A program made the position numbers and the translations under genes. Below, in pieces: positions 1 through 64,000 of a stretch of 64,000 nucleotides of DNA. Under the pieces are notes generated by a model. It saw only the letters and a list, made by a program, of their open reading frames with translations. It made no database searches and was not told where the DNA came from. This stretch comes from Thioalbus denitrificans (GTDB taxonomy: Bacteria > Pseudomonadota > Gammaproteobacteria > DSM-26407): assembly GCF_003337735.1 (NCBI RefSeq), contig NZ_QPJY01000002.1:62001-126000 (forward strand), written 5' to 3'. Positions within the stretch are counted from its first letter, which is position 1, and each line of letters begins with the position of its first letter.

Positions 1-462
1 AGGGATGCCACCATGGTGTTGATTGCTTACCGACACGGTATGCGTGCCGGCGAGTTGGTCACCTTGCGCTGGGACCAGGTCGACCTGAAGGGTGGGCTGC
101 TGCACGTCTCACGCCTCAAGGGTGGAACCCCATCGACGCACCCCGTCAGAGGCCCGGAGCTGCGTGCGCTGCGGCGCCTACAGCGTGACTATCCCCATAC
201 CCCCTACGTATTCACCACGGAGCGTGGCGGCCCCCTGACGGACTCGGGCTTCAGGAAGATCGTGTCCAGAGCAGGGGAGGCGGCCGGGTTGGGGTTCCCC
301 GCCCATCCGCACCAATTGCGCCACGCCTGCGGTTACAAATTAGCGGCCGACGGGCACGATACCCGTGCGATTCAGGCGTACCTGGGGCACAGGAACATCA
401 TGCACACCACCCGATACACCGAACTCGCGCCCGACAGGTTTAAGAGCTTCTGGAGAGACTGA
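1..462 (+). CDS. Tyrosine recombinase, C-terminal part (5' end outside the window)
   Basis: This is the catalytic domain of a site-specific tyrosine recombinase that cuts and rejoins DNA through a tyrosine nucleophile. The reading frame is open from base 1, so the in-frame ATG at 13 is internal and the N-terminal SAM-like arm lies off the left edge. Visible catalytic elements are the first Arg in the RHGMRAGEL segment, HQLRH (the HxxR box), LGHRN, and RYTE with the nucleophilic Tyr near the C terminus. The short length after the tyrosine and the style of the motifs recall FimB/FimE-like or small integron-type recombinases. It belongs to the mobile element that ends at 7389 and faces the opposite direction to the element's other two recombinases. 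The family is clear; the site it acts on is not. Confidence 0.85.
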   Translation, partial: RDATMVLIAYRHGMRAGELVTLRWDQVDLKGGLLHVSRLKGGTPSTHPVRGPELRALRRLQRDYPHTPYVFTTERGGPLTDSGFRKIVSRAGEAAGLGFPAHPHQLRHACGYKLAADGHDTRAIQAYLGHRNIMHTTRYTELAPDRFKSFWRD

Positions 463-859
463 AGCCAGGTTCACCTTCTGCCCAGACCGCCCGGCCGAGC
501 CATCTTGCCTCTGCTCCCAAGCGCGCATAGTGCGCAGCCTCGACCGCAGGTGCGGCAGACCCGACCCCGAAGGCCTGCGCCTCGGTGGTGACTTTGTGCC
601 GATACCGACACCAGAGCAGATGCGCAGTCTCTTTGTGTCGCACGGGAAAACACAGCAGCCCCACCCGGCCTCGATGCCGCAGCCCCGGCGGCTCACTCAC
701 CGTGAAGAACAGTAATGCGCCATGGTGGCCGGGCCCGGAGTAGAGCCACTGCCGGCCACACCCGGGCGCAAGGGTGCCGTCATCGTAGGCGAGCAGGGTG
801 GAGTTGGAGCGGGTTAGATGCTGCCCGCGGAAGTGGTAGTGAAACGCAGGTTCACACAT
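440..859 (-). CDS. Hypothetical protein of the mobile element (139 aa)
   Basis: I do not recognise this protein. The frame gives 139 codons from an ATG at 859 with a well placed GGAGG eight bases upstream, which is the main support for it. The N-terminal half (FHYHFRGQHLTRSNSTLL, then a stretch ending in GALLFFTV) reads like a real folded protein; the last 60 residues are Ala/Arg-rich and less convincing. It converges on the recombinase at the left edge and overlaps its last 23 bases. No membrane segment, signal peptide or metal motif is evident. It could be a small accessory gene or a decayed fragment. Confidence 0.4.
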   Translation of the reverse strand: MCEPAFHYHFRGQHLTRSNSTLLAYDDGTLAPGCGRQWLYSGPGHHGALLFFTVSEPPGLRHRGRVGLLCFPVRHKETAHLLWCRYRHKVTTEAQAFGVGSAAPAVEAAHYARLGAEARWLGRAVWAEGEPGFSLSRSS

Positions 860-1141
860 GCCGAGGCCCTCCATAGACACGGTGGGAGGCGCGGCTCGGT
901 CACCGTTTGCGCCGGACTATCAAATTGCGCCCCGGCGCCGTCGGGTTGAAACCCGGTTGGCGCCGGGACCGCAGCGCCCTGGCTCGGTCACCTTCGAGGA
1001 CGGTTCCAGTCTACAACACAGTTTTCACGGGCTGCACACTTTGCCCGTTCTTTATAAGACTTTCCTAATGTTATGTTTCCGGCCGCCATCGCCCGGCATG
1101 CCCACCCCCCGGACTCCATTCAGGTGCGGGGAATTACCGTT
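860..1141. other. Non-coding stretch between element genes
   Basis: About 280 bp with no convincing gene. A 95-codon open frame on the plus strand lacks a ribosome site and protein-like composition. The right half (1020-1080) is more AT-rich than its surroundings. I see no repeats or clear terminator. Confidence 0.5.
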
Positions 1142-2176
1142 TTAACGGGCAAGGGACTCTGTATGTCGGCGCCTGAGCTCCTCTACCAGCCCGTCGACCG
1201 GGGTACGGATACTAGCGAGAGGCCCCGCCTTTAGGACTGCATCGCGGAGGCGTCGACGGCTCATCCGGTCATAGAGACGGGTGGTGTCGGACCTGCGATG
1301 CCCTAGCAGTGCCGCGCGTAAGTCTAGGTCGACATCGCCCTCCGCCAGCTCCACCCCGAAAAGGTGACGCATGGCGTGTGGGTGCAGGTACTCGCGGGGG
1401 ATACCCGCTTCCTCTCCACGTTTCACAAGCATCTCTCGAACGGCCCCGGTCCGTAGCCGTCTGGCCTCGCCGTAGTAATCATGCTCTGGAACGGAGCGGT
1501 TCCTGGTGCTGACGAACAGAACCCGCCGGCCGCTTGGTAGCGTCCGGTCGATCCTGTCCAGCTCCGGGTGCCCAAGATAGGCCCGCAGCAGTAACCAGGC
1601 TGACGCTGGAACGGGAACGATCCGCTCATGCTTTCCTTTCTCCAGTACGCGCGCAAAGATGATTTCGCGGCCGTCCCTTTCCACCTCCACCTCGAGCGAT
1701 TCCTCGTTGAGACTGACCAGTCCGCTGACGCGAAAACCGCAACCGGCCAGCATCGCAATGATCGCTGCATCACGCACTCCGAGAAATGTTCCGAGGTCGC
1801 ACGTTTGGAAAAGAGCTTCTACGTGGGCTCGGCCCATGGCATATGGCAACGAGGTCCCGACTCGCGGCGGTTCGAGATGGGTGGCTGGGTTCGCTCCGAC
1901 CAGGCGGCGGCCATGCAGGAATCGATAGAATTCTCGAATTGCGGCCACAGACACGCCCCTGCTTCTCGGCGTTACGCCGAGCTGGTGCAGGTGGACCCCG
2001 GCAAACGCCTGCAGGTCCTCGAGTGTCGCAGCAGTAAACGGGATTCCACGGGCGGCCAGGAAAGCGGCTAGGCGCCGCAGGCGAAGGCCATAAGCCCGGA
2101 TGGTTCCAGGTGTGCGCCCCTGTACCAGCTCCTTATGGGCCAGGAAGGCCTCGATCAATTCTTCACTGGACTCCAT
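1142..2176 (-). CDS. XerC/XerD-like tyrosine recombinase
   Basis: A full-length (344 aa) tyrosine recombinase. The first third is an N-terminal core-binding domain (EELIEAFLAHKE onward, typical of phage-integrase SAM-like folds). The second half carries the catalytic set: Arg in GFRVSGLVSL, HAMRH (HxxR), LLGHRRSDTT and the nucleophile in RLYDR near the C terminus. The frame is open further upstream, but the ATG at 2176 (MESSEELIEAF) is where family homology begins; the upstream residues are low complexity. It overlaps the end of the upstream small gene by 14 bp, so the two are probably co-transcribed. It may resolve multimers of the element or move a sub-module; the site is unknown. Confidence 0.85.
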   Translation of the reverse strand: MESSEELIEAFLAHKELVQGRTPGTIRAYGLRLRRLAAFLAARGIPFTAATLEDLQAFAGVHLHQLGVTPRSRGVSVAAIREFYRFLHGRRLVGANPATHLEPPRVGTSLPYAMGRAHVEALFQTCDLGTFLGVRDAAIIAMLAGCGFRVSGLVSLNEESLEVEVERDGREIIFARVLEKGKHERIVPVPASAWLLLRAYLGHPELDRIDRTLPSGRRVLFVSTRNRSVPEHDYYGEARRLRTGAVREMLVKRGEEAGIPREYLHPHAMRHLFGVELAEGDVDLDLRAALLGHRRSDTTRLYDRMSRRRLRDAVLKAGPLASIRTPVDGLVEELRRRHTESLAR

Positions 2177-2492
2177 AGCCTGTTTTTGCCCCTTTTGCTG
2201 GTTCCAGCTGGATCTCGTCTCCCCTCTTGCGGACCTGGACCATACGGCAACCGAACCGTAGCCCCACACCGCGGATATCCGGGAGGTCATCACTGATGTT
2301 CAGAAGCTCCGCCCCACGGAGCTCGGGGACCAAGCGCCAAAGCTGAAGTTTGTGCACATGGACCTCGTTGCCACTTTGAATGGCGAAGCAGTCACAGGAG
2401 CGGTACTTGCCGACGGCGAGGACTTCGAATACGCCCCCTCCAACGCTTTTGTAGACACCACCTTCGACAGGAAGCGAAGCCTGATCTGTCAT
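2163..2492 (-). CDS. Small hypothetical protein of the element (109 aa)
   Basis: A 109-residue soluble protein I cannot name. The ATG at 2492 is preceded by a strong AGGAGGGC ribosome site, which favours it over the in-frame start 14 codons upstream. The sequence has an SH3-like beta-rich look (GGVYKSVGGGVFEVLAVGKY, then VHVHKLQLWRLVPEL), similar in style to small DUF1653/WYL-like beta barrels, but no diagnostic motif is present. It lies immediately downstream (minus strand) of the iteron array and overlaps the recombinase gene by 14 bp, so a role in element replication, copy control or excision is possible but only inferred. Confidence 0.6.
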   Translation of the reverse strand: MTDQASLPVEGGVYKSVGGGVFEVLAVGKYRSCDCFAIQSGNEVHVHKLQLWRLVPELRGAELLNISDDLPDIRGVGLRFGCRMVQVRKRGDEIQLEPAKGAKTGYGVQ

Positions 2493-2528
2493 CTCTTGCC
2501 CTCCTGAGAATGGGGCGGTTTTCCATGC

Positions 2529-2752
2529 TGTCACGTTTCGCGCCGTGACAACCGTGACAGCCGTGACCGATTATGTAACGCACTGAAACATAAACAATAA
2601 ATATCGCGGATGCTGTCACGGTAGGCTAATCTCTGCCGTGACACGCCGTGACAGCTGTCACACCTGTCACGGCGGTGTCACGGCAGGAATTCGGCAAAAA
2701 CCCACGTAACCAATTGTTTTATAGGAAACTGTCACGGTGTCACGGTTGTCAC
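2529..2752. repeat. Iteron-like array of TGTCAC/GTGACA repeats; candidate replication origin
   Basis: Twelve exact TGTCAC hexamers in either orientation occur in 224 bp, most extended to CTGTCACGG or CCGTGACAG. They begin at 2529, 2545, 2554, 2614, 2638, 2648, 2656, 2665, 2676, 2730, 2738 and 2747, plus degenerate copies at about 2563 and 2763. Within clusters the spacing is 8-11 bp, about one helical turn. Two AT-rich segments (about 2576-2608 and 2695-2728) separate the clusters, as expected for unwinding elements. The array sits in the intergenic space next to a gene for a DUF927 helicase-like protein. Satellite phage P4 has the same logic, with its alpha primase-helicase binding direct repeats at ori and crr. 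The origin function is inferred. Confidence 0.65.
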
Positions 2753-2766
2753 GGCGCGAAACGTGA

Positions 2767-4590
2767 CTATTTCTGGAAACCACTGCTCTTGCCGTCCTCC
2801 GGGTGGTGCTCGAGGAGCTCCCGGCGCACCCCGAAAAGCTGGATTCTGCCGATGCCCTGGATCGTGTGCCGGCTCTTGAACCGCCCTTCGCCGTTGTTGA
2901 GGTAGAGCATTCTGAGCCGGGCCAGTTCTGACAGGACTTCACGGGTGGAGAAGCCGCGGCATGCCTCTCTCAGGGCGCTATCGGTAAGCAGAAACACCCC
3001 TTGCTGGGCGTTGTAATAGCCGGCAACGTCGCGGACATTTCCTCCATTGTTGGAATGATCGGCGAGTGCATCGAGGAATCTGGCTCGCTGGGCCAGGAGG
3101 AACTCCCGAAGTGCGATGGCGCCTCGTTGGGCCTCGGAAAGGTTTCCATCATCTCCCAGCCAAGCGTCGCGGGCTCGCTGTACGGCATGCTGCACGTCGA
3201 GAACAGTGAAGGGCAGAACCTTGAACTCCACGGCAAGCGACCCTCCAAGGGCGACCACAGCCAACCGTTGAATGGAACGGCGCTGGGGCGTGTCCAGGTC
3301 GAGACCATCGGTGAGCTGCTGGGTCCAACGATCTAGTGCATCACGGATGGCATGCTGCAGGGACTGGATGTCAGGCTGGCAACCGATAAGCCGATCGAGG
3401 AACGCGATCCCCGCGGTACCGTAGAAGCGGGCGCATGCTCGCTTCAGCTCGTTCACAAAGACCTCAGGGGTTTTGTTGTTGGTCTCCATCACAACCTGGT
3501 CCAGGATCGGGATATCCAGGAACCTGTTCAATTGCCCAGCCCGCGCCGGGCGGCGCCCCTCCTCAATTTTCTCCCTGACACTGATCTCGCCGGACGAAAG
3601 GAACACGATCCTCCAGAATCGCGCCTCCCGCAGTTCGGCATCCTTGTTCATTCGGGCCTTCCCCTGGCCGCCGGCCAGGTCGTAGATCACACGGCCGAAG
3701 TCAGCAGAGTCCACCGAGCCCATCTCGTCGAGAACCAGCAATCCATCGTTGTGGCCGGCGGCCAGGCCTTCAAGCGCATTCGCTGTTGTGTGCCATCGCC
3801 TGATGTGGGTCAGGTCAGATGTGGCTGGGTCCGCGCCACACCCCCACACACTGGCCGCCACCTGCAGCGCGGTGGTCTTGCCTTTCGAGCTGTTGCCATA
3901 GAGATGGAAGCCGCAGCTGTCGAGCCCGGCCCACTTCAACAGTGGGCCGGCAAATGCCGCGCAGAGGCTGAATATCAAGAGCGGATTTCCCCGGCATGGG
4001 GTGGCCACGAACCGTCGCCACTGTTCGAGCGAGCCCTTATCGTGGAGGGATAAGCTGCTTGGGCTGTGTCTTTCCGGCTGGAACAGGACAGTTGTCGCAC
4101 CGCCAAGCGCCACGACCTTGGTGGGCAGGACGTAGGCAGGCAGTTCAACCTGTCCATCCATCCAGCCAATTCGGGAGACGCTGCTGATGCGTATCTCCGG
4201 GCTGTAGCTGCCGAGGTAGGTTATAAGCAGCCTCTCGCGCCCAGGGACGATGTGGAGACCTTCACCGGCCAGTTCCTGAGGAAGACTTGAACGTGGCTCA
4301 TGGAGACGCCGGGCCGGGATCGCCCGTTCGTGCTCCATCCCATCGATGTCGAACCAGTGAACAACAAGCCCCCACTCCTTGTTTCGGTAGTCACGGGTCC
4401 GCGCCGTCACCCAGATGGGACCAGACAGGAGCTTTGGGGCTGATTCGCCTTTTCCGGTCGTTTCATTCAGGTACACGCCGTCTTCTGTGAGCTGGTAGCC
4501 GTTCGGGATCTGGATGTTTGACCATCTGATGCAGGCTGCCTCCCGAGCATCGACGGGTATCTCTATGACACCAGGCGCTGTGGTGCTCAT
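2767..4590 (-). CDS. DUF927-family replication helicase/ATPase-like protein
   Basis: A 607-residue protein of the DUF927 family, found on plasmids, phages and integrative elements and related to superfamily-3/primase-coupled helicases. The N-terminal 200 residues are a beta-rich accessory region. The P-loop ATPase follows with Walker A G232NSSKGKT239 and Walker B LLVLDE around 285-289, then the usual DUF927 asparagine/arginine segment (FLSSGE, near 332). The C-terminal third is helical and probably a winged-helix DNA-binding region. It starts at 4590 with a GGGGG-type ribosome site and overlaps the upstream gene by 4 bp. The iteron array lies directly after its stop. Together they look like the replication module of the element. 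The family call is firm, the helicase role inferred. Confidence 0.85.
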   Translation of the reverse strand: MSTTAPGVIEIPVDAREAACIRWSNIQIPNGYQLTEDGVYLNETTGKGESAPKLLSGPIWVTARTRDYRNKEWGLVVHWFDIDGMEHERAIPARRLHEPRSSLPQELAGEGLHIVPGRERLLITYLGSYSPEIRISSVSRIGWMDGQVELPAYVLPTKVVALGGATTVLFQPERHSPSSLSLHDKGSLEQWRRFVATPCRGNPLLIFSLCAAFAGPLLKWAGLDSCGFHLYGNSSKGKTTALQVAASVWGCGADPATSDLTHIRRWHTTANALEGLAAGHNDGLLVLDEMGSVDSADFGRVIYDLAGGQGKARMNKDAELREARFWRIVFLSSGEISVREKIEEGRRPARAGQLNRFLDIPILDQVVMETNNKTPEVFVNELKRACARFYGTAGIAFLDRLIGCQPDIQSLQHAIRDALDRWTQQLTDGLDLDTPQRRSIQRLAVVALGGSLAVEFKVLPFTVLDVQHAVQRARDAWLGDDGNLSEAQRGAIALREFLLAQRARFLDALADHSNNGGNVRDVAGYYNAQQGVFLLTDSALREACRGFSTREVLSELARLRMLYLNNGEGRFKSRHTIQGIGRIQLFGVRRELLEHHPEDGKSSGFQK

Positions 4591-5078
4591 GCATCCCCCC
4601 GGGGTGATGTTGGCCGCGGCCTGACCGTCAGGATCTCTCGATTGAATACGTGTTTGGCGAGGATGTTGACGAAGGGGGCCCCAGAGAGCAGCAGTTGACG
4701 AGCGAGGTCCAGGATCTCATCGGCCTCTGCTTTACCCCGCACCTCAATGAAACAGTCCATGCCGCAAACGGGCCAACGGTACTCGGATGCCAACGCCCCA
4801 GGGGGAAGAAGCAGCTTCGGGGCATCGATTGTTGTCTTGATGGCACCCCACGCATCAGAGCCCATAAATACCCATATGGAATTGGCTGGTCGACCTCCGG
4901 TGCGGCTCAGCCTCAGAAGATGTCTTCCGAATGGTGGCGTACGCCGTTCGTGGCGCAGGCTCGTGGGACAGGCTCCGGGCCTGGGGGCTCCGTGAGAATC
5001 GTTCTGTGACTCACGTTCTGGCTTGCGCCAGTTGCGACAACCGCTATTATGTTCGTCGGAAGGTGTATGCTCAGACAC
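4587..5078 (-). CDS. Hypothetical element protein upstream of the DUF927 gene
   Basis: A frame of 163 codons from a GTG at 5078, which has GGAGAGG five bases upstream; an ATG at 5102 is an alternative without a good ribosome site. The C-terminal half (WVFMGSDAWGAIKTTIDAP, then CGMDCFIEVRGKAEADEILDLA) is clearly protein-like and resembles small proteins that precede DUF927 genes in P4-type islands. The N-terminal 70 residues are rich in Arg, Pro and His and may be mis-framed: a competing frame (4913-5203) begins with a sensible ATG. The last 4 bp overlap the DUF927 start, implying coupling. The function is unknown. Confidence 0.5.
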   Translation of the reverse strand: MSEHTPSDEHNSGCRNWRKPERESQNDSHGAPRPGACPTSLRHERRTPPFGRHLLRLSRTGGRPANSIWVFMGSDAWGAIKTTIDAPKLLLPPGALASEYRWPVCGMDCFIEVRGKAEADEILDLARQLLLSGAPFVNILAKHVFNREILTVRPRPTSPRGDA

Positions 5079-5186
5079 AGCAACCTCTCCATGCTTCGCC
5101 ATTGCAGCCCGGCGGCCGCCCCGCTGGGCTGCTTCATGTTCGGCACATCGTCTCTGGTTATCAGCTGGCCGATCCGCCAGTGATGC

Positions 5187-5471
5187 CTATTTGTCTGGTT
5201 CATCGGGAGTGCCTGAATCCTCCTCATCGATGACGCAGTCCGTTGGATCTTTGCGTTTCACGAACCGATTCATCAGCAGGTCTCCGAAGACGAACCAGAG
5301 AGCGCCCGGACGCAGTCGCACCTCGCGGTCGCCCCGGTTGTCGGAAAGCTGGCAGATGCCACGTTTCCGCAATACCTTGGGCGGTGGGTGGTCGCCTTGC
5401 TTACGTTCAGGGTCGTTGTCTCGCTTCATTTCAGCTGCCCGCTTCGGCGCCGACTGCTCGCTCATTGTCAT
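5187..5471 (-). CDS. Small charged hypothetical protein (94 aa)
   Basis: A 94-residue, highly charged protein (MTMSEQSAPKRAAEMKRDN at the start, acidic DEEDSGTPDEPDK tail). The ATG at 5471 follows a GGAG nine bases upstream and overlaps the AlpA-like gene by 41 bp; a longer start at 5582 would overlap it much more. A central segment (RKRGICQLSDNRGDREVRLRP) is the only part with secondary-structure-like composition. I cannot assign a family. Its place between the AlpA-like regulator and the replication genes suggests it belongs to the same early operon. Confidence 0.5.
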   Translation of the reverse strand: MTMSEQSAPKRAAEMKRDNDPERKQGDHPPPKVLRKRGICQLSDNRGDREVRLRPGALWFVFGDLLMNRFVKRKDPTDCVIDEEDSGTPDEPDK

Positions 5472-5655
5472 GAGAATTGGCTCCAGCTCGCGCCAATATC
5501 CATGCGTCGACCTCACTTTCGACCCATCCGACGCAACGTGATCCCAGGCTTCGCTTCTTGGGGAACTTGCCAACTCGCTCAAGCCGCCAACGGGTCGTTC
5601 TTCCGAGCCCGGTGCGCTGCTTCACCTCCTCTTCCCGCAGGATTCGTTCAGCCAT
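5431..5655 (-). CDS. AlpA-family transcriptional regulator / excisionase-like protein
   Basis: A 74-residue winged-helix protein of the AlpA/MerR-like excisionase class. The signature is ILREEEVKQRTGLGRTT followed by FPKKRSLGSRCVGWVESEV, the standard arrangement of a recognition helix and a wing with Lys/Arg contacts ending in a W-x-x-x-E-V-D segment. In the CP4-57 element AlpA activates integrase expression and excision. The ATG at 5655 has GAGGA seven bases upstream. Upstream (5656-5887) are a palindrome and repeats that could be its own operator and integrase arm sites. The integrase gene lies directly behind it in the same orientation. Confidence 0.82.
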   Translation of the reverse strand: MAERILREEEVKQRTGLGRTTRWRLERVGKFPKKRSLGSRCVGWVESEVDAWILARAGANSHDNERAVGAEAGS

Positions 5656-5706
5656 TGCGATGTCCTCTAGTGTTTCAAGGTGTCTCTTGGTGGTTCATGG
5701 GCGTCC

Positions 5707-5723
5707 GGGAAACATCCTGAAAC
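5707..5723. repeat. Direct repeat copy 1 flanking the integrase gene
   Basis: A 17-bp element (GGGAAACATCCTGAAAC) that recurs with two mismatches at 7314-7330 on the other side of the integrase gene. The adjoining TGAAACGAAA (5719-5728) is also repeated exactly at 7274-7283. This fits arm-type integrase or excisionase sites, but binding is inferred. Confidence 0.5.
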
Positions 5724-5737
5724 GAAAGGGGCGGACA

Positions 5738-5765
5738 GAAACATGGAGAAACGTGTCCATGTTTC
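5738..5765. promoter_or_regulatory. Inverted repeat upstream of the AlpA-like gene
   Basis: A perfect 10-bp inverted repeat, GAAACATGGA and TCCATGTTTC, with an 8-bp centre (GAAACGTG) that itself echoes the arm. It lies 83 bp upstream of the AlpA-like start, a suitable place for an operator or an excisionase site. Confidence 0.5.
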
Positions 5766-5887
5766 GATAAGACACAACAGGAATGGTGCGTAACTTATAG
5801 ACACCATTGAGAAAGTTAACGCTGCAGCCTGCGCGTTTACGATTAAGGAAAAGCGGGTAGGCTCCCGGCAGGTCTGCAGGGTGATCC

Positions 5888-7153
5888 TTACTTGCAGAGG
5901 GCGACAACGTTTAAACCGACCGATCTCCTGGTGAGTTTGTTCAGCCGGTTGGCCCAGGCGACAAGCGCCGCAACCTTCTCCGCTTCATAGGTGTGGTGGT
6001 TGTAGACTCTCGCCATGCCCTGGAGCGCATGGTTAAGGATGCGCTCAGCAACGATGTCAGAAACCCCCAGCTCTGCGAGCTTGGTTCTGCACGTACGGCG
6101 CAAGTCGTGCGGTGTGAAATGTGCCATGTTCAGTGCGGGCTCGCGCTCGGCGCCACCTTCCTCGAAAGTTCGAGTCCGCTCCCCGCCAGGGAGGTTCCGT
6201 CGGATGGCTCGGCTGAGCGACTTCTCATCCATCGGACCAGAGAGGGATGGAGAAGGGAAGAGAAAGGCACTTCCGAACGCTATTGCCCGGGCAGCCTCGA
6301 TTATCTCCATGGCGAGATCGGAGAGAGGTACGCGGTGGTCAGAGAGAATCTTGTGGCGAGTCTTGATTCTGGTGGCGGGGATGATCCAGGTGTCGCCTTG
6401 CAGCTCTTTCTCCTCCATGCCGCAGACTTCGCCAGGGCGCTGACCGGTCACCAGGATCAGCTTAAGGGCGAGCCGCGTGCGCGCAGTCATGTCGGCGCGG
6501 TCGAGACCAGTCCAGAAGGTTATTATCTCATCGTCGGATAGAACTCGGTCCCTGTGGTGCTCGGCATGGGTTGGCAGGCGTACACATGGCGAGGCGTCGA
6601 CAATTCCCCGGTCAACGGCAAAGTTGAACAACCTGCTCAGTAGGGCGGCGGTACGGTTGGCTACCACAAGGGCACCTCTATCTGTGACCAGGTCGAGCAC
6701 CATGATTATATCCCTCCTGCGCACCTCCGCAGCTTTCAGATTCCCAATGGTCGGCAGTACATCTTTCTCCAGCATGCGTTGGTCTTCGCGCCAGGAGGAT
6801 TTTCGGGGTTTGGCCCAGCGCTCAATGTACTCCTCGGCCAAGTGGTCCACGGTCGGCGCCCTGCGAATGGCTTCGCGGCGCTCCAGGGCCTCTGTGGCCG
6901 GGTCTTTCCCCTCCTTCAAGGCGCGCTTCGCTTCTGCAGCCTTCAGGCGGGCATCGGCAAGCGTGAAGGTTGGTGGCGCATACTCACCGAGGCTGAGCCG
7001 GCGGAGCCGCCCCTGGTGGCGGTAGAAAAGGACGAACGTCTTTACACCGCGGGTTGAGATGCGAACACCAAACCCCCCTCCCTCAAACAGCTCATAGCGG
7101 CGCCCTTGGGGCTTGAGCGCGGCGATCTTTGCGTCGGTGAACCGCATGGTCAT
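5888..7153 (-). CDS. P4-type tyrosine integrase (DUF4102 + catalytic domain)
   Basis: The integrase of the element, 421 aa. The N terminus is a DUF4102 arm-binding domain (FTDAKIAALKPQGRRYELFE, then GVRISTRGVKTFVLFY), followed by a core-binding region with the KDVLP...GNLKAAEVRRRDI segment. The catalytic domain has Arg in TGQRPGEVCGM, HDLRRTCRT (HxxR), LNHALQG, and the nucleophile Tyr in MARVYNHHTYEAEK. These are hallmarks of P4/CP4 integrases that use tRNA genes. The start is taken as ATG 7153 (MTMRFTDAK); ATG 7147 is equally possible. The gene reads away from the tRNA-Pro att site 190 bp upstream, with the recombination site and candidate arm repeats on either side. Confidence 0.93.
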   Translation of the reverse strand: MTMRFTDAKIAALKPQGRRYELFEGGGFGVRISTRGVKTFVLFYRHQGRLRRLSLGEYAPPTFTLADARLKAAEAKRALKEGKDPATEALERREAIRRAPTVDHLAEEYIERWAKPRKSSWREDQRMLEKDVLPTIGNLKAAEVRRRDIIMVLDLVTDRGALVVANRTAALLSRLFNFAVDRGIVDASPCVRLPTHAEHHRDRVLSDDEIITFWTGLDRADMTARTRLALKLILVTGQRPGEVCGMEEKELQGDTWIIPATRIKTRHKILSDHRVPLSDLAMEIIEAARAIAFGSAFLFPSPSLSGPMDEKSLSRAIRRNLPGGERTRTFEEGGAEREPALNMAHFTPHDLRRTCRTKLAELGVSDIVAERILNHALQGMARVYNHHTYEAEKVAALVAWANRLNKLTRRSVGLNVVALCK

Positions 7154-7211
7154 CACCCTATGACCAGCCCCATGGCACGGTTGGCAAACCACCTGCAGAA
7201 AGCAAAAAGTG

Positions 7212-7226
7212 GTCACCCGGGGTGAC
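7212..7226. promoter_or_regulatory. Palindrome upstream of the integrase gene
   Basis: GTCACCC and GGGTGAC arms separated by one base, 59 bp upstream of the integrase start. It is a candidate operator for integrase autoregulation. The GTCAC core is shared with the iterons at 2529-2752, which may or may not be meaningful. Confidence 0.4.
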
Positions 7227-7313
7227 ATTGGGGTAACAAATGAGTGGAACTTAGTGGGCGACTATGAACGTAGTGAAACGAAAAAATCAAATAAAACACG
7301 GTGATGGAACACA

Positions 7314-7330
7314 GGGAAACATCAGGAAAC
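7314..7330. repeat. Direct repeat copy 2 between integrase and att
   Basis: The second copy (GGGAAACATCAGGAAAC) of the 17-bp repeat at 5707-5723, with two mismatches, 12 bp from the tRNA fragment. With TGAAACGAAA at 7274 it fills the AT-rich strip between integrase start and att, where arm sites are usually found. Confidence 0.5.
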
Positions 7331-7342
7331 AAAAATAATTTT

Positions 7343-7390
<48 letters not shown>

Positions 7391-7397
7391 CGAGAAA

Positions 7398-7426
7398 GGC
7401 CCGGCAGAATTGCCGGGCCTTTTTTT
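7398..7426 (+). terminator. Rho-independent terminator of the displaced tRNA-Pro gene
   Basis: A perfect 9-bp stem GGCCCGGCA / TGCCGGGCC with a GAAT loop is followed by a run of seven T residues. It begins 9 bp after the tRNA CCA end, so it is probably the chromosomal terminator of tRNA-Pro left behind by the insertion. Confidence 0.88.
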
Positions 7427-7560
7427 GTGCGCCGACGCTCCAAGGCCTGCTCCGGGTACGACCTGGCTGTGATGTTCCCGCCTGGTTGGCCGGGACCGGT
7501 TTTTCTTTGCGGCTCCGGGCGCTACCCTGTCCTGAATCTGCGGCCTGACGATACGGTTCC

Positions 7561-8496
7561 ATGCCCGAAAATCCCCCCGCTCCAGCCGGCAATCGTTCCG
7601 GGACCATTGCCGCGGACGAGCCGGCGACTCCCTTCAGCGATCCCGACCGTCTGCTCCCGGAGAGTGCGCCGCTGGCCCTGGAACGCGCGGCCGGACTGTG
7701 CCGCCGGGGATCGGGGGGAGGCGAAGACTGCGACTGGTACCACGGGGTGTGGCAGTACTTCAGGATCCTCGGCGTGGTGGCCACGCCCTGGATGCAGCGC
7801 CACTTCTACGAACGGGTGCTGGGTGAGCTGGCGGCGACCGGGAGCCATCCCCGGGTGCTGGTTTCCGGCACCTCCGACTACGCCATGCTGGCGCTGGTCC
7901 TGCACGCCTATGCGCGGCACGGGGCGCAGCCGGAGGTGACCGTCGCCGACCGCTGCGAGACGCCCCTGTTCCTCAACCGCTGGTATGCCGAGCGTCACGG
8001 GGTGCGGATCGCCACCCGGGCCGGCGATATCCTCGCAGCCGCCGGCGGACCCCACGACGTCATCTGCACCCACTCCTTCCTGGGCAACTTCCCCCCGCAA
8101 CGGCGCGCGGAGCTGGTCTCCGTCTGGCGCGCACTCCTGCGCCCGGGGGGAAAGCTGGTGACCATCAACCGGATCCGACCGGACAGCAGCGGTGAAGTCC
8201 GTTTCAGCGCCGGACAGGGGGAAGCTTTCCGGGAGCGGGTGTTGCGGGCGGCCGCAACCTTGCCCGTGGCGATCGGCATCGAGGCCCCGACGCTGGCCCG
8301 GTGGGCGGAGGAGTACACGGCCCGCTACCACAGCTGGCCGGTGGGCTCGGCAGCGGAGCTGCGCGCACTGCTGGAAGACAACGGTTTCGTGGTGGAGCGT
8401 CTCGAGCCGGGCCCGGGAGCGGCTCCCGGGCCCGCCGGCCCCTCCGTGGCGGGAGCGGCGTTGCGCCTGGAGGTGGTGGCGAGCCGCCGGCCCTGA
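7561..8496 (+). CDS. SAM-dependent methyltransferase-like protein
   Basis: A 311-residue class I methyltransferase-like protein, the first chromosomal gene after the island. Motif I is degenerate (RVLVSGTSDYAML instead of the Gly-rich loop). The expected acidic residue ending strand 2 is seen in VTVADRCETP, then GDIL, and the motif IV/post-motif region reads VICTHSFLGNFP and LLRPGGKLVTINRI. The N-terminal 70 residues are an extension with a WYHGVWQYFRILGVVATP segment. The substrate is unknown. There is no strong ribosome site before the ATG at 7561. It converges on the RND gene, with 15 bp between the stops. Confidence 0.7.
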   Translation: MPENPPAPAGNRSGTIAADEPATPFSDPDRLLPESAPLALERAAGLCRRGSGGGEDCDWYHGVWQYFRILGVVATPWMQRHFYERVLGELAATGSHPRVLVSGTSDYAMLALVLHAYARHGAQPEVTVADRCETPLFLNRWYAERHGVRIATRAGDILAAAGGPHDVICTHSFLGNFPPQRRAELVSVWRALLRPGGKLVTINRIRPDSSGEVRFSAGQGEAFRERVLRAAATLPVAIGIEAPTLARWAEEYTARYHSWPVGSAAELRALLEDNGFVVERLEPGPGAAPGPAGPSVAGAALRLEVVASRRP

Positions 8497-8511
8497 CCGG
8501 ACTTTTGCCGG

Positions 8512-11500
8512 CTATTTTGTCGGTTTTTTGTCCGCGCGGATGCCCCGCCGGCCTTTGCCCGCGCCGGATTTGGTGCGGGCGGTTTTCGCCTTCGCCCTGG
8601 CGGTGGGCGGGGGCGGCGTTTTCCGAGCCGCGCCGGCCTCGGCCTGCTCCGCCTTCGCAGTGCCGGGCGACCGCCCGGCCGCGGCACCCGCCCCGGGGGA
8701 GGCGGCGTCCTCCGCCGGCGGAGGATCGTCAACCGCGGACGCGGCTTGCGGCGTCGGCGGATCCCCGTTCTCCGCCTGTGCCTCGCGCCGCCGCTGCAGC
8801 ATCGCGCTCAGCCCCTGGGCCAGCAGGATCACGACGGCGCGAACGCCATAGTAGGTCCAGCCCAGAATCCGTGCCGTGATTCCCCACAGTCGCCGCCACA
8901 GGGCGGGGCGCCGGACGGGCTCCGCCTCCGCCGTGTCGGGGTGCTGTTCACGTACCCCGTATTCGGGGCTGAGGACGATATCGCCGGCATCGGTCTGTAC
9001 GAGGTAGAACTGCCGGCGGGCGCTGATGCAGCCGAGCGGGACCACCACCACCGCCATCAGGGTGGCCACCCCCGCGCCGAACAGCAGGCTCACCGCCATG
9101 CCCTGGAAGATGGGATCGAAGATGATGGCCCAGGCCCCCGCCATCAGGGTCAGCGAGGTGATGAAGATGGGGCGCATGCGGATCTCCGCGCCGCGCACCG
9201 CCGCCTCGCGCACGCTCAGGCCTTTCTCCACCTCGATCTTCACGAATTCCACGATGAGGATCGACTGCCTGACGATGATGCCGCCCAGGGCAATCATGCC
9301 GATCATGGAGGTGGCGGTGAATTCGGCGCCCATCAGCAGGTGGCCGGGGATGATGCCGATGAGGGTCAGCGGGATGGGGGACATGATGAGCCCGGCGAGG
9401 GTGAAGTTGCGGAACTCCCAGACGATAAGCCCGTAGATGAGCAGCAGCGCGGCCATGAAGGCGATACCCATGTCGCGGAAGGTCTCATAGGTGACGGTCC
9501 ACTCGCCGGTCCACTCGAACCCGGAGACGAAGTCGTCCGCGGGCGGGCCGATCAGCCCTCCCGGCATTCCGGTGACCTGCACGCCGTCGGGCGCCGTGTA
9601 GCCCTCCAGCCGATCCTCCACCGCGAGCATGCCGTAGATGGGTGCGCCGAGGCGCCCCTCCATCTCGCCCACCACATACTCCATGGGGCGCAGGTCCTTG
9701 TGATAGACCAGCGGCTGTTCCCACTCCTGCACGAAGCGTCCCAGCTCCGCCAGCGGCACCAGCCGTCCGTCTTCCGCGGGTATGGGGATGTTCGACAGCT
9801 GCGAGATCTGGGACCGCTCGGCCAGGGATGTCTGCAGCACGATGTAGGTGGGTTCCTGGACATTGCCGCGCTTGACGTCGCCGAGCCGGTAGCCGCCCAT
9901 GACCATGTCGAGATTGTCGGTGATGGTGTTCACCGAAATGCCCCGGCGCACGGCCTTCTGGGTGTCCACCTCGAAACGCCACAACCGGTAGGGTTCGGGC
10001 ATGTAGTTGTCCACGTCGACAATGTTCTCCACCTCGGCGAAGATCTGCGTCAGATCATGGGCGAACTGGCGGCGGGTCGCGTCATCGGGTCCATAGACCT
10101 CGGCGACCACGGTCTGCAGGACGGGGGGGCCGGGCGGCATTTCCACCACCGCGACGCGGGCGCCGAGCTGTTCGGCCAGCGGCGTGAGCAGCTCCCGGGC
10201 CGCCACCGCGATGGCGTGGCTGCCGCGTTCGCGCTCCAGCTTGTCCTCGAGCATGACCAGCAGGTCGCCCTCCCACGGATTCCGGCGCAGGTAGTAGTGG
10301 CGCACCATGCCGTTGAAGTTGAATGGCTGGGAGGTTCCGGCATAGGTGACCACCGCGGTCACTTCGGGAATCTCCAGCGACTTCACCGCCAGCTGTCGGA
10401 CCACGTTGGCGGTCACCGGCATGGCCGTCCCCTCCGGCAGGTTGACCACCACGCTGAATTCCGGCTTGTTGTCGAAGGGGAGCATCTTCACCGTGATGGT
10501 GCGGGTGTAGAAGAGCATGCAGAGCCCGACGGTGAGCAGGATGATGCTGATCAGGAAGCCGATCCCCAGCGTGCGGCTGCGGATGAGCGGCTCGATGAGG
10601 GGTCGGTAGAGGCGGGAGACGATTTGCCGGGTCTTCTCCTCGCGGCGCTCGGCGCGACCCAGCGCCTCCATGCGCGGACGCATCTGCAGGGCCAGCCAGG
10701 GGGTGAAGATGAAGGCCGCCACCAGGGAGAAGAACATGGCCGAGGAGCCGAGCACCGGGATGGGCCGCATGTAGGGTCCCATGAGTCCACTGACCCAGCC
10801 CATGGGGAGGAGGGCGGCGATGATGGTGAAGGTGGCGAGGATGGTGGGATTGCCCACCTCGCGCACGGCATCCACGCCCACGGCGATGCTGGTGTTGCCC
10901 TCCTCGAGCCAGCGCCGGAACATGTTCTCCACCACCACCGTGGCATCGTCCACCAGGATGCCGATGGCGAAGATGAGGGCGAAGAGGCTGACCCGGTCGA
11001 TGGTGTAGTCCACCACCCAGGCCCACCACACCGTCACCAGGATCACGATGGGAATCACCATGATCACCACCAGGGCGGCGCGGAAGCCCAGGCCCACGAG
11101 GCACAGCACCGCGACGATGACCGCCGCCTCGAACATGGCGCCGAGCAACTCGTTGACCTTGTCGTTGGCGGTCCTGCCGTAGTCACGGGTGATGGTGATG
11201 TTGACGTTGGCCGGAATCAGCGTGCCCTTGAGCCGCTCCAGCTTGGCCAGGATCGCCTTCGAGACGGTGACGCCGTTGGTTCCCTCCTTCTTGGCGATGG
11301 CGATGGTCACGGCCGCCTCGCCGGAAGCCCGCTCCCCGCCCGTCCAGGCCGGGCCGGTGAAGAAGGTGGACATCTGCTGGGCGTCTTCCGAGACGTAACG
11401 GACATCGGCCACGTCGTGCACATAGATGGGCTGCCCGGCGCGGCTGCCCACCACCAGCTCGGTGATGTCCTGCGCGGTGCGCAGGAAGGCGCCGGCGTAG

Positions 11501-12261
11501 ACGTTGAACACGGTGTTGCCGGCCTCCATGGTGCCGGCGTTGCGCTCGGAGTTGGCGGTGCGGATGGTGCCGGCGACCTGCTGGGGGCTGATGCCGAAAC
11601 CCGCCAGCCGCTCCAGGGAGACCTCAACGCGAACCTGATCCGCGCGGCCGCCGGCAACGAAGCCCTTGCCGGTGTTCGGCACCTCTCCCAGTGACTGCAG
11701 CACGTCCAGCGCCAGGGTGCGCAGCTGGGTATCGTCGACCTCGGCGGACCAGAGCGTGACGGCCACCACCGGCACGTCGTCCACGCCCACCGGCTTCACC
11801 AGCGGCATCTGCACATCGGGCGGGATGCGGTCCAGGTTGGACTGGAGCTTGTCGTGGACCTTGACGATGGAGGCGCCCATCTCCTCGCCGACGCGGAAGC
11901 GCACCGTCACCAGCGCCTGGCCGCGACCGGTGGCCGAATAGACATGGCGGACCCCCGGCAGCTCGCTCATCAGCCGTTCCAGGGGTTCGGTCACCATGCT
12001 CTCCACCTGGTGGATGCTGGCCCCCGGATAGCTGACGAAAATATCGATCATGGGCACGGAGATCTGGGGATCTTCCTGCCGGGGGGTGAACAACAGGCCG
12101 AGGATGCCGATGCAGAGGGTGGCGATCATCAGCATCGGCGTAACCGGCGTGCTGATGAACATGCGGGCTATCTTGCCGGCGGTGCCGAGATCGGCCTGCT
12201 CGTCCCGTCTGTCGCACCCGACAACGCCGTTCCCGGGCGGCGTTTGTTGAGGATCTGACAT
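8512..12261 (-). CDS. RND-superfamily efflux permease with a long C-terminal tail
   Basis: An inner-membrane proton-driven RND transporter (AcrB/HAE-1 superfamily), 1249 aa. It has the usual two halves: TM1 at MLMIATLCIGILGLLF, the first porter domain (TEPLERLMSELPGV), TM4 with the paired aspartates of the proton relay (GILVDDATVVVENMF), TM7 near LISIILLTVGLCMLF, a second porter domain and TMs 8-12. After the core there is an extra hydrophobic helix (RILGWTYYGVRAVVILLA), then about 90 residues of Ala, Pro, Lys and Arg that end in KKPTK. That tail is not normal for the family. No membrane-fusion or outer-membrane partner gene is adjacent. The ATG at 12261 has GGAGGGGGG upstream. Confidence 0.9.
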   Translation of the reverse strand: MSDPQQTPPGNGVVGCDRRDEQADLGTAGKIARMFISTPVTPMLMIATLCIGILGLLFTPRQEDPQISVPMIDIFVSYPGASIHQVESMVTEPLERLMSELPGVRHVYSATGRGQALVTVRFRVGEEMGASIVKVHDKLQSNLDRIPPDVQMPLVKPVGVDDVPVVAVTLWSAEVDDTQLRTLALDVLQSLGEVPNTGKGFVAGGRADQVRVEVSLERLAGFGISPQQVAGTIRTANSERNAGTMEAGNTVFNVYAGAFLRTAQDITELVVGSRAGQPIYVHDVADVRYVSEDAQQMSTFFTGPAWTGGERASGEAAVTIAIAKKEGTNGVTVSKAILAKLERLKGTLIPANVNITITRDYGRTANDKVNELLGAMFEAAVIVAVLCLVGLGFRAALVVIMVIPIVILVTVWWAWVVDYTIDRVSLFALIFAIGILVDDATVVVENMFRRWLEEGNTSIAVGVDAVREVGNPTILATFTIIAALLPMGWVSGLMGPYMRPIPVLGSSAMFFSLVAAFIFTPWLALQMRPRMEALGRAERREEKTRQIVSRLYRPLIEPLIRSRTLGIGFLISIILLTVGLCMLFYTRTITVKMLPFDNKPEFSVVVNLPEGTAMPVTANVVRQLAVKSLEIPEVTAVVTYAGTSQPFNFNGMVRHYYLRRNPWEGDLLVMLEDKLERERGSHAIAVAARELLTPLAEQLGARVAVVEMPPGPPVLQTVVAEVYGPDDATRRQFAHDLTQIFAEVENIVDVDNYMPEPYRLWRFEVDTQKAVRRGISVNTITDNLDMVMGGYRLGDVKRGNVQEPTYIVLQTSLAERSQISQLSNIPIPAEDGRLVPLAELGRFVQEWEQPLVYHKDLRPMEYVVGEMEGRLGAPIYGMLAVEDRLEGYTAPDGVQVTGMPGGLIGPPADDFVSGFEWTGEWTVTYETFRDMGIAFMAALLLIYGLIVWEFRNFTLAGLIMSPIPLTLIGIIPGHLLMGAEFTATSMIGMIALGGIIVRQSILIVEFVKIEVEKGLSVREAAVRGAEIRMRPIFITSLTLMAGAWAIIFDPIFQGMAVSLLFGAGVATLMAVVVVPLGCISARRQFYLVQTDAGDIVLSPEYGVREQHPDTAEAEPVRRPALWRRLWGITARILGWTYYGVRAVVILLAQGLSAMLQRRREAQAENGDPPTPQAASAVDDPPPAEDAASPGAGAAAGRSPGTAKAEQAEAGAARKTPPPPTARAKAKTARTKSGAGKGRRGIRADKKPTK

Positions 12262-12630
12262 GGTCGCCCCCCTCCATCCTGCCCGCCGGCGTGCACGCGG
12301 TGGCGCATCTCATCCGGCAGTTGCCCGGCCCTTGTTGTCATGTGGTCGCCGGGATGTCCACGATCTATGTCGGGCTCAATCTTTGCGGCACCGGCCAAGT
12401 CGCGATTTCTCCGCCCTGACCGGGCACCAGTCCCTTGGGTAAGTAAAGTCCACGGATGCCCGGATGTAAAAGTGCCGACAGGCTGTCCGGGCGCCCGGAC
12501 GGGGCGGGGGATCGGAGCCGGATTCCCGCTTCCCGGGCGGGCCCGGGGCCAGGGGGAAACGCGTCCGGCGGGGGCGGGAAGGGCCGGTTGAACGTGCAGG
12601 GCGCGCGGGCAGCGCCACCCGCGTGCCGCA
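12262..12630. other. Intergenic region between the RND and ATP-grasp genes
   Basis: 369 bp without a believable gene. It should hold the promoter of the RND gene on the minus strand. The one clear structure is a perfect 16-bp palindrome, GTCCGGGCGCCCGGAC, at 12485-12500, followed by a G-rich stretch; there is no T run. Its role is unknown. Confidence 0.5.
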
Positions 12631-13707
12631 CTAGTGCAGCGCCAGGGAGCGGCTGTCGCGGTAGCGGCGGAAAATCATATCCCTCAGGGCGGCGCCGATG
12701 ACGCGGGTAAAGGGTTTGATGTTGTCGCGTTTCGACTCGAACAGTGAGTACATGCAGGCGTTGGTCTCGAACATGACCAGGCTGCCGTCGGGGCGCAGGT
12801 TCAGGTCCATGCCGAAGTAGTCCAGTCCCACCTGGGCGCTGAAGGCTTCCAGCCGGGCCAGGTTGCGTTCGCCGAGCCGCTCCCGGAAATGCTCCAGGAA
12901 CTCCTTCTCATCGGCCTCGAAATCCGCCACTTTCCGCTTGGAGTTCCGATGCACCATCCACTGGTCGCTGGTGAAAAGGTGGCGCGGATAGAGCCGGCCG
13001 TCGATGGCGATCACGCGGAATTTCCGGTAGAAGCCGTCCGGATCCCGGCAGTCGACGAACTCGGTCAGGTAGTAGTCCCGCCCGTCGAAGGCGAAGCGCT
13101 CCAGCTCGTCGATGTCCCCCGGCTCCCGGATCAGGGTCATGCCCTTGCCGCCGTGCTGGCCAGCCGGCCGGAAGATGAACGGCAGCCGGATGTCGCCCCG
13201 TTCGACGGCCGCTCTGACATCCCGGCAATAACGGGGGCGGAGGCGGATTGTTTTCGGAACCAGGACGCCCTCGAAGTCCGCGAAGCGCTGGTAGAGCAGA
13301 TCCCGCTTGGTCGCGGCGATTCGTTCGGGCGGGTTGAGGCTGGGAATGCCCTCCCGCGCAATCAGCTCCCTGGCCGCCTCCAGCCCCCGTGCGTTGCTGT
13401 CGGGGTCACAGATGAGATTGACGGCGAAATCCGGTCTGCCGAACTTGATCTGGCCACCCTTTCTGCCGCCGAGGAACAGGACATGGATGTCGATGCCGTC
13501 GATCTCGGGGAATTCGAAATTGCCCGTGTTGTGGAACTCGAAGCCCCGCTGATCGATGAATTCGACCGTAACCCGGTTGTCGTCAGGGATGGCGTTGATG
13601 ATGAGGACCCGCGGCTTCCTCTCGGGCGGGGCTGATCGGGCTGTCTGCGTACCGGTGCCGGCCTGGAAGGAGTAGCTGATCGTGGGGGGATTCTTCTTCT
13701 TGGTCAT
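12631..13707 (-). CDS. ATP-grasp enzyme of the RimK/glutathione synthetase type
   Basis: A 358-residue soluble protein with the ATP-grasp fold. The pre-ATP-grasp domain carries RVLIINAIPDDNRVTVEF. The ATP-binding core shows LPFIFRPAGQHGGKGM (the Gly-rich loop), YLTEFVD, and FRVIAIDGRLYPRH; the Mg-binding end is DYFGMDLNLRPDGSLVMFETNACM. Such enzymes join an acyl phosphate to an amine; the substrate here cannot be read from the sequence. The ATG at 13707 (MTKKK) has AGGA eight bases upstream; the ATG at 13731 is weaker. It lies 88 bp downstream of tctB in the same direction and could share its transcript. Confidence 0.78.
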   Translation of the reverse strand: MTKKKNPPTISYSFQAGTGTQTARSAPPERKPRVLIINAIPDDNRVTVEFIDQRGFEFHNTGNFEFPEIDGIDIHVLFLGGRKGGQIKFGRPDFAVNLICDPDSNARGLEAARELIAREGIPSLNPPERIAATKRDLLYQRFADFEGVLVPKTIRLRPRYCRDVRAAVERGDIRLPFIFRPAGQHGGKGMTLIREPGDIDELERFAFDGRDYYLTEFVDCRDPDGFYRKFRVIAIDGRLYPRHLFTSDQWMVHRNSKRKVADFEADEKEFLEHFRERLGERNLARLEAFSAQVGLDYFGMDLNLRPDGSLVMFETNACMYSLFESKRDNIKPFTRVIGAALRDMIFRRYRDSRSLALH

Positions 13708-13795
13708 CGGAAATCCTGGTGCTGCGTTCATCGGGATGCAGGTCTGACGGCTGCAGTTTACCCCCAAGGGGCGGTGGCATGAATACCGGCGCAAC

Positions 13796-14239
13796 CTAGC
13801 CGAAAACGCCCGCGGGCAGCTGCAGCTGCAACAGCTGCACGAACACGCCGTGGACGAACAGCGCGGCCCCGGCGGCCATGGCGGCTGCCACTCCCCAGCC
13901 CGTGCCGTGCCACCTGAGAAACGCCAGCAGGAACAGGGCCGGCCCGAGGACGAAACCCAGGATCCAGACCGCGGGCAGGATGGCGGCAACCGCCAGGTAA
14001 TGGCTGAATTCGGTGGCAATGCTCCCATCGCGCTCCCGGTCCGATGGCGGTTCAGGCGTCACGGGCCCGCGCCGCTGCCGCAGCAGCAGCGGCAGGGCGG
14101 CGCCGATGGTGAGCGCGCCGGCCAGGAGGGGAAAGCGCATGACCACCCAGCCGTAGTCGTAGTACAGCCAGCCGGAGAGCAGGAACAGCAGGATCAGGCC
14201 CGCGGCCAGCAGGGGGAGAATCGAGTCGGTCCGGTTCAT
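13796..14239 (-). CDS. tctB: Tripartite tricarboxylate transporter small membrane subunit TctB
   Basis: A 147-residue protein with four predicted membrane helices (LLAAGLILLFLLSGWLYYDY; then about 35-53, 82-105 and 115-140) and a charged loop in the middle, the usual TctB layout. It supports TctA in importing di/tricarboxylates. It overlaps tctA by 4 bp (ATGA). The sequence is poorly conserved in this family, so the name rests on topology plus context. Confidence 0.85.
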   Translation of the reverse strand: MNRTDSILPLLAAGLILLFLLSGWLYYDYGWVVMRFPLLAGALTIGAALPLLLRQRRGPVTPEPPSDRERDGSIATEFSHYLAVAAILPAVWILGFVLGPALFLLAFLRWHGTGWGVAAAMAAGAALFVHGVFVQLLQLQLPAGVFG

Positions 14240-15726
14240 GGGCCTGTCACCCCCGGACGGCGGTCGGCGCGGGACTTCCGGTAGCTCCAGGCGAACACAC
14301 CCACCAGCATCAGGCCCAGGGTCAGGCTGATGGGGCGGGTGATGAAGGCCGGACCGTAGGCCTGCAGCGAGATGTGCAGGTAGGTCTCCAGTATGGGGCC
14401 GAGGATGAAGCCGAGCACCAATGCCGGGCGGGAGTAGTTGAACCGCCGCATCAGCAGGCCCAGGGCGCCGAACAGGAACACGAACAGGACATCGACGCCG
14501 CTGTTCCCGGTTGCGAAGGCGCCCACGACCACCAGCACCAGGAGAGCGGGGGCCAGGAACTGGCCGCGGATGGAGGCCAGCTTCGCCACGCCCGCGGCCA
14601 GCGGCACCATCAGCAGCGCGGAGACCAGGTTGGTCACGGCGAGGATGATCGCCAGGGCCGTCGCCATGTCCAGGTGCGTGACGAGAAAGTCGGGGCCGGG
14701 TTCGATGCCGAGGATCAGGAATCCGCCGAGCAGGAGGGCCATGGCGGCGCTGCCCGGGATGCCGAGGGCGAGGGTGGGCACCAGCGAGCCGCCCTCCTTG
14801 GCGTTGTTGCTGGCCTCCGGGGCGATGACCCCGTCGATATCGCCCGCCTCCCCGGCAGCATCCCGATCCCGCCGGCCGCGGGCCGCGGCATAGGCCAGGT
14901 AGGGCGCGGTCTCTCCACCGACGCCGGGGACGATGCCCACCAGGACCCCGATGCCGACGGAGCGCAGGAAGGTCCAGGGCCGCTCCAGGACCGCGGCCGC
15001 GCCGCGGGCGAGGTCCCGCCAGCGCAGTGCGGTTCCGGCCGCCGCCGGTCGGCGGCCGGCGCCTGCCAGGCGGACGATTTCCGGGATGGCGAACAGGCCC
15101 AGCACCAGGGGCACCAGCCGGATTCCGTCCAGCAGATAGTCGCTCTCCATCCAGAAGCGCGGCACACCGGTGATGCGCTGGTAGCCGAAGGTGGCCAGGA
15201 ACAGGCCCAGGCCGGCGGCGACCAGCCCCTTCAGCGGTTCGCCCTGATCGAGCAGGGCCACGCTGGCGATACCCACCAGGGCGAGCAGGAAGATCTCCGG
15301 GGCGCCGAAGGCCAGCACCACCGGCTGCAGCAGGGGCAGCAGCAGCACCAGGGCCAGGGCGCTCAGCAGCCCGCCCAGGGCCGAGGCGGTCAGCGCGGCG
15401 CCCACCGCGTACAGGCCGCGTCCCTGGCGGTGGAGGGCGAAGCCGTCCCTGACCGTGGCGGCGTTGGCCGGCGCTCCCGGAATGCCCAGGAGAATGGCGG
15501 TGACGGAGCCGCCCGTGTAGACCGCCGCATGGGCCGCCAGCAGGAAGCCGACACCGGTCAGGGGATCCAGGCCGTAGATGAACGGCAGCAGGATGGCCAG
15601 CGTGGACAGGCCGCTCAGGCCTGGCAGCACCCCGCACACCAGGCCGATGGAGAGCCCTGCGAGGGCCGCCAGGAGCGTGGGGCCATGGGCGGCCAGGCTC
15701 AGGGCTGAGGAGATGACGTCCGGCAT
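14236..15726 (-). CDS. tctA: Tripartite tricarboxylate transporter large permease TctA
   Basis: The 496-residue channel subunit of a TTT-family importer, an integral membrane protein with about 12 helices. Family signatures are present: an N-terminal GLVCGVLPGLSGLSTLAILLP loop, YTGGSVTAILLGIPGAPANAAT, a second GIVPGVGGETAPYLAY loop, and the EASNNAKEGGSLVPTLALGI box. The two PGxxG loops are the pseudo-symmetric substrate-binding elements. It lies between tctC (90 bp upstream) and tctB (4-bp overlap), giving the order CAB. Confidence 0.95.
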   Translation of the reverse strand: MPDVISSALSLAAHGPTLLAALAGLSIGLVCGVLPGLSGLSTLAILLPFIYGLDPLTGVGFLLAAHAAVYTGGSVTAILLGIPGAPANAATVRDGFALHRQGRGLYAVGAALTASALGGLLSALALVLLLPLLQPVVLAFGAPEIFLLALVGIASVALLDQGEPLKGLVAAGLGLFLATFGYQRITGVPRFWMESDYLLDGIRLVPLVLGLFAIPEIVRLAGAGRRPAAAGTALRWRDLARGAAAVLERPWTFLRSVGIGVLVGIVPGVGGETAPYLAYAAARGRRDRDAAGEAGDIDGVIAPEASNNAKEGGSLVPTLALGIPGSAAMALLLGGFLILGIEPGPDFLVTHLDMATALAIILAVTNLVSALLMVPLAAGVAKLASIRGQFLAPALLVLVVVGAFATGNSGVDVLFVFLFGALGLLMRRFNYSRPALVLGFILGPILETYLHISLQAYGPAFITRPISLTLGLMLVGVFAWSYRKSRADRRPGVTGP

Positions 15727-15816
15727 GGGAAGGCAGTCGTGCCGCGGCGGTCTATTCGAGGCCCATGACGGCCCGGTGGCGGTTGCCGCCCCTGGGGCAG
15801 CATGTGGCCGGAGGTC

Positions 15817-16866
15817 TCACCGGTAGTATTTCTCCAGCAGCACGTGGCGCACCTGGACCAGCCGTTCGCCCTCCAGCGCCCCGATGGTGCCGGTCACCAG
15901 TTCCGCGAGGGTGTCCGGCCCGGCGGGATCGATGCCGAAGCCCTTGGCCGACGCTTCAGCGACGAAAGCCGGATCGGCGAGTATCCCGCCGAGGGTCCCG
16001 GCGAGGTAGGCCACCCGGTCCGCGGGGGTTCCGGGCGTGGTGAGGAGCGCACGTCCGGTGCGGGCCATGCGGGCGCGGAAGTCGATCCACCAGGCCTGTT
16101 CCGCGGACAGCTCCACCGCCTCGAACAGGGTGGGGAGATCGGGGAACAGGGGCGAGCGGTCCCGATCCAGCACCGCAATGGGCACCAGCTGTCCGCCACG
16201 GGCATATTTGAGCGCGGAGCGGTCAGAGGTCACGATGCCGTCCACCTCGCCCCGCATCGCCGCCAGTGCCGCCTCCTTCGAGCCCTTGTAGCCGATGATG
16301 ATTTCCGCCTCGAGCCCGAGCGCCTCGGAGAGGCAGGCGGCGGTATCGGCGAGGGCGTCGGCCTTGCCGCCGCCGGACCACTTGACCGGTTCCCCTGCGG
16401 CGCGCAGCCCGGCCAGATTCCTGAGGGGGGATCGACCGCTCAGCATGACCACGCTCGGTTCGGTGCTAACCCGCGCCAGCCAGGGGACCTGCCCGAGGTC
16501 GTAGCGGGCCCCCTCGAGCTCCAGCAGCTGCGCCAGGGCGGCGCCCGGGCCGTTCACCAGCATCAGGGTCAGCCCGTCGGGCGCGGAACGGTAGACCTGG
16601 CTGAGGGCGACCAGCCCGCCGCCGCCCGGCCGGTTCTCCACCACCACCGTGGCGCCGGTGCGCCGTTCGATCCACGGCGCCAGCAGCCGGGCGAGGGTGT
16701 CGTAGCCCCCACCCGGGCCGTAGCCCACCACCAGCCGTACCACCTGGCCACGGAAGAACTCCGCCGCGGCGCCATCCTCCGCGCCGGCGCTTGTCGACAG
16801 TGGCAGGCACAGGAGGACAGCCAGGATTCCCCCGAACCCCATCCCGCGGATGTTCCAGTCCGACAT
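15817..16866 (-). CDS. tctC: Periplasmic tricarboxylate-binding receptor TctC
   Basis: The 349-residue extracytoplasmic solute receptor of the Tct system (Bug/TctC family). A signal peptide is seen in the first 29 residues (hydrophobic FGGILAVLLCLPLS, cleavage after AGA). The mature part shows the typical beginning VVRLVVGYGPGGGYDTLARLLAP and VVENRPGGGG, then the second-domain LIVG-like IIIGYKGSKEAALAAMRGEVDG and the terminal FPDLPTLFEAV. A GTG-initiated frame runs further upstream, but the ATG at 16866 has a GAGG site and starts the signal peptide. The ligand, probably a carboxylate, is not determined. The 294 bp upstream probably holds the promoter. Confidence 0.92.
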   Translation of the reverse strand: MSDWNIRGMGFGGILAVLLCLPLSTSAGAEDGAAAEFFRGQVVRLVVGYGPGGGYDTLARLLAPWIERRTGATVVVENRPGGGGLVALSQVYRSAPDGLTLMLVNGPGAALAQLLELEGARYDLGQVPWLARVSTEPSVVMLSGRSPLRNLAGLRAAGEPVKWSGGGKADALADTAACLSEALGLEAEIIIGYKGSKEAALAAMRGEVDGIVTSDRSALKYARGGQLVPIAVLDRDRSPLFPDLPTLFEAVELSAEQAWWIDFRARMARTGRALLTTPGTPADRVAYLAGTLGGILADPAFVAEASAKGFGIDPAGPDTLAELVTGTIGALEGERLVQVRHVLLEKYYR

Positions 16867-17160
16867 CGGTAGCCTCGCTTGTCTGGTGCTGATGGCCCCA
16901 CCCGTGAATCGCACCGGTCTGCGACTGCGGGAAGGAGTCCGGATTGTCCCGGGCACTATAATTTGTCTGGGTCGCGGGAGTAAAACCAGAGCTGCGGGCG
17001 ACCCCCGGGATCGGCCCGATGGGGGGCCGGAGGCGGGATGGTGCAAAGGCTGCTGCGGGGTGGACGGGGCCGCCTGCAACCAGGGCGGCGATGCCAGGGG
17101 CGGCGACTGACCGACCGGCGTCGGGAGTCCATCCGGTCCGGGCCGGCGTCCCGGCAACCC

Positions 17161-17673
17161 TCACACCCCGCCGCTGTGAACGGTTTCGTAGTAGAGCTTC
17201 TCCAGCTCCGCCTTGTGGCGGGTCTCCTCCTCGGCAAGAAACTCGAACAGCTCGCGCACGGGGCCGGGCTCCACGCTCCCGGCCAGGCTCCGGTACTGCT
17301 CCATGGCCGCCTGTTCGCGGCCGAGGGCGTACTGGAGGATGGCCTGGTCGTCGGGCTCCGCGCCCAACTCGGGGACCTGGATGCAGTCGGAGAAGCGGGT
17401 GTCCGAGGCGGGTGTCTCCACCCGCGCGCGCAGCTGCCCGGCGATGTCGCCGCGGGCGGCGAGATCGCTGAACAGGTCATGGTGGCGCGCCTCCTCCTCG
17501 GCCAGTTCCTCCACCAGGTAGCGGATGCGCTTGCTCACCCGCGGGATCAGCCCGGTGTAGAAGTCCCGCGCGCTGGCCTCGAAGGAGGCCGCCACCTCCA
17601 GGATCTCCCCCAGGGTCTTCCTGGCGCGGATGCGATCAATCCCGTGCACCCCGCCCTCGCCGTGTTCGCTCAC
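17161..17673 (-). CDS. Ferritin-like diiron protein, last gene of the MBS-like operon
   Basis: A 170-residue four-helix protein of the ferritin-like/rubrerythrin type. Glutamate and histidine ligands are visible in helix pairs: EILEVAASFEASARDFY, EELAEEEARHHDLF (ExxxH), QAAMEQYRSLAG and EFLAEEETRHKAELE (ExxRH). These give a diiron site. There is no rubredoxin domain. It starts at GTG 17673, overlapping the stop of the NuoI-GltD fusion gene by 4 bp (GTGA), so it is translationally coupled to the complex. In known MBS operons no such subunit occurs, as far as I know. A role in peroxide or oxygen removal near the iron-sulfur module is a guess. Confidence 0.85.
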   Translation of the reverse strand: MSEHGEGGVHGIDRIRARKTLGEILEVAASFEASARDFYTGLIPRVSKRIRYLVEELAEEEARHHDLFSDLAARGDIAGQLRARVETPASDTRFSDCIQVPELGAEPDDQAILQYALGREQAAMEQYRSLAGSVEPGPVRELFEFLAEEETRHKAELEKLYYETVHSGGV

Positions 17674-19502
17674 TGCACGCTCTCCCGTTGTTCCAGCCAG
17701 GCATGGATGCCGGCCGCGACCCGGTGGCCGTCGGCCACGGCGTGAACCACGTCGGGGCCGTTCACCATGTCGCCCGCGGCCCACAGCCAGGACTCGCTGG
17801 TGCGCCCGTCGGCGTCCACCCTGAGGCGCCCGCGGTGCCACTCCAGTCGCTCGGTGAGCGCCTCGCCCAGCAGCGCCGTGTCGGCCACCTGGCCGATGGC
17901 CTCGACCACCATCTCCGCCTCGTGCAGGCGCTCGTCGGATTCGTCGTAGATCGGCGCGAAGCGCCCCTGGGCGTCGAAGATGGACATCACCCGCCAGCTG
18001 CGCAGCCCCACCAGGTTGCCGGCCCCGTCCACCACGCACTCCCGCGGCCCGCGGGCATCGAGAATCTCGATCTCCTCCTCGGCCGCCTCCAGCACTTCGC
18101 TGGCGTCCGCCAGGAAGTGGCTGCGCGCCTCCAGCGCGGTGACGGTGACCCGCGCCGCGCCGTACTCCCGGCGCTGCAGGCGGGCCAGGGTACGGGCGAT
18201 GTCCATGGCCACGTTGCCGCCGCCGATGACCACCGCGCTGCGCGGGGTGCCGAACGCCTCCCCGGCGGTGGCCTGGCGCAGCAGGGTCACCGCCTTGCGC
18301 ACCTGGGGATGATCCGAGTTGGGAATACGGGTGGAGCGGCCGAACTGCAGCCCCAGGGCCAGCACCACGGCATCGAAGTCGCGCTGCAGCTCCTCCAGGG
18401 TGATGTCCTTTCCCACCCAGGTGCTGCAGCGGATATCCACCCCCACGGAGCGGATCACGTCGATATCCTGGTCCAGCCGGGCGTAGGGCAGGCGGTACTC
18501 GGGGATGCCGTAGCGGGGCATGCCGCCGGGCTCCGGCAGCCCCTCGAACACGGTCACCGCGTGGCCCAGTTTCGCCAGGTCGAAGGCGGCGGTGAGGCCG
18601 GCCGGTCCGGAGCCCACGATGGCCACGCGGCGCCCGCTCGGCGTGGCGACCCGCCCTTCGGCGGCGATGGCCTTCACCCGCTCGGGGGGCAGGGCGTCCA
18701 TGGCGTAGCGCTTGAGCCAGCGGATGGCGATGGGTTCGCCGCGGTGGCCGATGGAGCAGGCCTCCTCGCAGCGGTGGGTGCAGACCCGCCCGCAGACATG
18801 GGCGAAGGGGTTGGTCCGGTAGATCCAGCGCACCGCGTCCTCGACGCGTCCCTCCCAGATGGCACGGATGTACTCCGGCGCGTGCATGTGGGTGGGGCAG
18901 GCGTCGAAGCACATGCCGCACTGGACGCAGCGGGAGGCCTCCAGCAGGGCCTGCTGATCGTCGTAGCCGGCGACGATCTCGTGGAAGTTGTCGCCGCGGG
19001 CGGAGGGCTCGAGCTCGCCCATGGCCTGGCGCTGCAGGTCCACCAGGTCCGAATCGGCGCTCTTGCTCCAGCCGTGGCCGTAGTACCGGCCGTGCATCCC
19101 GTTGGGGTCGGGCAGGACGAAGTAGCTGTCGAGCTCCGCATCGGTGCAGGTGTGCACGTACTCCCGCGACAGGGCCAGGGAGGCGGTGGGGCAGATGTCC
19201 ACGCACAGGCCGCACCAGCAGCAGCGGCCGTAGTCGATGGCCGGGCGCTGGTCGCGGATCCCCTGCGCCGGGTCCGCCGGCAGCCCGGGGATGCGCACCA
19301 TGGTGATGGCGGCGTTGTCGCACACTTTCTGGCAGGTGCCGCAGCCGATGCACTTCTCCCAGTCGTTGAGGTGGAAGCCGCGGTAGTTGGCCGAGGCCAG
19401 CCGCGGCTCAAGCGGCTCGGTCACCGGCGGGCGGGCGAAGAACTGCAGGGCCTTGAGCGGGTTGAGCAGACTGCCCTTGTCCTTGTAGGGGATGTCGGCC
19501 AT
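17670..19502 (-). CDS. Fusion of NuoI-like ferredoxin with GltD/NfnB-type NAD(P)H oxidoreductase
   Basis: A 610-residue electron-input subunit. Residues 45-110 are a NuoI-like 2[4Fe-4S] ferredoxin with C51, C54, C57, C61 and C94, C97, C100, C104. Residues 190-250 are the N-terminal cluster domain of glutamate-synthase beta chains (C192, C195, C198, C202 and C237, C241, C245, C249). From 291 follows the two-dinucleotide-fold part: FAD loop G297SGPAG302, EPGGMPRYGIPEYRL, and the NAD(P)H loop VVIGGGNVAMD. The end LWAAGDMVNGP is the FAD-closing motif. It takes the place of NuoI in the operon and should pass electrons between NAD(P)H and the NuoB-like subunit. The direction of flow and the cofactor are inferred. 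Confidence 0.9.
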   Translation of the reverse strand: MADIPYKDKGSLLNPLKALQFFARPPVTEPLEPRLASANYRGFHLNDWEKCIGCGTCQKVCDNAAITMVRIPGLPADPAQGIRDQRPAIDYGRCCWCGLCVDICPTASLALSREYVHTCTDAELDSYFVLPDPNGMHGRYYGHGWSKSADSDLVDLQRQAMGELEPSARGDNFHEIVAGYDDQQALLEASRCVQCGMCFDACPTHMHAPEYIRAIWEGRVEDAVRWIYRTNPFAHVCGRVCTHRCEEACSIGHRGEPIAIRWLKRYAMDALPPERVKAIAAEGRVATPSGRRVAIVGSGPAGLTAAFDLAKLGHAVTVFEGLPEPGGMPRYGIPEYRLPYARLDQDIDVIRSVGVDIRCSTWVGKDITLEELQRDFDAVVLALGLQFGRSTRIPNSDHPQVRKAVTLLRQATAGEAFGTPRSAVVIGGGNVAMDIARTLARLQRREYGAARVTVTALEARSHFLADASEVLEAAEEEIEILDARGPRECVVDGAGNLVGLRSWRVMSIFDAQGRFAPIYDESDERLHEAEMVVEAIGQVADTALLGEALTERLEWHRGRLRVDADGRTSESWLWAAGDMVNGPDVVHAVADGHRVAAGIHAWLEQRESVQ

Positions 19503-20644
19503 CAGCGGTCCACCTCCGGCGGGCAGGCGTCGAGGGAGAACATGATCTGGGCGATGTCCTCCAGCCGCGCACGGGCGGTCAGGTTCTCCAGCACCTGCAC
19601 CGCGTGCATGGCGGAGGGGCCGCGCACGTGGACCCGGTAGGGCTTGTCGCCGCCGGTGGAGACCACGTAGTAGGCGAGCTCGCCCTTGGAGGACTCCACC
19701 CGGGTGTAGACCTCGCCGGCGGGCAGGTTCCAGGCCAGCGGATTGGGAATCAGGGCGCGGATGGGGCCGCCGACGTGGGGGAGCCGCTCCACCACCTGGC
19801 GCACGATGCGGATGCTCTGCACCAGCTCCTGGCGCCGCACCAGGGTGCGCGCCCAGGCGTCACCCGCCTGCTCGGTGGGGATGTCGAACTCCAGCTGGTC
19901 GTAGACCAGGTAGGGGTCGTCGCGGCGCACGTCGAAGGCCAGCCCGGTGGCGCGCAGGTTGGGGCCCGTGACCCCCCACTCCAGGGCCTGCTCCTGGCTC
20001 ATGGCGCCGATGCCCCGGGCCCGCTGCACGAACACCTGGTTGGTGAAGAACAGGTTGTCGTAGTCGGGCAGGCGCGACTCGATGTAGTCCAGCGTCCGGG
20101 TGACCCGCTCCAGGTAGCCGGCGGGAATGTCGCGGCGCACGCCGCCGGGGATGTTGTAGATGTGGTAGACGCGCCCGCCGCTCAGCTCCTCGAAGAGATC
20201 GAGCACCTGGTCGCGGTCGGCCACGCCCCAGTACATGTTGCTGTACATGCCGGTGGTGGCCGCGTGGCCGCCGAAGGTGAACAGGTGGGCGGCTATGCGG
20301 GAGAGCTCCAGCTGCAGCACCCGGATCCACTGGGCGCGCTCCGGCACCGTGATCCCGCCGAGCTCCTCCACGGCCAGGGAGTAGCACACCTCCATGGGCA
20401 CCGGGTCGGGCACGCAGATGCGCGGCACCAGGGCGATGTTCTGAATCCACAGCCGCCCCTCCATCAGCTTCTCGAAGCCGCGGTGCAGGTAGCCGCCGTC
20501 GGCGCGGGCGGAGACCACCTGGTCGCCGTTGAGCTTCACCTTCAGCGCGTAGTTGCCCTCGATGCCCGGGTGGTTGGGGCCGAAGAAGAGCTCGAACTCG
20601 TTGCTGGGCGGATGGTTGACCGCCTCGTAGTTCTCGGGCCTCAT
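19502..20644 (-). CDS. NuoD/MbsL-like large (catalytic) subunit lacking a NiFe site
   Basis: A 380-residue homologue of complex I NuoD and the large subunits of group 4 [NiFe] hydrogenases. The start shows FFGPNHPGIEGNYALKVKLNGD and the conserved DGGYLHRGFEKLMEG loop. In hydrogenases the nickel is held by two CxxC pairs. Here the first is C77-V-P-D80 (in RICVPDP) and the second is C374-P-P-E377 near the C-terminal end, so each pair keeps one Cys and has an acidic residue for the other. A [NiFe] site is thus unlikely, and unlike NuoD one Cys remains in each. This resembles sulfur-reducing MBS/Mbx rather than a hydrogenase or complex I. It overlaps the NuoC-like gene by 4 bp. Confidence 0.9.
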   Translation of the reverse strand: MRPENYEAVNHPPSNEFELFFGPNHPGIEGNYALKVKLNGDQVVSARADGGYLHRGFEKLMEGRLWIQNIALVPRICVPDPVPMEVCYSLAVEELGGITVPERAQWIRVLQLELSRIAAHLFTFGGHAATTGMYSNMYWGVADRDQVLDLFEELSGGRVYHIYNIPGGVRRDIPAGYLERVTRTLDYIESRLPDYDNLFFTNQVFVQRARGIGAMSQEQALEWGVTGPNLRATGLAFDVRRDDPYLVYDQLEFDIPTEQAGDAWARTLVRRQELVQSIRIVRQVVERLPHVGGPIRALIPNPLAWNLPAGEVYTRVESSKGELAYYVVSTGGDKPYRVHVRGPSAMHAVQVLENLTARARLEDIAQIMFSLDACPPEVDR

Positions 20645-21198
20645 CGGCGCACATCCTCCGGCCGGGTGGTGATGCCGCCGCCCTGGGCCTCGATCTCCTT
20701 CAGCCAGTCGGGGTGGTAGGCCTGCCAGTTGAAGTGGTCCATGACCCACGCCTCGCCGTCGAAGTCCTTGCGCATGGGGGGCGGGCCCTCCCACTCGGTG
20801 AGGATGAATTTCCCCATGTCGGGGCTGCCCTCGAAGTAGAGGCCGAACATCTCGTGGATGTCGCGCTCGAAGAAGGCCGCCGGCTTGAACAGGTCGTAGA
20901 CCGAGAGGTAGACGCCGGGGTCGCGGGGCAGGCGGATGTGGGCCATCACCAGCACCCGGGTCTCGTAGGACCAGAGGTGGTAGACCAGCTCGAACTCCTC
21001 CTGCTCCATCCAGTCAACGCAGGTGATGGCCGAGAGGTGCACGTAGCCGGCGCGGCCCTTGAGCAGCTCCAGCAGGGCGGGCAGGGTCTCGGCGGCGAGA
21101 TCCACCCGCACCCGGCGCGGTCCCTTGCGCCGGATGCGGATGCCCTCGATCTCCTGGAGCAGGAACTCCAGCTGGGGGGCGAGGCTCTGCCGGCTCAT
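20641..21198 (-). CDS. NuoC/MbsK-like 30-kDa subunit
   Basis: A 185-residue homologue of the complex I 30-kDa subunit. The core has YVHLSAITCVDWMEQEEFELVYHLWS, LPRDPGVYLSVYDLFKPAAFFERDIHEMFGLYFEGSPD, the well-conserved E-R-[DE]-x-x-[DE]-M-F-G box of the family. The C-terminal tail (WEGPPPMRKDF) packs on the large subunit in known structures. NuoC and NuoD are separate here, as in MBH/MBS. The gene overlaps both neighbours by 4 bp. Confidence 0.92.
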   Translation of the reverse strand: MSRQSLAPQLEFLLQEIEGIRIRRKGPRRVRVDLAAETLPALLELLKGRAGYVHLSAITCVDWMEQEEFELVYHLWSYETRVLVMAHIRLPRDPGVYLSVYDLFKPAAFFERDIHEMFGLYFEGSPDMGKFILTEWEGPPPMRKDFDGEAWVMDHFNWQAYHPDWLKEIEAQGGGITTRPEDVRR

Positions 21199-21926
21199 GG
21201 CTTGCGCTCCTGCCTGGATCCGAGGCGCATCTCCAGCGGCTGCAGCGGCACCTGGTGCTGTTGCAGCAGGGCGGTGTGCGGGCCGGTGGTCTCCGGGCCC
21301 GCGAGCCCGTAGTGGTCCGCTTCGCCGATGACGTCGGTGGGGGTCTGCCAGCGCTCGCCGAAGAGCTGCTGCTGGTTGCCCAGGTAGTGGTCGTAGCGGC
21401 GGTAGTAGTCCTTCCAGTTGTCCGCCTTTCCGGTACGGATGTTCTCCATCAGCTGGCGCATGCCGGTGATGACCGCCTCGGGGCGGGGCATGCAGCCGGC
21501 GATGTAGAGATCCACCGGCAGGTACTCGTTCAGGACCTTGGCGGTGGCGTAGCTCTGCCAGTACATGCCGCCGTTCACCGTGCAGGAGCAGATGCCGATC
21601 ACGTACTTCGGCCCGCCCATCTGCTCGTAGGTGAGGATGATGCGCTTCAGGGTCTTGATGGAGACATAGCCGGTCACCAGCAGGATGTCCGCCTGGCGCG
21701 GCGTCACCATGGGCTGGATGCCGAGCCGCTCCATGTCGAAGCGCGAGGTCATGGCCGGCGGCAGCTCGATGGCGCCGCAGCCGGTGCAGTAGTGGAGCAT
21801 GAACAGGGAGCGGGAACGGCAGAAGGCCTTCAGCTCGTCGAACACACGGGTGAACAGGCCCTCCGACTTCGGATCGCCGCCCGCGTCGCCCTCGGCGTGA
21901 ATGGGGATCTGCTTCAAGTCACTCAT
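21195..21926 (-). CDS. NuoB/MbsJ-like small subunit with one [4Fe-4S] cluster
   Basis: A 243-residue electron-transferring subunit. Cluster ligands are C47 and C50 (HYCTGC), C115 (CTVNGGMYW) and C145 (GCMPRPE). The CxxC spacing at 47/50 is that of group 4 hydrogenases and MBS, whereas complex I NuoB has a tandem CC, so this is a key indicator of the complex type. The PRPEAV segment is the expected C-terminal loop. The protein is longer at its C terminus (about 70 residues, NWKDYYRRYDHYLGNQQQLF onward). The ATG at 21926 has GGAGG upstream and a 17-bp gap to the NuoH-like gene, the only real gap in this half of the operon. Confidence 0.93.
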   Translation of the reverse strand: MSDLKQIPIHAEGDAGGDPKSEGLFTRVFDELKAFCRSRSLFMLHYCTGCGAIELPPAMTSRFDMERLGIQPMVTPRQADILLVTGYVSIKTLKRIILTYEQMGGPKYVIGICSCTVNGGMYWQSYATAKVLNEYLPVDLYIAGCMPRPEAVITGMRQLMENIRTGKADNWKDYYRRYDHYLGNQQQLFGERWQTPTDVIGEADHYGLAGPETTGPHTALLQQHQVPLQPLEMRLGSRQERKP

Positions 21927-21943
21927 GGGAGTCCTCCATTCGC

Positions 21944-22843
21944 TCAGTGCATGATCAGCCACAGGCCCGCCAGGCCCAGCAGCACCGGCCACTTCCAGAT
22001 CATCTTCAGCAGATCCTCGGTGCGGTAGCGGGGGAACAGGAAGGCGATGCACATGGGGATGGCCACCACCGCAAAGGCTTTGACCAGGAAAGTGAGCCAG
22101 TTCTCCCCGCCGCCCAGGAACAGGCTCGCGTAGAGCACGCCCGCGGTGTAGAACTGGAAGGTCTGCATGACGAACAGGCCGCCCAGGAACTTGCCGCCCA
22201 TCTCCACCATGGGGCCGGTGGCGATCTCCGCCGGCGCCACGTAGATCTCGAAGGGCTGCTTGCCCAGCATGGCGTGCACCGAGAACAGCCCCGCCAGGGC
22301 CAGCAGCGGCATGGTGGCCGCGCCCCAGCCGCCGGGGCCGGCGGCCTGCTGCAGGGCGATGATGTCCGCCAGGTTGGTGGTGCCGTAGTGCCAGGCCACG
22401 CCGAAGATGACGATGACGAAGGGGATGTCGTAGGCGAGCATGGCGGTGAGCGCGCGGGCGATGCCGATGGAGCCGTTGGGGTTGGCGCACTGGCCCACCC
22501 CCAGGGCCAGCCCCAGGGAGGGAATCATCATCAGGTAGGCCAGGGTGATGAGGCCGCCCCGGTCGGCGAGCCCGTCCATCCCCGGTACCGGCAGCAGGGT
22601 CTCGGCGGCCACGTAGCCGCCCACCGCCATGACGATGCCGATGTCGTGGACGAGGCCGTGGGAGATCTGGGTCTGCTTGCCGTAGAGCTTGATGATGTCG
22701 TAGAGGGGCTGCAGCAGTGGCGGGCCCACGCGGCGCTGAATCCTCGCCGCGATCTTGCGCATCATCAGCACCATGAACAGCCCCACCACGAAGGCCACCA
22801 GGGGCATCAGGATCAGCTCGAGCGCCAGGTTCAGGGCATCCAT
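21944..22843 (-). CDS. NuoH/MbsM-like membrane subunit
   Basis: A 299-residue, eight-helix membrane protein homologous to NuoH, which links the soluble arm to the ion-pumping arm. Family marks are RIQRRVGPPLLQPLYDIIKLYGKQ near the N terminus, a loop GSIGIARALTAMLAYDIPF, and KQPFEIYVAPAEIATGPMVEMGGKF, the charged E-rich loop. The NuoH-like arginines/glutamates for ion coupling appear intact. It overlaps the preceding antiporter-like gene by one base (TGATG). Confidence 0.93.
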   Translation of the reverse strand: MDALNLALELILMPLVAFVVGLFMVLMMRKIAARIQRRVGPPLLQPLYDIIKLYGKQTQISHGLVHDIGIVMAVGGYVAAETLLPVPGMDGLADRGGLITLAYLMMIPSLGLALGVGQCANPNGSIGIARALTAMLAYDIPFVIVIFGVAWHYGTTNLADIIALQQAAGPGGWGAATMPLLALAGLFSVHAMLGKQPFEIYVAPAEIATGPMVEMGGKFLGGLFVMQTFQFYTAGVLYASLFLGGGENWLTFLVKAFAVVAIPMCIAFLFPRYRTEDLLKMIWKWPVLLGLAGLWLIMH

Positions 22844-24699
22844 CACAGTACCACCCAGGCCAGGCCCGCCACGGCCGTCATGAGGAGGAGGAACGCGGGC
22901 GCCTGCTGCCGGTAGACCCCCTGCATGGCCAGCGCCGCCAGGTCCACCGCCGAGACCAGCGCGGACTCCAGCCAGGTGAAGGCGTTGCGGTAGAGGGGGC
23001 CGATGCGGTGCATGAGGCCGGCGTAGAAGTTGTCGCTGTACTGGTAGCGCACGTCGGCGGAGAGGAAATGGCCGCCGGCGTAGTTGTCCAGCTGGTGCAC
23101 CCGCCGGCTGCGCCCGCCGCCGCCGTAGAAGAGCAGGGCGCCGACGCCGAAGCCGCCGAACAGCACCCCCACGATCCAGAGCATGTCCAGCCCGCCCTTG
23201 GCGGAGGCCACCCCGCCCAGGGTGTAGCGGAGCACCGGCAGCCCGAGCGCCGCCTGGGCGTCGGCCACCCAGCCCAGCACCAGCCCCGGCGCGGTCCCGG
23301 TGACGAAGACGATGGCGCACAGCGCCAGCATCGGGCCGGTCATGCTCCAGGGCGCCTCGCGGATATGCTCGTGCTCGCTGCGCAGCTGGCCGAGGAAGGT
23401 GTTGTGGATCAGCTTGTAGACGCTGAGGATGGTGCCCAGCGTGCCGATCACCGAGGCCACGAACAGCAGCGGCATGCCCTCGGTCATCAGCGAGCGGTAG
23501 ATGAGCCACTTGGAGACGAAGCCGTTCATGGGCGGCAGGCCGGCCAGGCCGATGATGCCCACCAGCATGGTGAGGAAGGAGAGCGGCATGCGCACCACCA
23601 GCCCGCCCAGGCGGTTGAGGTCGGCGGTGCCGGTGCGGTGGATGACCGCGTAGACGGAGAGGAACAGGGCCGCCTGGTAGGTGGCGTGGTTGAACACGTG
23701 CATCAGACCGCCGGCGCTGCCCATGGCGTCGCCCACCACCAGCCCCATGAGCATGTAGCCGCCCTGGCCGATGCCGTGCCAGGCCAGCAGGTAGCGGGCG
23801 TCGTTCTGCTTCAGCGCCGTGAAGGTGGGCAGCACGATGGTGAAGGCGGCCACCCACGCCAGCAGGTCGCGGACCCCGAACTGGCCCGGCAGGATCTGCA
23901 GCCCGTCGAGCCCCTCCAGGGTGACCAGCCGCGCCAGCACCAGGGCGATGGCGAACAGGCCCATGCGCGAGGAGATGGCGCCCAGGAAGGCGGTGCCGGG
24001 GCCCGGTGCCTCGGCGTAGGCCGGCGCCTGCCAGAGGTGGAAGGGCAGCAGCCCCATCTTCACCCCGAAGCCGCCCGTGAACAGCGCCACCAGCAGCCAC
24101 AGCCGTCCGGGCTCCAGGGCCGGCAGGCGCTCGGCGAGGAGCCCCAGGTCCAGGGTGCCGGTCCAGGCATAGGCCAGCACCGTGCCGCCGAGGACGGCCA
24201 TGGCCCCGCCCATGGCGTAGGTGACGTAGCGCAGGGCGGCGCGCACCGCCGCAGCGCCGCCCTGGGCCATGAGCAGGAAGCCGGCCCAGCTCACCAGCTC
24301 CCAGCCGATGAACAGCGACACCAGGTCGGTGCTGGCGAGCAGCAGGAGCATGGCCAGCACGTTGATCGCCAGCGCCCCGTGGAGCGCCCGCAGGCTGTGG
24401 CCCGCCTGCGTGTAGCGGCGGCCCCACTCGCCGGCCATGAACCAGGCGGAGGCGATGGCCGCACCCAGGGTGATGAGGGCGAAGAAGCGGCCGAAGGGGT
24501 CCAGGGACCAGGCGATGGTCTGGCCCAGCACCTGGAAGGTGGGGGAGGCGGCCGCGCTCCCGTCCATGGCGCCCAGGAGGGCGAGCTGCCCGGCGTAGAG
24601 CAGCGCGGCGAGCACGCCCGCGCCCGACCAGCGTCCCAGCAGCCAGGCGAGCGCCCCGGTGGCGAGGGAGAGCAGGAGCAGCAGATCCAGCAGGGTCAC
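22843..24699 (-). CDS. NuoL/MrpA-MrpD-like antiporter subunit (second pump)
   Basis: A 618-residue multispanning protein of the antiporter-like family (proton_antipo_M). Recognisable parts: STDLVSLFIGWELVSWAGFLL with the TM5 Glu, GFGVKMGLLPFHLWQAPAYAEAPGP with the TM7 Lys, HGIGQGGYMLMGL and LMHVFNHATYQAALFLSVYAV with TM8/TM10 His and LAGLPPMNGFVSKWLIY. It starts with GTG 24699 overlapping the MrpD-like gene by 4 bp. Together with that MrpD-like subunit it gives two pump modules, as in archaeal MBS (subunits H and H'). It lacks the long lateral helix of complex I NuoL. Confidence 0.92.
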   Translation of the reverse strand: MTLLDLLLLLSLATGALAWLLGRWSGAGVLAALLYAGQLALLGAMDGSAAASPTFQVLGQTIAWSLDPFGRFFALITLGAAIASAWFMAGEWGRRYTQAGHSLRALHGALAINVLAMLLLLASTDLVSLFIGWELVSWAGFLLMAQGGAAAVRAALRYVTYAMGGAMAVLGGTVLAYAWTGTLDLGLLAERLPALEPGRLWLLVALFTGGFGVKMGLLPFHLWQAPAYAEAPGPGTAFLGAISSRMGLFAIALVLARLVTLEGLDGLQILPGQFGVRDLLAWVAAFTIVLPTFTALKQNDARYLLAWHGIGQGGYMLMGLVVGDAMGSAGGLMHVFNHATYQAALFLSVYAVIHRTGTADLNRLGGLVVRMPLSFLTMLVGIIGLAGLPPMNGFVSKWLIYRSLMTEGMPLLFVASVIGTLGTILSVYKLIHNTFLGQLRSEHEHIREAPWSMTGPMLALCAIVFVTGTAPGLVLGWVADAQAALGLPVLRYTLGGVASAKGGLDMLWIVGVLFGGFGVGALLFYGGGGRSRRVHQLDNYAGGHFLSADVRYQYSDNFYAGLMHRIGPLYRNAFTWLESALVSAVDLAALAMQGVYRQQAPAFLLLMTAVAGLAWVVL

Positions 24700-26174
24700 G
24701 GCCGGGCCTCCGGGGCAGCGTTGAGGGTCAGGGTGCCGGGGCGCTCGATGGTGCGTACCGGCAGCACCCGGCCGAGATAGGCCGCGCGGTCGGCGGCCTG
24801 GGCGGCCATGTGGCCGAGGGCGTCGCCCAGCGGCCCGGCGCTCGCGCCGCCGAGGATCAGCACCAGCCCCAGCACGGCGGCGCCCGTCAGGGGGCCGGTG
24901 GCGTGGGGCGCGGTGGCGCCGTCCGCGTCGCGGGCGTAGAGCCGGCCCACCACCCGGAACAGGTAGCTGGCCTCCACCACGGTGGTGGCGAGGATCACCG
25001 CCGCGGCGGCCCACCAGAGCCCGCCCTCCTGGGCCGCCAGGCCGGAGAGCACCAGGAACTTGGCCCAGAAACCGGGCAGGGGCGGCACGCCGATGAGCGA
25101 GAGGGCGAACAGCACGAACAGCGCGCCGGCCAAGGGGCTGCGGCGGCCGGCCCCGGTGAGCGACTCCAGGCTGCCGCCCCAGCGCTCGGCGAGCAGGAAC
25201 AGCGCGGGCTTCGCCACCAGGTGGTGCAGCGCCACCGCCAGGCCGGCGACCAGGCCCGCCTCGCCGGGAACGGCGAAGGCCACGAAGACGATGCCGAGCT
25301 GGCCGATGGAGGACCAGGAGAGCAGCCGCGCCAGGTCGCGGGCGCGGTAGGCGGCCAGCTCGCCGCTGAGGATGCCGAGCGTGCCCAGCAGCAACAGCGC
25401 CGTGCGCGCCTCGTCGGTGGGGAAGACCAGCACCAGCAGGCGCACCAGCACCAGCACCGCCAGCTTGGAGACCAGCCCCGCCAGCAGGGCCGAGACCCGG
25501 CGCTCGGCCCCGGCGTAAACCTCCGGCACCCAGGCGTTCACGGGGAACAGCTCCGCCTTCACCCCGAGCCCCAGGAGCAGCAGCAGGAAGGCGGCGAGCC
25601 CCAGCGGGTCGTTCAGCAGGGTGGGGGCGAGCTCGCCCAGGTGGGCCAGGTTGAGCGTGCCGGTGCGGTGGTAGACGAGGGCGATGCCCACCAGCGCCAG
25701 CAGGGAGCCGAGGCTGCTCAGCACCAGGTAGCGGAAGGCCGCGGCGTAGGCGCGGCCGCTGCCGGCCCCGGCCGCCAGGCCATAGGAGGCCACCGCCACC
25801 AGTTCATAGAAGACGTAGATGTTGAACAGGTCACCCGACAGCGCCAGCCCCGAACAGCCGGCGGCCAGCAGCAGGGTGAGGGCGTGCTTGCGGCTGCCGG
25901 CCGCCTCGTTCCAGGGCCACAGCAGCAGGCAGCTGAAGGCCACGGCGAGCACGAACAGCAGCGCCACCCCGTCCACGTAGAAGAGGATGCCGAGGGGCGG
26001 GCGGAAGCCGCCGATGGCCACGGTGAAGGGCTCCACCTGCGCCCGCGGCCAGGCGCTGAAGGCGGTGGCCGCCACCAGCAGCAGGGTGGCGGGACCCACG
26101 ATGCGGCGCAACGGACCGGTCAGGGGCAGCAGGAAGGCGGCCAGCAGGGGCAGGGCCACGGCCAGGGCGATCAT
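24696..26174 (-). CDS. mrpD: MrpD/NuoN-like antiporter subunit
   Basis: A 492-residue membrane protein with about 14 helices of the Mrp D/NuoN type. Visible motifs are GDLFNIYVFYELVAVASYGL (TM5 Glu), LGLGVKAELFPVNAWVPEVYAGAERRVSALLAGLVSKLAV (TM7/TM8 Lys), WSSIGQLGIVFVAFAVP, and ALHHLVAKPALFLLAER. These charged residues line the ion path in structurally known relatives. The gene overlaps mrpC upstream by 4 bp. Whether Na+ or H+ is carried cannot be told from sequence. Confidence 0.92.
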   Translation of the reverse strand: MIALAVALPLLAAFLLPLTGPLRRIVGPATLLLVAATAFSAWPRAQVEPFTVAIGGFRPPLGILFYVDGVALLFVLAVAFSCLLLWPWNEAAGSRKHALTLLLAAGCSGLALSGDLFNIYVFYELVAVASYGLAAGAGSGRAYAAAFRYLVLSSLGSLLALVGIALVYHRTGTLNLAHLGELAPTLLNDPLGLAAFLLLLLGLGVKAELFPVNAWVPEVYAGAERRVSALLAGLVSKLAVLVLVRLLVLVFPTDEARTALLLLGTLGILSGELAAYRARDLARLLSWSSIGQLGIVFVAFAVPGEAGLVAGLAVALHHLVAKPALFLLAERWGGSLESLTGAGRRSPLAGALFVLFALSLIGVPPLPGFWAKFLVLSGLAAQEGGLWWAAAAVILATTVVEASYLFRVVGRLYARDADGATAPHATGPLTGAAVLGLVLILGGASAGPLGDALGHMAAQAADRAAYLGRVLPVRTIERPGTLTLNAAPEARP

Positions 26175-26638
26175 GGGCGCGCCTCCCGGGGCAGGGCGGC
26201 CGGCCGCGGCGGCGGCAGGGGCCTTTCACCGGCGGGGCGGTCCCGGCTGCCGGCGGGCGCGAGCCCGGCCGCGCCGTCGATCTCCTCCACCATCCGCGCG
26301 CGGATGAGCCGCAGGTCGAGGGTGCCGTAGGCCTGGCGCAGGCGGATGCCCAGCGCCAGGGCCAGCGCCTGCACGCCGACGCCGATGACGATGGCGGTGA
26401 GCACCAGGGCCTGGGGCACCGGGTCCACCATGGGGGCGCGGTCCGCGCCGGTGAGAATCGGCGCGACCGCGTCCCAGCGGAAACCGGTCAGCACCAGCAG
26501 CAGGTTGGCGCCGGCCTCGGCGATGGCCAGCGCCATGACCACCCGGAACAGGTGGCGGGCGAGCACCAGTCCGGCGATGCCGATCACCAGCAGGCCGATG
26601 GCGCCGAGGTAGAGGGTGAGGGTGGTGGCGTCGTTCAC
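26171..26638 (-). CDS. mrpC: MrpC/NuoK-like subunit
   Basis: A 155-residue protein: three membrane helices in the first 105 residues (LGAIGLLVIGIAGLVLA; VMALAIAEAGANLLLVLTGF with the helix-2 Glu; PVPQALVLTAIVIGVGVQAL), matching MrpC/NuoK. An unusual proline/arginine-rich cytoplasmic tail of about 45 residues follows. The gene has 4-bp overlaps on both sides. Confidence 0.92.
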   Translation of the reverse strand: MNDATTLTLYLGAIGLLVIGIAGLVLARHLFRVVMALAIAEAGANLLLVLTGFRWDAVAPILTGADRAPMVDPVPQALVLTAIVIGVGVQALALALGIRLRQAYGTLDLRLIRARMVEEIDGAAGLAPAGSRDRPAGERPLPPPRPAALPREARP

Positions 26639-27342
26639 CGGGGCGCCTCCCCGTCGGCTTCGGTCATGCGTACCAGCAGGCCGGTCAGCTCGGCGCCCAC
26701 CTTGAGCCCCACCGCCAGGTAGAGCAGCGGCAGGGTGCCGGCGGAGACCAGGCTGCCGAGGGTGCCGCGGCCCAGCAGCGGGGCGAGGAACTGGTGGTCC
26801 CAGGCGAGCGCCGCGAGCCCGGTGGCGATGAAGGCCGCGCCCGCCAGCCCCTCCACCCAGGCCAGCCGGCGGTGCTCCGGCGGCCGGCCCGGATCGGCCA
26901 GCACCGGCACCACGAAGGCCGCCGCCAGGATGACGCCGCCCTGGAAGCCGCCGCCCGGGGTGAGGTGGCCGTGGAGGATGATGTAGAGTCCCACCACCAG
27001 CAGCAGCGGGAACAGCAGGTCGGCGCCGGCACGGAGGATGAAGCCCGCCGGGGCGGCGCCGGCGCGGCGTTCGCCCGGCCGACCCAGCACCAGCCCGGCG
27101 GCCATGGCGGCGGCGAACAGGATGGAGAGCTCGCCCAGGGTATCGATGCCGCGGTAGGCCAGCACCACGGCGGTGACGAAGTTGGCCGCGCCCACCGTTC
27201 CGGCGGCGTCGCCCTGGATGGCCTCGCCCACGGTCATGGGCGGCGCGCCGAAGGGCAGCCCCGCCACCAGTACCGCGAGCAGGAAGGCGAAGCCGGCGGC
27301 GAACAGCAGCGGCCCGAGCGTGGTCACTCTAGCGGTCGGCAT
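26635..27342 (-). CDS. mrpB: Fused MbhE-like and MrpB/MbhF-like subunit
   Basis: A 235-residue protein joining two Mrp-type parts. Residues 1-90 match MbhE, the C-terminal segment of MrpA (TVGAANFVTAVVLAYRGIDTLGE). Residues 100-235 are MrpB (LFPLLLVVGLYIILHGHLTPGGGFQGGVILAAAF, the HxxPGGGFQGG signature). In most MBH/MBS operons these are two genes. The start overlaps the MbhD-like gene by 14 bp. It belongs to the Na+/H+ exchange unit of the complex. Confidence 0.9.
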   Translation of the reverse strand: MPTARVTTLGPLLFAAGFAFLLAVLVAGLPFGAPPMTVGEAIQGDAAGTVGAANFVTAVVLAYRGIDTLGELSILFAAAMAAGLVLGRPGERRAGAAPAGFILRAGADLLFPLLLVVGLYIILHGHLTPGGGFQGGVILAAAFVVPVLADPGRPPEHRRLAWVEGLAGAAFIATGLAALAWDHQFLAPLLGRGTLGSLVSAGTLPLLYLAVGLKVGAELTGLLVRMTEADGEAPR

Positions 27343-27601
27343 GATCCGTCTCCTCCTGCACCTCGAGCCGCCACAGACCGAGGCGCCTGAGCGCCAGCGC
27401 CAGCAGCAGGCTGCCGAGTCCGGCGCCCACCGCCGCCTCGGTCATGGCCACGTCCGGGGCCCGGAGCAGCACGAACAGCCCCGCCACCCCCAGGGAGACC
27501 ACCGACACCGAGGCCACGGCGCCGAGAAAGTTGGGCAGCAGCAGGGCGGCCACCGCGCTGGCCAGCATCACCACCACCATCAGGAGCACGATCCAGAACA
27601 T
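27329..27601 (-). CDS. MbhD-like subunit (DUF4040)
   Basis: A 90-residue protein with three helices, equivalent to the MbhD or DUF4040 portion of MrpA. The signature is VLLRAPDVAMTEAAVGAGLGS, with the conserved Asp/Glu pair in the helix. It starts one base after the stop of the mrpG-like gene and overlaps the next gene by 14 bp. Confidence 0.88.
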   Translation of the reverse strand: MFWIVLLMVVVMLASAVAALLLPNFLGAVASVSVVSLGVAGLFVLLRAPDVAMTEAAVGAGLGSLLLALALRRLGLWRLEVQEETDHADR

Positions 27602-27602
27602 C

Positions 27603-27908
27603 TCAGACCTCCCTGTCCGCAGGGTGGGACTGCCATGGCCGCACCCCCGCCAGGAACAGCGCCCGGGCGATGGTGGAGGAGCCCACGGGATTGGTGAGCA
27701 GCAGCAGCCCGCCGATGGCCGCCAGCTTGGCCCACCACTCGGGGTGGTGGAACCACACCCCCAGCAGTATGCACAGGGTGCCGAGGGTCACCGCCTTGGT
27801 CCCCGCCTGGATGCGGTTGTAGACATCGGGCATGCGGAACAGTCCCAGCGCGCCGAGGAAACAGAAGGCCGCTCCCAGCAGCAGGAACAGGTTGCCGGGC
27901 AGGCTCAT
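27603..27908 (-). CDS. mrpG: MrpG-like subunit
   Basis: A 101-residue, three-helix protein of the MnhG/MrpG family: GLFRMPDVYNRIQAGTKAVTLG is the family box, followed by a hydrophobic helix and LTNPVGSSTIARAL. It overlaps mrpF by 4 bp. Confidence 0.92.
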   Translation of the reverse strand: MSLPGNLFLLLGAAFCFLGALGLFRMPDVYNRIQAGTKAVTLGTLCILLGVWFHHPEWWAKLAAIGGLLLLTNPVGSSTIARALFLAGVRPWQSHPADREV

Positions 27909-28177
27909 GGGCGCGCACCTCCCTCGATGATGCGGGCCAGGGCCACCACCCCCACGAAGGCGAGGACGCCGTAGACCAGCGCCACGTCCAGGTACAGGGC
28001 GCTTTCCAGCACCAGGGAGAGCAGCACCAGCCCGGCGGTGGCGATGACCGCCAGGGTATCGGCGGCGACGATGCGGTCCGGGGCCTGCGGCCCCAGCACG
28101 AGCCGGGCGAGGCCCAGGAGCACGGCGCCGCCGAACAGCAGCAGGAGGGCAAGTTGCAGCCAGTCGGGCAGGTTCAT
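27905..28177 (-). CDS. mrpF: MrpF-like subunit
   Basis: A 90-residue protein with three helices and the MrpF signature LVLGPQAPDRIVAADTLAVI, with the Asp in helix 2. The ATG at 28177 overlaps the stop of mrpE by 4 bp (ATGA). Confidence 0.92.
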   Translation of the reverse strand: MNLPDWLQLALLLLFGGAVLLGLARLVLGPQAPDRIVAADTLAVIATAGLVLLSLVLESALYLDVALVYGVLAFVGVVALARIIEGGARP

Positions 28178-28716
28178 TCCAGGAATCCGCTCAGGTGACG
28201 TTCGAAGGGTTCCGCGATGGCCCGCGTGGCCGCTTCCACGTCGGCCCCGGCGGGCAGGCTGATCCAGTGCACCAGCAGGCGATCCTCCTCCACGTCCACG
28301 GTGAGGGTGCCGGGAGTGAGGGTGATGCTGTTGGCGAGCAGCAGGCGGCCCAGCTCGGAGCGCAGGCCGGTCCGGATCTGCACCACGCCGGGATGGATGG
28401 GCAGGGCGGGGGAGAGCACCCGGCGGGCCACGTCGAGATTGGCGCGCACGAGCGCGGCGGCAAAGACGCCCAGATAGGCCAGCAGGTGGAGGGGCGCCGC
28501 GGGGGTCAGGCGCAGCCCCGTGAGCAGCGTGATCCGGGGATGGGACAGGGTCGCCGCGGCGGCGGCCACCAGCAGTCCCGCTGCCAGTTCGGCCGGGGCC
28601 AGGCTGCCGGTGAGGAGCAGCCACAACAGGAAGGAGAGGGCGAACAGGCGCGCCGCGTTGTTCCATCCGGGTTTCGGCCCGGCTGCGGCCGGCGTCGTTT
28701 CTGTCTGCTGGTCCAT
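28174..28716 (-). CDS. mrpE: MrpE-like subunit, first gene of the MBS-like operon
   Basis: A 180-residue homologue of MrpE. Two N-terminal helices (FALSFLLWLLLTGS, then ELAAGLLVAAAAATL), followed by LLAYLGVFAAALVRANLDVARRVLSP and the soluble ITLTPGTLTVDVEEDRLLVHWI fold characteristic of the family. It opens a 14-gene transcript (28716 down to 17161) in which nearly all genes overlap by 1-14 bp. The promoter should lie in the 449-bp region upstream, where I find no clear operator. Confidence 0.92.
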   Translation of the reverse strand: MDQQTETTPAAAGPKPGWNNAARLFALSFLLWLLLTGSLAPAELAAGLLVAAAAATLSHPRITLLTGLRLTPAAPLHLLAYLGVFAAALVRANLDVARRVLSPALPIHPGVVQIRTGLRSELGRLLLANSITLTPGTLTVDVEEDRLLVHWISLPAGADVEAATRAIAEPFERHLSGFLE

Positions 28717-29165
28717 CGTAACGGCCCTGTCCCGTGGGAGTGGATCTGGTTCCGATCTCAGGAAGAATCACAGATGTTCGTGACAACCGGTCGTACACCA
28801 CGACCCGTGGCAGCCACGCATGAGCTGTGCCAACCGCGGCGTAGAACCGGATTGTGGTGCCGATGCAGGCCGGTACCGCCTGGCGTCAGATTGTTCTGGC
28901 AGTCACTAACTGATTGTTGCCGCGAATTATTGTTATCCAGGCCGGGTTGCGGAGGATGCCATGGGGTGGTCCCCGGTTCTGCTCTCCGCTTGCGGCCGCA
29001 GACCCCAGATTGGACCATCCTGGTGCGTCAGCGCAAGTGGCTGCACCGGGATCGCGCCGCGGAACGGGCACGGCGAAATCCCTGTCAACAATAGGTTATT
29101 GCCGTGACCCGGCGGCGGGCCTGTCGCCTGCGCGGCCGCCTCAGGCATGACCCGATCGGCAGGAT
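28717..29165. other. Intergenic region upstream of the MBS-like operon
   Basis: 449 bp with no credible gene; short frames here look random. It separates the mrpE start (reading left) from the end of the small egt-linked gene, and so must hold the operon's promoter. The sequence 28880-28940 is relatively AT-rich. I find no strong repeat, riboswitch or terminator. Confidence 0.5.
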
Positions 29166-29387
29166 TCACCGCGTGCCGTCAATGTTCGATTCCGACTCGA
29201 TGCGGCGCAGCTGTTCCTCCACCTGCCGGGGATGGTCCTGCACTAGGGATTCCACCGACCGGGCCTTGTCGACGGCACGGGATTTCATTTCCTGAACGCC
29301 ACCGCCGTTCCCGCCGGTGAGACTTCCCCCCGTGTAGATCCACAGGATCAGGAAGAGGGCGGCCAGGGCGACCAGCAATCTGAGCAT
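29166..29387 (-). CDS. Small single-pass membrane protein downstream of egtD
   Basis: A 73-residue protein with one N-terminal hydrophobic helix (MLRLLVALAALFLILWIYTG) and a charged, probably helical soluble part (EMKSRAVDKARSVESLVQD). It has a strong GGGAGGG ribosome site before ATG 29387 and follows egtD by 27 bp. I cannot assign a family. The tail resembles small coiled-coil membrane proteins. It may simply be co-transcribed with egtBD. Confidence 0.65.
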   Translation of the reverse strand: MLRLLVALAALFLILWIYTGGSLTGGNGGGVQEMKSRAVDKARSVESLVQDHPRQVEEQLRRIESESNIDGTR

Positions 29388-29414
29388 GATTCATCCCTCC
29401 CGGCGGTCACGTTT

Positions 29415-30371
29415 TCATGACGCCTCCAGGTAGTGGAAGCTGAACAGCCCCCGACTGTCGAGCCAGAGATCCAGGGGCTGGAATCCGGCGCGCCGGGCCA
29501 GCATCCGGAACTCCTCGGGGTGGTACTTGTAGGAGGACTCGGTGTGGATGGTTTCACCGGCACGGAACGGGAACAGGCTGTCGTTCACCCGCACCTCCTG
29601 CGCCACCCGGCTCACCAGGTGCATCTCGATGCGCCCCGGCTCCGGGTTGTAGAAGGCGTGATGGTGGAAGTTGTCGGGATCCAGATCGGTCTCCAGCTCG
29701 CGGCGGATCCGGTGCAGCAGGTTGAGATTGAACGCGGCGGTCACCCCCGCGGCATCGTTGTAGGCGGCGTTGAGCAGGCCGGTGTCCTTCTTCGTGTCGA
29801 TGCCGATCAGCAGTCCGCCCGCGTCACCCACCGCCTCGCGCACGGTGGCGAGGAACGCCACCGCCGCCTCCGGCTCGAAGTTGCCCAGGCTCGAGCCCGG
29901 ATAGAAGGCCACCCGCCGCCCCTCCGGCAGGCCCGCGGGCAGCTCCAGGCCGTGGGAGAAATCGGCCCGGGCGGCGTGGACCCGCAGCCAGGGGAAGTCC
30001 CGCGACAGCCGCTCGGCCGAGGCCTGGAGGTAGCTGCCGGAGATGTCCAGGGGGACGAACACCGACGGGCGGATATGCTCGAGCAGCAACCGGACCTTGG
30101 CCCCGTTCCCCGCGCCCGGCTCGATGAGCACGCAGCCGCTCCCGGTGCGGGCGGCGATCCTGGCGGCGCGGGTCTGGAGTATCTCCCGCTCCGCCGCCGG
30201 CAGGTAGTACTCCGGCTGGGCGCAGATGGCGTCGAACAGCTCCGAGCCGCGGCGATCATAGAAAAACTTTGGCGGTATCGCCTTCGGGCTCCGTCCCAGC
30301 CCCTCCAGCACGGCCGTTTCCAGCTCGGAGACGGCCATCGGCAGTTCGCTGTATTGCAGGCGTGCGCTCAT
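29415..30371 (-). CDS. egtD: L-histidine N-alpha-methyltransferase (ergothioneine biosynthesis)
   Basis: A 318-residue EgtD, which trimethylates histidine to hercynine using S-adenosylmethionine. Family marks: IPPKFFYDRRGSELFDAI at the start, LIEPGAGNGAKVRLLL (SAM loop), VPLDISGSYL, FYPGSSLGNFEP, LLIGIDTKKD, AYNDAAGVTAAFNLNLLHRI, and the C-terminal HTESSYKYHPEEF. Tyr and Asn residues that hold the histidine substrate lie in these boxes. The length is normal. It is coupled to egtB by a 4-bp overlap. Confidence 0.96.
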   Translation of the reverse strand: MSARLQYSELPMAVSELETAVLEGLGRSPKAIPPKFFYDRRGSELFDAICAQPEYYLPAAEREILQTRAARIAARTGSGCVLIEPGAGNGAKVRLLLEHIRPSVFVPLDISGSYLQASAERLSRDFPWLRVHAARADFSHGLELPAGLPEGRRVAFYPGSSLGNFEPEAAVAFLATVREAVGDAGGLLIGIDTKKDTGLLNAAYNDAAGVTAAFNLNLLHRIRRELETDLDPDNFHHHAFYNPEPGRIEMHLVSRVAQEVRVNDSLFPFRAGETIHTESSYKYHPEEFRMLARRAGFQPLDLWLDSRGLFSFHYLEAS

Positions 30372-31633
30372 GAAATCTCCTCTGCCAGGCGGATGCCGGT
30401 GAAGGGCCAGCGATCATGGGGATAGAAGAAGTTGCGGTAGGTGGGGCGCATGTGGTCGTGGGGCGTGGCGCAGCAGCCGCCGCGCAGCACCATCTGGTTG
30501 CACATGAACTTGCCGTTGTACTCGCCCATGGCTCCGCCCAGCGGCCGGAAGCCGGGGTAGGGGCCGTAGGGGCTCGCCGTCCACTCCCACAGGTCGCCGT
30601 ACCACTGGCCGCTGCCGGGCCGGGGATGGAACCGCCCCGAGTCGGCGAAATTGCCCTCGACGGGCCTGTCCGCGAGCTGCAGCTCCAGCTCCGCCTCCTC
30701 CGGCAGGCGCCTCCCGGCCCAGCGGGCGAAGGCGTCCGCCTCGTAGTAGCTCACATGGGAGACCGGCGTGTCCGGATCCAGGGGCCCCGGACCGCCGAGG
30801 GTGAACTCCGACCAGCGCTCGCCGTCACGGTGCCAGTAGAGCGGGTGGCGCCAGCCCTGCCGCCGGATCAGGCTCCAGCCGTCGGACAGCCACAGCTCGG
30901 GACGCTCGTAGCCGCCGTCCTCCATGAACGCCAGGTACTCCCCGTTGGTCACCAGCCGCGTGGCGAGGCGGTGATCGCGCACCAGGACCCGGTGCCGGGG
31001 TCCCTCGTTGTCGAAGGCGAAGCCCGCGCCGCCGTGGCCGATGTCGCGGATTCCGCCCGCAACCTCGATCCAGTCCGGCGCCGCCGCGGCAGGGGCGGCG
31101 GCGCCCGGGCCGGTCGCCTGGTAGGCGGGCAGCAGCGGGTTGACGGAGAAGTTGTGCTTGATGTCCATGAGCAGCAGCTCCTGGTGCTGCTGCTCGTGGT
31201 TGAGTCCCAGGGTCAGGCGCGCGAGCACCTCCGGCCGGTCGCGACCGGCGACCGTCTCCAGGAGCGCTTCGATGCGCTCGTCCACGTGGGCGCGGTAGCG
31301 GTAGACCTCCTCCACCGTGGGCCGGGACAGGAGACCGCGCAGCGGTCGCGGCTGCATGGGCCCGACCGTTTCGTAGTAGGAGTTGAAGAGGTAGGGGAAG
31401 CGATCGTGAAAGGGGCGGTAGCCGGGCAGGAAGGGCTCCAGCAGGAAGGTCTCGAAGAACCAGGTGACGTGGGCGAGGTGCCACTTCGGCGGGCTGGTCT
31501 CGGTGATGGACTGGACCTGGTAGTCATCCACCGCCAGCGGTCGGCAGAGGGCCTCGCTCCGCCGTCGCACAGTCCGGTAGCGCCGGGTGAGGCGCTCCGT
31601 TTCCTGTTGTCCCCGCATCAGCCCGGCTGGCAT
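30368..31633 (-). CDS. egtB: Ergothioneine biosynthesis sulfoxide synthase EgtB
   Basis: A 421-residue non-haem iron enzyme that joins cysteine or gamma-glutamylcysteine to hercynine and oxidises the sulfur. The N-terminal DinB domain supplies the iron ligands in HLAHVTWFFETF and NHEQQHQE (HxxxE/H). The C-terminal formylglycine-generating-enzyme-like domain has GGIRDIGH, FAFDNEGPRHRVLV, WEWTASPYGPYPGF and RGGCCATPHDHMRPTYRNFF. Start taken as ATG 31633; ATG 31618 is possible. With EgtD it completes hercynine sulfoxide formation; the C-S lyase EgtE and EgtC are not in the window. Confidence 0.96.
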   Translation of the reverse strand: MPAGLMRGQQETERLTRRYRTVRRRSEALCRPLAVDDYQVQSITETSPPKWHLAHVTWFFETFLLEPFLPGYRPFHDRFPYLFNSYYETVGPMQPRPLRGLLSRPTVEEVYRYRAHVDERIEALLETVAGRDRPEVLARLTLGLNHEQQHQELLLMDIKHNFSVNPLLPAYQATGPGAAAPAAAAPDWIEVAGGIRDIGHGGAGFAFDNEGPRHRVLVRDHRLATRLVTNGEYLAFMEDGGYERPELWLSDGWSLIRRQGWRHPLYWHRDGERWSEFTLGGPGPLDPDTPVSHVSYYEADAFARWAGRRLPEEAELELQLADRPVEGNFADSGRFHPRPGSGQWYGDLWEWTASPYGPYPGFRPLGGAMGEYNGKFMCNQMVLRGGCCATPHDHMRPTYRNFFYPHDRWPFTGIRLAEEIS

Positions 31634-31949
31634 ATCCAGTTCCCCGATGGCGCGGCGCCCGTCCGGAAACGTATAGAGCCATTGCCGGCGGGGGTCAACC
31701 AGCCTGCGCTGTTGACTGGCTGGAAATTGTCGTTATTTCATTGCCTTGCAGGCCGCGCGCCGGTTTCGTTCGGCACCGATCGCGCGGGTCCCTGAAAACA
31801 GGGTGGCATGTAGTGATGACCCGGTCATGACGAAATGGTTCAGGCCTTCACGGGAGGGGTGCGTCGGGGCGCCTGCGGGGGACGGTGCGCGAGCATCGTT
31901 GGCGGGACGCCGACGGGAAGCGCCCGGGACACGCCCGGGCGGTTCCGGC
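31634..31949. other. Intergenic region between egtB and the EncFtn gene
   Basis: 316 bp, comprising the egtB promoter region on the right of that gene and the downstream flank of the EncFtn-like gene. An AT-richer segment at 31715-31745 (CTGGAAATTGTCGTTATTTC) may include promoter elements. No other structure was recognised. Confidence 0.45.
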
Positions 31950-32237
31950 TCATTCGTGGGCGATGGGCTTGTCGGTGAAGAGGTAGTCGCGCAGTTCGTG
32001 GTCGAAGGCGGGGTCGCGGCGCCGGATCCACTCCAGCACCATGGCGGCGTGCTCCTTCTCCTCGTCGCGGTTGTGCTTGAGGATGGCCCGCAGCTCCGGG
32101 TCCTTGCAGGCGTCCACGCGCTGGTTGTACCAGTCCACCGCCTCCAGCTCCTCCATCAGGGAGACGATGGCGCGATGCATGTCGCGGGTGTCGTCGGAAA
32201 GCTCTGCGGTAGGCTCGTGGTAGCCTTCGTTGGCCAT
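31950..32237 (-). CDS. EncFtn-type encapsulated-ferritin-like protein, no encapsulin nearby
   Basis: A 95-residue two-helix ferritin of the encapsulated ferritin (EncFtn) family, very similar to the Rhodospirillum rubrum protein. Expected ferroxidase residues are kept: E30, W36, Y37 (MEELEAVDWY) and E60, H63 (HNRDEEKEHAAM). Two such subunits form the iron site. Normal EncFtn proteins continue into a tail with an encapsulin-targeting peptide; this one stops just after YLFTDKPIAHE and lacks it, and no encapsulin shell gene is adjacent. The ATG at 32237 has GGAGG five bases upstream; a GTG two codons earlier is less likely. Iron oxidation outside a shell is therefore implied. Confidence 0.9.
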   Translation of the reverse strand: MANEGYHEPTAELSDDTRDMHRAIVSLMEELEAVDWYNQRVDACKDPELRAILKHNRDEEKEHAAMVLEWIRRRDPAFDHELRDYLFTDKPIAHE

Positions 32238-32388
32238 GTTCACCTCCAGTTTGCTTGTGGGTGGGTCGCGGACCTGATGGGGCTATTCTTGTCCGCCGGG
32301 CGGCGGCTGTAAACCGGGCGGGAGCAAAACCGCTTCCATCCCTCCGGACCGTCGAGCCCAGGCGCTGGACGGCGGTCCGGACGGGGCG

Positions 32389-32922
32389 TCAGTCCCAGCG
32401 CTGGGGCACGCGCTGCAGGGCGGCCGTGTCGTAGCCCTGCGCCCGTAGCAGGTCCACCGCCCGCCGCCAGTCGCGATCACTGATACCCGGGGTGCGGGAC
32501 ATCACCCAGGCGTAGTCGCGCTGCTGCCGGCCGATGATGGTCAGGCGGTAGCCCTCGTCCAGGTGGATGATCCGGTAGTCGGCCCGGATGGGCCAGAGGA
32601 ACTGCATGCCCCACACCGCGTTGCTGTCGCGGTCGAGCACGAAGCCGGTGGCCCGATAGCTTTTCCGGGGACCGTCGAAGCCGCCCTGGCGGAAAGTGAA
32701 GGTGGTCGCCACCCGGTCCCCGCTCTCCAGCCGGTAGGACTCCACGGCGTTGTAGGCATCCCGTTCGAGAAAGGTGGGGATGTTCGCCACCACGTACCAG
32801 TCGCCCATGAACCGCTCGAGATCCACATGCCCGACCACCGAGATGGGCTTCTGACCCGGGCCCGCGCAGCCGGCCAGGCCGGCGAGCAGGAGCAGCGGGA
32901 GCAGCTGTGCGGCCGGCCTCAT
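32389..32922 (-). CDS. blc: Outer-membrane lipocalin (Blc-like lipoprotein)
   Basis: A 177-residue lipocalin. A lipoprotein signal (LLPLLLLAGLAGC) puts the lipidated Cys at 19. The fold marks are LERFMGDWYVVANIPTFLERDAYN (GxW box), TTFTFRQGGFDGPRKS, and WGMQFLWPIRADYRIIHLDEGY, then YAWVMSRTPGISD. Blc proteins bind lysophospholipids or fatty acids at the outer membrane. It is the last gene of a five-gene lipid/envelope operon and overlaps its upstream neighbour by 4 bp. Confidence 0.93.
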   Translation of the reverse strand: MRPAAQLLPLLLLAGLAGCAGPGQKPISVVGHVDLERFMGDWYVVANIPTFLERDAYNAVESYRLESGDRVATTFTFRQGGFDGPRKSYRATGFVLDRDSNAVWGMQFLWPIRADYRIIHLDEGYRLTIIGRQQRDYAWVMSRTPGISDRDWRRAVDLLRAQGYDTAALQRVPQRWD

Positions 32923-33623
32923 GACACCTGCTCCCGGCCTTGCGCGTCTTCCCGCGGCGGCGCCAGGTCGCTGCGCAGGTAGCGGATCAGCCGTCCGCCG
33001 CCCGTGCGCGATTCGAGCCCCAGCCATTGCATCGAGTCCGAGTACCAGAGGGTCAGGTCCAGCTCGCCGGCCGAGAGCCGGTAGGCGCGCGACCCCGGTC
33101 CGGCGGCGGCCGGAAGCGCCGTGGCGGCCGGTTCGAACGCCACCTCCACCAGCTCGCCGGTCTGGGCGTTCAGCAAGCGCGTCTGCCCGATGAAGGCGGG
33201 GTTCCAGTAGGCGAAGGTCATGACGCAGCCCGTCACGGGTGTCGGTCCGCCTCCGTCACGGGTCAGCCGCAGCCAGCGTCCGTCTCCCTCCGCCTCCACG
33301 TGGTGGAGGGTCCCGTTGTCATCGGTGCGGGCCTCGAGGTGCTCCAGGCAGCCGTTCCGCCAGCGTTCCTCGCTGCTGTGCTCGTAGCGATAGGCGGTGA
33401 GGAACAGCAGCTTGACCTCGAAGCCCGCCTCGCTCCGCACCCGGTAGCCGTTCCGCACGGGGGTGACGTGGTAGTGATGCCAGCCGATGGGCCGCTCGTC
33501 CAGGTAGACGGCGAAGCGCAGCTGGCCGGTCTCCACGGCCGCTGCGGGAAGGAACGGCCACAGGAGGAGCGCGGAGAGGATACCGGCGGCAAGGGCGGGG
33601 CGCGAGCGGTGCAAGGTCTTCAT
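32919..33623 (-). CDS. Exported hypothetical protein (DUF6134-like)
   Basis: A 234-residue protein with an N-terminal signal peptide (ALAAGILSALLLWPFLPAAAV). The mature part starts with LRFAVYLDERPIGWHHYHV, typical of a beta-rich family that follows DUF1295 and cfa genes in light- or stress-regulated clusters. It contains EVKLLFLTAYRYEHSSEERW, and ends in RYLRSDLAPP. The family name is recalled, not checked; the function is unknown. It overlaps both neighbours by 4 bp. Confidence 0.7.
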   Translation of the reverse strand: MKTLHRSRPALAAGILSALLLWPFLPAAAVETGQLRFAVYLDERPIGWHHYHVTPVRNGYRVRSEAGFEVKLLFLTAYRYEHSSEERWRNGCLEHLEARTDDNGTLHHVEAEGDGRWLRLTRDGGGPTPVTGCVMTFAYWNPAFIGQTRLLNAQTGELVEVAFEPAATALPAAAGPGSRAYRLSAGELDLTLWYSDSMQWLGLESRTGGGRLIRYLRSDLAPPREDAQGREQVS

Positions 33624-34423
33624 GGCGTCTCTCCATGGCTGGGGGAGGCGGGAGAACGGGGCGGCCCGGGAAAGAAGGCGTTGGTGCGGGACACGTAGTC
33701 GCGGTAAGCGGGGCGGCGCTCGCCGATGTCCCGCTCCAGCAGCGCCACGCCCGAGACCCGCAGCAGCAGGAAGGTCATCAGCAGCGGCGAGAGGATGCTC
33801 CACCAGCCGCCGGCATCGAGCGCGATGAGGTAGAAGCCCCACCAGATGCAGAACTCGCCGAAGTAGTTGGGATGCCGGGTATAGCGCCACAGGCCCCGGT
33901 CCATGACCCGGCCGTGGTTGCCCGGATCGGCCTTGAAGCGGGCCAGCTGCCAGTCGCCCAGGGTCTCGAAGACCATCCCCGCCCCCCACAGGAGGATTCC
34001 CAGCAGCCCGGGCAGGCCGAGCGGACCCGGAGCGAGCATGGCGGCCAGCAGTGGCATGGAGATGACCCAGGCCAGCACGCCCTGCAGTCCGAACACCAGG
34101 TAGAGGCTCTTGAGCCGGAAGTTCGGTTCGTTGTGGCGGCGGATGGCCTGGTAGCGGCGGTCCTCGCCCACGCCCCGGTTGCGCCAGGTGATGTGGCCGG
34201 CCAGGCGCAGCGCCCACACCGCGGCCAGCACCAGCACCAGCACGGCGTGCGCCGAGTCGGCGGGCGCCTGCATGAAATAGACACCGGCGGCAAGCAGGAA
34301 CATGAGCGACCAGAGGCTGTCGACGATGCTCACGTCATGGCGCAGGACGCTGATGACCCAGGTGACGCCACCCGCCACGAGGATGACGGGGAGCGCGGAG
34401 AGGTGGATGGAGAGTTCGTACAT
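33620..34423 (-). CDS. DUF1295 membrane protein (steroid 5-alpha-reductase-like)
   Basis: A 267-residue, roughly seven-helix membrane protein of DUF1295. The signature lies in the C-terminal half: ETLGDWQLARFKADPGNHGRVMDRGLWRYTRHPNYFGEFCIWWGFYLIAL and YRDYVSRTNAFFP, which bind NADPH in the 5-alpha-reductase/isoprenylcysteine methyltransferase superfamily. The substrate is probably a lipid, given the neighbouring cfa-like gene. It starts two bases left of the DUF2878 gene end and is coupled to the next gene by 4 bp. Confidence 0.88.
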   Translation of the reverse strand: MYELSIHLSALPVILVAGGVTWVISVLRHDVSIVDSLWSLMFLLAAGVYFMQAPADSAHAVLVLVLAAVWALRLAGHITWRNRGVGEDRRYQAIRRHNEPNFRLKSLYLVFGLQGVLAWVISMPLLAAMLAPGPLGLPGLLGILLWGAGMVFETLGDWQLARFKADPGNHGRVMDRGLWRYTRHPNYFGEFCIWWGFYLIALDAGGWWSILSPLLMTFLLLRVSGVALLERDIGERRPAYRDYVSRTNAFFPGPPRSPASPSHGETP

Positions 34424-34425
34424 GA

Positions 34426-34965
34426 TCAGGCGTCTCCGGGACGGGGGTGCAGCGGGGCGAAGCCGTCCAGCCGCACCGCCGCGCCCATGAGCAGCGGCAG
34501 CAGCAGGCTCCAGCCCAGGGCCAGGGCCGCCAGGCCGGCGGCCGGTGCGTTGAAGCGCACGCCCCCCAGGGCCTCGCCGCCCAGGTAGGCCAGCGGCCCC
34601 GCCACGGCGCCGCAGGCGGCCGCCAGCCACGGCCGCCCCTTCAGCCAGCGCAGCGAGAGGTTCGGGGTGGTGGCGAAGAGCATCCACATGGCGATGATCC
34701 AGACCGGCGCCAGGGAGGGGTGCAGCAGCCCCGAGGGATAGGCCAGCAGTCCGGTGGCCACCAGCGCGCTGTCCCATACCGCGCCCAGTGCACCGGCGGC
34801 GGCGATCAGGGCGAGCTCGCGCCGGGGTTCCGCCGCCAGGCGGAGGTGCAGCAGGACAATGGCGCCCGCCACCCCGACCCCGAACCAGGGCAGCTGGTGG
34901 GCGCCACCGAGCACGCAGGCGAACCAGCCCAGCTGGAACAGGAGGAAATTGAGCGCCAGGGGCAT
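34426..34965 (-). CDS. DUF2878 membrane protein
   Basis: A 179-residue protein with about six membrane helices (FLLFQLGWFACVLGGAHQLPWFGV; LIAAAGALGAVWDSALVATG; HPSLAPVWIIAMWMLFAT; and LAAACGAVAGPLAYLGGEALGGVRF). These match DUF2878, nearly always found beside cfa-like and DUF1295 genes. The ATG at 34965 is one base after the cfa-like stop. The role is unknown. Confidence 0.82.
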   Translation of the reverse strand: MPLALNFLLFQLGWFACVLGGAHQLPWFGVGVAGAIVLLHLRLAAEPRRELALIAAAGALGAVWDSALVATGLLAYPSGLLHPSLAPVWIIAMWMLFATTPNLSLRWLKGRPWLAAACGAVAGPLAYLGGEALGGVRFNAPAAGLAALALGWSLLLPLLMGAAVRLDGFAPLHPRPGDA

Positions 34966-34966
34966 G

Positions 34967-36037
34967 TCAGTCCGTCTCCGCAGCGGCGGGGTCGTCCCGC
35001 TGCCGCTCGAACAGGTAGTGGCCCACCCACCACTCCTGGCCGTCGTTGTAGCCGAACAGCTCCGCGCAGGCCATGAAGAAGATGCGCCAGCGCATCCACC
35101 AGATCTCCGCGTCGGCGCCGTAGGTCCGGGTGAACAGCGGCCACAGCGTTGCGCGGCCGGCATCCATGCGCCGCAGCCAGGCGTTCAGGGTGCGCTCGTA
35201 GTGGCGCCCGTCCCAGCGCCAGTGCGCCCGCAGCCGGAGCCGGTCCTGGAACCACAGCGGCAGGTCGTCGCTGGGCATGGTGCCGCCGCTGAAGAAATGG
35301 CGGCTCATCCAGTCGCCGGCATCCCGCGCCTCGAAGACATAGGGCGCGCTGCGGTGACAGAAGATATGCAGGAAAAAACGGCCGCCGGGCCGCAACCAGC
35401 CGTTGATGCGGCCGAACAGGCAGCGGTAGTTGCGCATGTGCTCGAACATCTCCACCGACACGACCCGGTCGAAGCGCCGCGCGGTGGTGAAGTCGTTCAT
35501 GTCCGCGGTGATGACCTCCAGGTTCTCCAGGCCCCGGCGCCGGGCCTCGGCAAGGATGAACGCCCGCTGGGAGTGGGCATTGGAGACCGCCGTGACGCGG
35601 CTGGCCGGGTAGTGCTCCGCCATCCACAGGCTGAGCGAGCCCCAGCCGCAGCCGAGCTCCAGGATCGACTGGCCATCGGCCAGCCCGGCGCGCTCGCAGG
35701 TGGCGGCCAGCGCCGCGTCCTCCGCCATCTCCAGGGTCTCCACCCCCTCCGGCCACCAGCAGCCGCTGTACTTGCGCCGCGGCCCGAGGACCGTGGCGAA
35801 GAACTCCGCCGGCAGCTCGTAGTGCTGCTCGTTGGCCTTGTGGGGCAGGGGGGCGATCTCCGCCCTGTCCATCGCCGCCACGAACTCCCGCTTCAGCTCC
35901 GCCAGCCCCTCTGCATCCGCCAGCGGCAGGGACCCGAGCCGCTGGCCGAGCAGTCGGCGGATGCCATGGCGGATGACGCTGTCGGGCACCAGGCCCTGCT
36001 CGACCCAGCCGATGGTCCGTGCCGTAACCGCATTCAT
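34967..36037 (-). CDS. Cyclopropane-fatty-acid-synthase-like methyltransferase
   Basis: A 356-residue SAM-dependent methyltransferase of the mycolic/cyclopropane fatty acid synthase family. Motif I is [18 protein letters not shown], then [10 protein letters not shown] (QxxY-type box), [12 protein letters not shown] and [16 protein letters not shown]. It acts on unsaturated acyl chains of membrane phospholipids. The E. coli Cfa N-terminal domain is reduced, so it is closer to the UfaM/CfaB-like group than to true Cfa. The ATG at 36037 has GGGAGG upstream. It is the first gene of an operon with DUF2878, DUF1295, the DUF6134-like gene and blc. Confidence 0.9.
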
Positions 36038-36069
36038 ACCGCCTCCCGCGCACCGTCTCGACAAAGTTG

Positions 36070-36088
36070 AATGTATAGGTAATGTATA
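36070..36088. promoter_or_regulatory. Two 11-bp-period direct repeats over the cfa-operon promoter
   Basis: AATGTATA occurs at 36070-36077 and again at 36081-36088, an 11-bp period. On the coding strand this reads TATACATT twice and overlaps the -10 element. A third diverged repeat (TGAGTACA) is at 36103-36110. MerR-family light sensors of the LitR/CarH type bind 11-bp direct repeats at such promoters. The regulator gene itself is not in the window. Confidence 0.5.
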
Positions 36089-36111
36089 AGATAAAAACGA
36101 AATGAGTACAA
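36083..36111 (-). promoter_or_regulatory. Sigma-70-type promoter of the cfa-like operon
   Basis: On the minus strand TTGTAC (-35, 36111-36106) and TATACA (-10, 36088-36083) are separated by 17 bp. The start codon is 46 bp downstream. The local sequence is strongly AT-rich compared with the surroundings. Confidence 0.6.
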
Positions 36112-36202
36112 GAATTGAATTGCAATGGAATTGCGGCCGGAACGGGATGTGCACCCTGCCCGGGATGTCTATGCTTGTCCGGAGCAGGGCGGGAATCGAA
36201 AG

Positions 36203-37678
36203 GTGAAAACCATCGGACAGGCAATCAACAGCCGAGCCGCCGCCGGCCTGCTGGTCCCGGTTCTTGCGGGCGTCACGGGCACGGCCAGGGCCGCTGCTGG
36301 CGGCGCCGGCCACGGTGATCCCTTCGCGGGCATCCTGCTGGAACTGGCGCTCCTGATCCTGGCCGCCATGGTGGGCCGTTGGGCGGCGGGTCGACTGGGC
36401 CAGCCCTCGGTCCTCGGCGAACTGCTGATCGGCGTGCTGATCGGCAACGTGCTCTACGCGGCGGGCGGGCCGCTGGCCATCCTGATCATGCACGCCGACC
36501 TGGCGGGCAACATCGTGCGGGGCGTGTGGGACTCGGGGCTCTCGGTGGCCGAGGTGGCGCGCGGATTCATGACCCCGGGGCAGCTGCAGGCCGGCAGCGC
36601 GGGAGCAGCGGTGCTGGCGGTCCTGACCGGCGAGGGCGCGCCGCGCTACCTGCTGATGAGCTACGGCCTGTGGGTCTTCTCCAACCTGGGCGTCATCCTG
36701 CTGCTGTTCATGGTGGGGCTCGAATCGCGGGTGGAGGAGATGCTGCAGGTGGGATACCGGGCGCTGGCCGTGGCGGTGGTCGGCATCGCGATCCCGTTCG
36801 CACTCGGCTACGGTGCCAGCCGTCTGTTCCTCCCGGCCCGGGAACCCGCCGTGGATCTCTTCGTCGGCGCCACCCTGGCCGCCACCAGCGTCGGCATTAC
36901 CGCGCGGGTGTTCAAGGACCTGGGCCGGACCCGGACCCGGGAGGCACGCCTCATCCTGGGGGCCGCCGTCATCGACGACATTCTCGGGCTGATCATCCTG
37001 GCGGTGGTGACCGGCATCGTGACCCGGGGGGCGCTGGAGTGGGGCGAGGTGGCGCGCATTACCCTCGTCTCGGGGCTCTTCTTCGGCCTGCTCGTGGGGC
37101 TCGGGGGGCGGTTCATGCCCATGCTCACCGGTTTCGCCGCACGCATCGAGCGCCAGCACCTGACCTTGCTGTTTCCCCTGTTCGTCGCCTTCATGGTGGC
37201 CTGGGCCGCCAACCGCATCGGGCTCGCCACCATCGTCGGCGCCTTCGCCGCCGGTCTCATCGTCAACGAGGAGCACTTCGCCGCCCACCGCGGCGCCGAT
37301 CCGGTGCCGATCCGCATCCTTGCGCCCCTGGAGGCGCTGTTCGCGCCGGTGTTCTTCATCCTGATGGGAATGCAGGTCAACCTCGCCGCCTTCCTGGATC
37401 CGGATACCCTCGGGCTGGCGGCGGCGCTGGTGGTGGTGGCCACCCTGGGCAAGGCGATTGCGGGCATGGTGGCCGGTCCCGGGGTGGATCGCCTCAGCGT
37501 CGGCATCGGCATGGTACCGAGGGGGGAGGTGGGCCTCATCTTCGTCAGCATCGGCAAGGGACTCGGCGTGGTGAGCGGCCAGGTCTTCTCGGCGGTGGTG
37601 ATCATGGTCATCGTCACCACGCTCATCACCCCGCTCGGGTTGCGCTGGTCGCTCGGCCGGCGGAAGCGGGAGTCGTGA
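36203..37678 (+). CDS. CPA2-family cation/proton antiporter
   Basis: A 491-residue membrane antiporter of the CPA2 (KefB/NapA-like) group. An N-terminal signal-like segment is followed by about 12 helices: [55 protein letters not shown], and the ion-site segment [15 protein letters not shown] with the double Asp of electrogenic Na+/H+ exchangers. [16 protein letters not shown] closes the core. No RCK/TrkA-N domain follows. The GTG at 36203 is chosen by homology, without a strong ribosome site. It is divergent from the cfa-like operon. Confidence 0.85.
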
Positions 37679-38103
37679 CGGCGCCTTGCTCCCGGAACCC
37701 GGCGACAGCCGGCACTGTACCGCGCCCGGGGCGGCGTCTACGAGGAGCCGCGGCTGGTGCTGTTCACCGATGCGGTGGAATCCGCCTGCGGTTTCGCCCA
37801 GGCCGCCGCGGGTCCCTTCTACTGCCCGCGGGACCACCGGGTCTACATCGACCTCGGATTCTACCGCGACCTGAAGGAGCGCTTCCGGGCGCCAGGCGAT
37901 TTCGCCCAGGCCTACGTCATCGCCCACGAGGTGGGGCACCACGTGCAGACCCTGCTCGGCATCTCCGGACAGGTGCGCGCGGCACGGTCAATCCCGATTC
38001 ATTCACCCACGGCAGCTCCGCCCAGCGGGTGCGCTGGTTCCGGATCGGCCTGGAGAGCGGGGCGCTCGAGCGCTGCGACACCTTCGCCGTGGAGACCCCC
38101 TGA
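37679..38103 (+). pseudogene. Decayed YpfJ-type neutral zinc metallopeptidase
   Basis: Remains of a YpfJ/KPN_02809-family zinc protease. One frame reads from [20 protein letters not shown] through [16 protein letters not shown] to the active site [14 protein letters not shown] and ends after GQVRAARS. The family's C-terminal end, [16 protein letters not shown] to ERCDTF, then follows immediately in another frame. Roughly 100 residues between them (the zinc-ligand and helical part) are missing, and so is the N-terminal membrane region. An internal deletion with frame change plus 5' loss best explains this. It is just downstream of the antiporter gene. Confidence 0.8.
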
Positions 38104-38104
38104 G

Positions 38105-38953
38105 TCAGGGCTCCGCCACCGTCCGCAGCCGCTGCTCGCCGAGGCCTTCCACGCCCAGGCGCATCACCTGGCCGGGGCGCAGGTAGACCGGGGCCGGCTT
38201 CACGCCCATGCCCACGCCGGGCGGAGTGCCGGTGGAGATGATGTCCCCGGGGTGGAGGGTGAACAGGCCGCTCAGGTAGCTGATGAGCCGGGCGACGCCG
38301 AAGATCATGGTGGCGGTGCTGCCGTCCTGGTAGCGGTGCCCGTCCACCTCCAGCCACAGGCGCAGATTCTGGGGGTCCGGCACCTCGTCGGCGGTGACCA
38401 GCCAGGGCCCGGTGGGGGCGAAGGTGTCGCAACTCTTGCCCTTGACCCACTGCCCCGTCCCCTCCAGCTGCAGCGAGCGCTCGGAGACGTCGTTCACCAC
38501 GCAGTAGCCGGCCACGTGGGCCAGCGCATCGGACTCGGGTATGTGCCTGCCGGGACGGCCGATGACCACGCCCAGCTCAACCTCCCAGTCGGTCTTGACC
38601 GAGCCGCGGGGGATGATGACCTCGTCGTTGGGGCCGCACATGGCGCTGGGGTACTTGCTGAACAGTACCGGTTCCGCCGGTGGCGCCATCCCCGCCTCGG
38701 CGGCGTGATCGGCGTAGTTGAGCCCGATGGCCATGAACTTGCCGACACCGGTGACGCAGGGCCCCAGGCGCGGGTTGCCCTCCACCCGGGGGAGGGCGCG
38801 GGGATCGAGCGCCCGCAGGCGGGCGATGCCGGCCGGGGTCAGCGCCTCCCCGGCGATGTCCGCGACCTCGGCGGAGAGATCGCGCAGGCCGCCCTCCCCA
38901 TCCAGCAGGCCCGGTTTCTCGGCTCCCGGGGGGCCGTAGCGCAACAGCTTCAT
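38105..38953 (-). CDS. Fumarylacetoacetate hydrolase family protein
   Basis: A 282-residue FAH-superfamily enzyme. The N-terminal domain starts MKLLRYGPPGAEKPGLLD. The catalytic core has GKFMAIGLNYADHAAEAG, LFSKYPSAMCGPNDEVIIP, and metal ligands in TDWEVELGVVIG (E..E) and YCVVNDVSERSLQ (D). It goes on with FAPTGPWLVTADEVPDPQNL and GDIISTGTPPGVGMG. The closest functional types are acylpyruvases and 2,4-dioxo-acid hydrolases, which cleave C-C bonds; ureidoglycolate lyase annotations are common and unreliable. The start at 38953 is chosen from homology. Confidence 0.9.
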   Translation of the reverse strand: MKLLRYGPPGAEKPGLLDGEGGLRDLSAEVADIAGEALTPAGIARLRALDPRALPRVEGNPRLGPCVTGVGKFMAIGLNYADHAAEAGMAPPAEPVLFSKYPSAMCGPNDEVIIPRGSVKTDWEVELGVVIGRPGRHIPESDALAHVAGYCVVNDVSERSLQLEGTGQWVKGKSCDTFAPTGPWLVTADEVPDPQNLRLWLEVDGHRYQDGSTATMIFGVARLISYLSGLFTLHPGDIISTGTPPGVGMGVKPAPVYLRPGQVMRLGVEGLGEQRLRTVAEP

Positions 38954-39047
38954 GAGGGGGAATCTCCACCAGCGAATCAGTCCCCGGTTTATGGCCCACC
39001 GGGCCACCGGCGGTCAACCCGCACCGGCGGCCTCGCCGCTGCGTCCC

Positions 39048-41243
39048 TCAGTCGAACAGATCCCGGCGCAGCTTGCCGCTGGCCCGCCACTGCCGCAGCA
39101 ACTCGTTGGAGGCGGCGGGGTCGAGCCCGGCGTGTTCGGCCAGGACCTGCGCCAACGCCTGGTCCACGCTCCCGCCCAGGGTGCTGGCGCGGCCGCAGAC
39201 GTAGAGCAGGGCATCCTCCTCCAGCAGCCAGCGCACCAGCTCCGCGCCCGCGGCCACCATGGCGTGGGAGACATGACGGCGCTCGGCCTGGTCGCGGGAG
39301 AAGACGGTATCGAGCCGGGTCAGGACGCCGCCGGCGTGCAGCGCCTCCAGCCGCCCGCCGTAGAGATAGTCGCAGCTGCGCCGGCGGTTGCCGAAGAAGA
39401 GCCAGGCGGGGCCCCGGCCGGTGTCCGCCTCGAGCTCGTCGAGGAAGCCCGTGAAGGGGGCGATGCCGCAGCCGGCGGCCACCATGATGAGCGGCCGCCC
39501 GGGGTGCGCCGGGGGGTTGAAGGCCGGGTGGCGGCGTAGTCTCGCCGCCAGGCTCTCCCCCACGGCGAGGGTCCGGCACAGCAGGCCGCTCGCGGCGCCG
39601 AGCCTTGGCCCGCCGGCGGCTTCGGCCAGCTCGACCAGGCCCACCGAGAGCCGGATCTCGCCCGGTGTCACCCGGGAGGAGGAGCCGATGGAGTAGCAGC
39701 GCTCGGCTTCACCCGCGCCGGGTGCCACCAGGAGCAGGTCGCCGGGGCGGAAATCCACGCCGCCATCGGCCTCGAGCACCAGGCGGTAGGCGGCCCGGGT
39801 CCCGGGATCACCGGCACGGTCCAGGCGGGTGCGTTCCCGCAGCCGGACGGTCAGGGGCCGATCCTCGTCCACCACGGGCGGAACGCCCGGCCGGATGCCG
39901 AGGGTCGTGGACAGGCTGTCGAGCCAGCTCCGCCAGGGAACGGCGGGTGCTCCATCCACCAGGCGCATGGGCAGGGCCGGTTCGGCGCCGGCGGTCACCA
40001 GCGCTCCGAGCAGGGCCTCCCCGCCGCCGCAGAAACGGGCATAGCGGGAGTCGCCCAGGGCGAGCAGGGCAAACCTCACCCCGTCGAGGCGGGTGGTGGC
40101 CAGTCGCGCCAGGAAGCCGCGGCCCGGGTCCGGCACCTCGCCCTCGCCGGTGGTGGAGACCAGGAGCAGGACATGGCGGTAGCGGTGCAATTCACCCGGA
40201 TTGAGCGCACCGAGGGAGGCCAGTGCGACCCGCTCGCCGCCCCTGCGCAGGGCTGTGGCCGTGGCCTCGGCCAGGCGCGCCGCGGTGCCGGTCTGGCTGG
40301 CATGGGCCACCAGGATGTCGGCGTCCGCGTCGCCACTGCGGGCCGTCGCCTGCCGGCGGCGCCGGTACCAGGACAGGAAGCCGGTCAGGGTGAGGCCGGT
40401 CAGGCCGATTGCTCCCACCAGGTTCAGGGTCCCGGACCAGGCCCCGGCCCAGGTGCCCTCGTGGAGCGTCTTGGGCCAGTTGCCGGACCGATCCAGCGCG
40501 CTCACCCCGGCGTCGGAGACGATGTAGGCCCGGGCGCCGGCGGTGCCGCGGGTCATGACCAGCGCCGTGCCACCGCGGAAGCGCCGCACCGTCCATAGAC
40601 CGCTCAAATCGGTCTCCGCGGAGGCCTGTTCCAGTGCCGTGGCAAGGGGCAGGGGGGTGGTCGCGCGGGGGATGCGCGGCATTTCCCCCATGCCCACGTG
40701 CAGGGTCATGAGCACGCCGGTGAGCGGGAGCAGGAGGGCCAGTGGCAGCAGGGCCCAGCCGAGCCCGAGGTGCCAGCCCATGAGCGTTCTGCGCAGGCGC
40801 GGCCAGGCCAGGAACGGCCCCGCCGCCACGATCAGCAGCATGGCATAGGTGGCGATCTCCACCACGATGCCGGCCCCGGCCAGCAGATCCTTGTGCAGCC
40901 GCTCGGCTGTCCCGAAGAGGTCGAAGCCCGTGTCGGCGGTGCCGATCCGTTCGCCGGTGGCGGGATCGTAGACGCCGATATCGGCGATGCTGACCAGGCC
41001 GTCCGCGAGGATCTCGACCGACCGGGCCCGGCCTTCCGGGTCGACCCGCTCCAGCAGCGCCGCCACCGCGGCGGGCCCGGCCACCGTGGTGGCGGCCTCC
41101 GCACCGTCCCCGGCCGCATGGAGGATGGGCTTGAAGGCGAGCACCGCGCCGGAGAGGAGGATCAGCAGGAACAGCGGCGCGAGGGCGAGGGCGATCCAGC
41201 GGTGGGCCTGGATCAGAAACCGCTTGCGGGAGGGGTTGAGCAT
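39048..41243 (-). CDS. PepSY membrane domain fused to a flavodoxin/ferredoxin-reductase-like flavoprotein
   Basis: A 731-residue membrane reductase. Residues 1-300 are a PepSY-associated domain with helices at WIALALAPLFLLILLSGAVLA, VVEIATYAMLLIVAAGPFLA, LGWALLPLALLLPLTGVLM and GTLNLVGAIGLTGLTLTGFL. A flavodoxin-like FMN domain (DILVAHASQTGTAARLAEA) and a sulfite-reductase/FNR-type FAD-NAD(P)H domain follow (RCYSIGSSS, MVAAGCGIAPFTGF, LYVCGRASTLGGSVDQAL). Proteins with this build pass NADPH electrons through the membrane; ferric iron or sulfur reduction are proposed roles. The neighbouring BaeSR genes upstream may regulate it. Confidence 0.88.
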   Translation of the reverse strand: MLNPSRKRFLIQAHRWIALALAPLFLLILLSGAVLAFKPILHAAGDGAEAATTVAGPAAVAALLERVDPEGRARSVEILADGLVSIADIGVYDPATGERIGTADTGFDLFGTAERLHKDLLAGAGIVVEIATYAMLLIVAAGPFLAWPRLRRTLMGWHLGLGWALLPLALLLPLTGVLMTLHVGMGEMPRIPRATTPLPLATALEQASAETDLSGLWTVRRFRGGTALVMTRGTAGARAYIVSDAGVSALDRSGNWPKTLHEGTWAGAWSGTLNLVGAIGLTGLTLTGFLSWYRRRRQATARSGDADADILVAHASQTGTAARLAEATATALRRGGERVALASLGALNPGELHRYRHVLLLVSTTGEGEVPDPGRGFLARLATTRLDGVRFALLALGDSRYARFCGGGEALLGALVTAGAEPALPMRLVDGAPAVPWRSWLDSLSTTLGIRPGVPPVVDEDRPLTVRLRERTRLDRAGDPGTRAAYRLVLEADGGVDFRPGDLLLVAPGAGEAERCYSIGSSSRVTPGEIRLSVGLVELAEAAGGPRLGAASGLLCRTLAVGESLAARLRRHPAFNPPAHPGRPLIMVAAGCGIAPFTGFLDELEADTGRGPAWLFFGNRRRSCDYLYGGRLEALHAGGVLTRLDTVFSRDQAERRHVSHAMVAAGAELVRWLLEEDALLYVCGRASTLGGSVDQALAQVLAEHAGLDPAASNELLRQWRASGKLRRDLFD

Positions 41244-41371
41244 GATGGTGGCTCCGGGGTCGAGGTGGGCCGGAGGGAGGGTCCGGTCCTTTGATCCGGA
41301 GTCTGGACTGCCACTACGGAGGAAATTTGCAGGAAGTGGGGAAGCGGAATGGAGCGGCGCCGGCGGGCCGC

Positions 41372-42046
41372 TCAGGCGTCGGGTTCATACTTGTAGCCCA
41401 TGCCGTAGACGGAATGGATGAGCTCGCGGCCGGGCAGCAGGGCCTCGAGCTTGCGGCGCAGTTTCTTGACGTGGCTGTCGATGGTCCGCTCGCTGACAAT
41501 CCGGTTGTCGGGGTAGATGCGGTCCATCAGCCGATCCCGGGAGTAGATCCGCCCGGGCGCCTGCACCAGGGTCTGCAGGAGCTGGAACTCCACGGAGGTC
41601 AGCTCCAGGGTTCGTGGCCCCGCGCTGACCAGCAGCCGGTCCGGGTCCAGGCGAACGGGTTCGTTGCGCGGGATCTCGCACAACCGTGCCCGGCGCAGGA
41701 CCGCCCGCACCCGGGCCACCACCTCGCGGGGACTGAAGGGCTTGCAGATGTAGTCATCGGCGCCCAGCTCGAGCCCCAGCAGCCGATCGATCTCCTCCAC
41801 CCGGGCGGTGACCATGATGATGGGCACCGGGCTGAAGCCGCGCACCTCCCGGCAGATGTCCAGTCCGTCGCGCCCCGGCAGCATCAGGTCCAGCAGCACC
41901 AGGTCCGGCTCGTGGGCGCGGATCCAGGGCGCGGCGTCGAGGCCGTTGTCGATGGTATGGGTCGTGAACCCGGCCTGGACCAGGTAGTCGGCCAGCAGCC
42001 GCGCCAGCTTCGCCTCGTCCTCCACGATGAGGAGGGTTCCGTTCAT
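41372..42046 (-). CDS. baeR: BaeR-like OmpR-family response regulator
   Basis: A 224-residue two-component regulator. The receiver domain shows the acidic pair EDE, the phospho-acceptor Asp in DLVLLDLMLPGRDGLD, Thr in IIMVTARVEEIDRLLGLE, and Lys in GADDYICKPFSPREVV. The C-terminal winged helix (YSRDRLMDRIYPDNRIVSER) binds DNA. The receiver resembles E. coli BaeR almost box for box. Coupled to the kinase gene by a 4-bp overlap. Confidence 0.93.
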   Translation of the reverse strand: MNGTLLIVEDEAKLARLLADYLVQAGFTTHTIDNGLDAAPWIRAHEPDLVLLDLMLPGRDGLDICREVRGFSPVPIIMVTARVEEIDRLLGLELGADDYICKPFSPREVVARVRAVLRRARLCEIPRNEPVRLDPDRLLVSAGPRTLELTSVEFQLLQTLVQAPGRIYSRDRLMDRIYPDNRIVSERTIDSHVKKLRRKLEALLPGRELIHSVYGMGYKYEPDA

Positions 42047-43500
42047 GGCGCCTCCTCGTCGAGCAGCGGGAGCTCCAGGGTGATGCGCAGGCCGCCCAGG
42101 TCCGAGGGGCCGGCGGCGAGGTTGCCGTCGTGGGCCTCGGCGATATTGCGGCAGATGGCCAGTCCCAGCCCGGTGCCGCCGGACGCCCGGTTGCGTGAGC
42201 CCTCGGTGCGGTAGAGACGATCGAACAGGCGCGGCAGCTCCGCCGTGGGGACGCCCGGGGCGGAATCCTCCAGCACCAGCACGGCGCGCCCCGCCGCCAC
42301 TGTGAGGGACAGCCGTGCCGTGCCGCCCGGATCGGTGTAGCGCAGGGTGTTCTGCAGCAGGTTGGCGAACAGCTGCTCCAGGCGGTCGGGATCGGCGTTG
42401 ACGATGGCGGCGCCGCCGTCGAGGCCGTCGGTCTCGACCCGGATCGATCTCGCGCCGAAGGCCTGCGCCAGCCCCTCGATCGCGGTCCGGGCGGCGGCGC
42501 CGAGGTCGAGCGGCTCCTTGCGGTAGTCCAGCGCCCCGATGTCGGACATGGACAGCTCGTAGAGATCATCCACCAGCCGCGTCAGGTGCAGCACCTCCTG
42601 GTGCAGCGACTCCACCGCCCCCGCATCGAAGCTGCGCACGCCGTCCTGGACCGCCTCGATCTCGCCGCGCAGGATCGCCAGGGGCGTGCGCAGCTCGTGG
42701 GAGATGTCGGCCACCCACTGGTGGCGCAGCGCCTCGTTGCGGCCCAGGGTATGGGCCAGGTCGTTGAAGTCGCGGGCGAGCTGTCCCAGCTCGTCATCGG
42801 CGCGGTGGACGATGCGCGGGCTGTAGTCGCCGGAGGCGAGCTGGCGGGTGGCGCGGGTGAGGGAGCGGATCGGCCTGACGAAGTGGCGGGCCAGCGGCAG
42901 GGCCAGTCCCGCGGAGACCAGGAGCATGGCGAGCGCGATGAGCAGGAAGGCCTGGTTCTGCTGTTCGGCGAAGCGCAGGTCGTGGCTCAGGAACAGCGCG
43001 GCCTCGTCTTCCCGCACCCCCAGGTAGCCCACCACGACGCCGTCCTCGCGCACGGGATGGAGCGTAAGCTCCGCCTGCGGCTCCTCCGGCCGCCCGTAGA
43101 CCACCTGTCGCGAGGCGTCGAGCAGGCGTACCCGCAGCTCGAGCGGCGTGGGGAAGCCCCGCGGCGGACGCGGGGCCTCGCCGGGCGGCCACTCGCCGGG
43201 CCGCATGCGCTCCAGCAGCGACTCCAGGCGCTTGCCCCGGATCGGGTGGCTGTGGACCGACATCACCAGCTGCAGCCAGCGCCGCGGCGAGGCGGCCAGC
43301 GCCTCCCAGCCGCCGTCGGCGGCATGGATGAGCGCCAGCTCCTCCACCAGCCCGTCGATCACCTGCTGCTCGCGCTGCTCCACGTAGCGGATGAAGCCGT
43401 GATCGAAGGACCACTGCATGAACGCGTACATGCCGCTCACCAGCACCAGGGAGGTGAGCAGCAGGGTGAGGAACAGCTTGCGGGTGATGGTCTTCTTCAC
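42043..43500 (-). CDS. baeS: BaeS-like envelope-stress sensor histidine kinase
   Basis: A 485-residue membrane histidine kinase. TM1 at KLFLTLLLTSLVLVSGMYAF, a periplasmic sensor of about 150 residues, TM2 at LLIALAMLLVSAGLALPLA, then HAMP (RPIRSLTRATRQLASGDYS), HisKA with the phospho-His in WVADISHELRTPLAILRGE and HATPase_c with LEQLFANLLQNTLRYT (N box) and GGTGLGLAICRNIAEAH (G2). BaeS relays envelope stress and toxic compounds. Start GTG 43500, chosen because the signal anchor begins there; no strong ribosome site is visible. Confidence 0.92.
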   Translation of the reverse strand: MKKTITRKLFLTLLLTSLVLVSGMYAFMQWSFDHGFIRYVEQREQQVIDGLVEELALIHAADGGWEALAASPRRWLQLVMSVHSHPIRGKRLESLLERMRPGEWPPGEAPRPPRGFPTPLELRVRLLDASRQVVYGRPEEPQAELTLHPVREDGVVVGYLGVREDEAALFLSHDLRFAEQQNQAFLLIALAMLLVSAGLALPLARHFVRPIRSLTRATRQLASGDYSPRIVHRADDELGQLARDFNDLAHTLGRNEALRHQWVADISHELRTPLAILRGEIEAVQDGVRSFDAGAVESLHQEVLHLTRLVDDLYELSMSDIGALDYRKEPLDLGAAARTAIEGLAQAFGARSIRVETDGLDGGAAIVNADPDRLEQLFANLLQNTLRYTDPGGTARLSLTVAAGRAVLVLEDSAPGVPTAELPRLFDRLYRTEGSRNRASGGTGLGLAICRNIAEAHDGNLAAGPSDLGGLRITLELPLLDEEAP

Positions 43501-43600
43501 GGCCCGTGGCTCAGGGGATTGCCTCAAACATGATTGTGCAGAGGAATGGGCAAGAAATATGGAGCGGCAACAGGGTGGCCGCGGACGGACGGCGCCGCCG

Positions 43601-44227
43601 TCAGGTGGCGGTGAGCAGGGCGTCCACCTGCAGGGCCATGGCCTCGGGATCGTTGTAGTCCACCGCCACCCGCCAGCGGCTGGCATCGATCTCGAGCACC
43701 AGGGAGGGGAAGGCGTCCACGCCCATGGCCCGGGCGCGCCCCATCTCCTCGGACAGGCGGCTGTGGGTCTCCGGGGCATCCAGCAGGCGCACGAAACGCA
43801 CCGTGTCCAGCCCCAGTTCGTTCGCCAGGGCCACCAGGGTGTCGGTTTCGGAGGGATTGCGGGCCTGGCGGTAGTAGGCGTTCTGGATCGCCTCGACCAT
43901 CGGCACCTCGTAGGCGGGGTTGAGGGCGCGGGCGGCGATGACCGCGCGACAGGCGGGCCAGGTGGCGCGCCGGGGCCGGCAGCGGGTCCAGAAATCGAAG
44001 TTGAAGCGGGTGCCGGGGACGCGCTCCTCGATGCGCTGCCAGGTGGCCTGGAGATAGGCCTGCATCGCCTCGGGCATGGGTTCATCGGTGTCGGGGGCCA
44101 GGCCGCCGAGCAGGCGCTTCACGGCCACCGCTTCCGGGAGGCGCGCCTGCAGCGCCGCCAGGGTGGGCCGGAAGGCGAAGCACCAGCTGCACATGGGATC
44201 GTGCACGTACCAGAGGGTGGTGGACAT
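43601..44227 (-). CDS. DsbA-family thioredoxin-like protein (COG3531-type)
   Basis: A 208-residue cytoplasmic thioredoxin-fold protein. The active site is WYVHDPMCSWCFAFRP (CSWC). The insertion helical domain has RLLGGLAPDTDEPMPE and AVIAARALNPAYEVPMVEAIQNAYY, with the cis-Pro loop FPSLVLEID. The ATG at 44227 is behind GGAGAGGAGC. Relatives are FrnE/DsbA-like disulfide oxidoreductases with unidentified substrates. Confidence 0.85.
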   Translation of the reverse strand: MSTTLWYVHDPMCSWCFAFRPTLAALQARLPEAVAVKRLLGGLAPDTDEPMPEAMQAYLQATWQRIEERVPGTRFNFDFWTRCRPRRATWPACRAVIAARALNPAYEVPMVEAIQNAYYRQARNPSETDTLVALANELGLDTVRFVRLLDAPETHSRLSEEMGRARAMGVDAFPSLVLEIDASRWRVAVDYNDPEAMALQVDALLTAT

Positions 44228-44366
44228 GCTCCTCTCCGGGGGCCGCCGGGATGCACCGGTCCCGGCGGTTGGGCGGGTGGCCATGACGGCCCCGATTAGC
44301 GGAGCTTAGACACTCAGGCGCCGCAGGGCCAGTAACGGCGGCGGCTCCGGTGCGGGAGGGCGGGGA

Positions 44367-45167
44367 TCAGCGTGCGGCTGCGGCCTCCGCCACGGCCCGT
44401 TCCGCCGCCACCAGCTTTTCCGGGCCGAAGAAGCCGCTGTCGCAGTAGACCTGCAGCTCCTCCAGTCCGAACCAGGGGTTGAGGCGGTCGTTGTCGCGGT
44501 AGATGAACAGCCGCCGCCAGGGACCTTCCGGCGCCACCAGGGGCAGGCTGCCGTTGTCCCGCAGCCAGGTATCCACCACGAAGCGGACCGCCGGCCGGTC
44601 GGCGAGGACCAGGACCGCGGCGGTATGGCGGGGCGTGGGGCAGAGCAGGCAGGTGCTCTCGTAGTAGCCCGAGGCCGGCGGGCGCCAGTGGCGCAGGTAG
44701 CCGAGCCGGTCGAGGAAGTGAAGGTAGTTGAGGGTGTTGGAGGTGTTGTCGATGCAGTCGGTGCGGCCCTCCACCCCGGCATCCGCCTCGTTGCCGCCGC
44801 GGTCGTTCGCCACCGGGAGCTGCTCCCCGGCACGGCGCTCGAGGTAGCGGATGGCCAGCCGGATCTGCTGCAGCTCCAGCCCCGGACCGCCGCCCCGGCA
44901 GCTGGGGTGACGGAAGATGCGGTCGAGTTCGGCGCCGTCCCCGGCATCGAGAAGCAGCTCGCCCTCGCTCTTGCAGCCCCAGTTCCAGCACACCCGCAAC
45001 CGGTGCGGCGCGCCGTTCACGCCCAGGCTGAAGGCCGGTGCCCGCGGCAGCACGTTCAGTTCGCCGATCAGCCCGGGCGCTTCGGCCGCACCCGCCCCGG
45101 CGGCGAGGGCCAGGAGCAGGAGCGGCAGGGCGGCGCGGGTGACGGCGGCTGGGAGCGGGCGCTTCAT
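44367..45167 (-). CDS. Exported cysteine-containing hypothetical protein
   Basis: A 266-residue protein with a signal peptide (AALPLLLLALAAGAGAAEA). The mature part has cysteines in RVCWNWGCKSEGELLL, RHPSCRGGG, DCIDNTSNTLNYLHFL, ESTCLLCPTP and VYCDSGFF; the middle (NTSNTLNYLHFLDRLGYL) is the most family-like part. Pairs of cysteines suggest disulfide bonds in the periplasm. The family is not named with certainty. The gene faces away from the ilv leader, whose promoter lies in the gap to the right. Confidence 0.75.
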   Translation of the reverse strand: MKRPLPAAVTRAALPLLLLALAAGAGAAEAPGLIGELNVLPRAPAFSLGVNGAPHRLRVCWNWGCKSEGELLLDAGDGAELDRIFRHPSCRGGGPGLELQQIRLAIRYLERRAGEQLPVANDRGGNEADAGVEGRTDCIDNTSNTLNYLHFLDRLGYLRHWRPPASGYYESTCLLCPTPRHTAAVLVLADRPAVRFVVDTWLRDNGSLPLVAPEGPWRRLFIYRDNDRLNPWFGLEELQVYCDSGFFGPEKLVAAERAVAEAAAAR

Positions 45168-45244
45168 GGGGGGGCATTGTAACCGGGGCTCACAGTCACG
45201 CCCATGCCTCGGGACCGGCCGCTCCCACACGCCGCCACGGGGTC

Positions 45245-45274
45245 TTTACAAGCCGGCCCGGCGCCCGCTAGGAT
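45245..45274 (+). promoter_or_regulatory. Probable promoter of the ilvL-ilvG-ilvM unit
   Basis: TTTACA (45245-45250) and TAGGAT (45269-45274) are 18 bp apart. Transcription would begin near 45281, about 38 bp before the leader peptide. The prediction is by motif only. Confidence 0.5.
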
Positions 45275-45318
45275 TGAATCTTCCGAAACGCCGACACCGG
45301 ATTGCTGCCCCAACGCGC

Positions 45319-45399
45319 ATGAACATCCTGGCCCTGCTGGTTATCGTCTCCCTGGTACTCGTGGTCGTTGCCCGACCGCGCGGAGAGACTGCCGGCTAG
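45319..45399 (+). CDS. ilvL: ilv leader peptide (attenuation)
   Basis: A 26-residue peptide, MNILALLVIVSLVLVVVA then RPRGETAG. Thirteen of its residues are Leu, Ile or Val, all within the first 17. A terminator-type hairpin (45423-45461) follows 24 bp after the stop, and ilvG after that. When charged tRNA for branched amino acids is scarce the ribosome stalls here and the antiterminator should form. This is the classical ilvGMEDA attenuation plan known from enteric bacteria. The ribosome site is weak. Confidence 0.85.
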   Translation: MNILALLVIVSLVLVVVARPRGETAG

Positions 45400-45422
45400 C
45401 GTTTCCGGAACCGAACCCGAAC

Positions 45423-45461
45423 AGGCCTCCGCATCGAAAGATCCGGGGGCCTTTTCTTTTT
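45423..45461 (+). terminator. Attenuator hairpin before ilvG
   Basis: AGGCCTCCG pairs with CGGGGGCCT (one G-T wobble), a C-C mismatch follows, and ATC-GAAA-GAT closes the top with a GAAA tetraloop. A T-rich run (TTTTCTTTTT) follows. It acts as the terminator arm of ilvL attenuation. Confidence 0.85.
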
Positions 45462-45491
45462 CCGGCCCAGTGAAAGCGAGAGGTGATTCCC

Positions 45492-45626
45492 ATGTACTGC
45501 CTGATTGGCGTTCCCGTAGTCCCGGTCGTCGTCGACGCGCCCCGCCACAACCAGACCGCCTGCAGACCGGACTATCGGGAGGATTCCGCCCATGAATGGG
45601 GCAGAGCACATCGCCCGGGCGCTTGA
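45492..45626 (+). CDS. Possible second small upstream ORF (44 aa)
   Basis: ATG 45492 has GAGAGG eight bases upstream and begins [18 protein letters not shown], rich in Val, Leu, Ile and Pro. The frame ends at 45626, overlapping the first 35 bp of ilvG in a different frame. Its composition and position between attenuator and ilvG suggest either a second valine sensor or simply coupling. No T run or hairpin follows, so a second attenuator is not shown. Low certainty. Confidence 0.35.
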
Positions 45627-47247
45627 AGCCCGGGGCATCGATACGATCTTCGGGTATCCCGGCGGCATGATCATGCCGCTCTACGATGCCCTCATCGATT
45701 CGCCCATCCGCCACATACTCTGCCGGCACGAGCAGGGGGCGGCATTCGCCGCCGGCGGCTACGCCCGCGCCAGCGGCAGGCCCGGGGTCTGCCTGGCCAC
45801 CTCGGGTCCCGGCGCCACCAACCTGATCACCGGCATCGCCGACGCCCACCTCGACTCGGTGCCCCTGGTCGCCATCACCGGCCAGGTGCCCACCGCGCTC
45901 ATCGGCACCGACGCCTTCCAGGAGACCGATGTGCTCGGCCTAAGCCTGCCCGTCACCAAGCACAGCATCCTGGTGCGCCGTCCCGGCGAGCTTCCCGCCG
46001 CCATCGGGGAGGCCTTCCGGGTGGCCACCTCCGGCCGCCCCGGCCCCGTGCTGGTGGATGTGCCCAAGGACATCCTGCTGGCCGAGGTCGACGCCGAACC
46101 GTGGCCGGATGCCGGGCCCGCGGCCGGGGTGACAATCGCGCCTGAAGCCGTCGCGGCGGCGCGCGCACTGCTGCGCTCCAGCCATCGGCCGGTCATCTAT
46201 GCCGGCGGCGGCGTCACCCTGGCGGGGGCGGAGGCGGCGTTCCGCCGCTTCGTGGAGGCGACGGGCATTCCCACGGTGCTCACCCTCAAGGGCCTCGGCA
46301 ACCTGCCCGACGGCCACCCGTGCAACCTGGGCATGCTCGGCATGCACGGCTCGGTGGCGGCCAATCGCGTGGTGCAGGAGTGCGATCTGCTGGTGGTGGT
46401 GGGCGCCCGCTTCGACGATCGCGTCACCGGACGCCTGGACCGGTTCGCGCCCCATGCCCGGGTCGTGCACCTCGATGGCGATGCCGCCCAGGTGGGCAAG
46501 CTGCGGGCGGCCGATTGCGCCCTGGTGGGTGCGATCGGGCCCGCCCTGGAGGCCCTGGCCGCGCCGCTCGACATCGAGGGCTGGCGCCGCCACTGCCGCG
46601 CCCTGCACGGCATGGAGGGCTTCGCCGCGCGCGCCGGCGCGGGCCCCGGCATCGACCCGGCGGCGTTCCTGCGCCGGCTGGCCGCGGCCGTGGAGCGCCG
46701 CGCCGTCATCAGCTGCGACGTGGGGCAGCACCAGATGTGGGTGGCCCAGTACTACCCCTTCGACCACCCGCGCCAGCTCCTCACCAGCGGGGGGCTCGGC
46801 GCCATGGGCTTCGGCCTGCCCAGCGCCATCGGCGCCCAGCTGGCGCGGCCCGATGTGCCGGTGGTGAACGTGAGCGGGGACGGCTCGTTCCTGATGAACG
46901 TCCAGGAGCTGGCCACCCTGAAGCGCTACGGCCTGCCGGTGAAGGTGGTGGTGTTCGACAACCAGCGGCTGGGCATGGTGCGCCAGCAGCAGGAGCTCTG
47001 CTACGACGGCCGCTATACCGAGGTGGATCTCTCCGACAACCCGGATTTCACGGCGGTGGCGGCGGCCTTCGGGCTGCCCGCCCGGCGGGTGTCCGAAGCG
47101 GCGGCGGTGGAGGAGGCCATCGACTGGTGCCTGCGGACGCCGGGACCGTGCCTGCTGCATGTGCCCGTGGCGGCGGAGGCGAATGTCTGGCCGATGGTGA
47201 AGCCCGGCCACGCGAACGAGGAGATGATCAGGGGGACGGTGGCATGA
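45592..47247 (+). CDS. ilvG: Acetolactate synthase II large subunit
   Basis: A 551-residue thiamine-diphosphate enzyme making acetolactate and acetohydroxybutyrate for valine/isoleucine/leucine synthesis. The N-terminal domain shows [15 protein letters not shown] and the catalytic Glu in [18 protein letters not shown], then [20 protein letters not shown]. The C-terminal domain has the ThDP motif [15 protein letters not shown] to VVVFDN and [18 protein letters not shown]. The ATG at 45592 has GGGAGG upstream. It overlaps ilvM by 4 bp. E. coli ilvG is the closest type from the neighbouring small subunit. Confidence 0.95.
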
Positions 47248-47516
47248 TGTTCGACATCCAGATGCAGGCCGGCCGGGCGCCGGCGACTCTCGAGCGCATC
47301 CTGCAGGCGGCGCGGGTACGCGGTTTCGAGCTCCAGGGACTGGAGGTGCGGCCAACGGCCGACGGCCGGCACTACCGGGTGCGGCTCACCGTGGAGAGCG
47401 AACTGCCCCCGGCGCGGCTGATCCGCCAGCTGGAGAAGCAGGTGGGGATCAGCGAGCTGACGACGCTGCTGAAGGCGGGCCGGGAGGCGCCGGTTCCCGC
47501 CGCGGCCTCCTCCTGA
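47244..47516 (+). CDS. ilvM: Acetolactate synthase II small (regulatory) subunit
   Basis: A 90-residue ACT-domain protein: [25 protein letters not shown], then [28 protein letters not shown]. Length and sequence resemble E. coli IlvM (87 aa) and not the longer IlvN/IlvH. The ATG at 47244 overlaps the ilvG stop (ATGA). The rest of the enteric operon (ilvE, ilvD, ilvA) does not follow; a convergent deaD gene ends 15 bp away. Confidence 0.9.
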
Positions 47517-47531
47517 GGGGGCGCCGCCCGG

Positions 47532-49304
47532 TCAGGATTCCCGCTCCCGGCGCCGGGCCGGTTTGCCCTTGCCGGCCGGTTTGCCCTTGCCGCCGGGCTT
47601 GGCATGGGCGGGACCGGGACGCGCCGGCCGGCCGGCGCCGCGCGCGCCGGGCCTGCCTTCGGGCTGGAGCTGCAGCCGCCGGCCGCAGACCCAGACATTC
47701 TGCAGGTGGCGCTGGAGCTCCTTCGGCATGCCCGCGGGCAGGTCCACGGTGCTGTACTCGTCGTAGAGCCGGATATGGCCGATGTAGCGGCTCTCCAGGC
47801 CGGCCTCGTTGGCGATGGCGCCGACCAGGTTGCGTGGCTCCACGCCGTGGGTACGGCCCACTTCGACCCGGTAGGTGACCCACTCCACGTCCGTGGGTCG
47901 GGCCTCGCCGGCGCCCGCGGGGCGCGTCTCCGGCCGGGGACGGCGCGGCCCTTCCGGCGCCCGCACGGGGGGCTCCTCCGGCAGGTTCTCCTGCAGGGGG
48001 CGCTCGCGCTGCAGGAGCCAGGCGAGGGCCGCGGCCACTTCCAGCTCGGGCACGTCCCGCTCCCGGGCGAACTCCGCCAGCAGCGTCTCGAAGTAGCCCA
48101 GCTCCGGCGTCTCCAGCGCTTCCGCCAGCTGTTCCTTGAACCGGGCGATGCGGCGGTTCTCCACGTCCTGCCGGGTCGGCAGCTGCATGGGCTCGATGGG
48201 CTGGCGGGTGGCCTGCTCGATGGCCCGCAGCATGCGCATCTCCCGCGGGGCCACGAACAGGATCGCCTCGCCGCGCCGGCCGGCGCGGCCGGTGCGGCCG
48301 ATCCGGTGCACGTAGGCCTCGGTATCGTAGGGAATGTCGTAGTTGACCACGTGGCTGATGCGCTCCACGTCCAGGCCGCGGGCGGCCACGTCGGTGGCCA
48401 CCACGATGTCCAGGCTGCCGCTCTTGAGCCGCTCCACGGTCTGTTCCCGCAGGGCCTGGTTCATGTCCCCGTTGAGGGGCGCGCAGTCGTAGCCGCGGGC
48501 CTCGAGCTTGTCCGCCAGCTCCACGGTGGCGTTCTTGGTGCGCACGAACACGAGCATCGCCTCGAAGTCCTGCACCTCGAGGATGCGGGTGAGGGCGTCC
48601 AGCTTGTGCACCCCGCTCACCTTCCAGTAGCGCTGGGTGATGGTCTCCACCGTGGTGGTGCGTGACTGCACCCGGATCTCGCGCGGTTCGTGCAGGTGCC
48701 GGTCGGCCACCCGGCGCACCGCCGTCGGCAGGGTGGCGGAGAACAGGGCCACCTGCCGCCGGGGCGGGGTGTGCTCGAGGATCCACTCCACGTCCTCGAT
48801 GAACCCCATGCGCAGCATCTCGTCAGCCTCGTCGAGGACCACCGCCTGCAGCCGGCCGAGATCCAGGCTGCCGCGGCGCAGGTGATCCATCATCCGTCCG
48901 GGCGTGCCCACCACCACGTGCACGCCGCGCTTGAGCGGACGCAGCTGCAGGCCCAGGTTCTGGCCGCCGTAGAGGGGCAGGACGTGGAAGTCCGGCAGGT
49001 GGCGGGCATAGGCCTGGAAGGCCTCGGCCACCTGCAGCGTCAGCTCCCGGGTCGGGGTCAGCACCAGGACCTGGGGGGCGCGCAGGGACGGGTCGAGCCG
49101 GCTGAGCAGGGGCAGGGCGAAGGCCGCGGTCTTGCCGGTCCCGGTCTGGGCCTGCCCCACCACGTCGTGCCCGGCGAGCAGTTCGGGAATGCACTGGGCC
49201 TGGATGGGGGAGGGGGTCTCGTAGCCGATCTCGGCGATGGCGCGCAATATCTCGGGCGCCAGCGCCAGATCGGAAAAGGCGACGGGGGGGGGGGGGACGG
49301 ACAT
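47532..49304 (-). CDS. deaD: DEAD-box RNA helicase DeaD/CsdA
   Basis: A 590-residue RNA helicase of the DeaD type, which unwinds rRNA and mRNA in the cold and assists 50S assembly. Motifs in order: Q motif PSPIQAQCIPELL, Walker A AQTGTGKT, PTRELTLQVAEAF, VVVGTPGRMMD, VLDEADEML, FSATLP, then VFVRTKNATVELA, VVATDVAARGLDVERI and YVHRIGRTGRAGR. A DbpA-like RNA-binding domain follows (VGRTHGVEPRNLVGAIANEAGLESRYIGHI), then a basic tail ending in KPARRRERES. Codons 4-7 are a run of 13 cytosines (49296-49284). Confidence 0.96.
   Translation of the reverse strand: MSVPPPPVAFSDLALAPEILRAIAEIGYETPSPIQAQCIPELLAGHDVVGQAQTGTGKTAAFALPLLSRLDPSLRAPQVLVLTPTRELTLQVAEAFQAYARHLPDFHVLPLYGGQNLGLQLRPLKRGVHVVVGTPGRMMDHLRRGSLDLGRLQAVVLDEADEMLRMGFIEDVEWILEHTPPRRQVALFSATLPTAVRRVADRHLHEPREIRVQSRTTTVETITQRYWKVSGVHKLDALTRILEVQDFEAMLVFVRTKNATVELADKLEARGYDCAPLNGDMNQALREQTVERLKSGSLDIVVATDVAARGLDVERISHVVNYDIPYDTEAYVHRIGRTGRAGRRGEAILFVAPREMRMLRAIEQATRQPIEPMQLPTRQDVENRRIARFKEQLAEALETPELGYFETLLAEFARERDVPELEVAAALAWLLQRERPLQENLPEEPPVRAPEGPRRPRPETRPAGAGEARPTDVEWVTYRVEVGRTHGVEPRNLVGAIANEAGLESRYIGHIRLYDEYSTVDLPAGMPKELQRHLQNVWVCGRRLQLQPEGRPGARGAGRPARPGPAHAKPGGKGKPAGKGKPARRRERES
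49284..49296. repeat. Homopolymer tract of 13 in deaD
   Basis: G13 on the plus strand, C13 on the coding strand, spanning codons 3-7 of deaD (SVPPPPV). A loss or gain of one base would shift the frame at the start of the protein. Such tracts can slip during replication. Confidence 0.9.
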
Positions 49305-49645
49305 GAGCAGGGTCTCGCTGGGTGCGCCGCGGTCGATGGACGCCGGGTGCTTTGGTGATTGAACGGCGCATTATACGCCTGTTGCCTGGCCGCCGTCCGA
49401 TTTGTCGGCTGCCCGGCGATGGGCGCCCGCCCGTTGTAAGCCGCGGCCCGCGCTTTCAGGGGCGGACCGCCTACAGCGGCAGGTGGTGATGATGGCTCCA
49501 ACACCGGTCCCGGCTCCGGTTAAATGGGAACCGGTCGGGGTCCGGCCCGCAAGGAATCCGCCACGGACGGCGGCCATGGCGGGACGGACCCCGACCCGCG
49601 CTTCCGCCACGGACGGCGGTTCGATACCCGCAGAGGAGGATAACC
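49305..49645. other. Intergenic region with inverted and direct repeats
   Basis: 341 bp between divergent deaD and a small plus-strand gene. GGTCGGGGTCCGGCCCGC (49533-49550) and GCGGGACGGACCCCGACC (49579-49596) form an 18-bp inverted repeat with one mismatch. A 17-bp direct repeat TCCGCCACGGACGGCGG sits at 49557-49573 (in its loop) and at 49603-49619. The structure could be an mRNA leader element for the small gene or a cold-responsive deaD leader; nothing further is recognised. Confidence 0.55.
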
Positions 49646-49984
49646 ATGGCCAGGGAGGGTCAGGGTCACTCCGGCGCCGGCGCGCCGGATGCTGACTCCC
49701 GCGTGTTCTACGTATCCGGCAAGGGGTGGTATTTCCAGGCCCGCGAAGGGCTCATCGGTCCGGCGGCCAGCCGGGTGCTGGCGCTGGAGTACCTGGACCT
49801 GCTCAGGGCGCTGTCCCCGGCGCGGCGGCGGGTGGTCTGGGACGCGGGCCTGCGCCGGCGGGCGCAGGAACTGCGGCGGCTGGTGGTGCGGCTCGAACGC
49901 CGCCTCGCCGGGGGTGAAAACGCCGTCGCGGAACAGCGGCAACTGGACCGTTACCGGCGCCTGCTGCTGGAACTGGCCGAGTGA
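49646..49984 (+). CDS. Small DUF6316-like protein
   Basis: A 112-residue cytoplasmic protein. The middle segment VFYVSGKGWYFQAREGLIGP matches the beta-hairpin typical of DUF6316-like proteins (W-Y-F-x-x-R-E-G-x-x-G-P). A basic helical half follows (RRRAQELRRLVVRLERRLAG). The ATG has GAGGAGGATAACC upstream. The function is unknown; the family name is from memory of the motif. Confidence 0.65.
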   Translation: MAREGQGHSGAGAPDADSRVFYVSGKGWYFQAREGLIGPAASRVLALEYLDLLRALSPARRRVVWDAGLRRRAQELRRLVVRLERRLAGGENAVAEQRQLDRYRRLLLELAE

Positions 49985-50197
49985 ACCGGCCGGCCCCTGG
50001 GCGGTCCCCTGTCGGCAGCCACCGCGACTGGCGTCCGGCCGTTCATCGGCTATCCTTGAGGCAGGATTCAGACACGGGTCCCTGATGCGCCAGGGAGGGA
50101 CCACCGGACCACGTGTCCGGTGACGATCAACCGAGGAACCGCAGTTCACCCTGTCGCGTGACGGCTCGAGGAATGCACCCTCGGGCCACGACTGGCG

Positions 50198-50866
50198 ATG
50201 TCTGCCGTTCCCTGCACCACCGGCGTAGGCATGCTCACCCTCGACCGCAGCGCTGCGCGACTCCTCGATGCCCGGGGGCGCGAGTTCGACCCCCGCCGGC
50301 GCAGCTGGCACCCGGCCGACCAGGGAACGGGTGGTGAAAGCGTCTCACCCGCGGAGGCGGTTCGCTGGCTCCAGCACGGGGTGGAAACCCGTTGGCGGAT
50401 CCCGGTCGGGCTCATCGGCCCCCGCGAACCCGAGGCGCAGCAGCTGCCGGTGGCCGAGGCGGTGGGCGCCGGACTCGCCCGCCTCGGTTTCACCGTTCTC
50501 TGCGGCGGCCGCCAGGGCGTGATGGAAGCGGCCTGCCGCGGCATCGCCGCCGCCGGCGGCATCAGCGTGGGCCTGCTTCCCGACGCGGAGTGGGACGCGG
50601 CGAACGCCTACGTCTCCATCCCCATCGCGACGGGCATCGGCGTGGCCCGCAACGCCATCATCGCCCGCGCCTGCTGGGCCCTGGTGGCGGTCGGGGGCGG
50701 CTACGGCACGATTTCCGAGGCCGCCTTCGGGCTCCAGTTCGGCCGGCCGGTGTTCGGGCTCGCCGGCGCGCCCCGGATTCCCGGCGTGGTGCAGCTGGAG
50801 GACTGGCCGGAGCTGGAGGAGCGGCTGTGCCGGACCTTCCTGCAGCTGGAGGAGCCCGGGGCATGA
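50198..50866 (+). CDS. SLOG/TIGR00725-family Rossmann-fold protein
   Basis: A 222-residue protein with a C-terminal Rossmann domain related to lysine decarboxylase-like/LOG proteins: VGLIGPREPEAQQLPVAEAV, LCGGRQGVMEAACRGIAAAGG, IATGIGVARNAIIAR, GGGYGTISEAAFGLQFGRPVFGL. The usual LOG PGGxGTxxE box is altered to GGGYGTISE. The N-terminal 70 residues (LTLDRSAARLLDARGREFDP) are an extra domain. TIGR00725 is the best name. The stop overlaps the ABC permease start by 4 bp (ATGA), tying it to that transporter. Confidence 0.8.
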   Translation: MSAVPCTTGVGMLTLDRSAARLLDARGREFDPRRRSWHPADQGTGGESVSPAEAVRWLQHGVETRWRIPVGLIGPREPEAQQLPVAEAVGAGLARLGFTVLCGGRQGVMEAACRGIAAAGGISVGLLPDAEWDAANAYVSIPIATGIGVARNAIIARACWALVAVGGGYGTISEAAFGLQFGRPVFGLAGAPRIPGVVQLEDWPELEERLCRTFLQLEEPGA

Positions 50867-51645
50867 TCGTTCTCATCTACCTCATCTATCTCTTCACCCC
50901 CATTGCGCTGCTGTTCATCGGCTCCTTCGGCGAGTACTGGACCAATACCCTGATGCCCACCGGCCTCACCGGCAACTGGTATGTCGAGGTCTACAACGAC
51001 CCCAGCTTCCAGCGCGCCTTCATGGTGAGCCTCCGGGTGACGCTGGCCTGCTGCGCTATCGTCACGCTGGTGACCACGCCGCTGGCCTACGCCCTCTACA
51101 ACAGCGCCGCCCGGGGAGTGAACTTCGCCGTGCGCCTGGTGGCCCTGCTGCCCATCGCCGCACCGCCGCTGGTGCTCGGCTTCGGCTTCATCCTGGTCTT
51201 CTCCAGCGACGCGCTGCCCTATCTCGGCAGCACCTGGCTGCTAGTGCTGGGCCACGTGGTGCTCACGATTCCCTACCTGCTGCAGACCCTGGTCTCCGAC
51301 ATGCGCCATCTGAAACTCGCCCAGCTCGAGATCTCCGCCGAGTCCCTGGGCGCCAGCTTCCGCCAGCGGTTCTTCGACGTGGTCCTGCCGACCCTGCGCC
51401 ACAGCCTCGCCTCGGGGCTCATCATGGTGGCGGCGCTCTCCATCGGCGAGTTCCAGCTCTCCAACCTCATCGCCGGGTTCCTCAGCCGCCCCTACCCGGT
51501 GGTGTTGCTGCAGGCCTTCTACGGCGCCACCGGGTTCGCCTGCGCCGCCACCGTGGTGCTGCTGGCGCTGGCCCTGCTGGCGGCGGCGGGCGGGGCGCTC
51601 ACCGCGCGCTCGGCCTCGCGGGTGCGGGGAGGCCAGCCGGCATGA
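50863..51645 (+). CDS. ABC transporter permease (importer, second of two)
   Basis: A 260-residue permease with the N-terminal helix IVLIYLIYLFTPIALLFIGSF, then five more. The EAA-like loop is in LEISAESLGASFRQRFFDVVLPTLRH, which docks the ATPase. It resembles PotC/ThiP-type permeases for iron, putrescine or aminoethylphosphonate. The gene starts within the TIGR00725 stop and ends coupled to the ATPase by 4 bp. Confidence 0.88.
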   Translation: MIVLIYLIYLFTPIALLFIGSFGEYWTNTLMPTGLTGNWYVEVYNDPSFQRAFMVSLRVTLACCAIVTLVTTPLAYALYNSAARGVNFAVRLVALLPIAAPPLVLGFGFILVFSSDALPYLGSTWLLVLGHVVLTIPYLLQTLVSDMRHLKLAQLEISAESLGASFRQRFFDVVLPTLRHSLASGLIMVAALSIGEFQLSNLIAGFLSRPYPVVLLQAFYGATGFACAATVVLLALALLAAAGGALTARSASRVRGGQPA

Positions 51646-52703
51646 GCGTGCAGCTGGTGGGCGTGAACTTCACCTACCCCGGCGCCGGCGCCGGGGTGTT
51701 CGATGTCAACCTCGAGATCCAGCCCGGCGAGCTGGTGGCCTGCATCGGCGCCAGCGGATCGGGCAAGACCACGCTGCTGAAGATGGTTGCCGGGTTCGAG
51801 TTCCCCGACCGCGGCCAGGTGATCATCGACGGGCTCGACGTCACCCGGCTGCGGCCCCGCGAGCGCCAGCTCGGGGTGGTGTTCCAGAACTACGCCCTGT
51901 TCCCCCTCATGACCGCCACCGACAACGTGGCCTACCCCCTCAAGGTGCGCCACGTGGCCCGGGAGGAGCGGCTGCGGCGCGCCCGGGAGACGCTGCAACG
52001 GGTGGGGCTGGCCCAGTTCGCCGATCGCTATCCCGGCACCCTGTCAGGCGGGCAGCAGCAGCGCGTGGCCCTGGCCCGCGCCCTGGTGTTCCAGCCCAAG
52101 GCATTGCTCCTCGACGAACCGCTGTCGGCCCTGGACGCGGCACTGCGTCCCCTGATGAGGGACGAGATCCGGCGCCTGCAGCGCGAGCACGGCATCGCCG
52201 CGCTGCATATCACCCATGACCAGGAGGAGGCGCTTTCCATGGCCGACCGGGTGGCGGTGATGGAGGCCGGGCGGCTGGTCCAGGTGGCCACCCCCACCGA
52301 GATCTACGACCGGCCGGCCACCCGTTCCATCGCCGCCTTCGTCGGCCAGGCCAACCTCTGGGACGGCCACAGCGTCGGTGGCGATGGGGTGGAGCTGCCC
52401 CTGGGGCTGCTGAAGCTGCCGCCCCACGATCTGCCCGAGCGAACACCCGTCACCGTCCTGGTGCGGCCGGAAAATGTGGTCGTCGGGCCGGCGCCGGACG
52501 GCATCAACGAGTTTTCCTGCAGGGTCACCCGGGATCGCTTCCTCGGGTCCCTGCGCCGCTACGACGCGGAAATCCGGGGCGGGACCGTGCTCGGCGAGAC
52601 CAGCGCCCGCGCTGTCATCGAACGGATACACATCCCGCCCCAGAATATCCAGCTCATCCCCGCTGGACCCCACGACAAACCGTTGGAGGAGAAGCAACCA
52701 TGA
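51642..52703 (+). CDS. ABC transporter ATP-binding protein
   Basis: A 353-residue ATPase of the PotA/FbpC type. Walker A GASGSGKTTLLK, Q-loop VVFQNYALFP, signature LSGGQQQRVALARALV, Walker B LLLDEPLSALD and His-loop LHITHDQEEALSM are intact. A C-terminal TOBE domain follows from about 240 (TVLVRPENVVVGPAPDG). It powers the neighbouring permeases. Coupled on both sides by 4 bp overlaps. Confidence 0.94.
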   Translation: MSVQLVGVNFTYPGAGAGVFDVNLEIQPGELVACIGASGSGKTTLLKMVAGFEFPDRGQVIIDGLDVTRLRPRERQLGVVFQNYALFPLMTATDNVAYPLKVRHVAREERLRRARETLQRVGLAQFADRYPGTLSGGQQQRVALARALVFQPKALLLDEPLSALDAALRPLMRDEIRRLQREHGIAALHITHDQEEALSMADRVAVMEAGRLVQVATPTEIYDRPATRSIAAFVGQANLWDGHSVGGDGVELPLGLLKLPPHDLPERTPVTVLVRPENVVVGPAPDGINEFSCRVTRDRFLGSLRRYDAEIRGGTVLGETSARAVIERIHIPPQNIQLIPAGPHDKPLEEKQP

Positions 52704-53767
52704 AACTGCGCAAGCTGATCCTCGGTGCCGGACTGGCGCTGCTGCCGATCCTGGCCACCGCCTTCGAAGGGCCGGAAATGTATCCCGGCGAACAGGAGCT
52801 CTACTCCGCCGCCGCCAAGGAGGGCCTGGTGGTGAGCTTCGATACCGGCCCCACCTGGGCCAACTGGGCCAAGCAGTTCAAGGCCTTCAAGGCCCGCTAC
52901 CCCGAGGTGGAGATCGTCTACAACGACCTCGGCTCGGCCGCCACCGTGGTGGCCCTGGACAAGTCCCGCAACCGGCCCCAGGCCGATACCGCCTACTACT
53001 TCGCCGCCTCCGCGGTGGATGCGCAGGGCAAGGGGCTGCTGGCCCCGTTCAAGCCGGTGAACTTCGAGCGGCTGCCGGAGGTGTTCCGGGCGCCCGACGG
53101 CGAGTGGTTCACCATCCACCAGCTGGTGATCGCCTTCATCGTCAACAAGAAGCTGGTGCAGAACGTGCCGGAGTCCTGGGCCGACCTGCTCAAGCCCGAG
53201 TACAAGAACAGCATCGTCTACCTCGACCCCCGGTCCACCGGCGTGGGACAGGTGCTCAGCTTCGCCGCCAACTTCGGCAACGGCGGCGACATGGACAACG
53301 TCAAGCCGGGCATCGACTACCTGACCCGCCTGCACAAGGCCGGCAACGTGCTGCGCACCGAGGGCACCACGCCCTACGCGAAGTTCGTCAAGGGCGAGAT
53401 CCCCATCTGGATCTCCTACGAGAACGACGGGCTGAAGGCGAAGTACGTGGACGGCATGGGTGACGAGGTGGCGGTGGTGATTCCGAAGGAGGCCAGCGTG
53501 GCCGCCCCCTACGCCATCAGCATGGTGAAGAACGGTCCCAACCCCAATGCCGCGAAGCTGTGGCTCAACTGGACCCTTTCCGACCAGGGTCAGCAGATCT
53601 TCGCCGAAGGGTTCGTGCGCCCGTCGGTCCCCGGCATCGAGCTGCCGGCGGACGTGGCGGAGAAGATGCCACCGGCACCGCAGGTGCTCCCGCTCGACCT
53701 GCAGAAGGCGGCGGCGCGCAAGACCGACATCGACGAGGGCTGGGCCAAGGGAGTGCTCGGGAAGTAG
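52700..53767 (+). CDS. ABC transporter periplasmic substrate-binding protein
   Basis: A 355-residue receptor with a signal peptide (LILGAGLALLPILATAF). The mature part has KEGLVVSFDTGPTWANWAKQF, YPEVEIVYNDLGSAATVVALDKSR and YLDPRSTGVGQVLSFAANFG, features of the type-2 class that binds iron, aminoethylphosphonate or small organic ions (FbpA/PhnS-like). The substrate is undetermined. The expected twin Tyr iron ligands near the C terminus are not evident, so ferric iron is not favoured. Confidence 0.85.
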   Translation: MKLRKLILGAGLALLPILATAFEGPEMYPGEQELYSAAAKEGLVVSFDTGPTWANWAKQFKAFKARYPEVEIVYNDLGSAATVVALDKSRNRPQADTAYYFAASAVDAQGKGLLAPFKPVNFERLPEVFRAPDGEWFTIHQLVIAFIVNKKLVQNVPESWADLLKPEYKNSIVYLDPRSTGVGQVLSFAANFGNGGDMDNVKPGIDYLTRLHKAGNVLRTEGTTPYAKFVKGEIPIWISYENDGLKAKYVDGMGDEVAVVIPKEASVAAPYAISMVKNGPNPNAAKLWLNWTLSDQGQQIFAEGFVRPSVPGIELPADVAEKMPPAPQVLPLDLQKAAARKTDIDEGWAKGVLGK

Positions 53768-53773
53768 GCGGAG

Positions 53774-54613
53774 ATGCTGGCGAACTCACGCCGGAAGCAG
53801 GTGCGGCTGGTGCTGCTGGCCGCGCCTGGTTCCTTCATCATCCTGCTGTTCTTCGTGCTGCCGCTGGTGGTGGTCTCGGCCGAGGCCTTCACCACCAGCG
53901 GGGCCTTCATGCGGGTGTTCAGCGACTCGCTGTTCTGGCGCGGGCTGTGGGGAACCATCGTCCTCAGCCTCACCGCCGCCAGCCTGTCGCTGCTGGCCGG
54001 CTTCGGCGTCTCCTACCAGCTCGCCCGCATGTCGGAGGCCCGGCGAACGGCGCTGATGTTCTTCATCTCCCTGCCGCTCACCTTCTCCGGCCTCATCGTG
54101 GCCTACGGCTTCATTCTCGCCTTCGGCCGGGCCGGGTTCGTGACACTGGTGCTGGAGCACTTCGGGCTGGTGGACGCGGCCCATTTCGCCGGCTTCATCT
54201 ACAGCCCCACGGGGCTCGCCTTCGCCTACTGCTACTACCTGATCCCGCGGGTGGTGCTGGTGCTGCTGCCGGTGCTGCTCAACTTCGAGCACCAGCAGAT
54301 CCTGGCGGCCCAGTCGCTGGGCGCGGGTCGCCTGCGGGCCATGTGGGACGTGCTCATCCCGGCCACGCTGCCGAGCGCGGTGGTGGCCTTCTGCCTGGTG
54401 GCGGCGGTGGCGTTCGGCGCCTATGGCACGGCGCTCGCGCTGGTGGGCACGCAGGTGAACATCCTGCCCCTGCTGCTCTACAGCAAGGTGTCCGACGTGG
54501 GTTCCGACTTTCCCGCCGCGGCGGCGCTGTCGGTGGTGCTGCTGGCCGGCTGTACCCTCATCATGGCCGTGGGCGAGATGTACGCCACCCGCCGCACCGA
54601 GCGTCATCGCTGA
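53774..54613 (+). CDS. ABC transporter permease (first of two)
   Basis: A 279-residue permease with six helices: FIILLFFVLPLVVVSAEAF, TIVLSLTAASLSLLAGFGVSYQLA, FFISLPLTFSGLIVAYGFIL, and the docking loop QILAAQSLGAGRLRAMWDVLIPATLPS. It pairs with the permease at 50863. Having one permease at each end of the operon, with ATPase and receptor between, is an uncommon order for this type. Starts 6 bp after the receptor stop. Confidence 0.88.
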   Translation: MLANSRRKQVRLVLLAAPGSFIILLFFVLPLVVVSAEAFTTSGAFMRVFSDSLFWRGLWGTIVLSLTAASLSLLAGFGVSYQLARMSEARRTALMFFISLPLTFSGLIVAYGFILAFGRAGFVTLVLEHFGLVDAAHFAGFIYSPTGLAFAYCYYLIPRVVLVLLPVLLNFEHQQILAAQSLGAGRLRAMWDVLIPATLPSAVVAFCLVAAVAFGAYGTALALVGTQVNILPLLLYSKVSDVGSDFPAAAALSVVLLAGCTLIMAVGEMYATRRTERHR

Positions 54614-54641
54614 GTCCGGCCGCAGTCCTCCGTTCCCGCGC

Positions 54642-55565
54642 TCATCCCCGCATCCGGGCCTGCAGGGCCAGCCGCGCACCGGCGAAGGCGTGGGGCATGG
54701 CCGGTGTGTTGTGGGCGATGCCCATCCGTCCCAGCCGATCAACCGCGATGAGTCCCACGTCACCCTTGAACAAGCTGCCCATGCGTGCCAGCACGGTGGC
54801 GACGGCGGCCTGGGCATGGTGTCCGCCGGCGAGCATTTCGCAGACGGCCCGCGTGGTGCCGAAGCGCAGCATCAGCTCGCCCTGGCCGGTGGCCGAGGCC
54901 GCGCCGTGGCTGCCGGCACAGTTGCCCGCCCCGGGCACCGGGGAGTCGCCGACCCGTCCCGGCAGCTTGAGGGTCAGCCCGCCGGTGGAGGTGGCCGCCG
55001 CGAATCCCCCCCGGGTATCCAGCGCCACCGCGCCCACGGTGCCGCGGGTGAGGGTGTCCGCGTCGGGTTCCGTCGCCGTCGGCAGGTCCTCGCCACGCTC
55101 CCGGGCGGCCAGCCGCCGCTGCCGGTCCGCGCGCCGCTCCGGCGTGACCGGGTCGTAGTCCTCGAACCCCTGTGCGCGGGCGAAGCGCAGGGCGCCGTCG
55201 CCGGCCAGCAGCACGTGGGGGGTGGCCTCCATCACCCGCCGCGCGACGAGCACCGGGTTGCGCACCCGGCGCAGCGCGGCCACGTTGCCGCTGCGCAGTC
55301 CCTCGCCCACCATCACGCCCGCGTCGAGCTCGGCCTCGCCCTCGCTGTTCAGGGCCGCCCCGGTCCCGGCGTTGAACAGGGGGTTGTCCTCGAGCAGGCA
55401 GACGGCGGCGATCACCGCCTCCAGCGCGGGTTCACCGTCGGCGAGACGGGCCAGGCCCGCCGCCGCCGCACGGCGGACCCCGTCCAGGACCTCGGCCTCC
55501 GGCTGCCCGGACCACTTGCCCGCACCGCCATGGACGACGATGGCATAGGCTGGGTGTGAGTGCAT
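54642..55565 (-). CDS. Isoaspartyl peptidase / L-asparaginase (plant type, Ntn hydrolase)
   Basis: A 307-residue Ntn-hydrolase of the IaaA class, made as a precursor that cuts itself to expose a threonine nucleophile. The nucleophile lies in TLTRGTVGAVALDTRGGFAAATSTGG, within the consensus. The alpha chain begins YAIVVHGGAGKW, with EAVIAAVCLLEDNPLFNAGTGAALN. The beta chain has GRVGDSPVPGAGNCAG and SATGQGELMLRF. It removes isoaspartyl dipeptides. The ATG at 55565 follows GAGGAG. Confidence 0.93.
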   Translation of the reverse strand: MHSHPAYAIVVHGGAGKWSGQPEAEVLDGVRRAAAAGLARLADGEPALEAVIAAVCLLEDNPLFNAGTGAALNSEGEAELDAGVMVGEGLRSGNVAALRRVRNPVLVARRVMEATPHVLLAGDGALRFARAQGFEDYDPVTPERRADRQRRLAARERGEDLPTATEPDADTLTRGTVGAVALDTRGGFAAATSTGGLTLKLPGRVGDSPVPGAGNCAGSHGAASATGQGELMLRFGTTRAVCEMLAGGHHAQAAVATVLARMGSLFKGDVGLIAVDRLGRMGIAHNTPAMPHAFAGARLALQARMRG

Positions 55566-55597
55566 GGCGCTGCTCCTCGAGTCCTGCGGACACCGGT

Positions 55598-57403
55598 TCA
55601 GCGGCGGCCGGCGCGGTTCCTGATACGGGATTCCAGTTGCCGGATGACGGCGTCCAGGCCGGTGCGTTCGGGGTTGATGGCCCGGGCCAGGCGATAGTAT
55701 TTCACCGCCTGCTCCCACTGGCCGCGGGATTCGGCGTTCCGCCCCCACAGTGCGTAGCGTTCGCTGATGCCCGCCAGGCCCGCACGCGCGCCGGGATGGT
55801 CGGGCACCAGCTGCAGCACCCGCAGATAGCTGGCATAGGCGTTGTCACCCGGCGGCCGGGTGAAACGACGGGCCTGCTCGTGGGCCGCCGCCTCGGCCAT
55901 CAGCTCCGCCACCCGCCGGGGGATATCCACCGCTTCGGCAGGCTGCGGGGTGGCGGCTCCGGCGGGGAGTGCGCCGGCCGCCTCGAATGCGGGTGGCGCA
56001 GCTGTGCCGGCAGCGGTTGTTTCCCCGGTCACGGCGGTCGGCGGTTGCGGTCGCTTCACCGCGGGCGTCTCCGTGACTCCGGCATCGGTCGGCCGTGTCG
56101 GGGTGGCGCCAACCGCGACGGATCCAGACCCCGCGGCGTCGGGAGCGGCCGTGGCCAATGGGCCCTCGGCCTCCGCTTCCCGCGTGCCCGTGCCGTTCCC
56201 GGCCGACACCGGTGCTGCCGGCGCCGGGGTGCGGTCGAGTACGCTGCCGGCCATCGTCGCGGGGTGTCCGGAGGGCGCGGGGTGCCGCCACACCGTCACC
56301 GCGACGATCACCGCGATGCCGAGAAAGGCGATCCCGGCGAGGAGGGCGCCCGGGGGAAAGCGTGTCGCCTCCGCGGGGGGTGCCTCGCCGGCGATCTGCG
56401 CGGCGGTGATCGCGGCCGGCAGCGCCCCGGCAGCCGGAGCGGACGGGGAGGAATCCGGCGCCTTTCCGCCGGCGGTGGGCGTTTCCGGCGCGGCAGGAGC
56501 CGGCGTGAGGGCGCGGGCCTCCGCGACTGGCGTAAGCTCGCGCAGGGCGCGCGCCTCCTCCAGAGCGGCGCTGGCGGCACGCTCCAGCTCGGTGCCCCGC
56601 TGCTGCAGCCGTTCGAGGCGCCGTTCCAGGGCGCTGCACTCGGCCCGGTAGTCGCTCACATCCTCCAGCGTGGCGACAAGGGGGATGACGCTTCCGCCGC
56701 TGGCGATGCGCAGGCGCAGCGCCGTGGCAGGCGTTCCCGCGCGCTGCGGCTGCAGTTCGACGCAGTGGCCGGCGGCCGGCGCCCGCAGCAGCGGCTCCAG
56801 CCGGTCGCGGTCTGCGGCCAGGCCGGGCAGCTCCCACAGGGCCCGGCCCTCCGGGTCGCCCTCCAGCAGCGCCAGCAGTTCACGGGCCCGGGGGTTGGAG
56901 CGGGTGATGCGCCCCCCGGCATCGAGCAGCAGCAGGCCCACCGGCAGGTGTTCGAGCGCCGGGTCGGCCCCGGCCACTCCGTGGCCGATGCCCAGCAGCC
57001 GGCCCACCGTCTCCACCAGGCGCAGGTACCCGGATTCGCTCTTCTCCACGCGCGCCGTGTAGCTGTCGTCGTCGGCGCCCCCGCCGCCCGGGGTCGTGCT
57101 GAAGAGCACGACGGGGCAGTCGGGAAACACCCGCCGCAGCGTGTCCCGGATCGAGCGGCCGCTGCTCCAGCCGAGATCGCGCTCTGTTATCACCAGTTCC
57201 AGGCCACCGCGGGCCAGGTGCTCGGCGAAGGTGGCCGCATCCTGCGCCTCGAGCACCTCGCAGCCGCCGAACTGCCGTTGCAGCAGCATGACCGTCAGGC
57301 TTCGTTCGGCCGCGATAGCGTCCACCACCAGCACGCGTGGGGGCCGGGGCGGATCGGATTCCCCCCCCGGAGAACGGATCGGTCTCAGCGCCGGCTGACC
57401 CAT
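55598..57403 (-). CDS. Receiver-PAS membrane protein with periplasmic TPR-like end
   Basis: A 601-residue protein of unusual build. Residues 22-125 look like a receiver domain (PRVLVVDAIAAERSLTVMLL; the presumed phospho-acceptor region reads LELVITERDLGWSSG and the Lys region is not clear). Residues 150-255 are PAS-like (EHLPVGLLLLDAGGRITRSN). A coiled coil (ECSALERRLERLQQRGTELERA) is followed by one membrane helix (GALLAGIAFLGIAVIVAVTV), then a long Ala/Pro/Thr-rich linker and a C-terminal TPR-like part (YASYLRVLQLVPDHPGARAGL to WEQAVKYYRLARAINPERT). It thus links cytoplasmic sensing to the periplasm. It overlaps the PilZ-SPOR gene by 19 bp. Confidence 0.75.
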   Translation of the reverse strand: MGQPALRPIRSPGGESDPPRPPRVLVVDAIAAERSLTVMLLQRQFGGCEVLEAQDAATFAEHLARGGLELVITERDLGWSSGRSIRDTLRRVFPDCPVVLFSTTPGGGGADDDSYTARVEKSESGYLRLVETVGRLLGIGHGVAGADPALEHLPVGLLLLDAGGRITRSNPRARELLALLEGDPEGRALWELPGLAADRDRLEPLLRAPAAGHCVELQPQRAGTPATALRLRIASGGSVIPLVATLEDVSDYRAECSALERRLERLQQRGTELERAASAALEEARALRELTPVAEARALTPAPAAPETPTAGGKAPDSSPSAPAAGALPAAITAAQIAGEAPPAEATRFPPGALLAGIAFLGIAVIVAVTVWRHPAPSGHPATMAGSVLDRTPAPAAPVSAGNGTGTREAEAEGPLATAAPDAAGSGSVAVGATPTRPTDAGVTETPAVKRPQPPTAVTGETTAAGTAAPPAFEAAGALPAGAATPQPAEAVDIPRRVAELMAEAAAHEQARRFTRPPGDNAYASYLRVLQLVPDHPGARAGLAGISERYALWGRNAESRGQWEQAVKYYRLARAINPERTGLDAVIRQLESRIRNRAGRR

Positions 57404-58404
57404 GCTCCCTCCAGACCGAGGCGCTCCTGGTAGTCACGGGCCTTGACGCTGGCCGCCTCGGCGTCGGGGAAGCCCGGTACGCTGACCCGCCACAGGGTCT
57501 GGTCGGCGCGGGTGACCGGCCTCGGCTCGGCGGGAACCCCCCGGGCACGGGCGCGCTCGGCGAACGCCGCCGCAGCCTCCCGGTTGCCCAGGGTGATGAG
57601 ATTGATCTGCCAGGGACCGGCTGCGGGGGCGGGTTCGGATGCGGGGGACTCATCCGGTACGGGCGCCGCCGCCGTGGTGGAGGCCGGGCCGGTTTCCACC
57701 ACGGCGGCGGGTGCGGGCGTGGGCGGCCTCTCCGTTCCGGAACGCAGCTCGCCCATGGAGGCGGAGATGCTGTCCATCTGCCGGCCCATGTCGGCGAGCG
57801 TGCGGGTCAGCGCGACCAGTTCCGACTGGCGGCTGCGCAACTGCTCCAGCTCCGTGGACAGGGCGGCATAGGCCGTCTCCAGGTTGTCCAGCTCCTGGCG
57901 CATGCCGCCGGTGGTCAGCCACTGGCTCAACGCCAGCGCCAGGCCCAGGACGGCGATGGCCAGTACGGCGTAGAAGGCGGTACGTCCCGGCATGGCGTTC
58001 TCCTCCCGGGGTGGGGGCTGGGGCAGGGCAGGTCCGGTCGCGGCCGGATCCCGATCGACCGGAGCCGGTTCGCTCCGCAGCAGCCGCCCCATGAGCACCG
58101 GCTGGGGCTGATCGAACAGGACGCCGAGACCGCTGGGGGTCAGGTGGGTGACCCGGCCGCCGAGGGTGAAGTGCTCCGGCGTCTCGCCGTCACGCACCAG
58201 CAGGCGGACTTCCACCGTTTCGCCGTTCTCCGGCGGTGGCGGCTCATCGGCGTGTTGCGGCCCCCGGCTGACGGCGTACTCCAGGAACAGGCCGCCCGGG
58301 CTGACGTCCAGCACCCGGCAGCTGCGCGGGCGCAGTCCGGTGCGCAACAGCAGGACATTGAGGTGGGCTGGTACCCGGGGGTTACGGCGGCGTTCGTCGG
58401 GCAC
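57385..58404 (-). CDS. PilZ-transmembrane-SPOR protein
   Basis: A 339-residue protein. The N-terminal PilZ domain has the c-di-GMP-binding pair R6-R-N-P-R10 and D33-V-S-P-G-G38 (numbers from GTG 58404). Then a membrane helix (TAFYAVLAIAVLGLALALSQ), a short coiled coil (LDNLETAYAALSTELEQLRS) and a Pro-rich linker. It ends in a SPOR-like domain (WQINLITLGNREAAAAFAERARARG to LWRVSVPGFPDAEAASVKA), which binds septal peptidoglycan in known proteins. Start chosen as GTG 58404 with GGAG upstream rather than the TTG at 58497. The neighbouring gene overlaps it by 19 bp, so the two are probably partners. Confidence 0.82.
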   Translation of the reverse strand: MPDERRRNPRVPAHLNVLLLRTGLRPRSCRVLDVSPGGLFLEYAVSRGPQHADEPPPPENGETVEVRLLVRDGETPEHFTLGGRVTHLTPSGLGVLFDQPQPVLMGRLLRSEPAPVDRDPAATGPALPQPPPREENAMPGRTAFYAVLAIAVLGLALALSQWLTTGGMRQELDNLETAYAALSTELEQLRSRQSELVALTRTLADMGRQMDSISASMGELRSGTERPPTPAPAAVVETGPASTTAAAPVPDESPASEPAPAAGPWQINLITLGNREAAAAFAERARARGVPAEPRPVTRADQTLWRVSVPGFPDAEAASVKARDYQERLGLEGAWVSRR

Positions 58405-58577
58405 TCGGCAAGGCTCCAGGCTGGCTCTGGGTCGGACGGCGGGTGCCGCCTTCTTGTCCCTGAATCTTAACCGAAACCAACCCTGCCGTACCGCCAACCC
58501 CGTTGGACAACGCCGGCGCCACCGCCGTGGTGCGCCTCGGGTTGCCTGCGGCCGGCGGTGCGGGATGCGGAGCGGTT

Positions 58578-58607
58578 CCGGCCCGGCTGCGGTCGCAGCC
58601 GGGCCGG
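58578..58607. terminator. Strong stem-loop downstream of the FTR1 gene
   Basis: CCGGCCCGGCTGC pairs perfectly with GCAGCCGGGCCGG around a GGTC loop (13 bp). It is 29 bp past the stop of the cytochrome c-FTR1 gene on the minus strand. No U run follows, so it may protect the mRNA 3' end rather than terminate. Confidence 0.5.
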
Positions 58608-58635
58608 CGTCCTGGGGAGGGCCCGCGGTACGGGG

Positions 58636-60528
58636 TCAGGCGTCCATCGTCTTGCGGCTCCTGGAGGCGAGGAGCATCAGTCCGCCCAGCGCCACCAGTC
58701 CGGCCTGCAGCCCCAGCGACTGCAGGTTGGGGTAGATGCCGAGCAGCTCGATGGAGGGTATGCCGACCGGGCTGCTGGGCAGCAGGCCCGCCTCCTGCAG
58801 GGCCACCACTCCCTTGCCCGCGAAGGCGATGGCGAGCAGGAACATGAACACCCCGGTGACACCGAAGAACTGGCGCAGGGGCAGGCGGGTGCTGAAGCGG
58901 AGGATCAGCCACGCCAGCACCGCCAGCAGCACCGCGGCCACGGCGAGCCCGGAAAGGACCAGGTGCTGGCTCCCGGCATGGGTCTGCACCCACAGCGCCT
59001 GGTAAAACAGAATGGTCTCGAACGCCTCGCGGTAGACGGTGATGAACGACAGTCCGGCGAGAGACCAGAGGGTGGTTGCGCTCAGGGCGCGGTTGACGCG
59101 GTCGTGGATGAAGCGCTGCCATTGGGCCGCCTGCGACTTGCTGTGCAGCCAGAAGCCCAGGTAGAACAGCACCGCCGCCGCCACCAGGGCGGCCACTCCC
59201 TCGGTGAGCTCGCGCCCGGCGCCGCCGATCTGCACCAGGTAGGTGGAGATCCACCAGGTGAGGAATCCGGCGGCCAGCGCACCCGCCCAGCCGGCGTGGA
59301 GATAGGGCAGGGCGTCGCGGCGCCCGGTCTTGACCAGGAACGCGGCCAGGGCCGCCACCACGAGAATCGCCTCCAGACCCTCGCGGAGCAGGATCACCAG
59401 CGCACCGGTGAACGCCGCGCTGCCGGACAACCCGGTCTGGTCCAGGGCGGCGGCGGCTTCCTCCAGCAGACCGTCGATCCGCTCACGCGCCCCGGCCACG
59501 GTCTCGACCGGCGCTCCGACCCGGACGGCGTTGCGGAAAGCGCCCATTTCGTGCTCGATGGTCTCGCGCAGTTCGGGGGCCACCGCGTTCAGGCCGCCCT
59601 CGGTCAGCTCGAATCCCTCCAGGTAGGCGTCCACGGCCAGGGTATAGGCGGTCTGCCGATCCCCGCTCCGGTAATGATCCAGGCTGGCGGCCAGCTGCCG
59701 CCGGGCATGGTCCAGGGGGGATTCGTCCCCCTTGAACAGCGTCTCCGGCGTCCGGGTCAGTTCGGCCATCAGCACCGCCGCCTCGGGACCATAGCGGTTC
59801 TCCGCCTCGGCCGGGGAGAGGGTCACCAGCCGGCGCGGATCCGCGACGGGCGAGTCGGGGCCGGCGGTCCGCGGGGACGCCTCGGCCGCGGGGGCGCCCA
59901 TGGCGCTCACCAGGAACGCCAGGCTCCAGCGCTCCGGGTCCGAAAGGCCGGTGTAGGCGGCCATCCCGGTACCGGGCACACCCAGGGTGATGGTGCTGTA
60001 GACACCGTAGAGGGTACGCAGGCGGTAGCGCTCCCCGTCACGGAAGTTGACGGGCGGCGGGTCGAGCCGGGCCGCCTGGGGGCCGTCGCCGCGTCCGTCC
60101 GCGCCGTGGCAGGTCGCGCAGTCCCGTGCGTAGAGTGTTTCGGCCCGGGCCAGGTCGGGCGCCCGGGCGGGGAGGGAGACCACGTCGTAGGCGTCAATCA
60201 GCCGTCCGCGCAGGCGGGCGGCCTGCGCCGCCACCGTGGCCGGTTGCGCCCGTTCCGCCACCAGCCGCTCGAGGCTCCCGGCCAGCTCCAACAGGGGGGC
60301 GCGGCGCGGTTCCTGCGGCTGCCGGGCCAGGGTCTCACGCACGCTCGTGGTGAATTCCCGCATTTCGGCATACTCCGCCTCGCTGGCGAGGGTGCCGTCG
60401 CCGTTCACCGCCTCCGGGTAGTCCACCGCCACGTAGTCGAGTGTCTGCAGCACGCGCTGCAGGGATGCGTCGGCATTGGCATGGGCTGCCGGAAGAATAA
60501 GGAGCAGCAGGGCTACGGCACGCAACAT
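58636..60528 (-). CDS. Fusion of cytochrome c and FTR1-type iron permease
   Basis: A 630-residue iron uptake protein. A signal peptide (VALLLLILPAAHANA) is followed by an N-terminal helical part and a cytochrome c domain with CATCHGADGRGDG (CxxCH, near 145) and a Met ligand candidate in GTGMAAYTG. The C-terminal half is FTR1 with two iron motifs: VILLREGLEAILVVAALAAF (REGLE) and ITVYREAFETILFYQAL (REAFE), about seven helices. FTR1 imports Fe(III) and usually needs an oxidase; the attached cytochrome could take electrons during Fe(II) oxidation. ATG 60528 has GGAGG eight bases upstream. A Fur box lies at 60566. Confidence 0.92.
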   Translation of the reverse strand: MLRAVALLLLILPAAHANADASLQRVLQTLDYVAVDYPEAVNGDGTLASEAEYAEMREFTTSVRETLARQPQEPRRAPLLELAGSLERLVAERAQPATVAAQAARLRGRLIDAYDVVSLPARAPDLARAETLYARDCATCHGADGRGDGPQAARLDPPPVNFRDGERYRLRTLYGVYSTITLGVPGTGMAAYTGLSDPERWSLAFLVSAMGAPAAEASPRTAGPDSPVADPRRLVTLSPAEAENRYGPEAAVLMAELTRTPETLFKGDESPLDHARRQLAASLDHYRSGDRQTAYTLAVDAYLEGFELTEGGLNAVAPELRETIEHEMGAFRNAVRVGAPVETVAGARERIDGLLEEAAAALDQTGLSGSAAFTGALVILLREGLEAILVVAALAAFLVKTGRRDALPYLHAGWAGALAAGFLTWWISTYLVQIGGAGRELTEGVAALVAAAVLFYLGFWLHSKSQAAQWQRFIHDRVNRALSATTLWSLAGLSFITVYREAFETILFYQALWVQTHAGSQHLVLSGLAVAAVLLAVLAWLILRFSTRLPLRQFFGVTGVFMFLLAIAFAGKGVVALQEAGLLPSSPVGIPSIELLGIYPNLQSLGLQAGLVALGGLMLLASRSRKTMDA

Positions 60529-60565
60529 CGGCATGGCCTCCAGGTCGGTGGAATTGTTGTAACGC

Positions 60566-60586
60566 AAATTAGAACGATTCTCATTT
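60566..60586. promoter_or_regulatory. Fur box of the FTR1 gene
   Basis: AAATTAGAACGATTCTCATTT, nearly palindromic (minus strand AAATGAGAATCGTTCTAATTT) and close to the classical Fur operator. It lies 38 bp upstream of the chosen start of the iron permease gene. Confidence 0.8.
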
Positions 60587-60778
60587 GAAGTCAATGGGTG
60601 ATTTCAACTCCGTATCCGCACCAATCCCGCGCCTGCCTGAAATAAAGTACTATCGAAGGGTGCGGGCGGAGCGTCATATAGGAACTTTGCTGCCGCTCGG
60701 ATCCTTAATCGGGTGAGCGCCGGACATCTCGCCGCAGCGGCGGAAACGGATGCGAACGGCGGACGGGAGGCATTGCCT

Positions 60779-61645
60779 GTGAACGCTGCCGCATGGATCG
60801 AGCATGGCTACCTGGCGCTGGAGGGCGTCCGCCTGGAGGCGCGCTGGCTGGGGCCGCCGCCCGGAGAGGCGCCGACGCTGGTCTTTCTCCACGAGGGTCT
60901 GGGCTGCGTCGCCGGCTGGCGGGCCTTTCCCGCGGAGATTGCGGCGGCCACCGGCTGCGGGGCGCTGATCTACAGCCGCGCCGGGTACGGGCGCTCGGAC
61001 CCGGTCAGTCTGCCGCGTCCCCTCGACTACCAGGTCGGTGAGGCCACCACGGTCCTGCCCCGGATCCTCGAGACGACCGGCATCCGCCGGGCCGTGCTGG
61101 TGGGCCACAGCGACGGGGCCACCATCGCGCTGCTCCATGCGGGCCGGGTCCGCGATCCGCGGGTAGAGGGGCTGGTGCTGATGGCGCCCCACGTCTTCAA
61201 CGAACCCGTCTGCACCGCCGGCATCCGGGCCATCTCCGAGTCCTGGCGCACTGGTGGCCTGCGCGAGCGTCTGCGGCGCCTGCACGGCGCCAACGTGGAC
61301 GTGGCCTTCGAGGGCTGGCGCGATGCCTGGCTGGACCCGGGTTTCCGGGACTGGAACATCGAATCCTGCCTGCCGGACATCGACATCCCGGTCCTGCTCA
61401 TCCAGGGCCTGGAGGACGAGTACGGGACCCTGGCCCAGCTGGAAGCCATCACCGCCCGGGCGGGCGGGCCGGTGGAAATGGCGACTCTCGCGCAGTGCGG
61501 CCATATCCCCTACCGGGATCAGCCCCTGGCCACCCGGAACCACGTGACCGCCTTCATCCGGCGCTGCCTGGGCCTGGCTGACCCCCATCGCGGCAACGAT
61601 TCCGCCGCAGCGGATTCAGGTGGACAGGACGACCATGAACAGTGA
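60779..61645 (+). CDS. Alpha/beta-hydrolase fold protein
   Basis: A 288-residue serine hydrolase. Elements: TLVFLHEGLGCVAGWRAFP (oxyanion-hole region), nucleophile elbow VLVGHSDGATIALLHAG (G-H-S-D-G), acid in VLLIQGLEDEYGTLAQLEAI, and His in LAQCGHIPYRDQP. GTG 60779 with GGGAGG eight bases upstream is preferred over GTG 60713. It overlaps the BzdR-like regulator by 11 bp, so they are co-transcribed and the regulator may sense an aromatic acyl-CoA made or used by this hydrolase; that link is inferred. Confidence 0.88.
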   Translation: MNAAAWIEHGYLALEGVRLEARWLGPPPGEAPTLVFLHEGLGCVAGWRAFPAEIAAATGCGALIYSRAGYGRSDPVSLPRPLDYQVGEATTVLPRILETTGIRRAVLVGHSDGATIALLHAGRVRDPRVEGLVLMAPHVFNEPVCTAGIRAISESWRTGGLRERLRRLHGANVDVAFEGWRDAWLDPGFRDWNIESCLPDIDIPVLLIQGLEDEYGTLAQLEAITARAGGPVEMATLAQCGHIPYRDQPLATRNHVTAFIRRCLGLADPHRGNDSAAADSGGQDDHEQ

Positions 61646-62531
61646 AGTGAACCGGCGGACGGAAGACGGAACCGCCGTGAAGATCTACCTCGCGGCGCTC
61701 GGCGAACGGGTCCGCGCCCTGCGCGCCCGGCGGGGCATGACGCGCAGGTCGCTGGCCTCCCACTCCGGCATCTCGGAACGCTACATCGCCCAGCTGGAGT
61801 CGGGCGAGGCGAACGCCTCCGTGGCGTTGCTGTGGCGGGTGGCGGAGGCCTTCGGTATCACCTTCGCGGAGCTGTTGCAGGCCCCGGACAATGCCGGGGC
61901 GTTGCTGCCGGAGCTGGAGCGGTTCCTGCGCACCCTGGACCGGGAGCGGCAGGCCGAGGCTCTGCAACTGCTGCGGGTCCGCTACGCCGGGCACCCGCCG
62001 GGAGCCCATGGCGTGGCCCTCATCGGCCTGCGCGGGGCGGGCAAGTCCACCCTCGGCGTCCGCCTGGCGGAGCGCCTCGGCGTGCCCTTCGTGCGCCTGG
62101 GCGGGCTCATCGAGGAGCTGGGGGGGATGCCCGTCGGCGAACTCTTCTCCCTGCGCGGCCAGTCCGGCTACCGGCGCCTCGAACGCCAGGCCCTGGAACT
62201 GGCCATTGATCGCCACCCCCGGGCCGTGGTGGAGGCCGGGGGGAGCCTGGTTTCCGAGCGGGTGACCTACGATCGGCTGCTGGAGGCCTACCGAGTGGTG
62301 TGGATCCGGGCCGAACCGGATGATCACTACCGGCGCGTGCTGCAGCAGGGCGATCTGCGGCCGCTGCAGGAGAGCCGCGAAGCCATCGAGGACATGCGGC
62401 GCATCCTCGCCGAGCGCGAGCCGCTCTATGCCGCGGCCCACCGGCAGCTCATGACCTCGGGCAAACCGGTGGAGGCGTGCGTGGCAGAGCTCGCCGCGTT
62501 CGCCGAGCACGGTCTCGGCGGCGCTGTTTGA
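61635..62531 (+). CDS. BzdR/BoxR-family regulator (XRE helix-turn-helix + shikimate-kinase-like domain)
   Basis: A 298-residue transcription factor. Residues 12-75 are an XRE helix-turn-helix (ERVRALRARRGMTRRSLASHSGISERYIAQLESGEANASVALLW). A linker follows, then a shikimate-kinase-like P-loop domain with ALIGLRGAGKSTLG (Walker A), ERLGVPFVRL, and VVEAGGSLVS. In BzdR/BoxR this domain senses benzoyl-CoA and represses aromatic catabolism genes. No bzd or box genes occur in the window. Start ATG 61635 chosen over a GTG at 61620 on the basis of an AGGAC site. Confidence 0.92.
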   Translation: MNSEVNRRTEDGTAVKIYLAALGERVRALRARRGMTRRSLASHSGISERYIAQLESGEANASVALLWRVAEAFGITFAELLQAPDNAGALLPELERFLRTLDRERQAEALQLLRVRYAGHPPGAHGVALIGLRGAGKSTLGVRLAERLGVPFVRLGGLIEELGGMPVGELFSLRGQSGYRRLERQALELAIDRHPRAVVEAGGSLVSERVTYDRLLEAYRVVWIRAEPDDHYRRVLQQGDLRPLQESREAIEDMRRILAEREPLYAAAHRQLMTSGKPVEACVAELAAFAEHGLGGAV

Positions 62532-62586
62532 TATCATCCCGGCACTGGTCCGCTGTTCATCGTCCACGGAGGGCATGCTCGCTTTC

Positions 62587-63687
62587 ATGACCCGTTTTCT
62601 CCACACCGCCGACTGGCAGCTCGGCCTCAAGCTCAACTACCTCCCCGGGGAGGCGGGCGCCCGCGCCCGCGCCCAGCGGTTCGAAACGGTGCGCCGCATC
62701 GCCGCGGTGGCGCGGGAGCAGGGGGTGGAGTGCGTGGTGGTGGCAGGCGATGTCTTCGACGACAACGCCGTGGGCGAGGAGACCCTGCAGCAGGCCCGCG
62801 ATGCCCTGGAGCAGTTCCGACCCCTGCCGGTGCTCCTGCTGCCCGGCAATCACGACGCCGCCACCCCCGACTCGGCGCTGGCCCGGCTGCAGGCCGGCGA
62901 CCACGTGCGGGTGCTGCTCGACGATGCCCCGGTGCGCATCGGCGGGGCGGACTTCCATCCCTGCCCGCTACGCCGCCGCCACGAGTACGAGGATCCCACC
63001 CGCGGGCTCCCGCCGCGCACCGAAGAGGGCACGGTGCGGGTGGCCATCGCCCACGGCGGCGTGCTCGATTTCGCCGAGGAGACCGAGACGCCCAATCTCA
63101 TCGACGGCCGCCGGGTGCTGGAGCGGGGCTTCGACTACCTGGCCCTCGGCGACTGGCACGGCACCCTCCGCTTCGGCCCCCGCATCTGGTATCCGGGCAC
63201 GCCCGAGGCTACCCGGTTCAAGGAGCGCGATCCGGGCAACGTGCTGGTAGTGGAGATCCCCGCCCCCGGCGCGGAGCCGCTGGTGACCCCGGTAGCGGTG
63301 GCCCGCACCCGCTGGCTGCGGCAGCGCTGGGCCTTTCACGAGAGTGCCGACCTGGACCGCCTGGAGGATTGGTTCGAGAGGCTGGAGGAGCGCTCCTGGA
63401 CGCTGGTGGAGCTGACCCTGGAGGGGGAGCTCTCACTGGCCGACCGCTCCCGCCTCGACGGGCTCCTGGAAGCGCAGTCCGGCCGCCTGCTCCACCTGCG
63501 GCCGGACCTTGCGGGCATCACCGAGTCGCCGAGCGAGGCCGATCTCGCCGCCCTGGCCGCGGAGGGTTTCCCGGGCGCGGCCGCCGCGGCGTTGCGGGGA
63601 CAGGAGACGCCGGCCGCCCGCGACGCCCTGCGGCTGCTGTACCGCTTCCTGGTGGAGGAGGGCAACGGTGCATCTGCTCGCGGTTGA
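62587..63687 (+). CDS. SbcD-like DNA repair exonuclease
   Basis: A 366-residue calcineurin-like phosphoesterase of the SbcD/Mre11 group. Metal ligands: FLHTADWQLG (DxH), VVVAGDVFDDN (GDxxD), LLLPGNHDA (GNHD/E), VAIAHGG and LALGDWHG. The C-terminal part is helical and shorter than E. coli SbcD. Start ATG 62587 (MTRFLHTADW) matches the family; the ATG at 62575 is too close to GGAGGG. The next gene overlaps by 20 bp, an SbcC-like partner. Confidence 0.88.
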   Translation: MTRFLHTADWQLGLKLNYLPGEAGARARAQRFETVRRIAAVAREQGVECVVVAGDVFDDNAVGEETLQQARDALEQFRPLPVLLLPGNHDAATPDSALARLQAGDHVRVLLDDAPVRIGGADFHPCPLRRRHEYEDPTRGLPPRTEEGTVRVAIAHGGVLDFAEETETPNLIDGRRVLERGFDYLALGDWHGTLRFGPRIWYPGTPEATRFKERDPGNVLVVEIPAPGAEPLVTPVAVARTRWLRQRWAFHESADLDRLEDWFERLEERSWTLVELTLEGELSLADRSRLDGLLEAQSGRLLHLRPDLAGITESPSEADLAALAAEGFPGAAAAALRGQETPAARDALRLLYRFLVEEGNGASARG

Positions 63688-64000
63688 AGTCTGGCACTGG
63701 CGGGGTCTCGAGCATCACGCCCTGGCCGACCTCTCGCCCCACCTCAACCTGGTGCTGGGGCCCAACGAGTCGGGCAAGTCGCGGCTGTTCGAGGCCATCC
63801 GCTACGCCCTGTTCGAACCCAGCAAGGGTGCCGCGCAGAACAAGAAGGACCTGCAGGGCTGGTCCGCTACCGAACCGCCCCGGGTGCGGGTGACCTTCGA
63901 GACCGACGCCGGCCCCTACACGGTCACCAAGCAGTTCCTCAAGTCCCCGGCGACCCTGCTGGAGGGGGGCGGCGAGACCTTGCGCCAGGAGGAGGCCGAG
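63668..64000 (+). CDS. SbcC/Rad50-like ATPase, 5' part (runs off the window)
   Basis: The first 111 codons of an AAA/ABC-type ATPase. Starts at GTG 63668 with GGAGGAGGG upstream. Walker A is LVLGPNESGKSRLFEAIRYALFEP, typical of Rad50/SbcC/YhaN ATPases, which form a nuclease complex with the SbcD-like protein. The coiled coil and second ATPase half lie beyond 64000. YhaN-type (with a YhaM/SbcD-like partner) is an alternative to SbcC. Confidence 0.85.
   Translation, partial: MHLLAVEVWHWRGLEHHALADLSPHLNLVLGPNESGKSRLFEAIRYALFEPSKGAAQNKKDLQGWSATEPPRVRVTFETDAGPYTVTKQFLKSPATLLEGGGETLRQEEAE

Follow-up and report, generated by a model that had tools for sequence, protein, structure and literature searches.

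Operon organization and subunit composition

The window, the whole 64,000-nucleotide stretch of Thioalbus denitrificans DNA that was analyzed, contained 14 minus-strand genes running from position 28716 to 17161, and checking of the ORF coordinates showed that neighboring genes overlap or nearly abut. A 14-gene operon had been described here by the initial annotation, and all of its genes were found, each on the minus strand, at the positions given below. They encode all 13 MBS (formerly Mbx)-type subunits known from Pyrococcus furiosus (6u8y), in the archaeal order, with a gene for a rubrerythrin-like protein last; profile and PDB searches recovered the full set MbsA-B-C-D-E-G-H-H'-M-J-K-L-N in that sequence. 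Like P. furiosus MBS, the operon has two antiporter-like subunits and the MrpEFG/B sodium module.

Every subunit assignment was backed by Pfam, NCBIfam and PDB searches. The first gene encodes the MrpE/MbsA-like subunit (28174..28716; PF01899 MNHE, E=1e-39, and NCBIfam MrpE models), followed by the MrpF/MbsB-like subunit (27905..28177; PF04066, E=8e-17) and the MrpG/MbsC-like subunit (27603..27908; PF03334, E=3e-25), whose top PDB match was 6u8y_C of P. furiosus MBS (9.6e-20) and which retained the conserved, helix-breaking MbsC residue P83 as P74. The MbhD/MbsD-like subunit (27329..27601; PF13244, E=2.6e-17) preceded an MbhE-MnhB fusion corresponding to MbsE (26635..27342; PF04039, E=2.6e-24, and a weak PF20501 match under its cut-off) and a NuoK-like MrpC/MbsG-like subunit (26171..26638; PF00420, E=8.6e-19). 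The MrpD/MbsH-like antiporter-like subunit (24696..26174) had PRK08377 and the MrpD families as its top NCBIfam matches. The second antiporter-like subunit, of 618 amino acids and MbsH'-like (22843..24699), matched 6u8y_X, the MbsH' of MBS, best (1.6e-46); its residues 3-605 aligned to 4-605 of that chain, and the C-terminal helices of MbsH' were present. The NuoH/MbsM-like membrane anchor (21944..22843; PF00146, E=1e-49) came next, and the NuoC/MbsK-like subunit (20641..21198; PF00329, E=2.4e-27) lay between the two catalytic subunits discussed below.

The initial annotation had also proposed a check of gene neighborhoods in related genomes, and in most of the roughly 90 loci compared the genes kept this order as one block. 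The gammaproteobacterial flanks hold no conserved genes (no family recurred in more than a few of the 31 loci in which conserved partners were sought). With the order kept as a block between flanks that are not conserved, the arrangement is not a product of chance.

Catalytic subunits and their phylogeny

For four subunits (L, J, H' and C), the top-scoring structure was that of P. furiosus MBS. The NuoD/MbsL-like large subunit (19502..20644) matched 6u8y_L at 4.7e-120 as opposed to 5.8e-77 for Nqo4, and the NuoB/MbsJ-like small subunit (21195..21926) matched 6u8y_J best (6.7e-64), in an alignment of 168 residues without gaps. Both matches agree with the initial annotation, which had placed the operon closer to MBS than to complex I on the basis of a CxxC in the NuoB-like protein and the loss of half of each CxxC pair in the large subunit. 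Those observations were borne out by the diagnostic residues of MbsL, MbsJ and Nqo4 as defined in PMC7684303. The NuoB-like protein has CTGC in a short loop, shorter than that of MBH, where complex I has a tandem CC, and it retained the equivalents of MbsJ C28, C93 and C123. One Cys of each hydrogenase pair was left in the NuoD-like protein (two of four in all, equivalent to MbsL C85 and C385), and the NiFe-binding double CxxC of group 4 [NiFe] hydrogenases (MBH/Ech/Hyf) was not intact. Both Nqo4 residues that contact the quinone headgroup were replaced, H38 by E and Y87 by V. The residual Cys residues, the missing quinone residues and the short loop with its three ligands are all shared with P. 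furiosus MBS.

Most gammaproteobacterial members differ from P. furiosus MBS in an extra Cys ahead of the C93 equivalent. It stands two residues before this cluster ligand (ICSC) and might change the proximal cluster. Bacteroidota members had no C25 equivalent of any kind in the MbsJ-like protein.

The phylogeny of the NuoD-like protein was clear: as the initial annotation had predicted, it fell in the MBS clade with P. furiosus MbsL (support 100/99), outside complex I and MBH/HycE. For the NuoB-like protein, the placement varied with the sequences included. When the long hydrogenase branches were removed, the MBS-type sequences formed one clade (100/99.7); the full tree nested complex I, on a long branch, inside the MBS-type sequences (83/90). 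We did not adopt the literal reading, with complex I nested among MBS sequences, since long branches come together at that point and the AU test does not demand it, MBS-type monophyly not being rejected (p-AU 0.318). The sister clade of the gammaproteobacterial complexes was spirochaetal. Two matches from the class sample of genomes described below (G121 and G235, 39-40% identity) were identified as genuine complex I from their residues and tree position, and were excluded.

These results make it very improbable that the operon encodes a quinone reductase of the complex I kind, fed with NADH (or ferredoxin) by an odd input subunit. Respiratory complex I (NuoA-N) shares with it a homologous core of NuoB, C, D, H and I together with antiporter-like subunits, the NCBIfam NuoD and NuoB models PRK06075 and PRK06411 exceeded their cut-offs, and MBS itself has a quinone-site-like chamber (PMC7684303). 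However, the operon has no NuoEFG, the tandem CC and the quinone-site His and Tyr are replaced, the NuoD-like protein lies outside the complex I clade, and a separate complex I with NuoE/F is already present elsewhere in the T. denitrificans genome (L001).

The fused electron-input subunit

The gene at 17670..19502 encodes a protein of 610 amino acids with an N-terminal MbsN/NuoI-type 2x[4Fe-4S] domain followed by a GltD/NfnB-type FAD/NAD(P)H module (Fer4, Fer4_20 and Pyr_redox_2 matches). PRK13984 matched the whole protein at 784 bits, which does not reach the curated cut-off of 946. The initial annotation had called this a NuoI-type fusion, and the GltD/NfnB-type module can now be named as its partner. 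Archaeal MbsN, in contrast, is a stand-alone protein of about 208 amino acids that is fed by ferredoxin. An NAD(P)H-type input had been considered unusual; among the bacterial loci found, its fusion to MbsN was the rule.

In the second Rossmann fold of the T. denitrificans protein, the NADP-type YRR is absent and A456-L457-E458 stands in its place. ALE, ALQ or AME replaced YRR in all 38 scorable clade-A proteins, six more Beggiatoaceae proteins also had ALE, and the four spirochaete proteins had SLE (4/4), whereas YRR was retained in 28 of 28 proteins from other phyla. Thermotogota Mbx (T. maritima Mbx; loci L102 and L108) shares the operon order and has an MbsL about 52-54% identical. The Thermotogota loci read also encode a fused NuoI-GltD subunit, but it carries the NADP-type YRR, and its gene is not followed by one for a rubrerythrin-like protein. 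At the level of the motif, the YRR to ALE/SLE switch in the gammaproteobacterial/spirochaete branch is a new finding, and it parallels that in NAD-specific DsrL. DsrL of rDsr sulfur oxidizers also belongs to the GltD/NfnB-type NAD(P)H flavoproteins, and its use of NAD(H) tracks the loss of YRR: in enzyme assays, proteins with YRR used NADP(H) and those without it preferred or required NAD(H) (PMC7596348). Unlike the T. denitrificans protein, DsrL pairs with rDsrAB and is not fused to a membrane complex. By analogy with DsrL, the fused module of the T. denitrificans complex probably works with NADH. The switch is not strictly tied to sulfur oxidation, since a YRR-type fusion occurs in two rDsr gammaproteobacteria (G232 and G263; loci L029 and L030) and the NAD-type motif also occurs in spirochaetes.

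An RnfC-like gene after MbsL in one Beggiatoaceae locus (L068) had suggested that an RnfC-like protein replaces the fusion in this family. This reading was dropped, as a whole-genome search located the fusion elsewhere in all eight Beggiatoaceae genomes that seemed to be without it, where the operon is merely scattered.

Distribution among sulfur oxidizers

Beyond the gammaproteobacteria, where it is widespread in sulfur oxidizers, the cassette is present in groups that include Bacteroidota, Spirochaetota and Thermotogota. The expectation that it would be rare in gammaproteobacteria was thus not sustained, the complex being common among their sulfur oxidizers. Of 274 genomes in a sample of the class, 12 carried the complex, each with the fusion; dsrA was found in 12/12 carriers as against 93/274 overall (hypergeometric p 1.4e-6), and about 80 dsr-positive genomes in the sample were without the complex. 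RuBisCO was present in 10 of the 12 positive genomes and was not found in G049 (88% completeness) or G263 (97%). Carriers included sulfur-storing Chromatiaceae, Beggiatoaceae and symbionts; Parasulfuritortus cantonensis LSR1 is a named strain among them. T. denitrificans itself encodes dsrABEFHCMKL and RuBisCO, which marks it as an autotrophic rDsr sulfur oxidizer and, together with the added rubrerythrin-like gene, sets it apart from P. furiosus.

A 2024 paper on the Riftia symbiont (Endoriftia) named a “putative Mrp-Mbx complex” once, from annotation, with the function and direction of MBX given as unknown; its genes were co-expressed beside the rTCA cycle, like sulfur-globule genes (PMC11636981). 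Subunit, cofactor or phylogenetic analysis of Mrp-Mbx was not found in the text of that paper. Tubeworm symbionts other than that of Riftia (L037, L039 and L040) also carry the operon, with MbsL 85-86% identical.

An ergothioneine biosynthesis cluster (egt) adjoins the operon in T. denitrificans. The MBS mechanism could extend to organic disulfides (PMC7684303), and the complex could be an MBS-like pump that acts on an organic disulfide, or on NADH and ferredoxin by electron exchange, and reduces sulfur only incidentally. We regard this as improbable, as egt genes were not conserved beside the cassette in the flanks of 31 loci and the strict dsr association of the class-sample carriers points to inorganic sulfur.

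Proposed function and direction of electron flow

We consider it likely that the operon encodes an MBS-type complex that functions as an NADH:sulfane-sulfur oxidoreductase, reversible and coupled to the transport of H+/Na+, and we infer its activity, substrate, ion and direction from the features above. Electrons from NADH, bound at the GltD-like half of the fusion, would move via FAD and a chain of [4Fe-4S] clusters, located in the fusion and the NuoB-like subunit, as far as the proximal cluster; in MBS this cluster is held by three Cys ligands. At this site, the S-S bond of a sulfane (polysulfide, or a persulfide on a protein or thiol) would be reduced or, in reverse, formed. The two antiporter-like subunits, together with the NuoH-like anchor, would link this reaction to H+ movement and, by way of the MrpEFG/B module, to that of Na+. 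Under anoxia, NADH could be disposed onto stored sulfur, and when the membrane is energized the gradient could drive NAD+ reduction with sulfide.

At standard potentials, NADH and polysulfide lie just about 50 mV apart, a span of about 10 kJ per 2 e-, and forward pumping would therefore be poorly powered. This bears on a strictly forward role in anaerobic sulfur respiration, in which NADH would be oxidized with stored or external zero-valent sulfur once O2 and nitrate are exhausted, much as in ferredoxin-fed MBS of Pyrococcus. The MBS reaction is known in that direction (PMC7684303), S0 induces T. maritima mbxA 4.4-fold (PMC9431562), sulfur-storing bacteria and symbionts are among the carriers, and the sister clade is spirochaetal; such a role is nevertheless doubtful, as the complex, fed by NADH in place of ferredoxin or NADPH, would stall at normal ion-motive force unless few ions were coupled.

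The same small span would make the opposite direction uphill by just about 10 kJ per 2 e-. Strictly reverse operation, as an ion-motive-force-driven sulfide:NAD+ oxidoreductase that feeds NADH to CO2 fixation and bypasses the quinone pool, would fit the dsr and RuBisCO content of the class-sample carriers, the shared expression of Mrp-Mbx and rTCA cycle genes in Endoriftia (PMC11636981) and the NAD-type motif, which in DsrL accompanies the oxidative direction (PMC7596348). We judge it unlikely, given that the motif also occurs in spirochaetes without evident autotrophy, that RuBisCO was not found in two carriers and that we found no MBS for which operation in reverse had been shown biochemically.

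Within the reversible oxidoreductase that we favor, we tentatively suggest that chemolithoautotrophic sulfur oxidizers may run MBS backwards, the ion gradient pushing electrons from sulfide or polysulfide straight to NAD+ via the fused NADH module, independently of quinone, with stored sulfur reduced when the membrane is de-energized. The operon is a specific, testable candidate for how sulfur oxidizers obtain NADH from sulfide, and its product a candidate enzyme for the anoxic reduction of stored sulfur in sulfur-storing bacteria. It also represents an ancient archaeal-type sulfur pump with an exchanged electron-input module, whose cofactor switch mirrors that proven in DsrL.

The last gene (17161..17673; PF02915, E=1.1e-13) encodes the rubrerythrin/ferritin-like protein, which probably shields the clusters from O2 or peroxide with electrons from the same flavoprotein. 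Its two diiron half-motifs (E...EExxH twice) were conserved in about 40 loci, and a homologous domain forms the C-terminal part of a spirochaete fusion protein (L072).

Operon composition and relationship to archaeal MBS

The operon (28716 to 17161, minus strand) comprised 14 genes that overlapped or nearly abutted, in the order mrpE, mrpF, mrpG, mbhD, mbhE-mnhB, mrpC, mrpD, a second antiporter-like gene, nuoH-, nuoB-, nuoC-, and nuoD-like genes, the NuoI-GltD fusion, and a rubrerythrin-like gene. All 14 assignments were backed by family searches, and in the nomenclature of membrane-bound sulfane reductase (MBS, formerly Mbx) the predicted products are the full set MbsA-B-C-D-E-G-H-H'-M-J-K-L-N. 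This type of complex is already known from archaea and Thermotogota, and a putative Mrp-Mbx complex was named in the Riftia paper (PMC11636981); the literature searched, with few subscription papers covered, yielded no earlier account of the NAD-type input branch, the residue-level match, or the dsr association.

Among proteins of solved structure, the NuoD-like protein matched Pyrococcus furiosus MbsL best by sequence (6u8y_L, 4.7e-120; Thermus thermophilus Nqo4, 5.8e-77), and the NuoB-like protein matched MbsJ best (6.7e-64 vs 7e-32), with 168 residues aligning ungapped. The second antiporter-like subunit aligned to MbsH' almost end to end, and the MrpG-like subunit matched MbsC, with P83 retained. 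With key residues as defined in the structure paper (PMC7684303), the NuoD-like protein resembled MBS in retaining the equivalents of MbsL C85 and C385, and differed from complex I in carrying E and V at the Nqo4 quinone-headgroup positions H38 and Y87. The NuoB-like loop was likewise of MBS length, with C25/C28/C93/C123. Bacteroidota members lacked the C25 equivalent (GTGC) and kept three cysteines, in agreement with the report that C25 is not a cluster ligand (PMC7684303). Most NuoB-like proteins of gammaproteobacterial clade A had an extra cysteine two residues ahead of a cluster ligand (ICSCT vs FGSCT/MGSCT), absent from Beggiatoaceae and other phyla, which could affect the proximal cluster.

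In the NuoD-like tree, the window protein, MbsL, and all bacterial relatives formed one clade (100/99), separate from complex I and from MBH/HycE. Spirochaetes were sister to clade A (98/97), and clade B, the second gammaproteobacterial group, was placed with Fermentibacterota. The full NuoB-like tree was less clear because complex I attached to clade B via a long branch (83/90); MBS-type monophyly was not rejected (p-AU 0.318), and was recovered once hydrogenases were removed (100/99.7).

NAD(P)H input module

The P. furiosus counterpart of the fusion is a 208-aa chain matching the NuoI part alone, whereas the window protein had a NuoI/MbsN-like 2x[4Fe-4S] domain followed by a GltD/NfnB-type module, and matched PRK13984 over its full length (784 bits, under the curated cut-off of 946). 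YRR occupied the cofactor motif site, where the second strand of the NAD(P)H-binding fold ends, in NfnL/NfnB and in 28/28 relatives of other phyla. Clade A had ALE (n=36), ALQ (n=1), or AME (n=1), six Beggiatoaceae proteins also had ALE, and all four spirochaete proteins had SLE. In assays of DsrL, a member of the same protein family as this module, YRR enzymes used NADP(H), and non-YRR enzymes preferred or required NAD(H) (PMC7596348). As YRR is absent from clade A, we infer by analogy that the fusion's partner would be NADH, not NADPH. Two clade B members (L029 and L030) retained YRR despite dsrA in their genomes. Another locus, L031 (G217:C43), was a hybrid of clade-B-type MbsL/MbsJ and a clade-A-type fusion (AME; GltD part 57% identical), which suggests module exchange between lineages. 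On a Thiotrichaceae contig (L068), an RnfC-like gene with RnfC_N and Complex1_51K domains (9403-10761) directly followed MbsL; similar proteins occurred in the other Beggiatoaceae genomes, where MBS genes were spread over several contigs.

The rubrerythrin-like protein had both diiron half-motifs, and its gene came after the fusion in about 40 loci. At a spirochaete locus (L072), a homologous domain formed the C-terminus of the fusion protein (E 1.1e-10); this points to physical association with the fusion. Protection against oxygen or peroxide is its predicted role.

Distribution and direction

Among the best 80 loci from a scan of genome contigs, carriers included tubeworm and lucinid symbionts, Sedimenticola, Thiohalocapsa, Lamprocystis, Beggiatoaceae, and Parasulfuritortus; more distant ones included Spirochaetota, Bacteroidota, WOR-3, Thermotogota, and Calditrichota. 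Nearly all loci among the matches listed kept the gene order, and every listed locus holding both NuoI and GltD had them in one open frame. No conservation of flanking genes was found across loci. In an even sample of 274 gammaproteobacterial genomes, the complex was present in 12, from 12 different families; two further matches were complex I and were set aside. All 12 encoded the fusion and dsrA, the latter found in 93 of the 274 overall (hypergeometric p 1.4e-6, uncorrected for relatedness), and 10 encoded RuBisCO.

At standard potentials (textbook values), electron transfer from NADH to polysulfide yields only about 10 kJ per 2 e-, which is not much to drive a pump containing two antiporter-like subunits; in reverse, a modest ion gradient would be enough. 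In Endoriftia, rTCA genes have both putative Mrp-Mbx genes and sulfur-globule genes as first neighbours in co-expression, and the function and direction of MBX are given there as unknown (PMC11636981). In T. maritima, S0 induces mbxA (PMC9431562). We favoured reversible use of the predicted complex, which would run both from NADH to polysulfide and back, with either direction possibly dominant.

Genomic setting

The T. denitrificans genome carried dsrABEFHCMKL, based on the dsrA match and on gene order and sequence in L117; this arrangement is the oxidative one. RuBisCO and a separate complex I were also encoded. Two subunits of an energy-converting-hydrogenase-related (Ehr) complex were encoded elsewhere: a HycE-like large subunit (L003, G000:C9:149688-150185), with Ser at the examined NiFe Cys positions, and its small subunit.

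TctA/TctC-type tricarboxylate transporter-like genes, assigned by eye, followed the operon immediately downstream in the same orientation (14236-17157); NCBIfam gave no match at 14236-15726. Just upstream, on the minus strand, lay the ergothioneine genes egtD (29415-30371) and egtB (30368-31633), and 31950-32243 encoded an encapsulin-associated ferritin-like cargo protein (TIGR04535, 141 bits).
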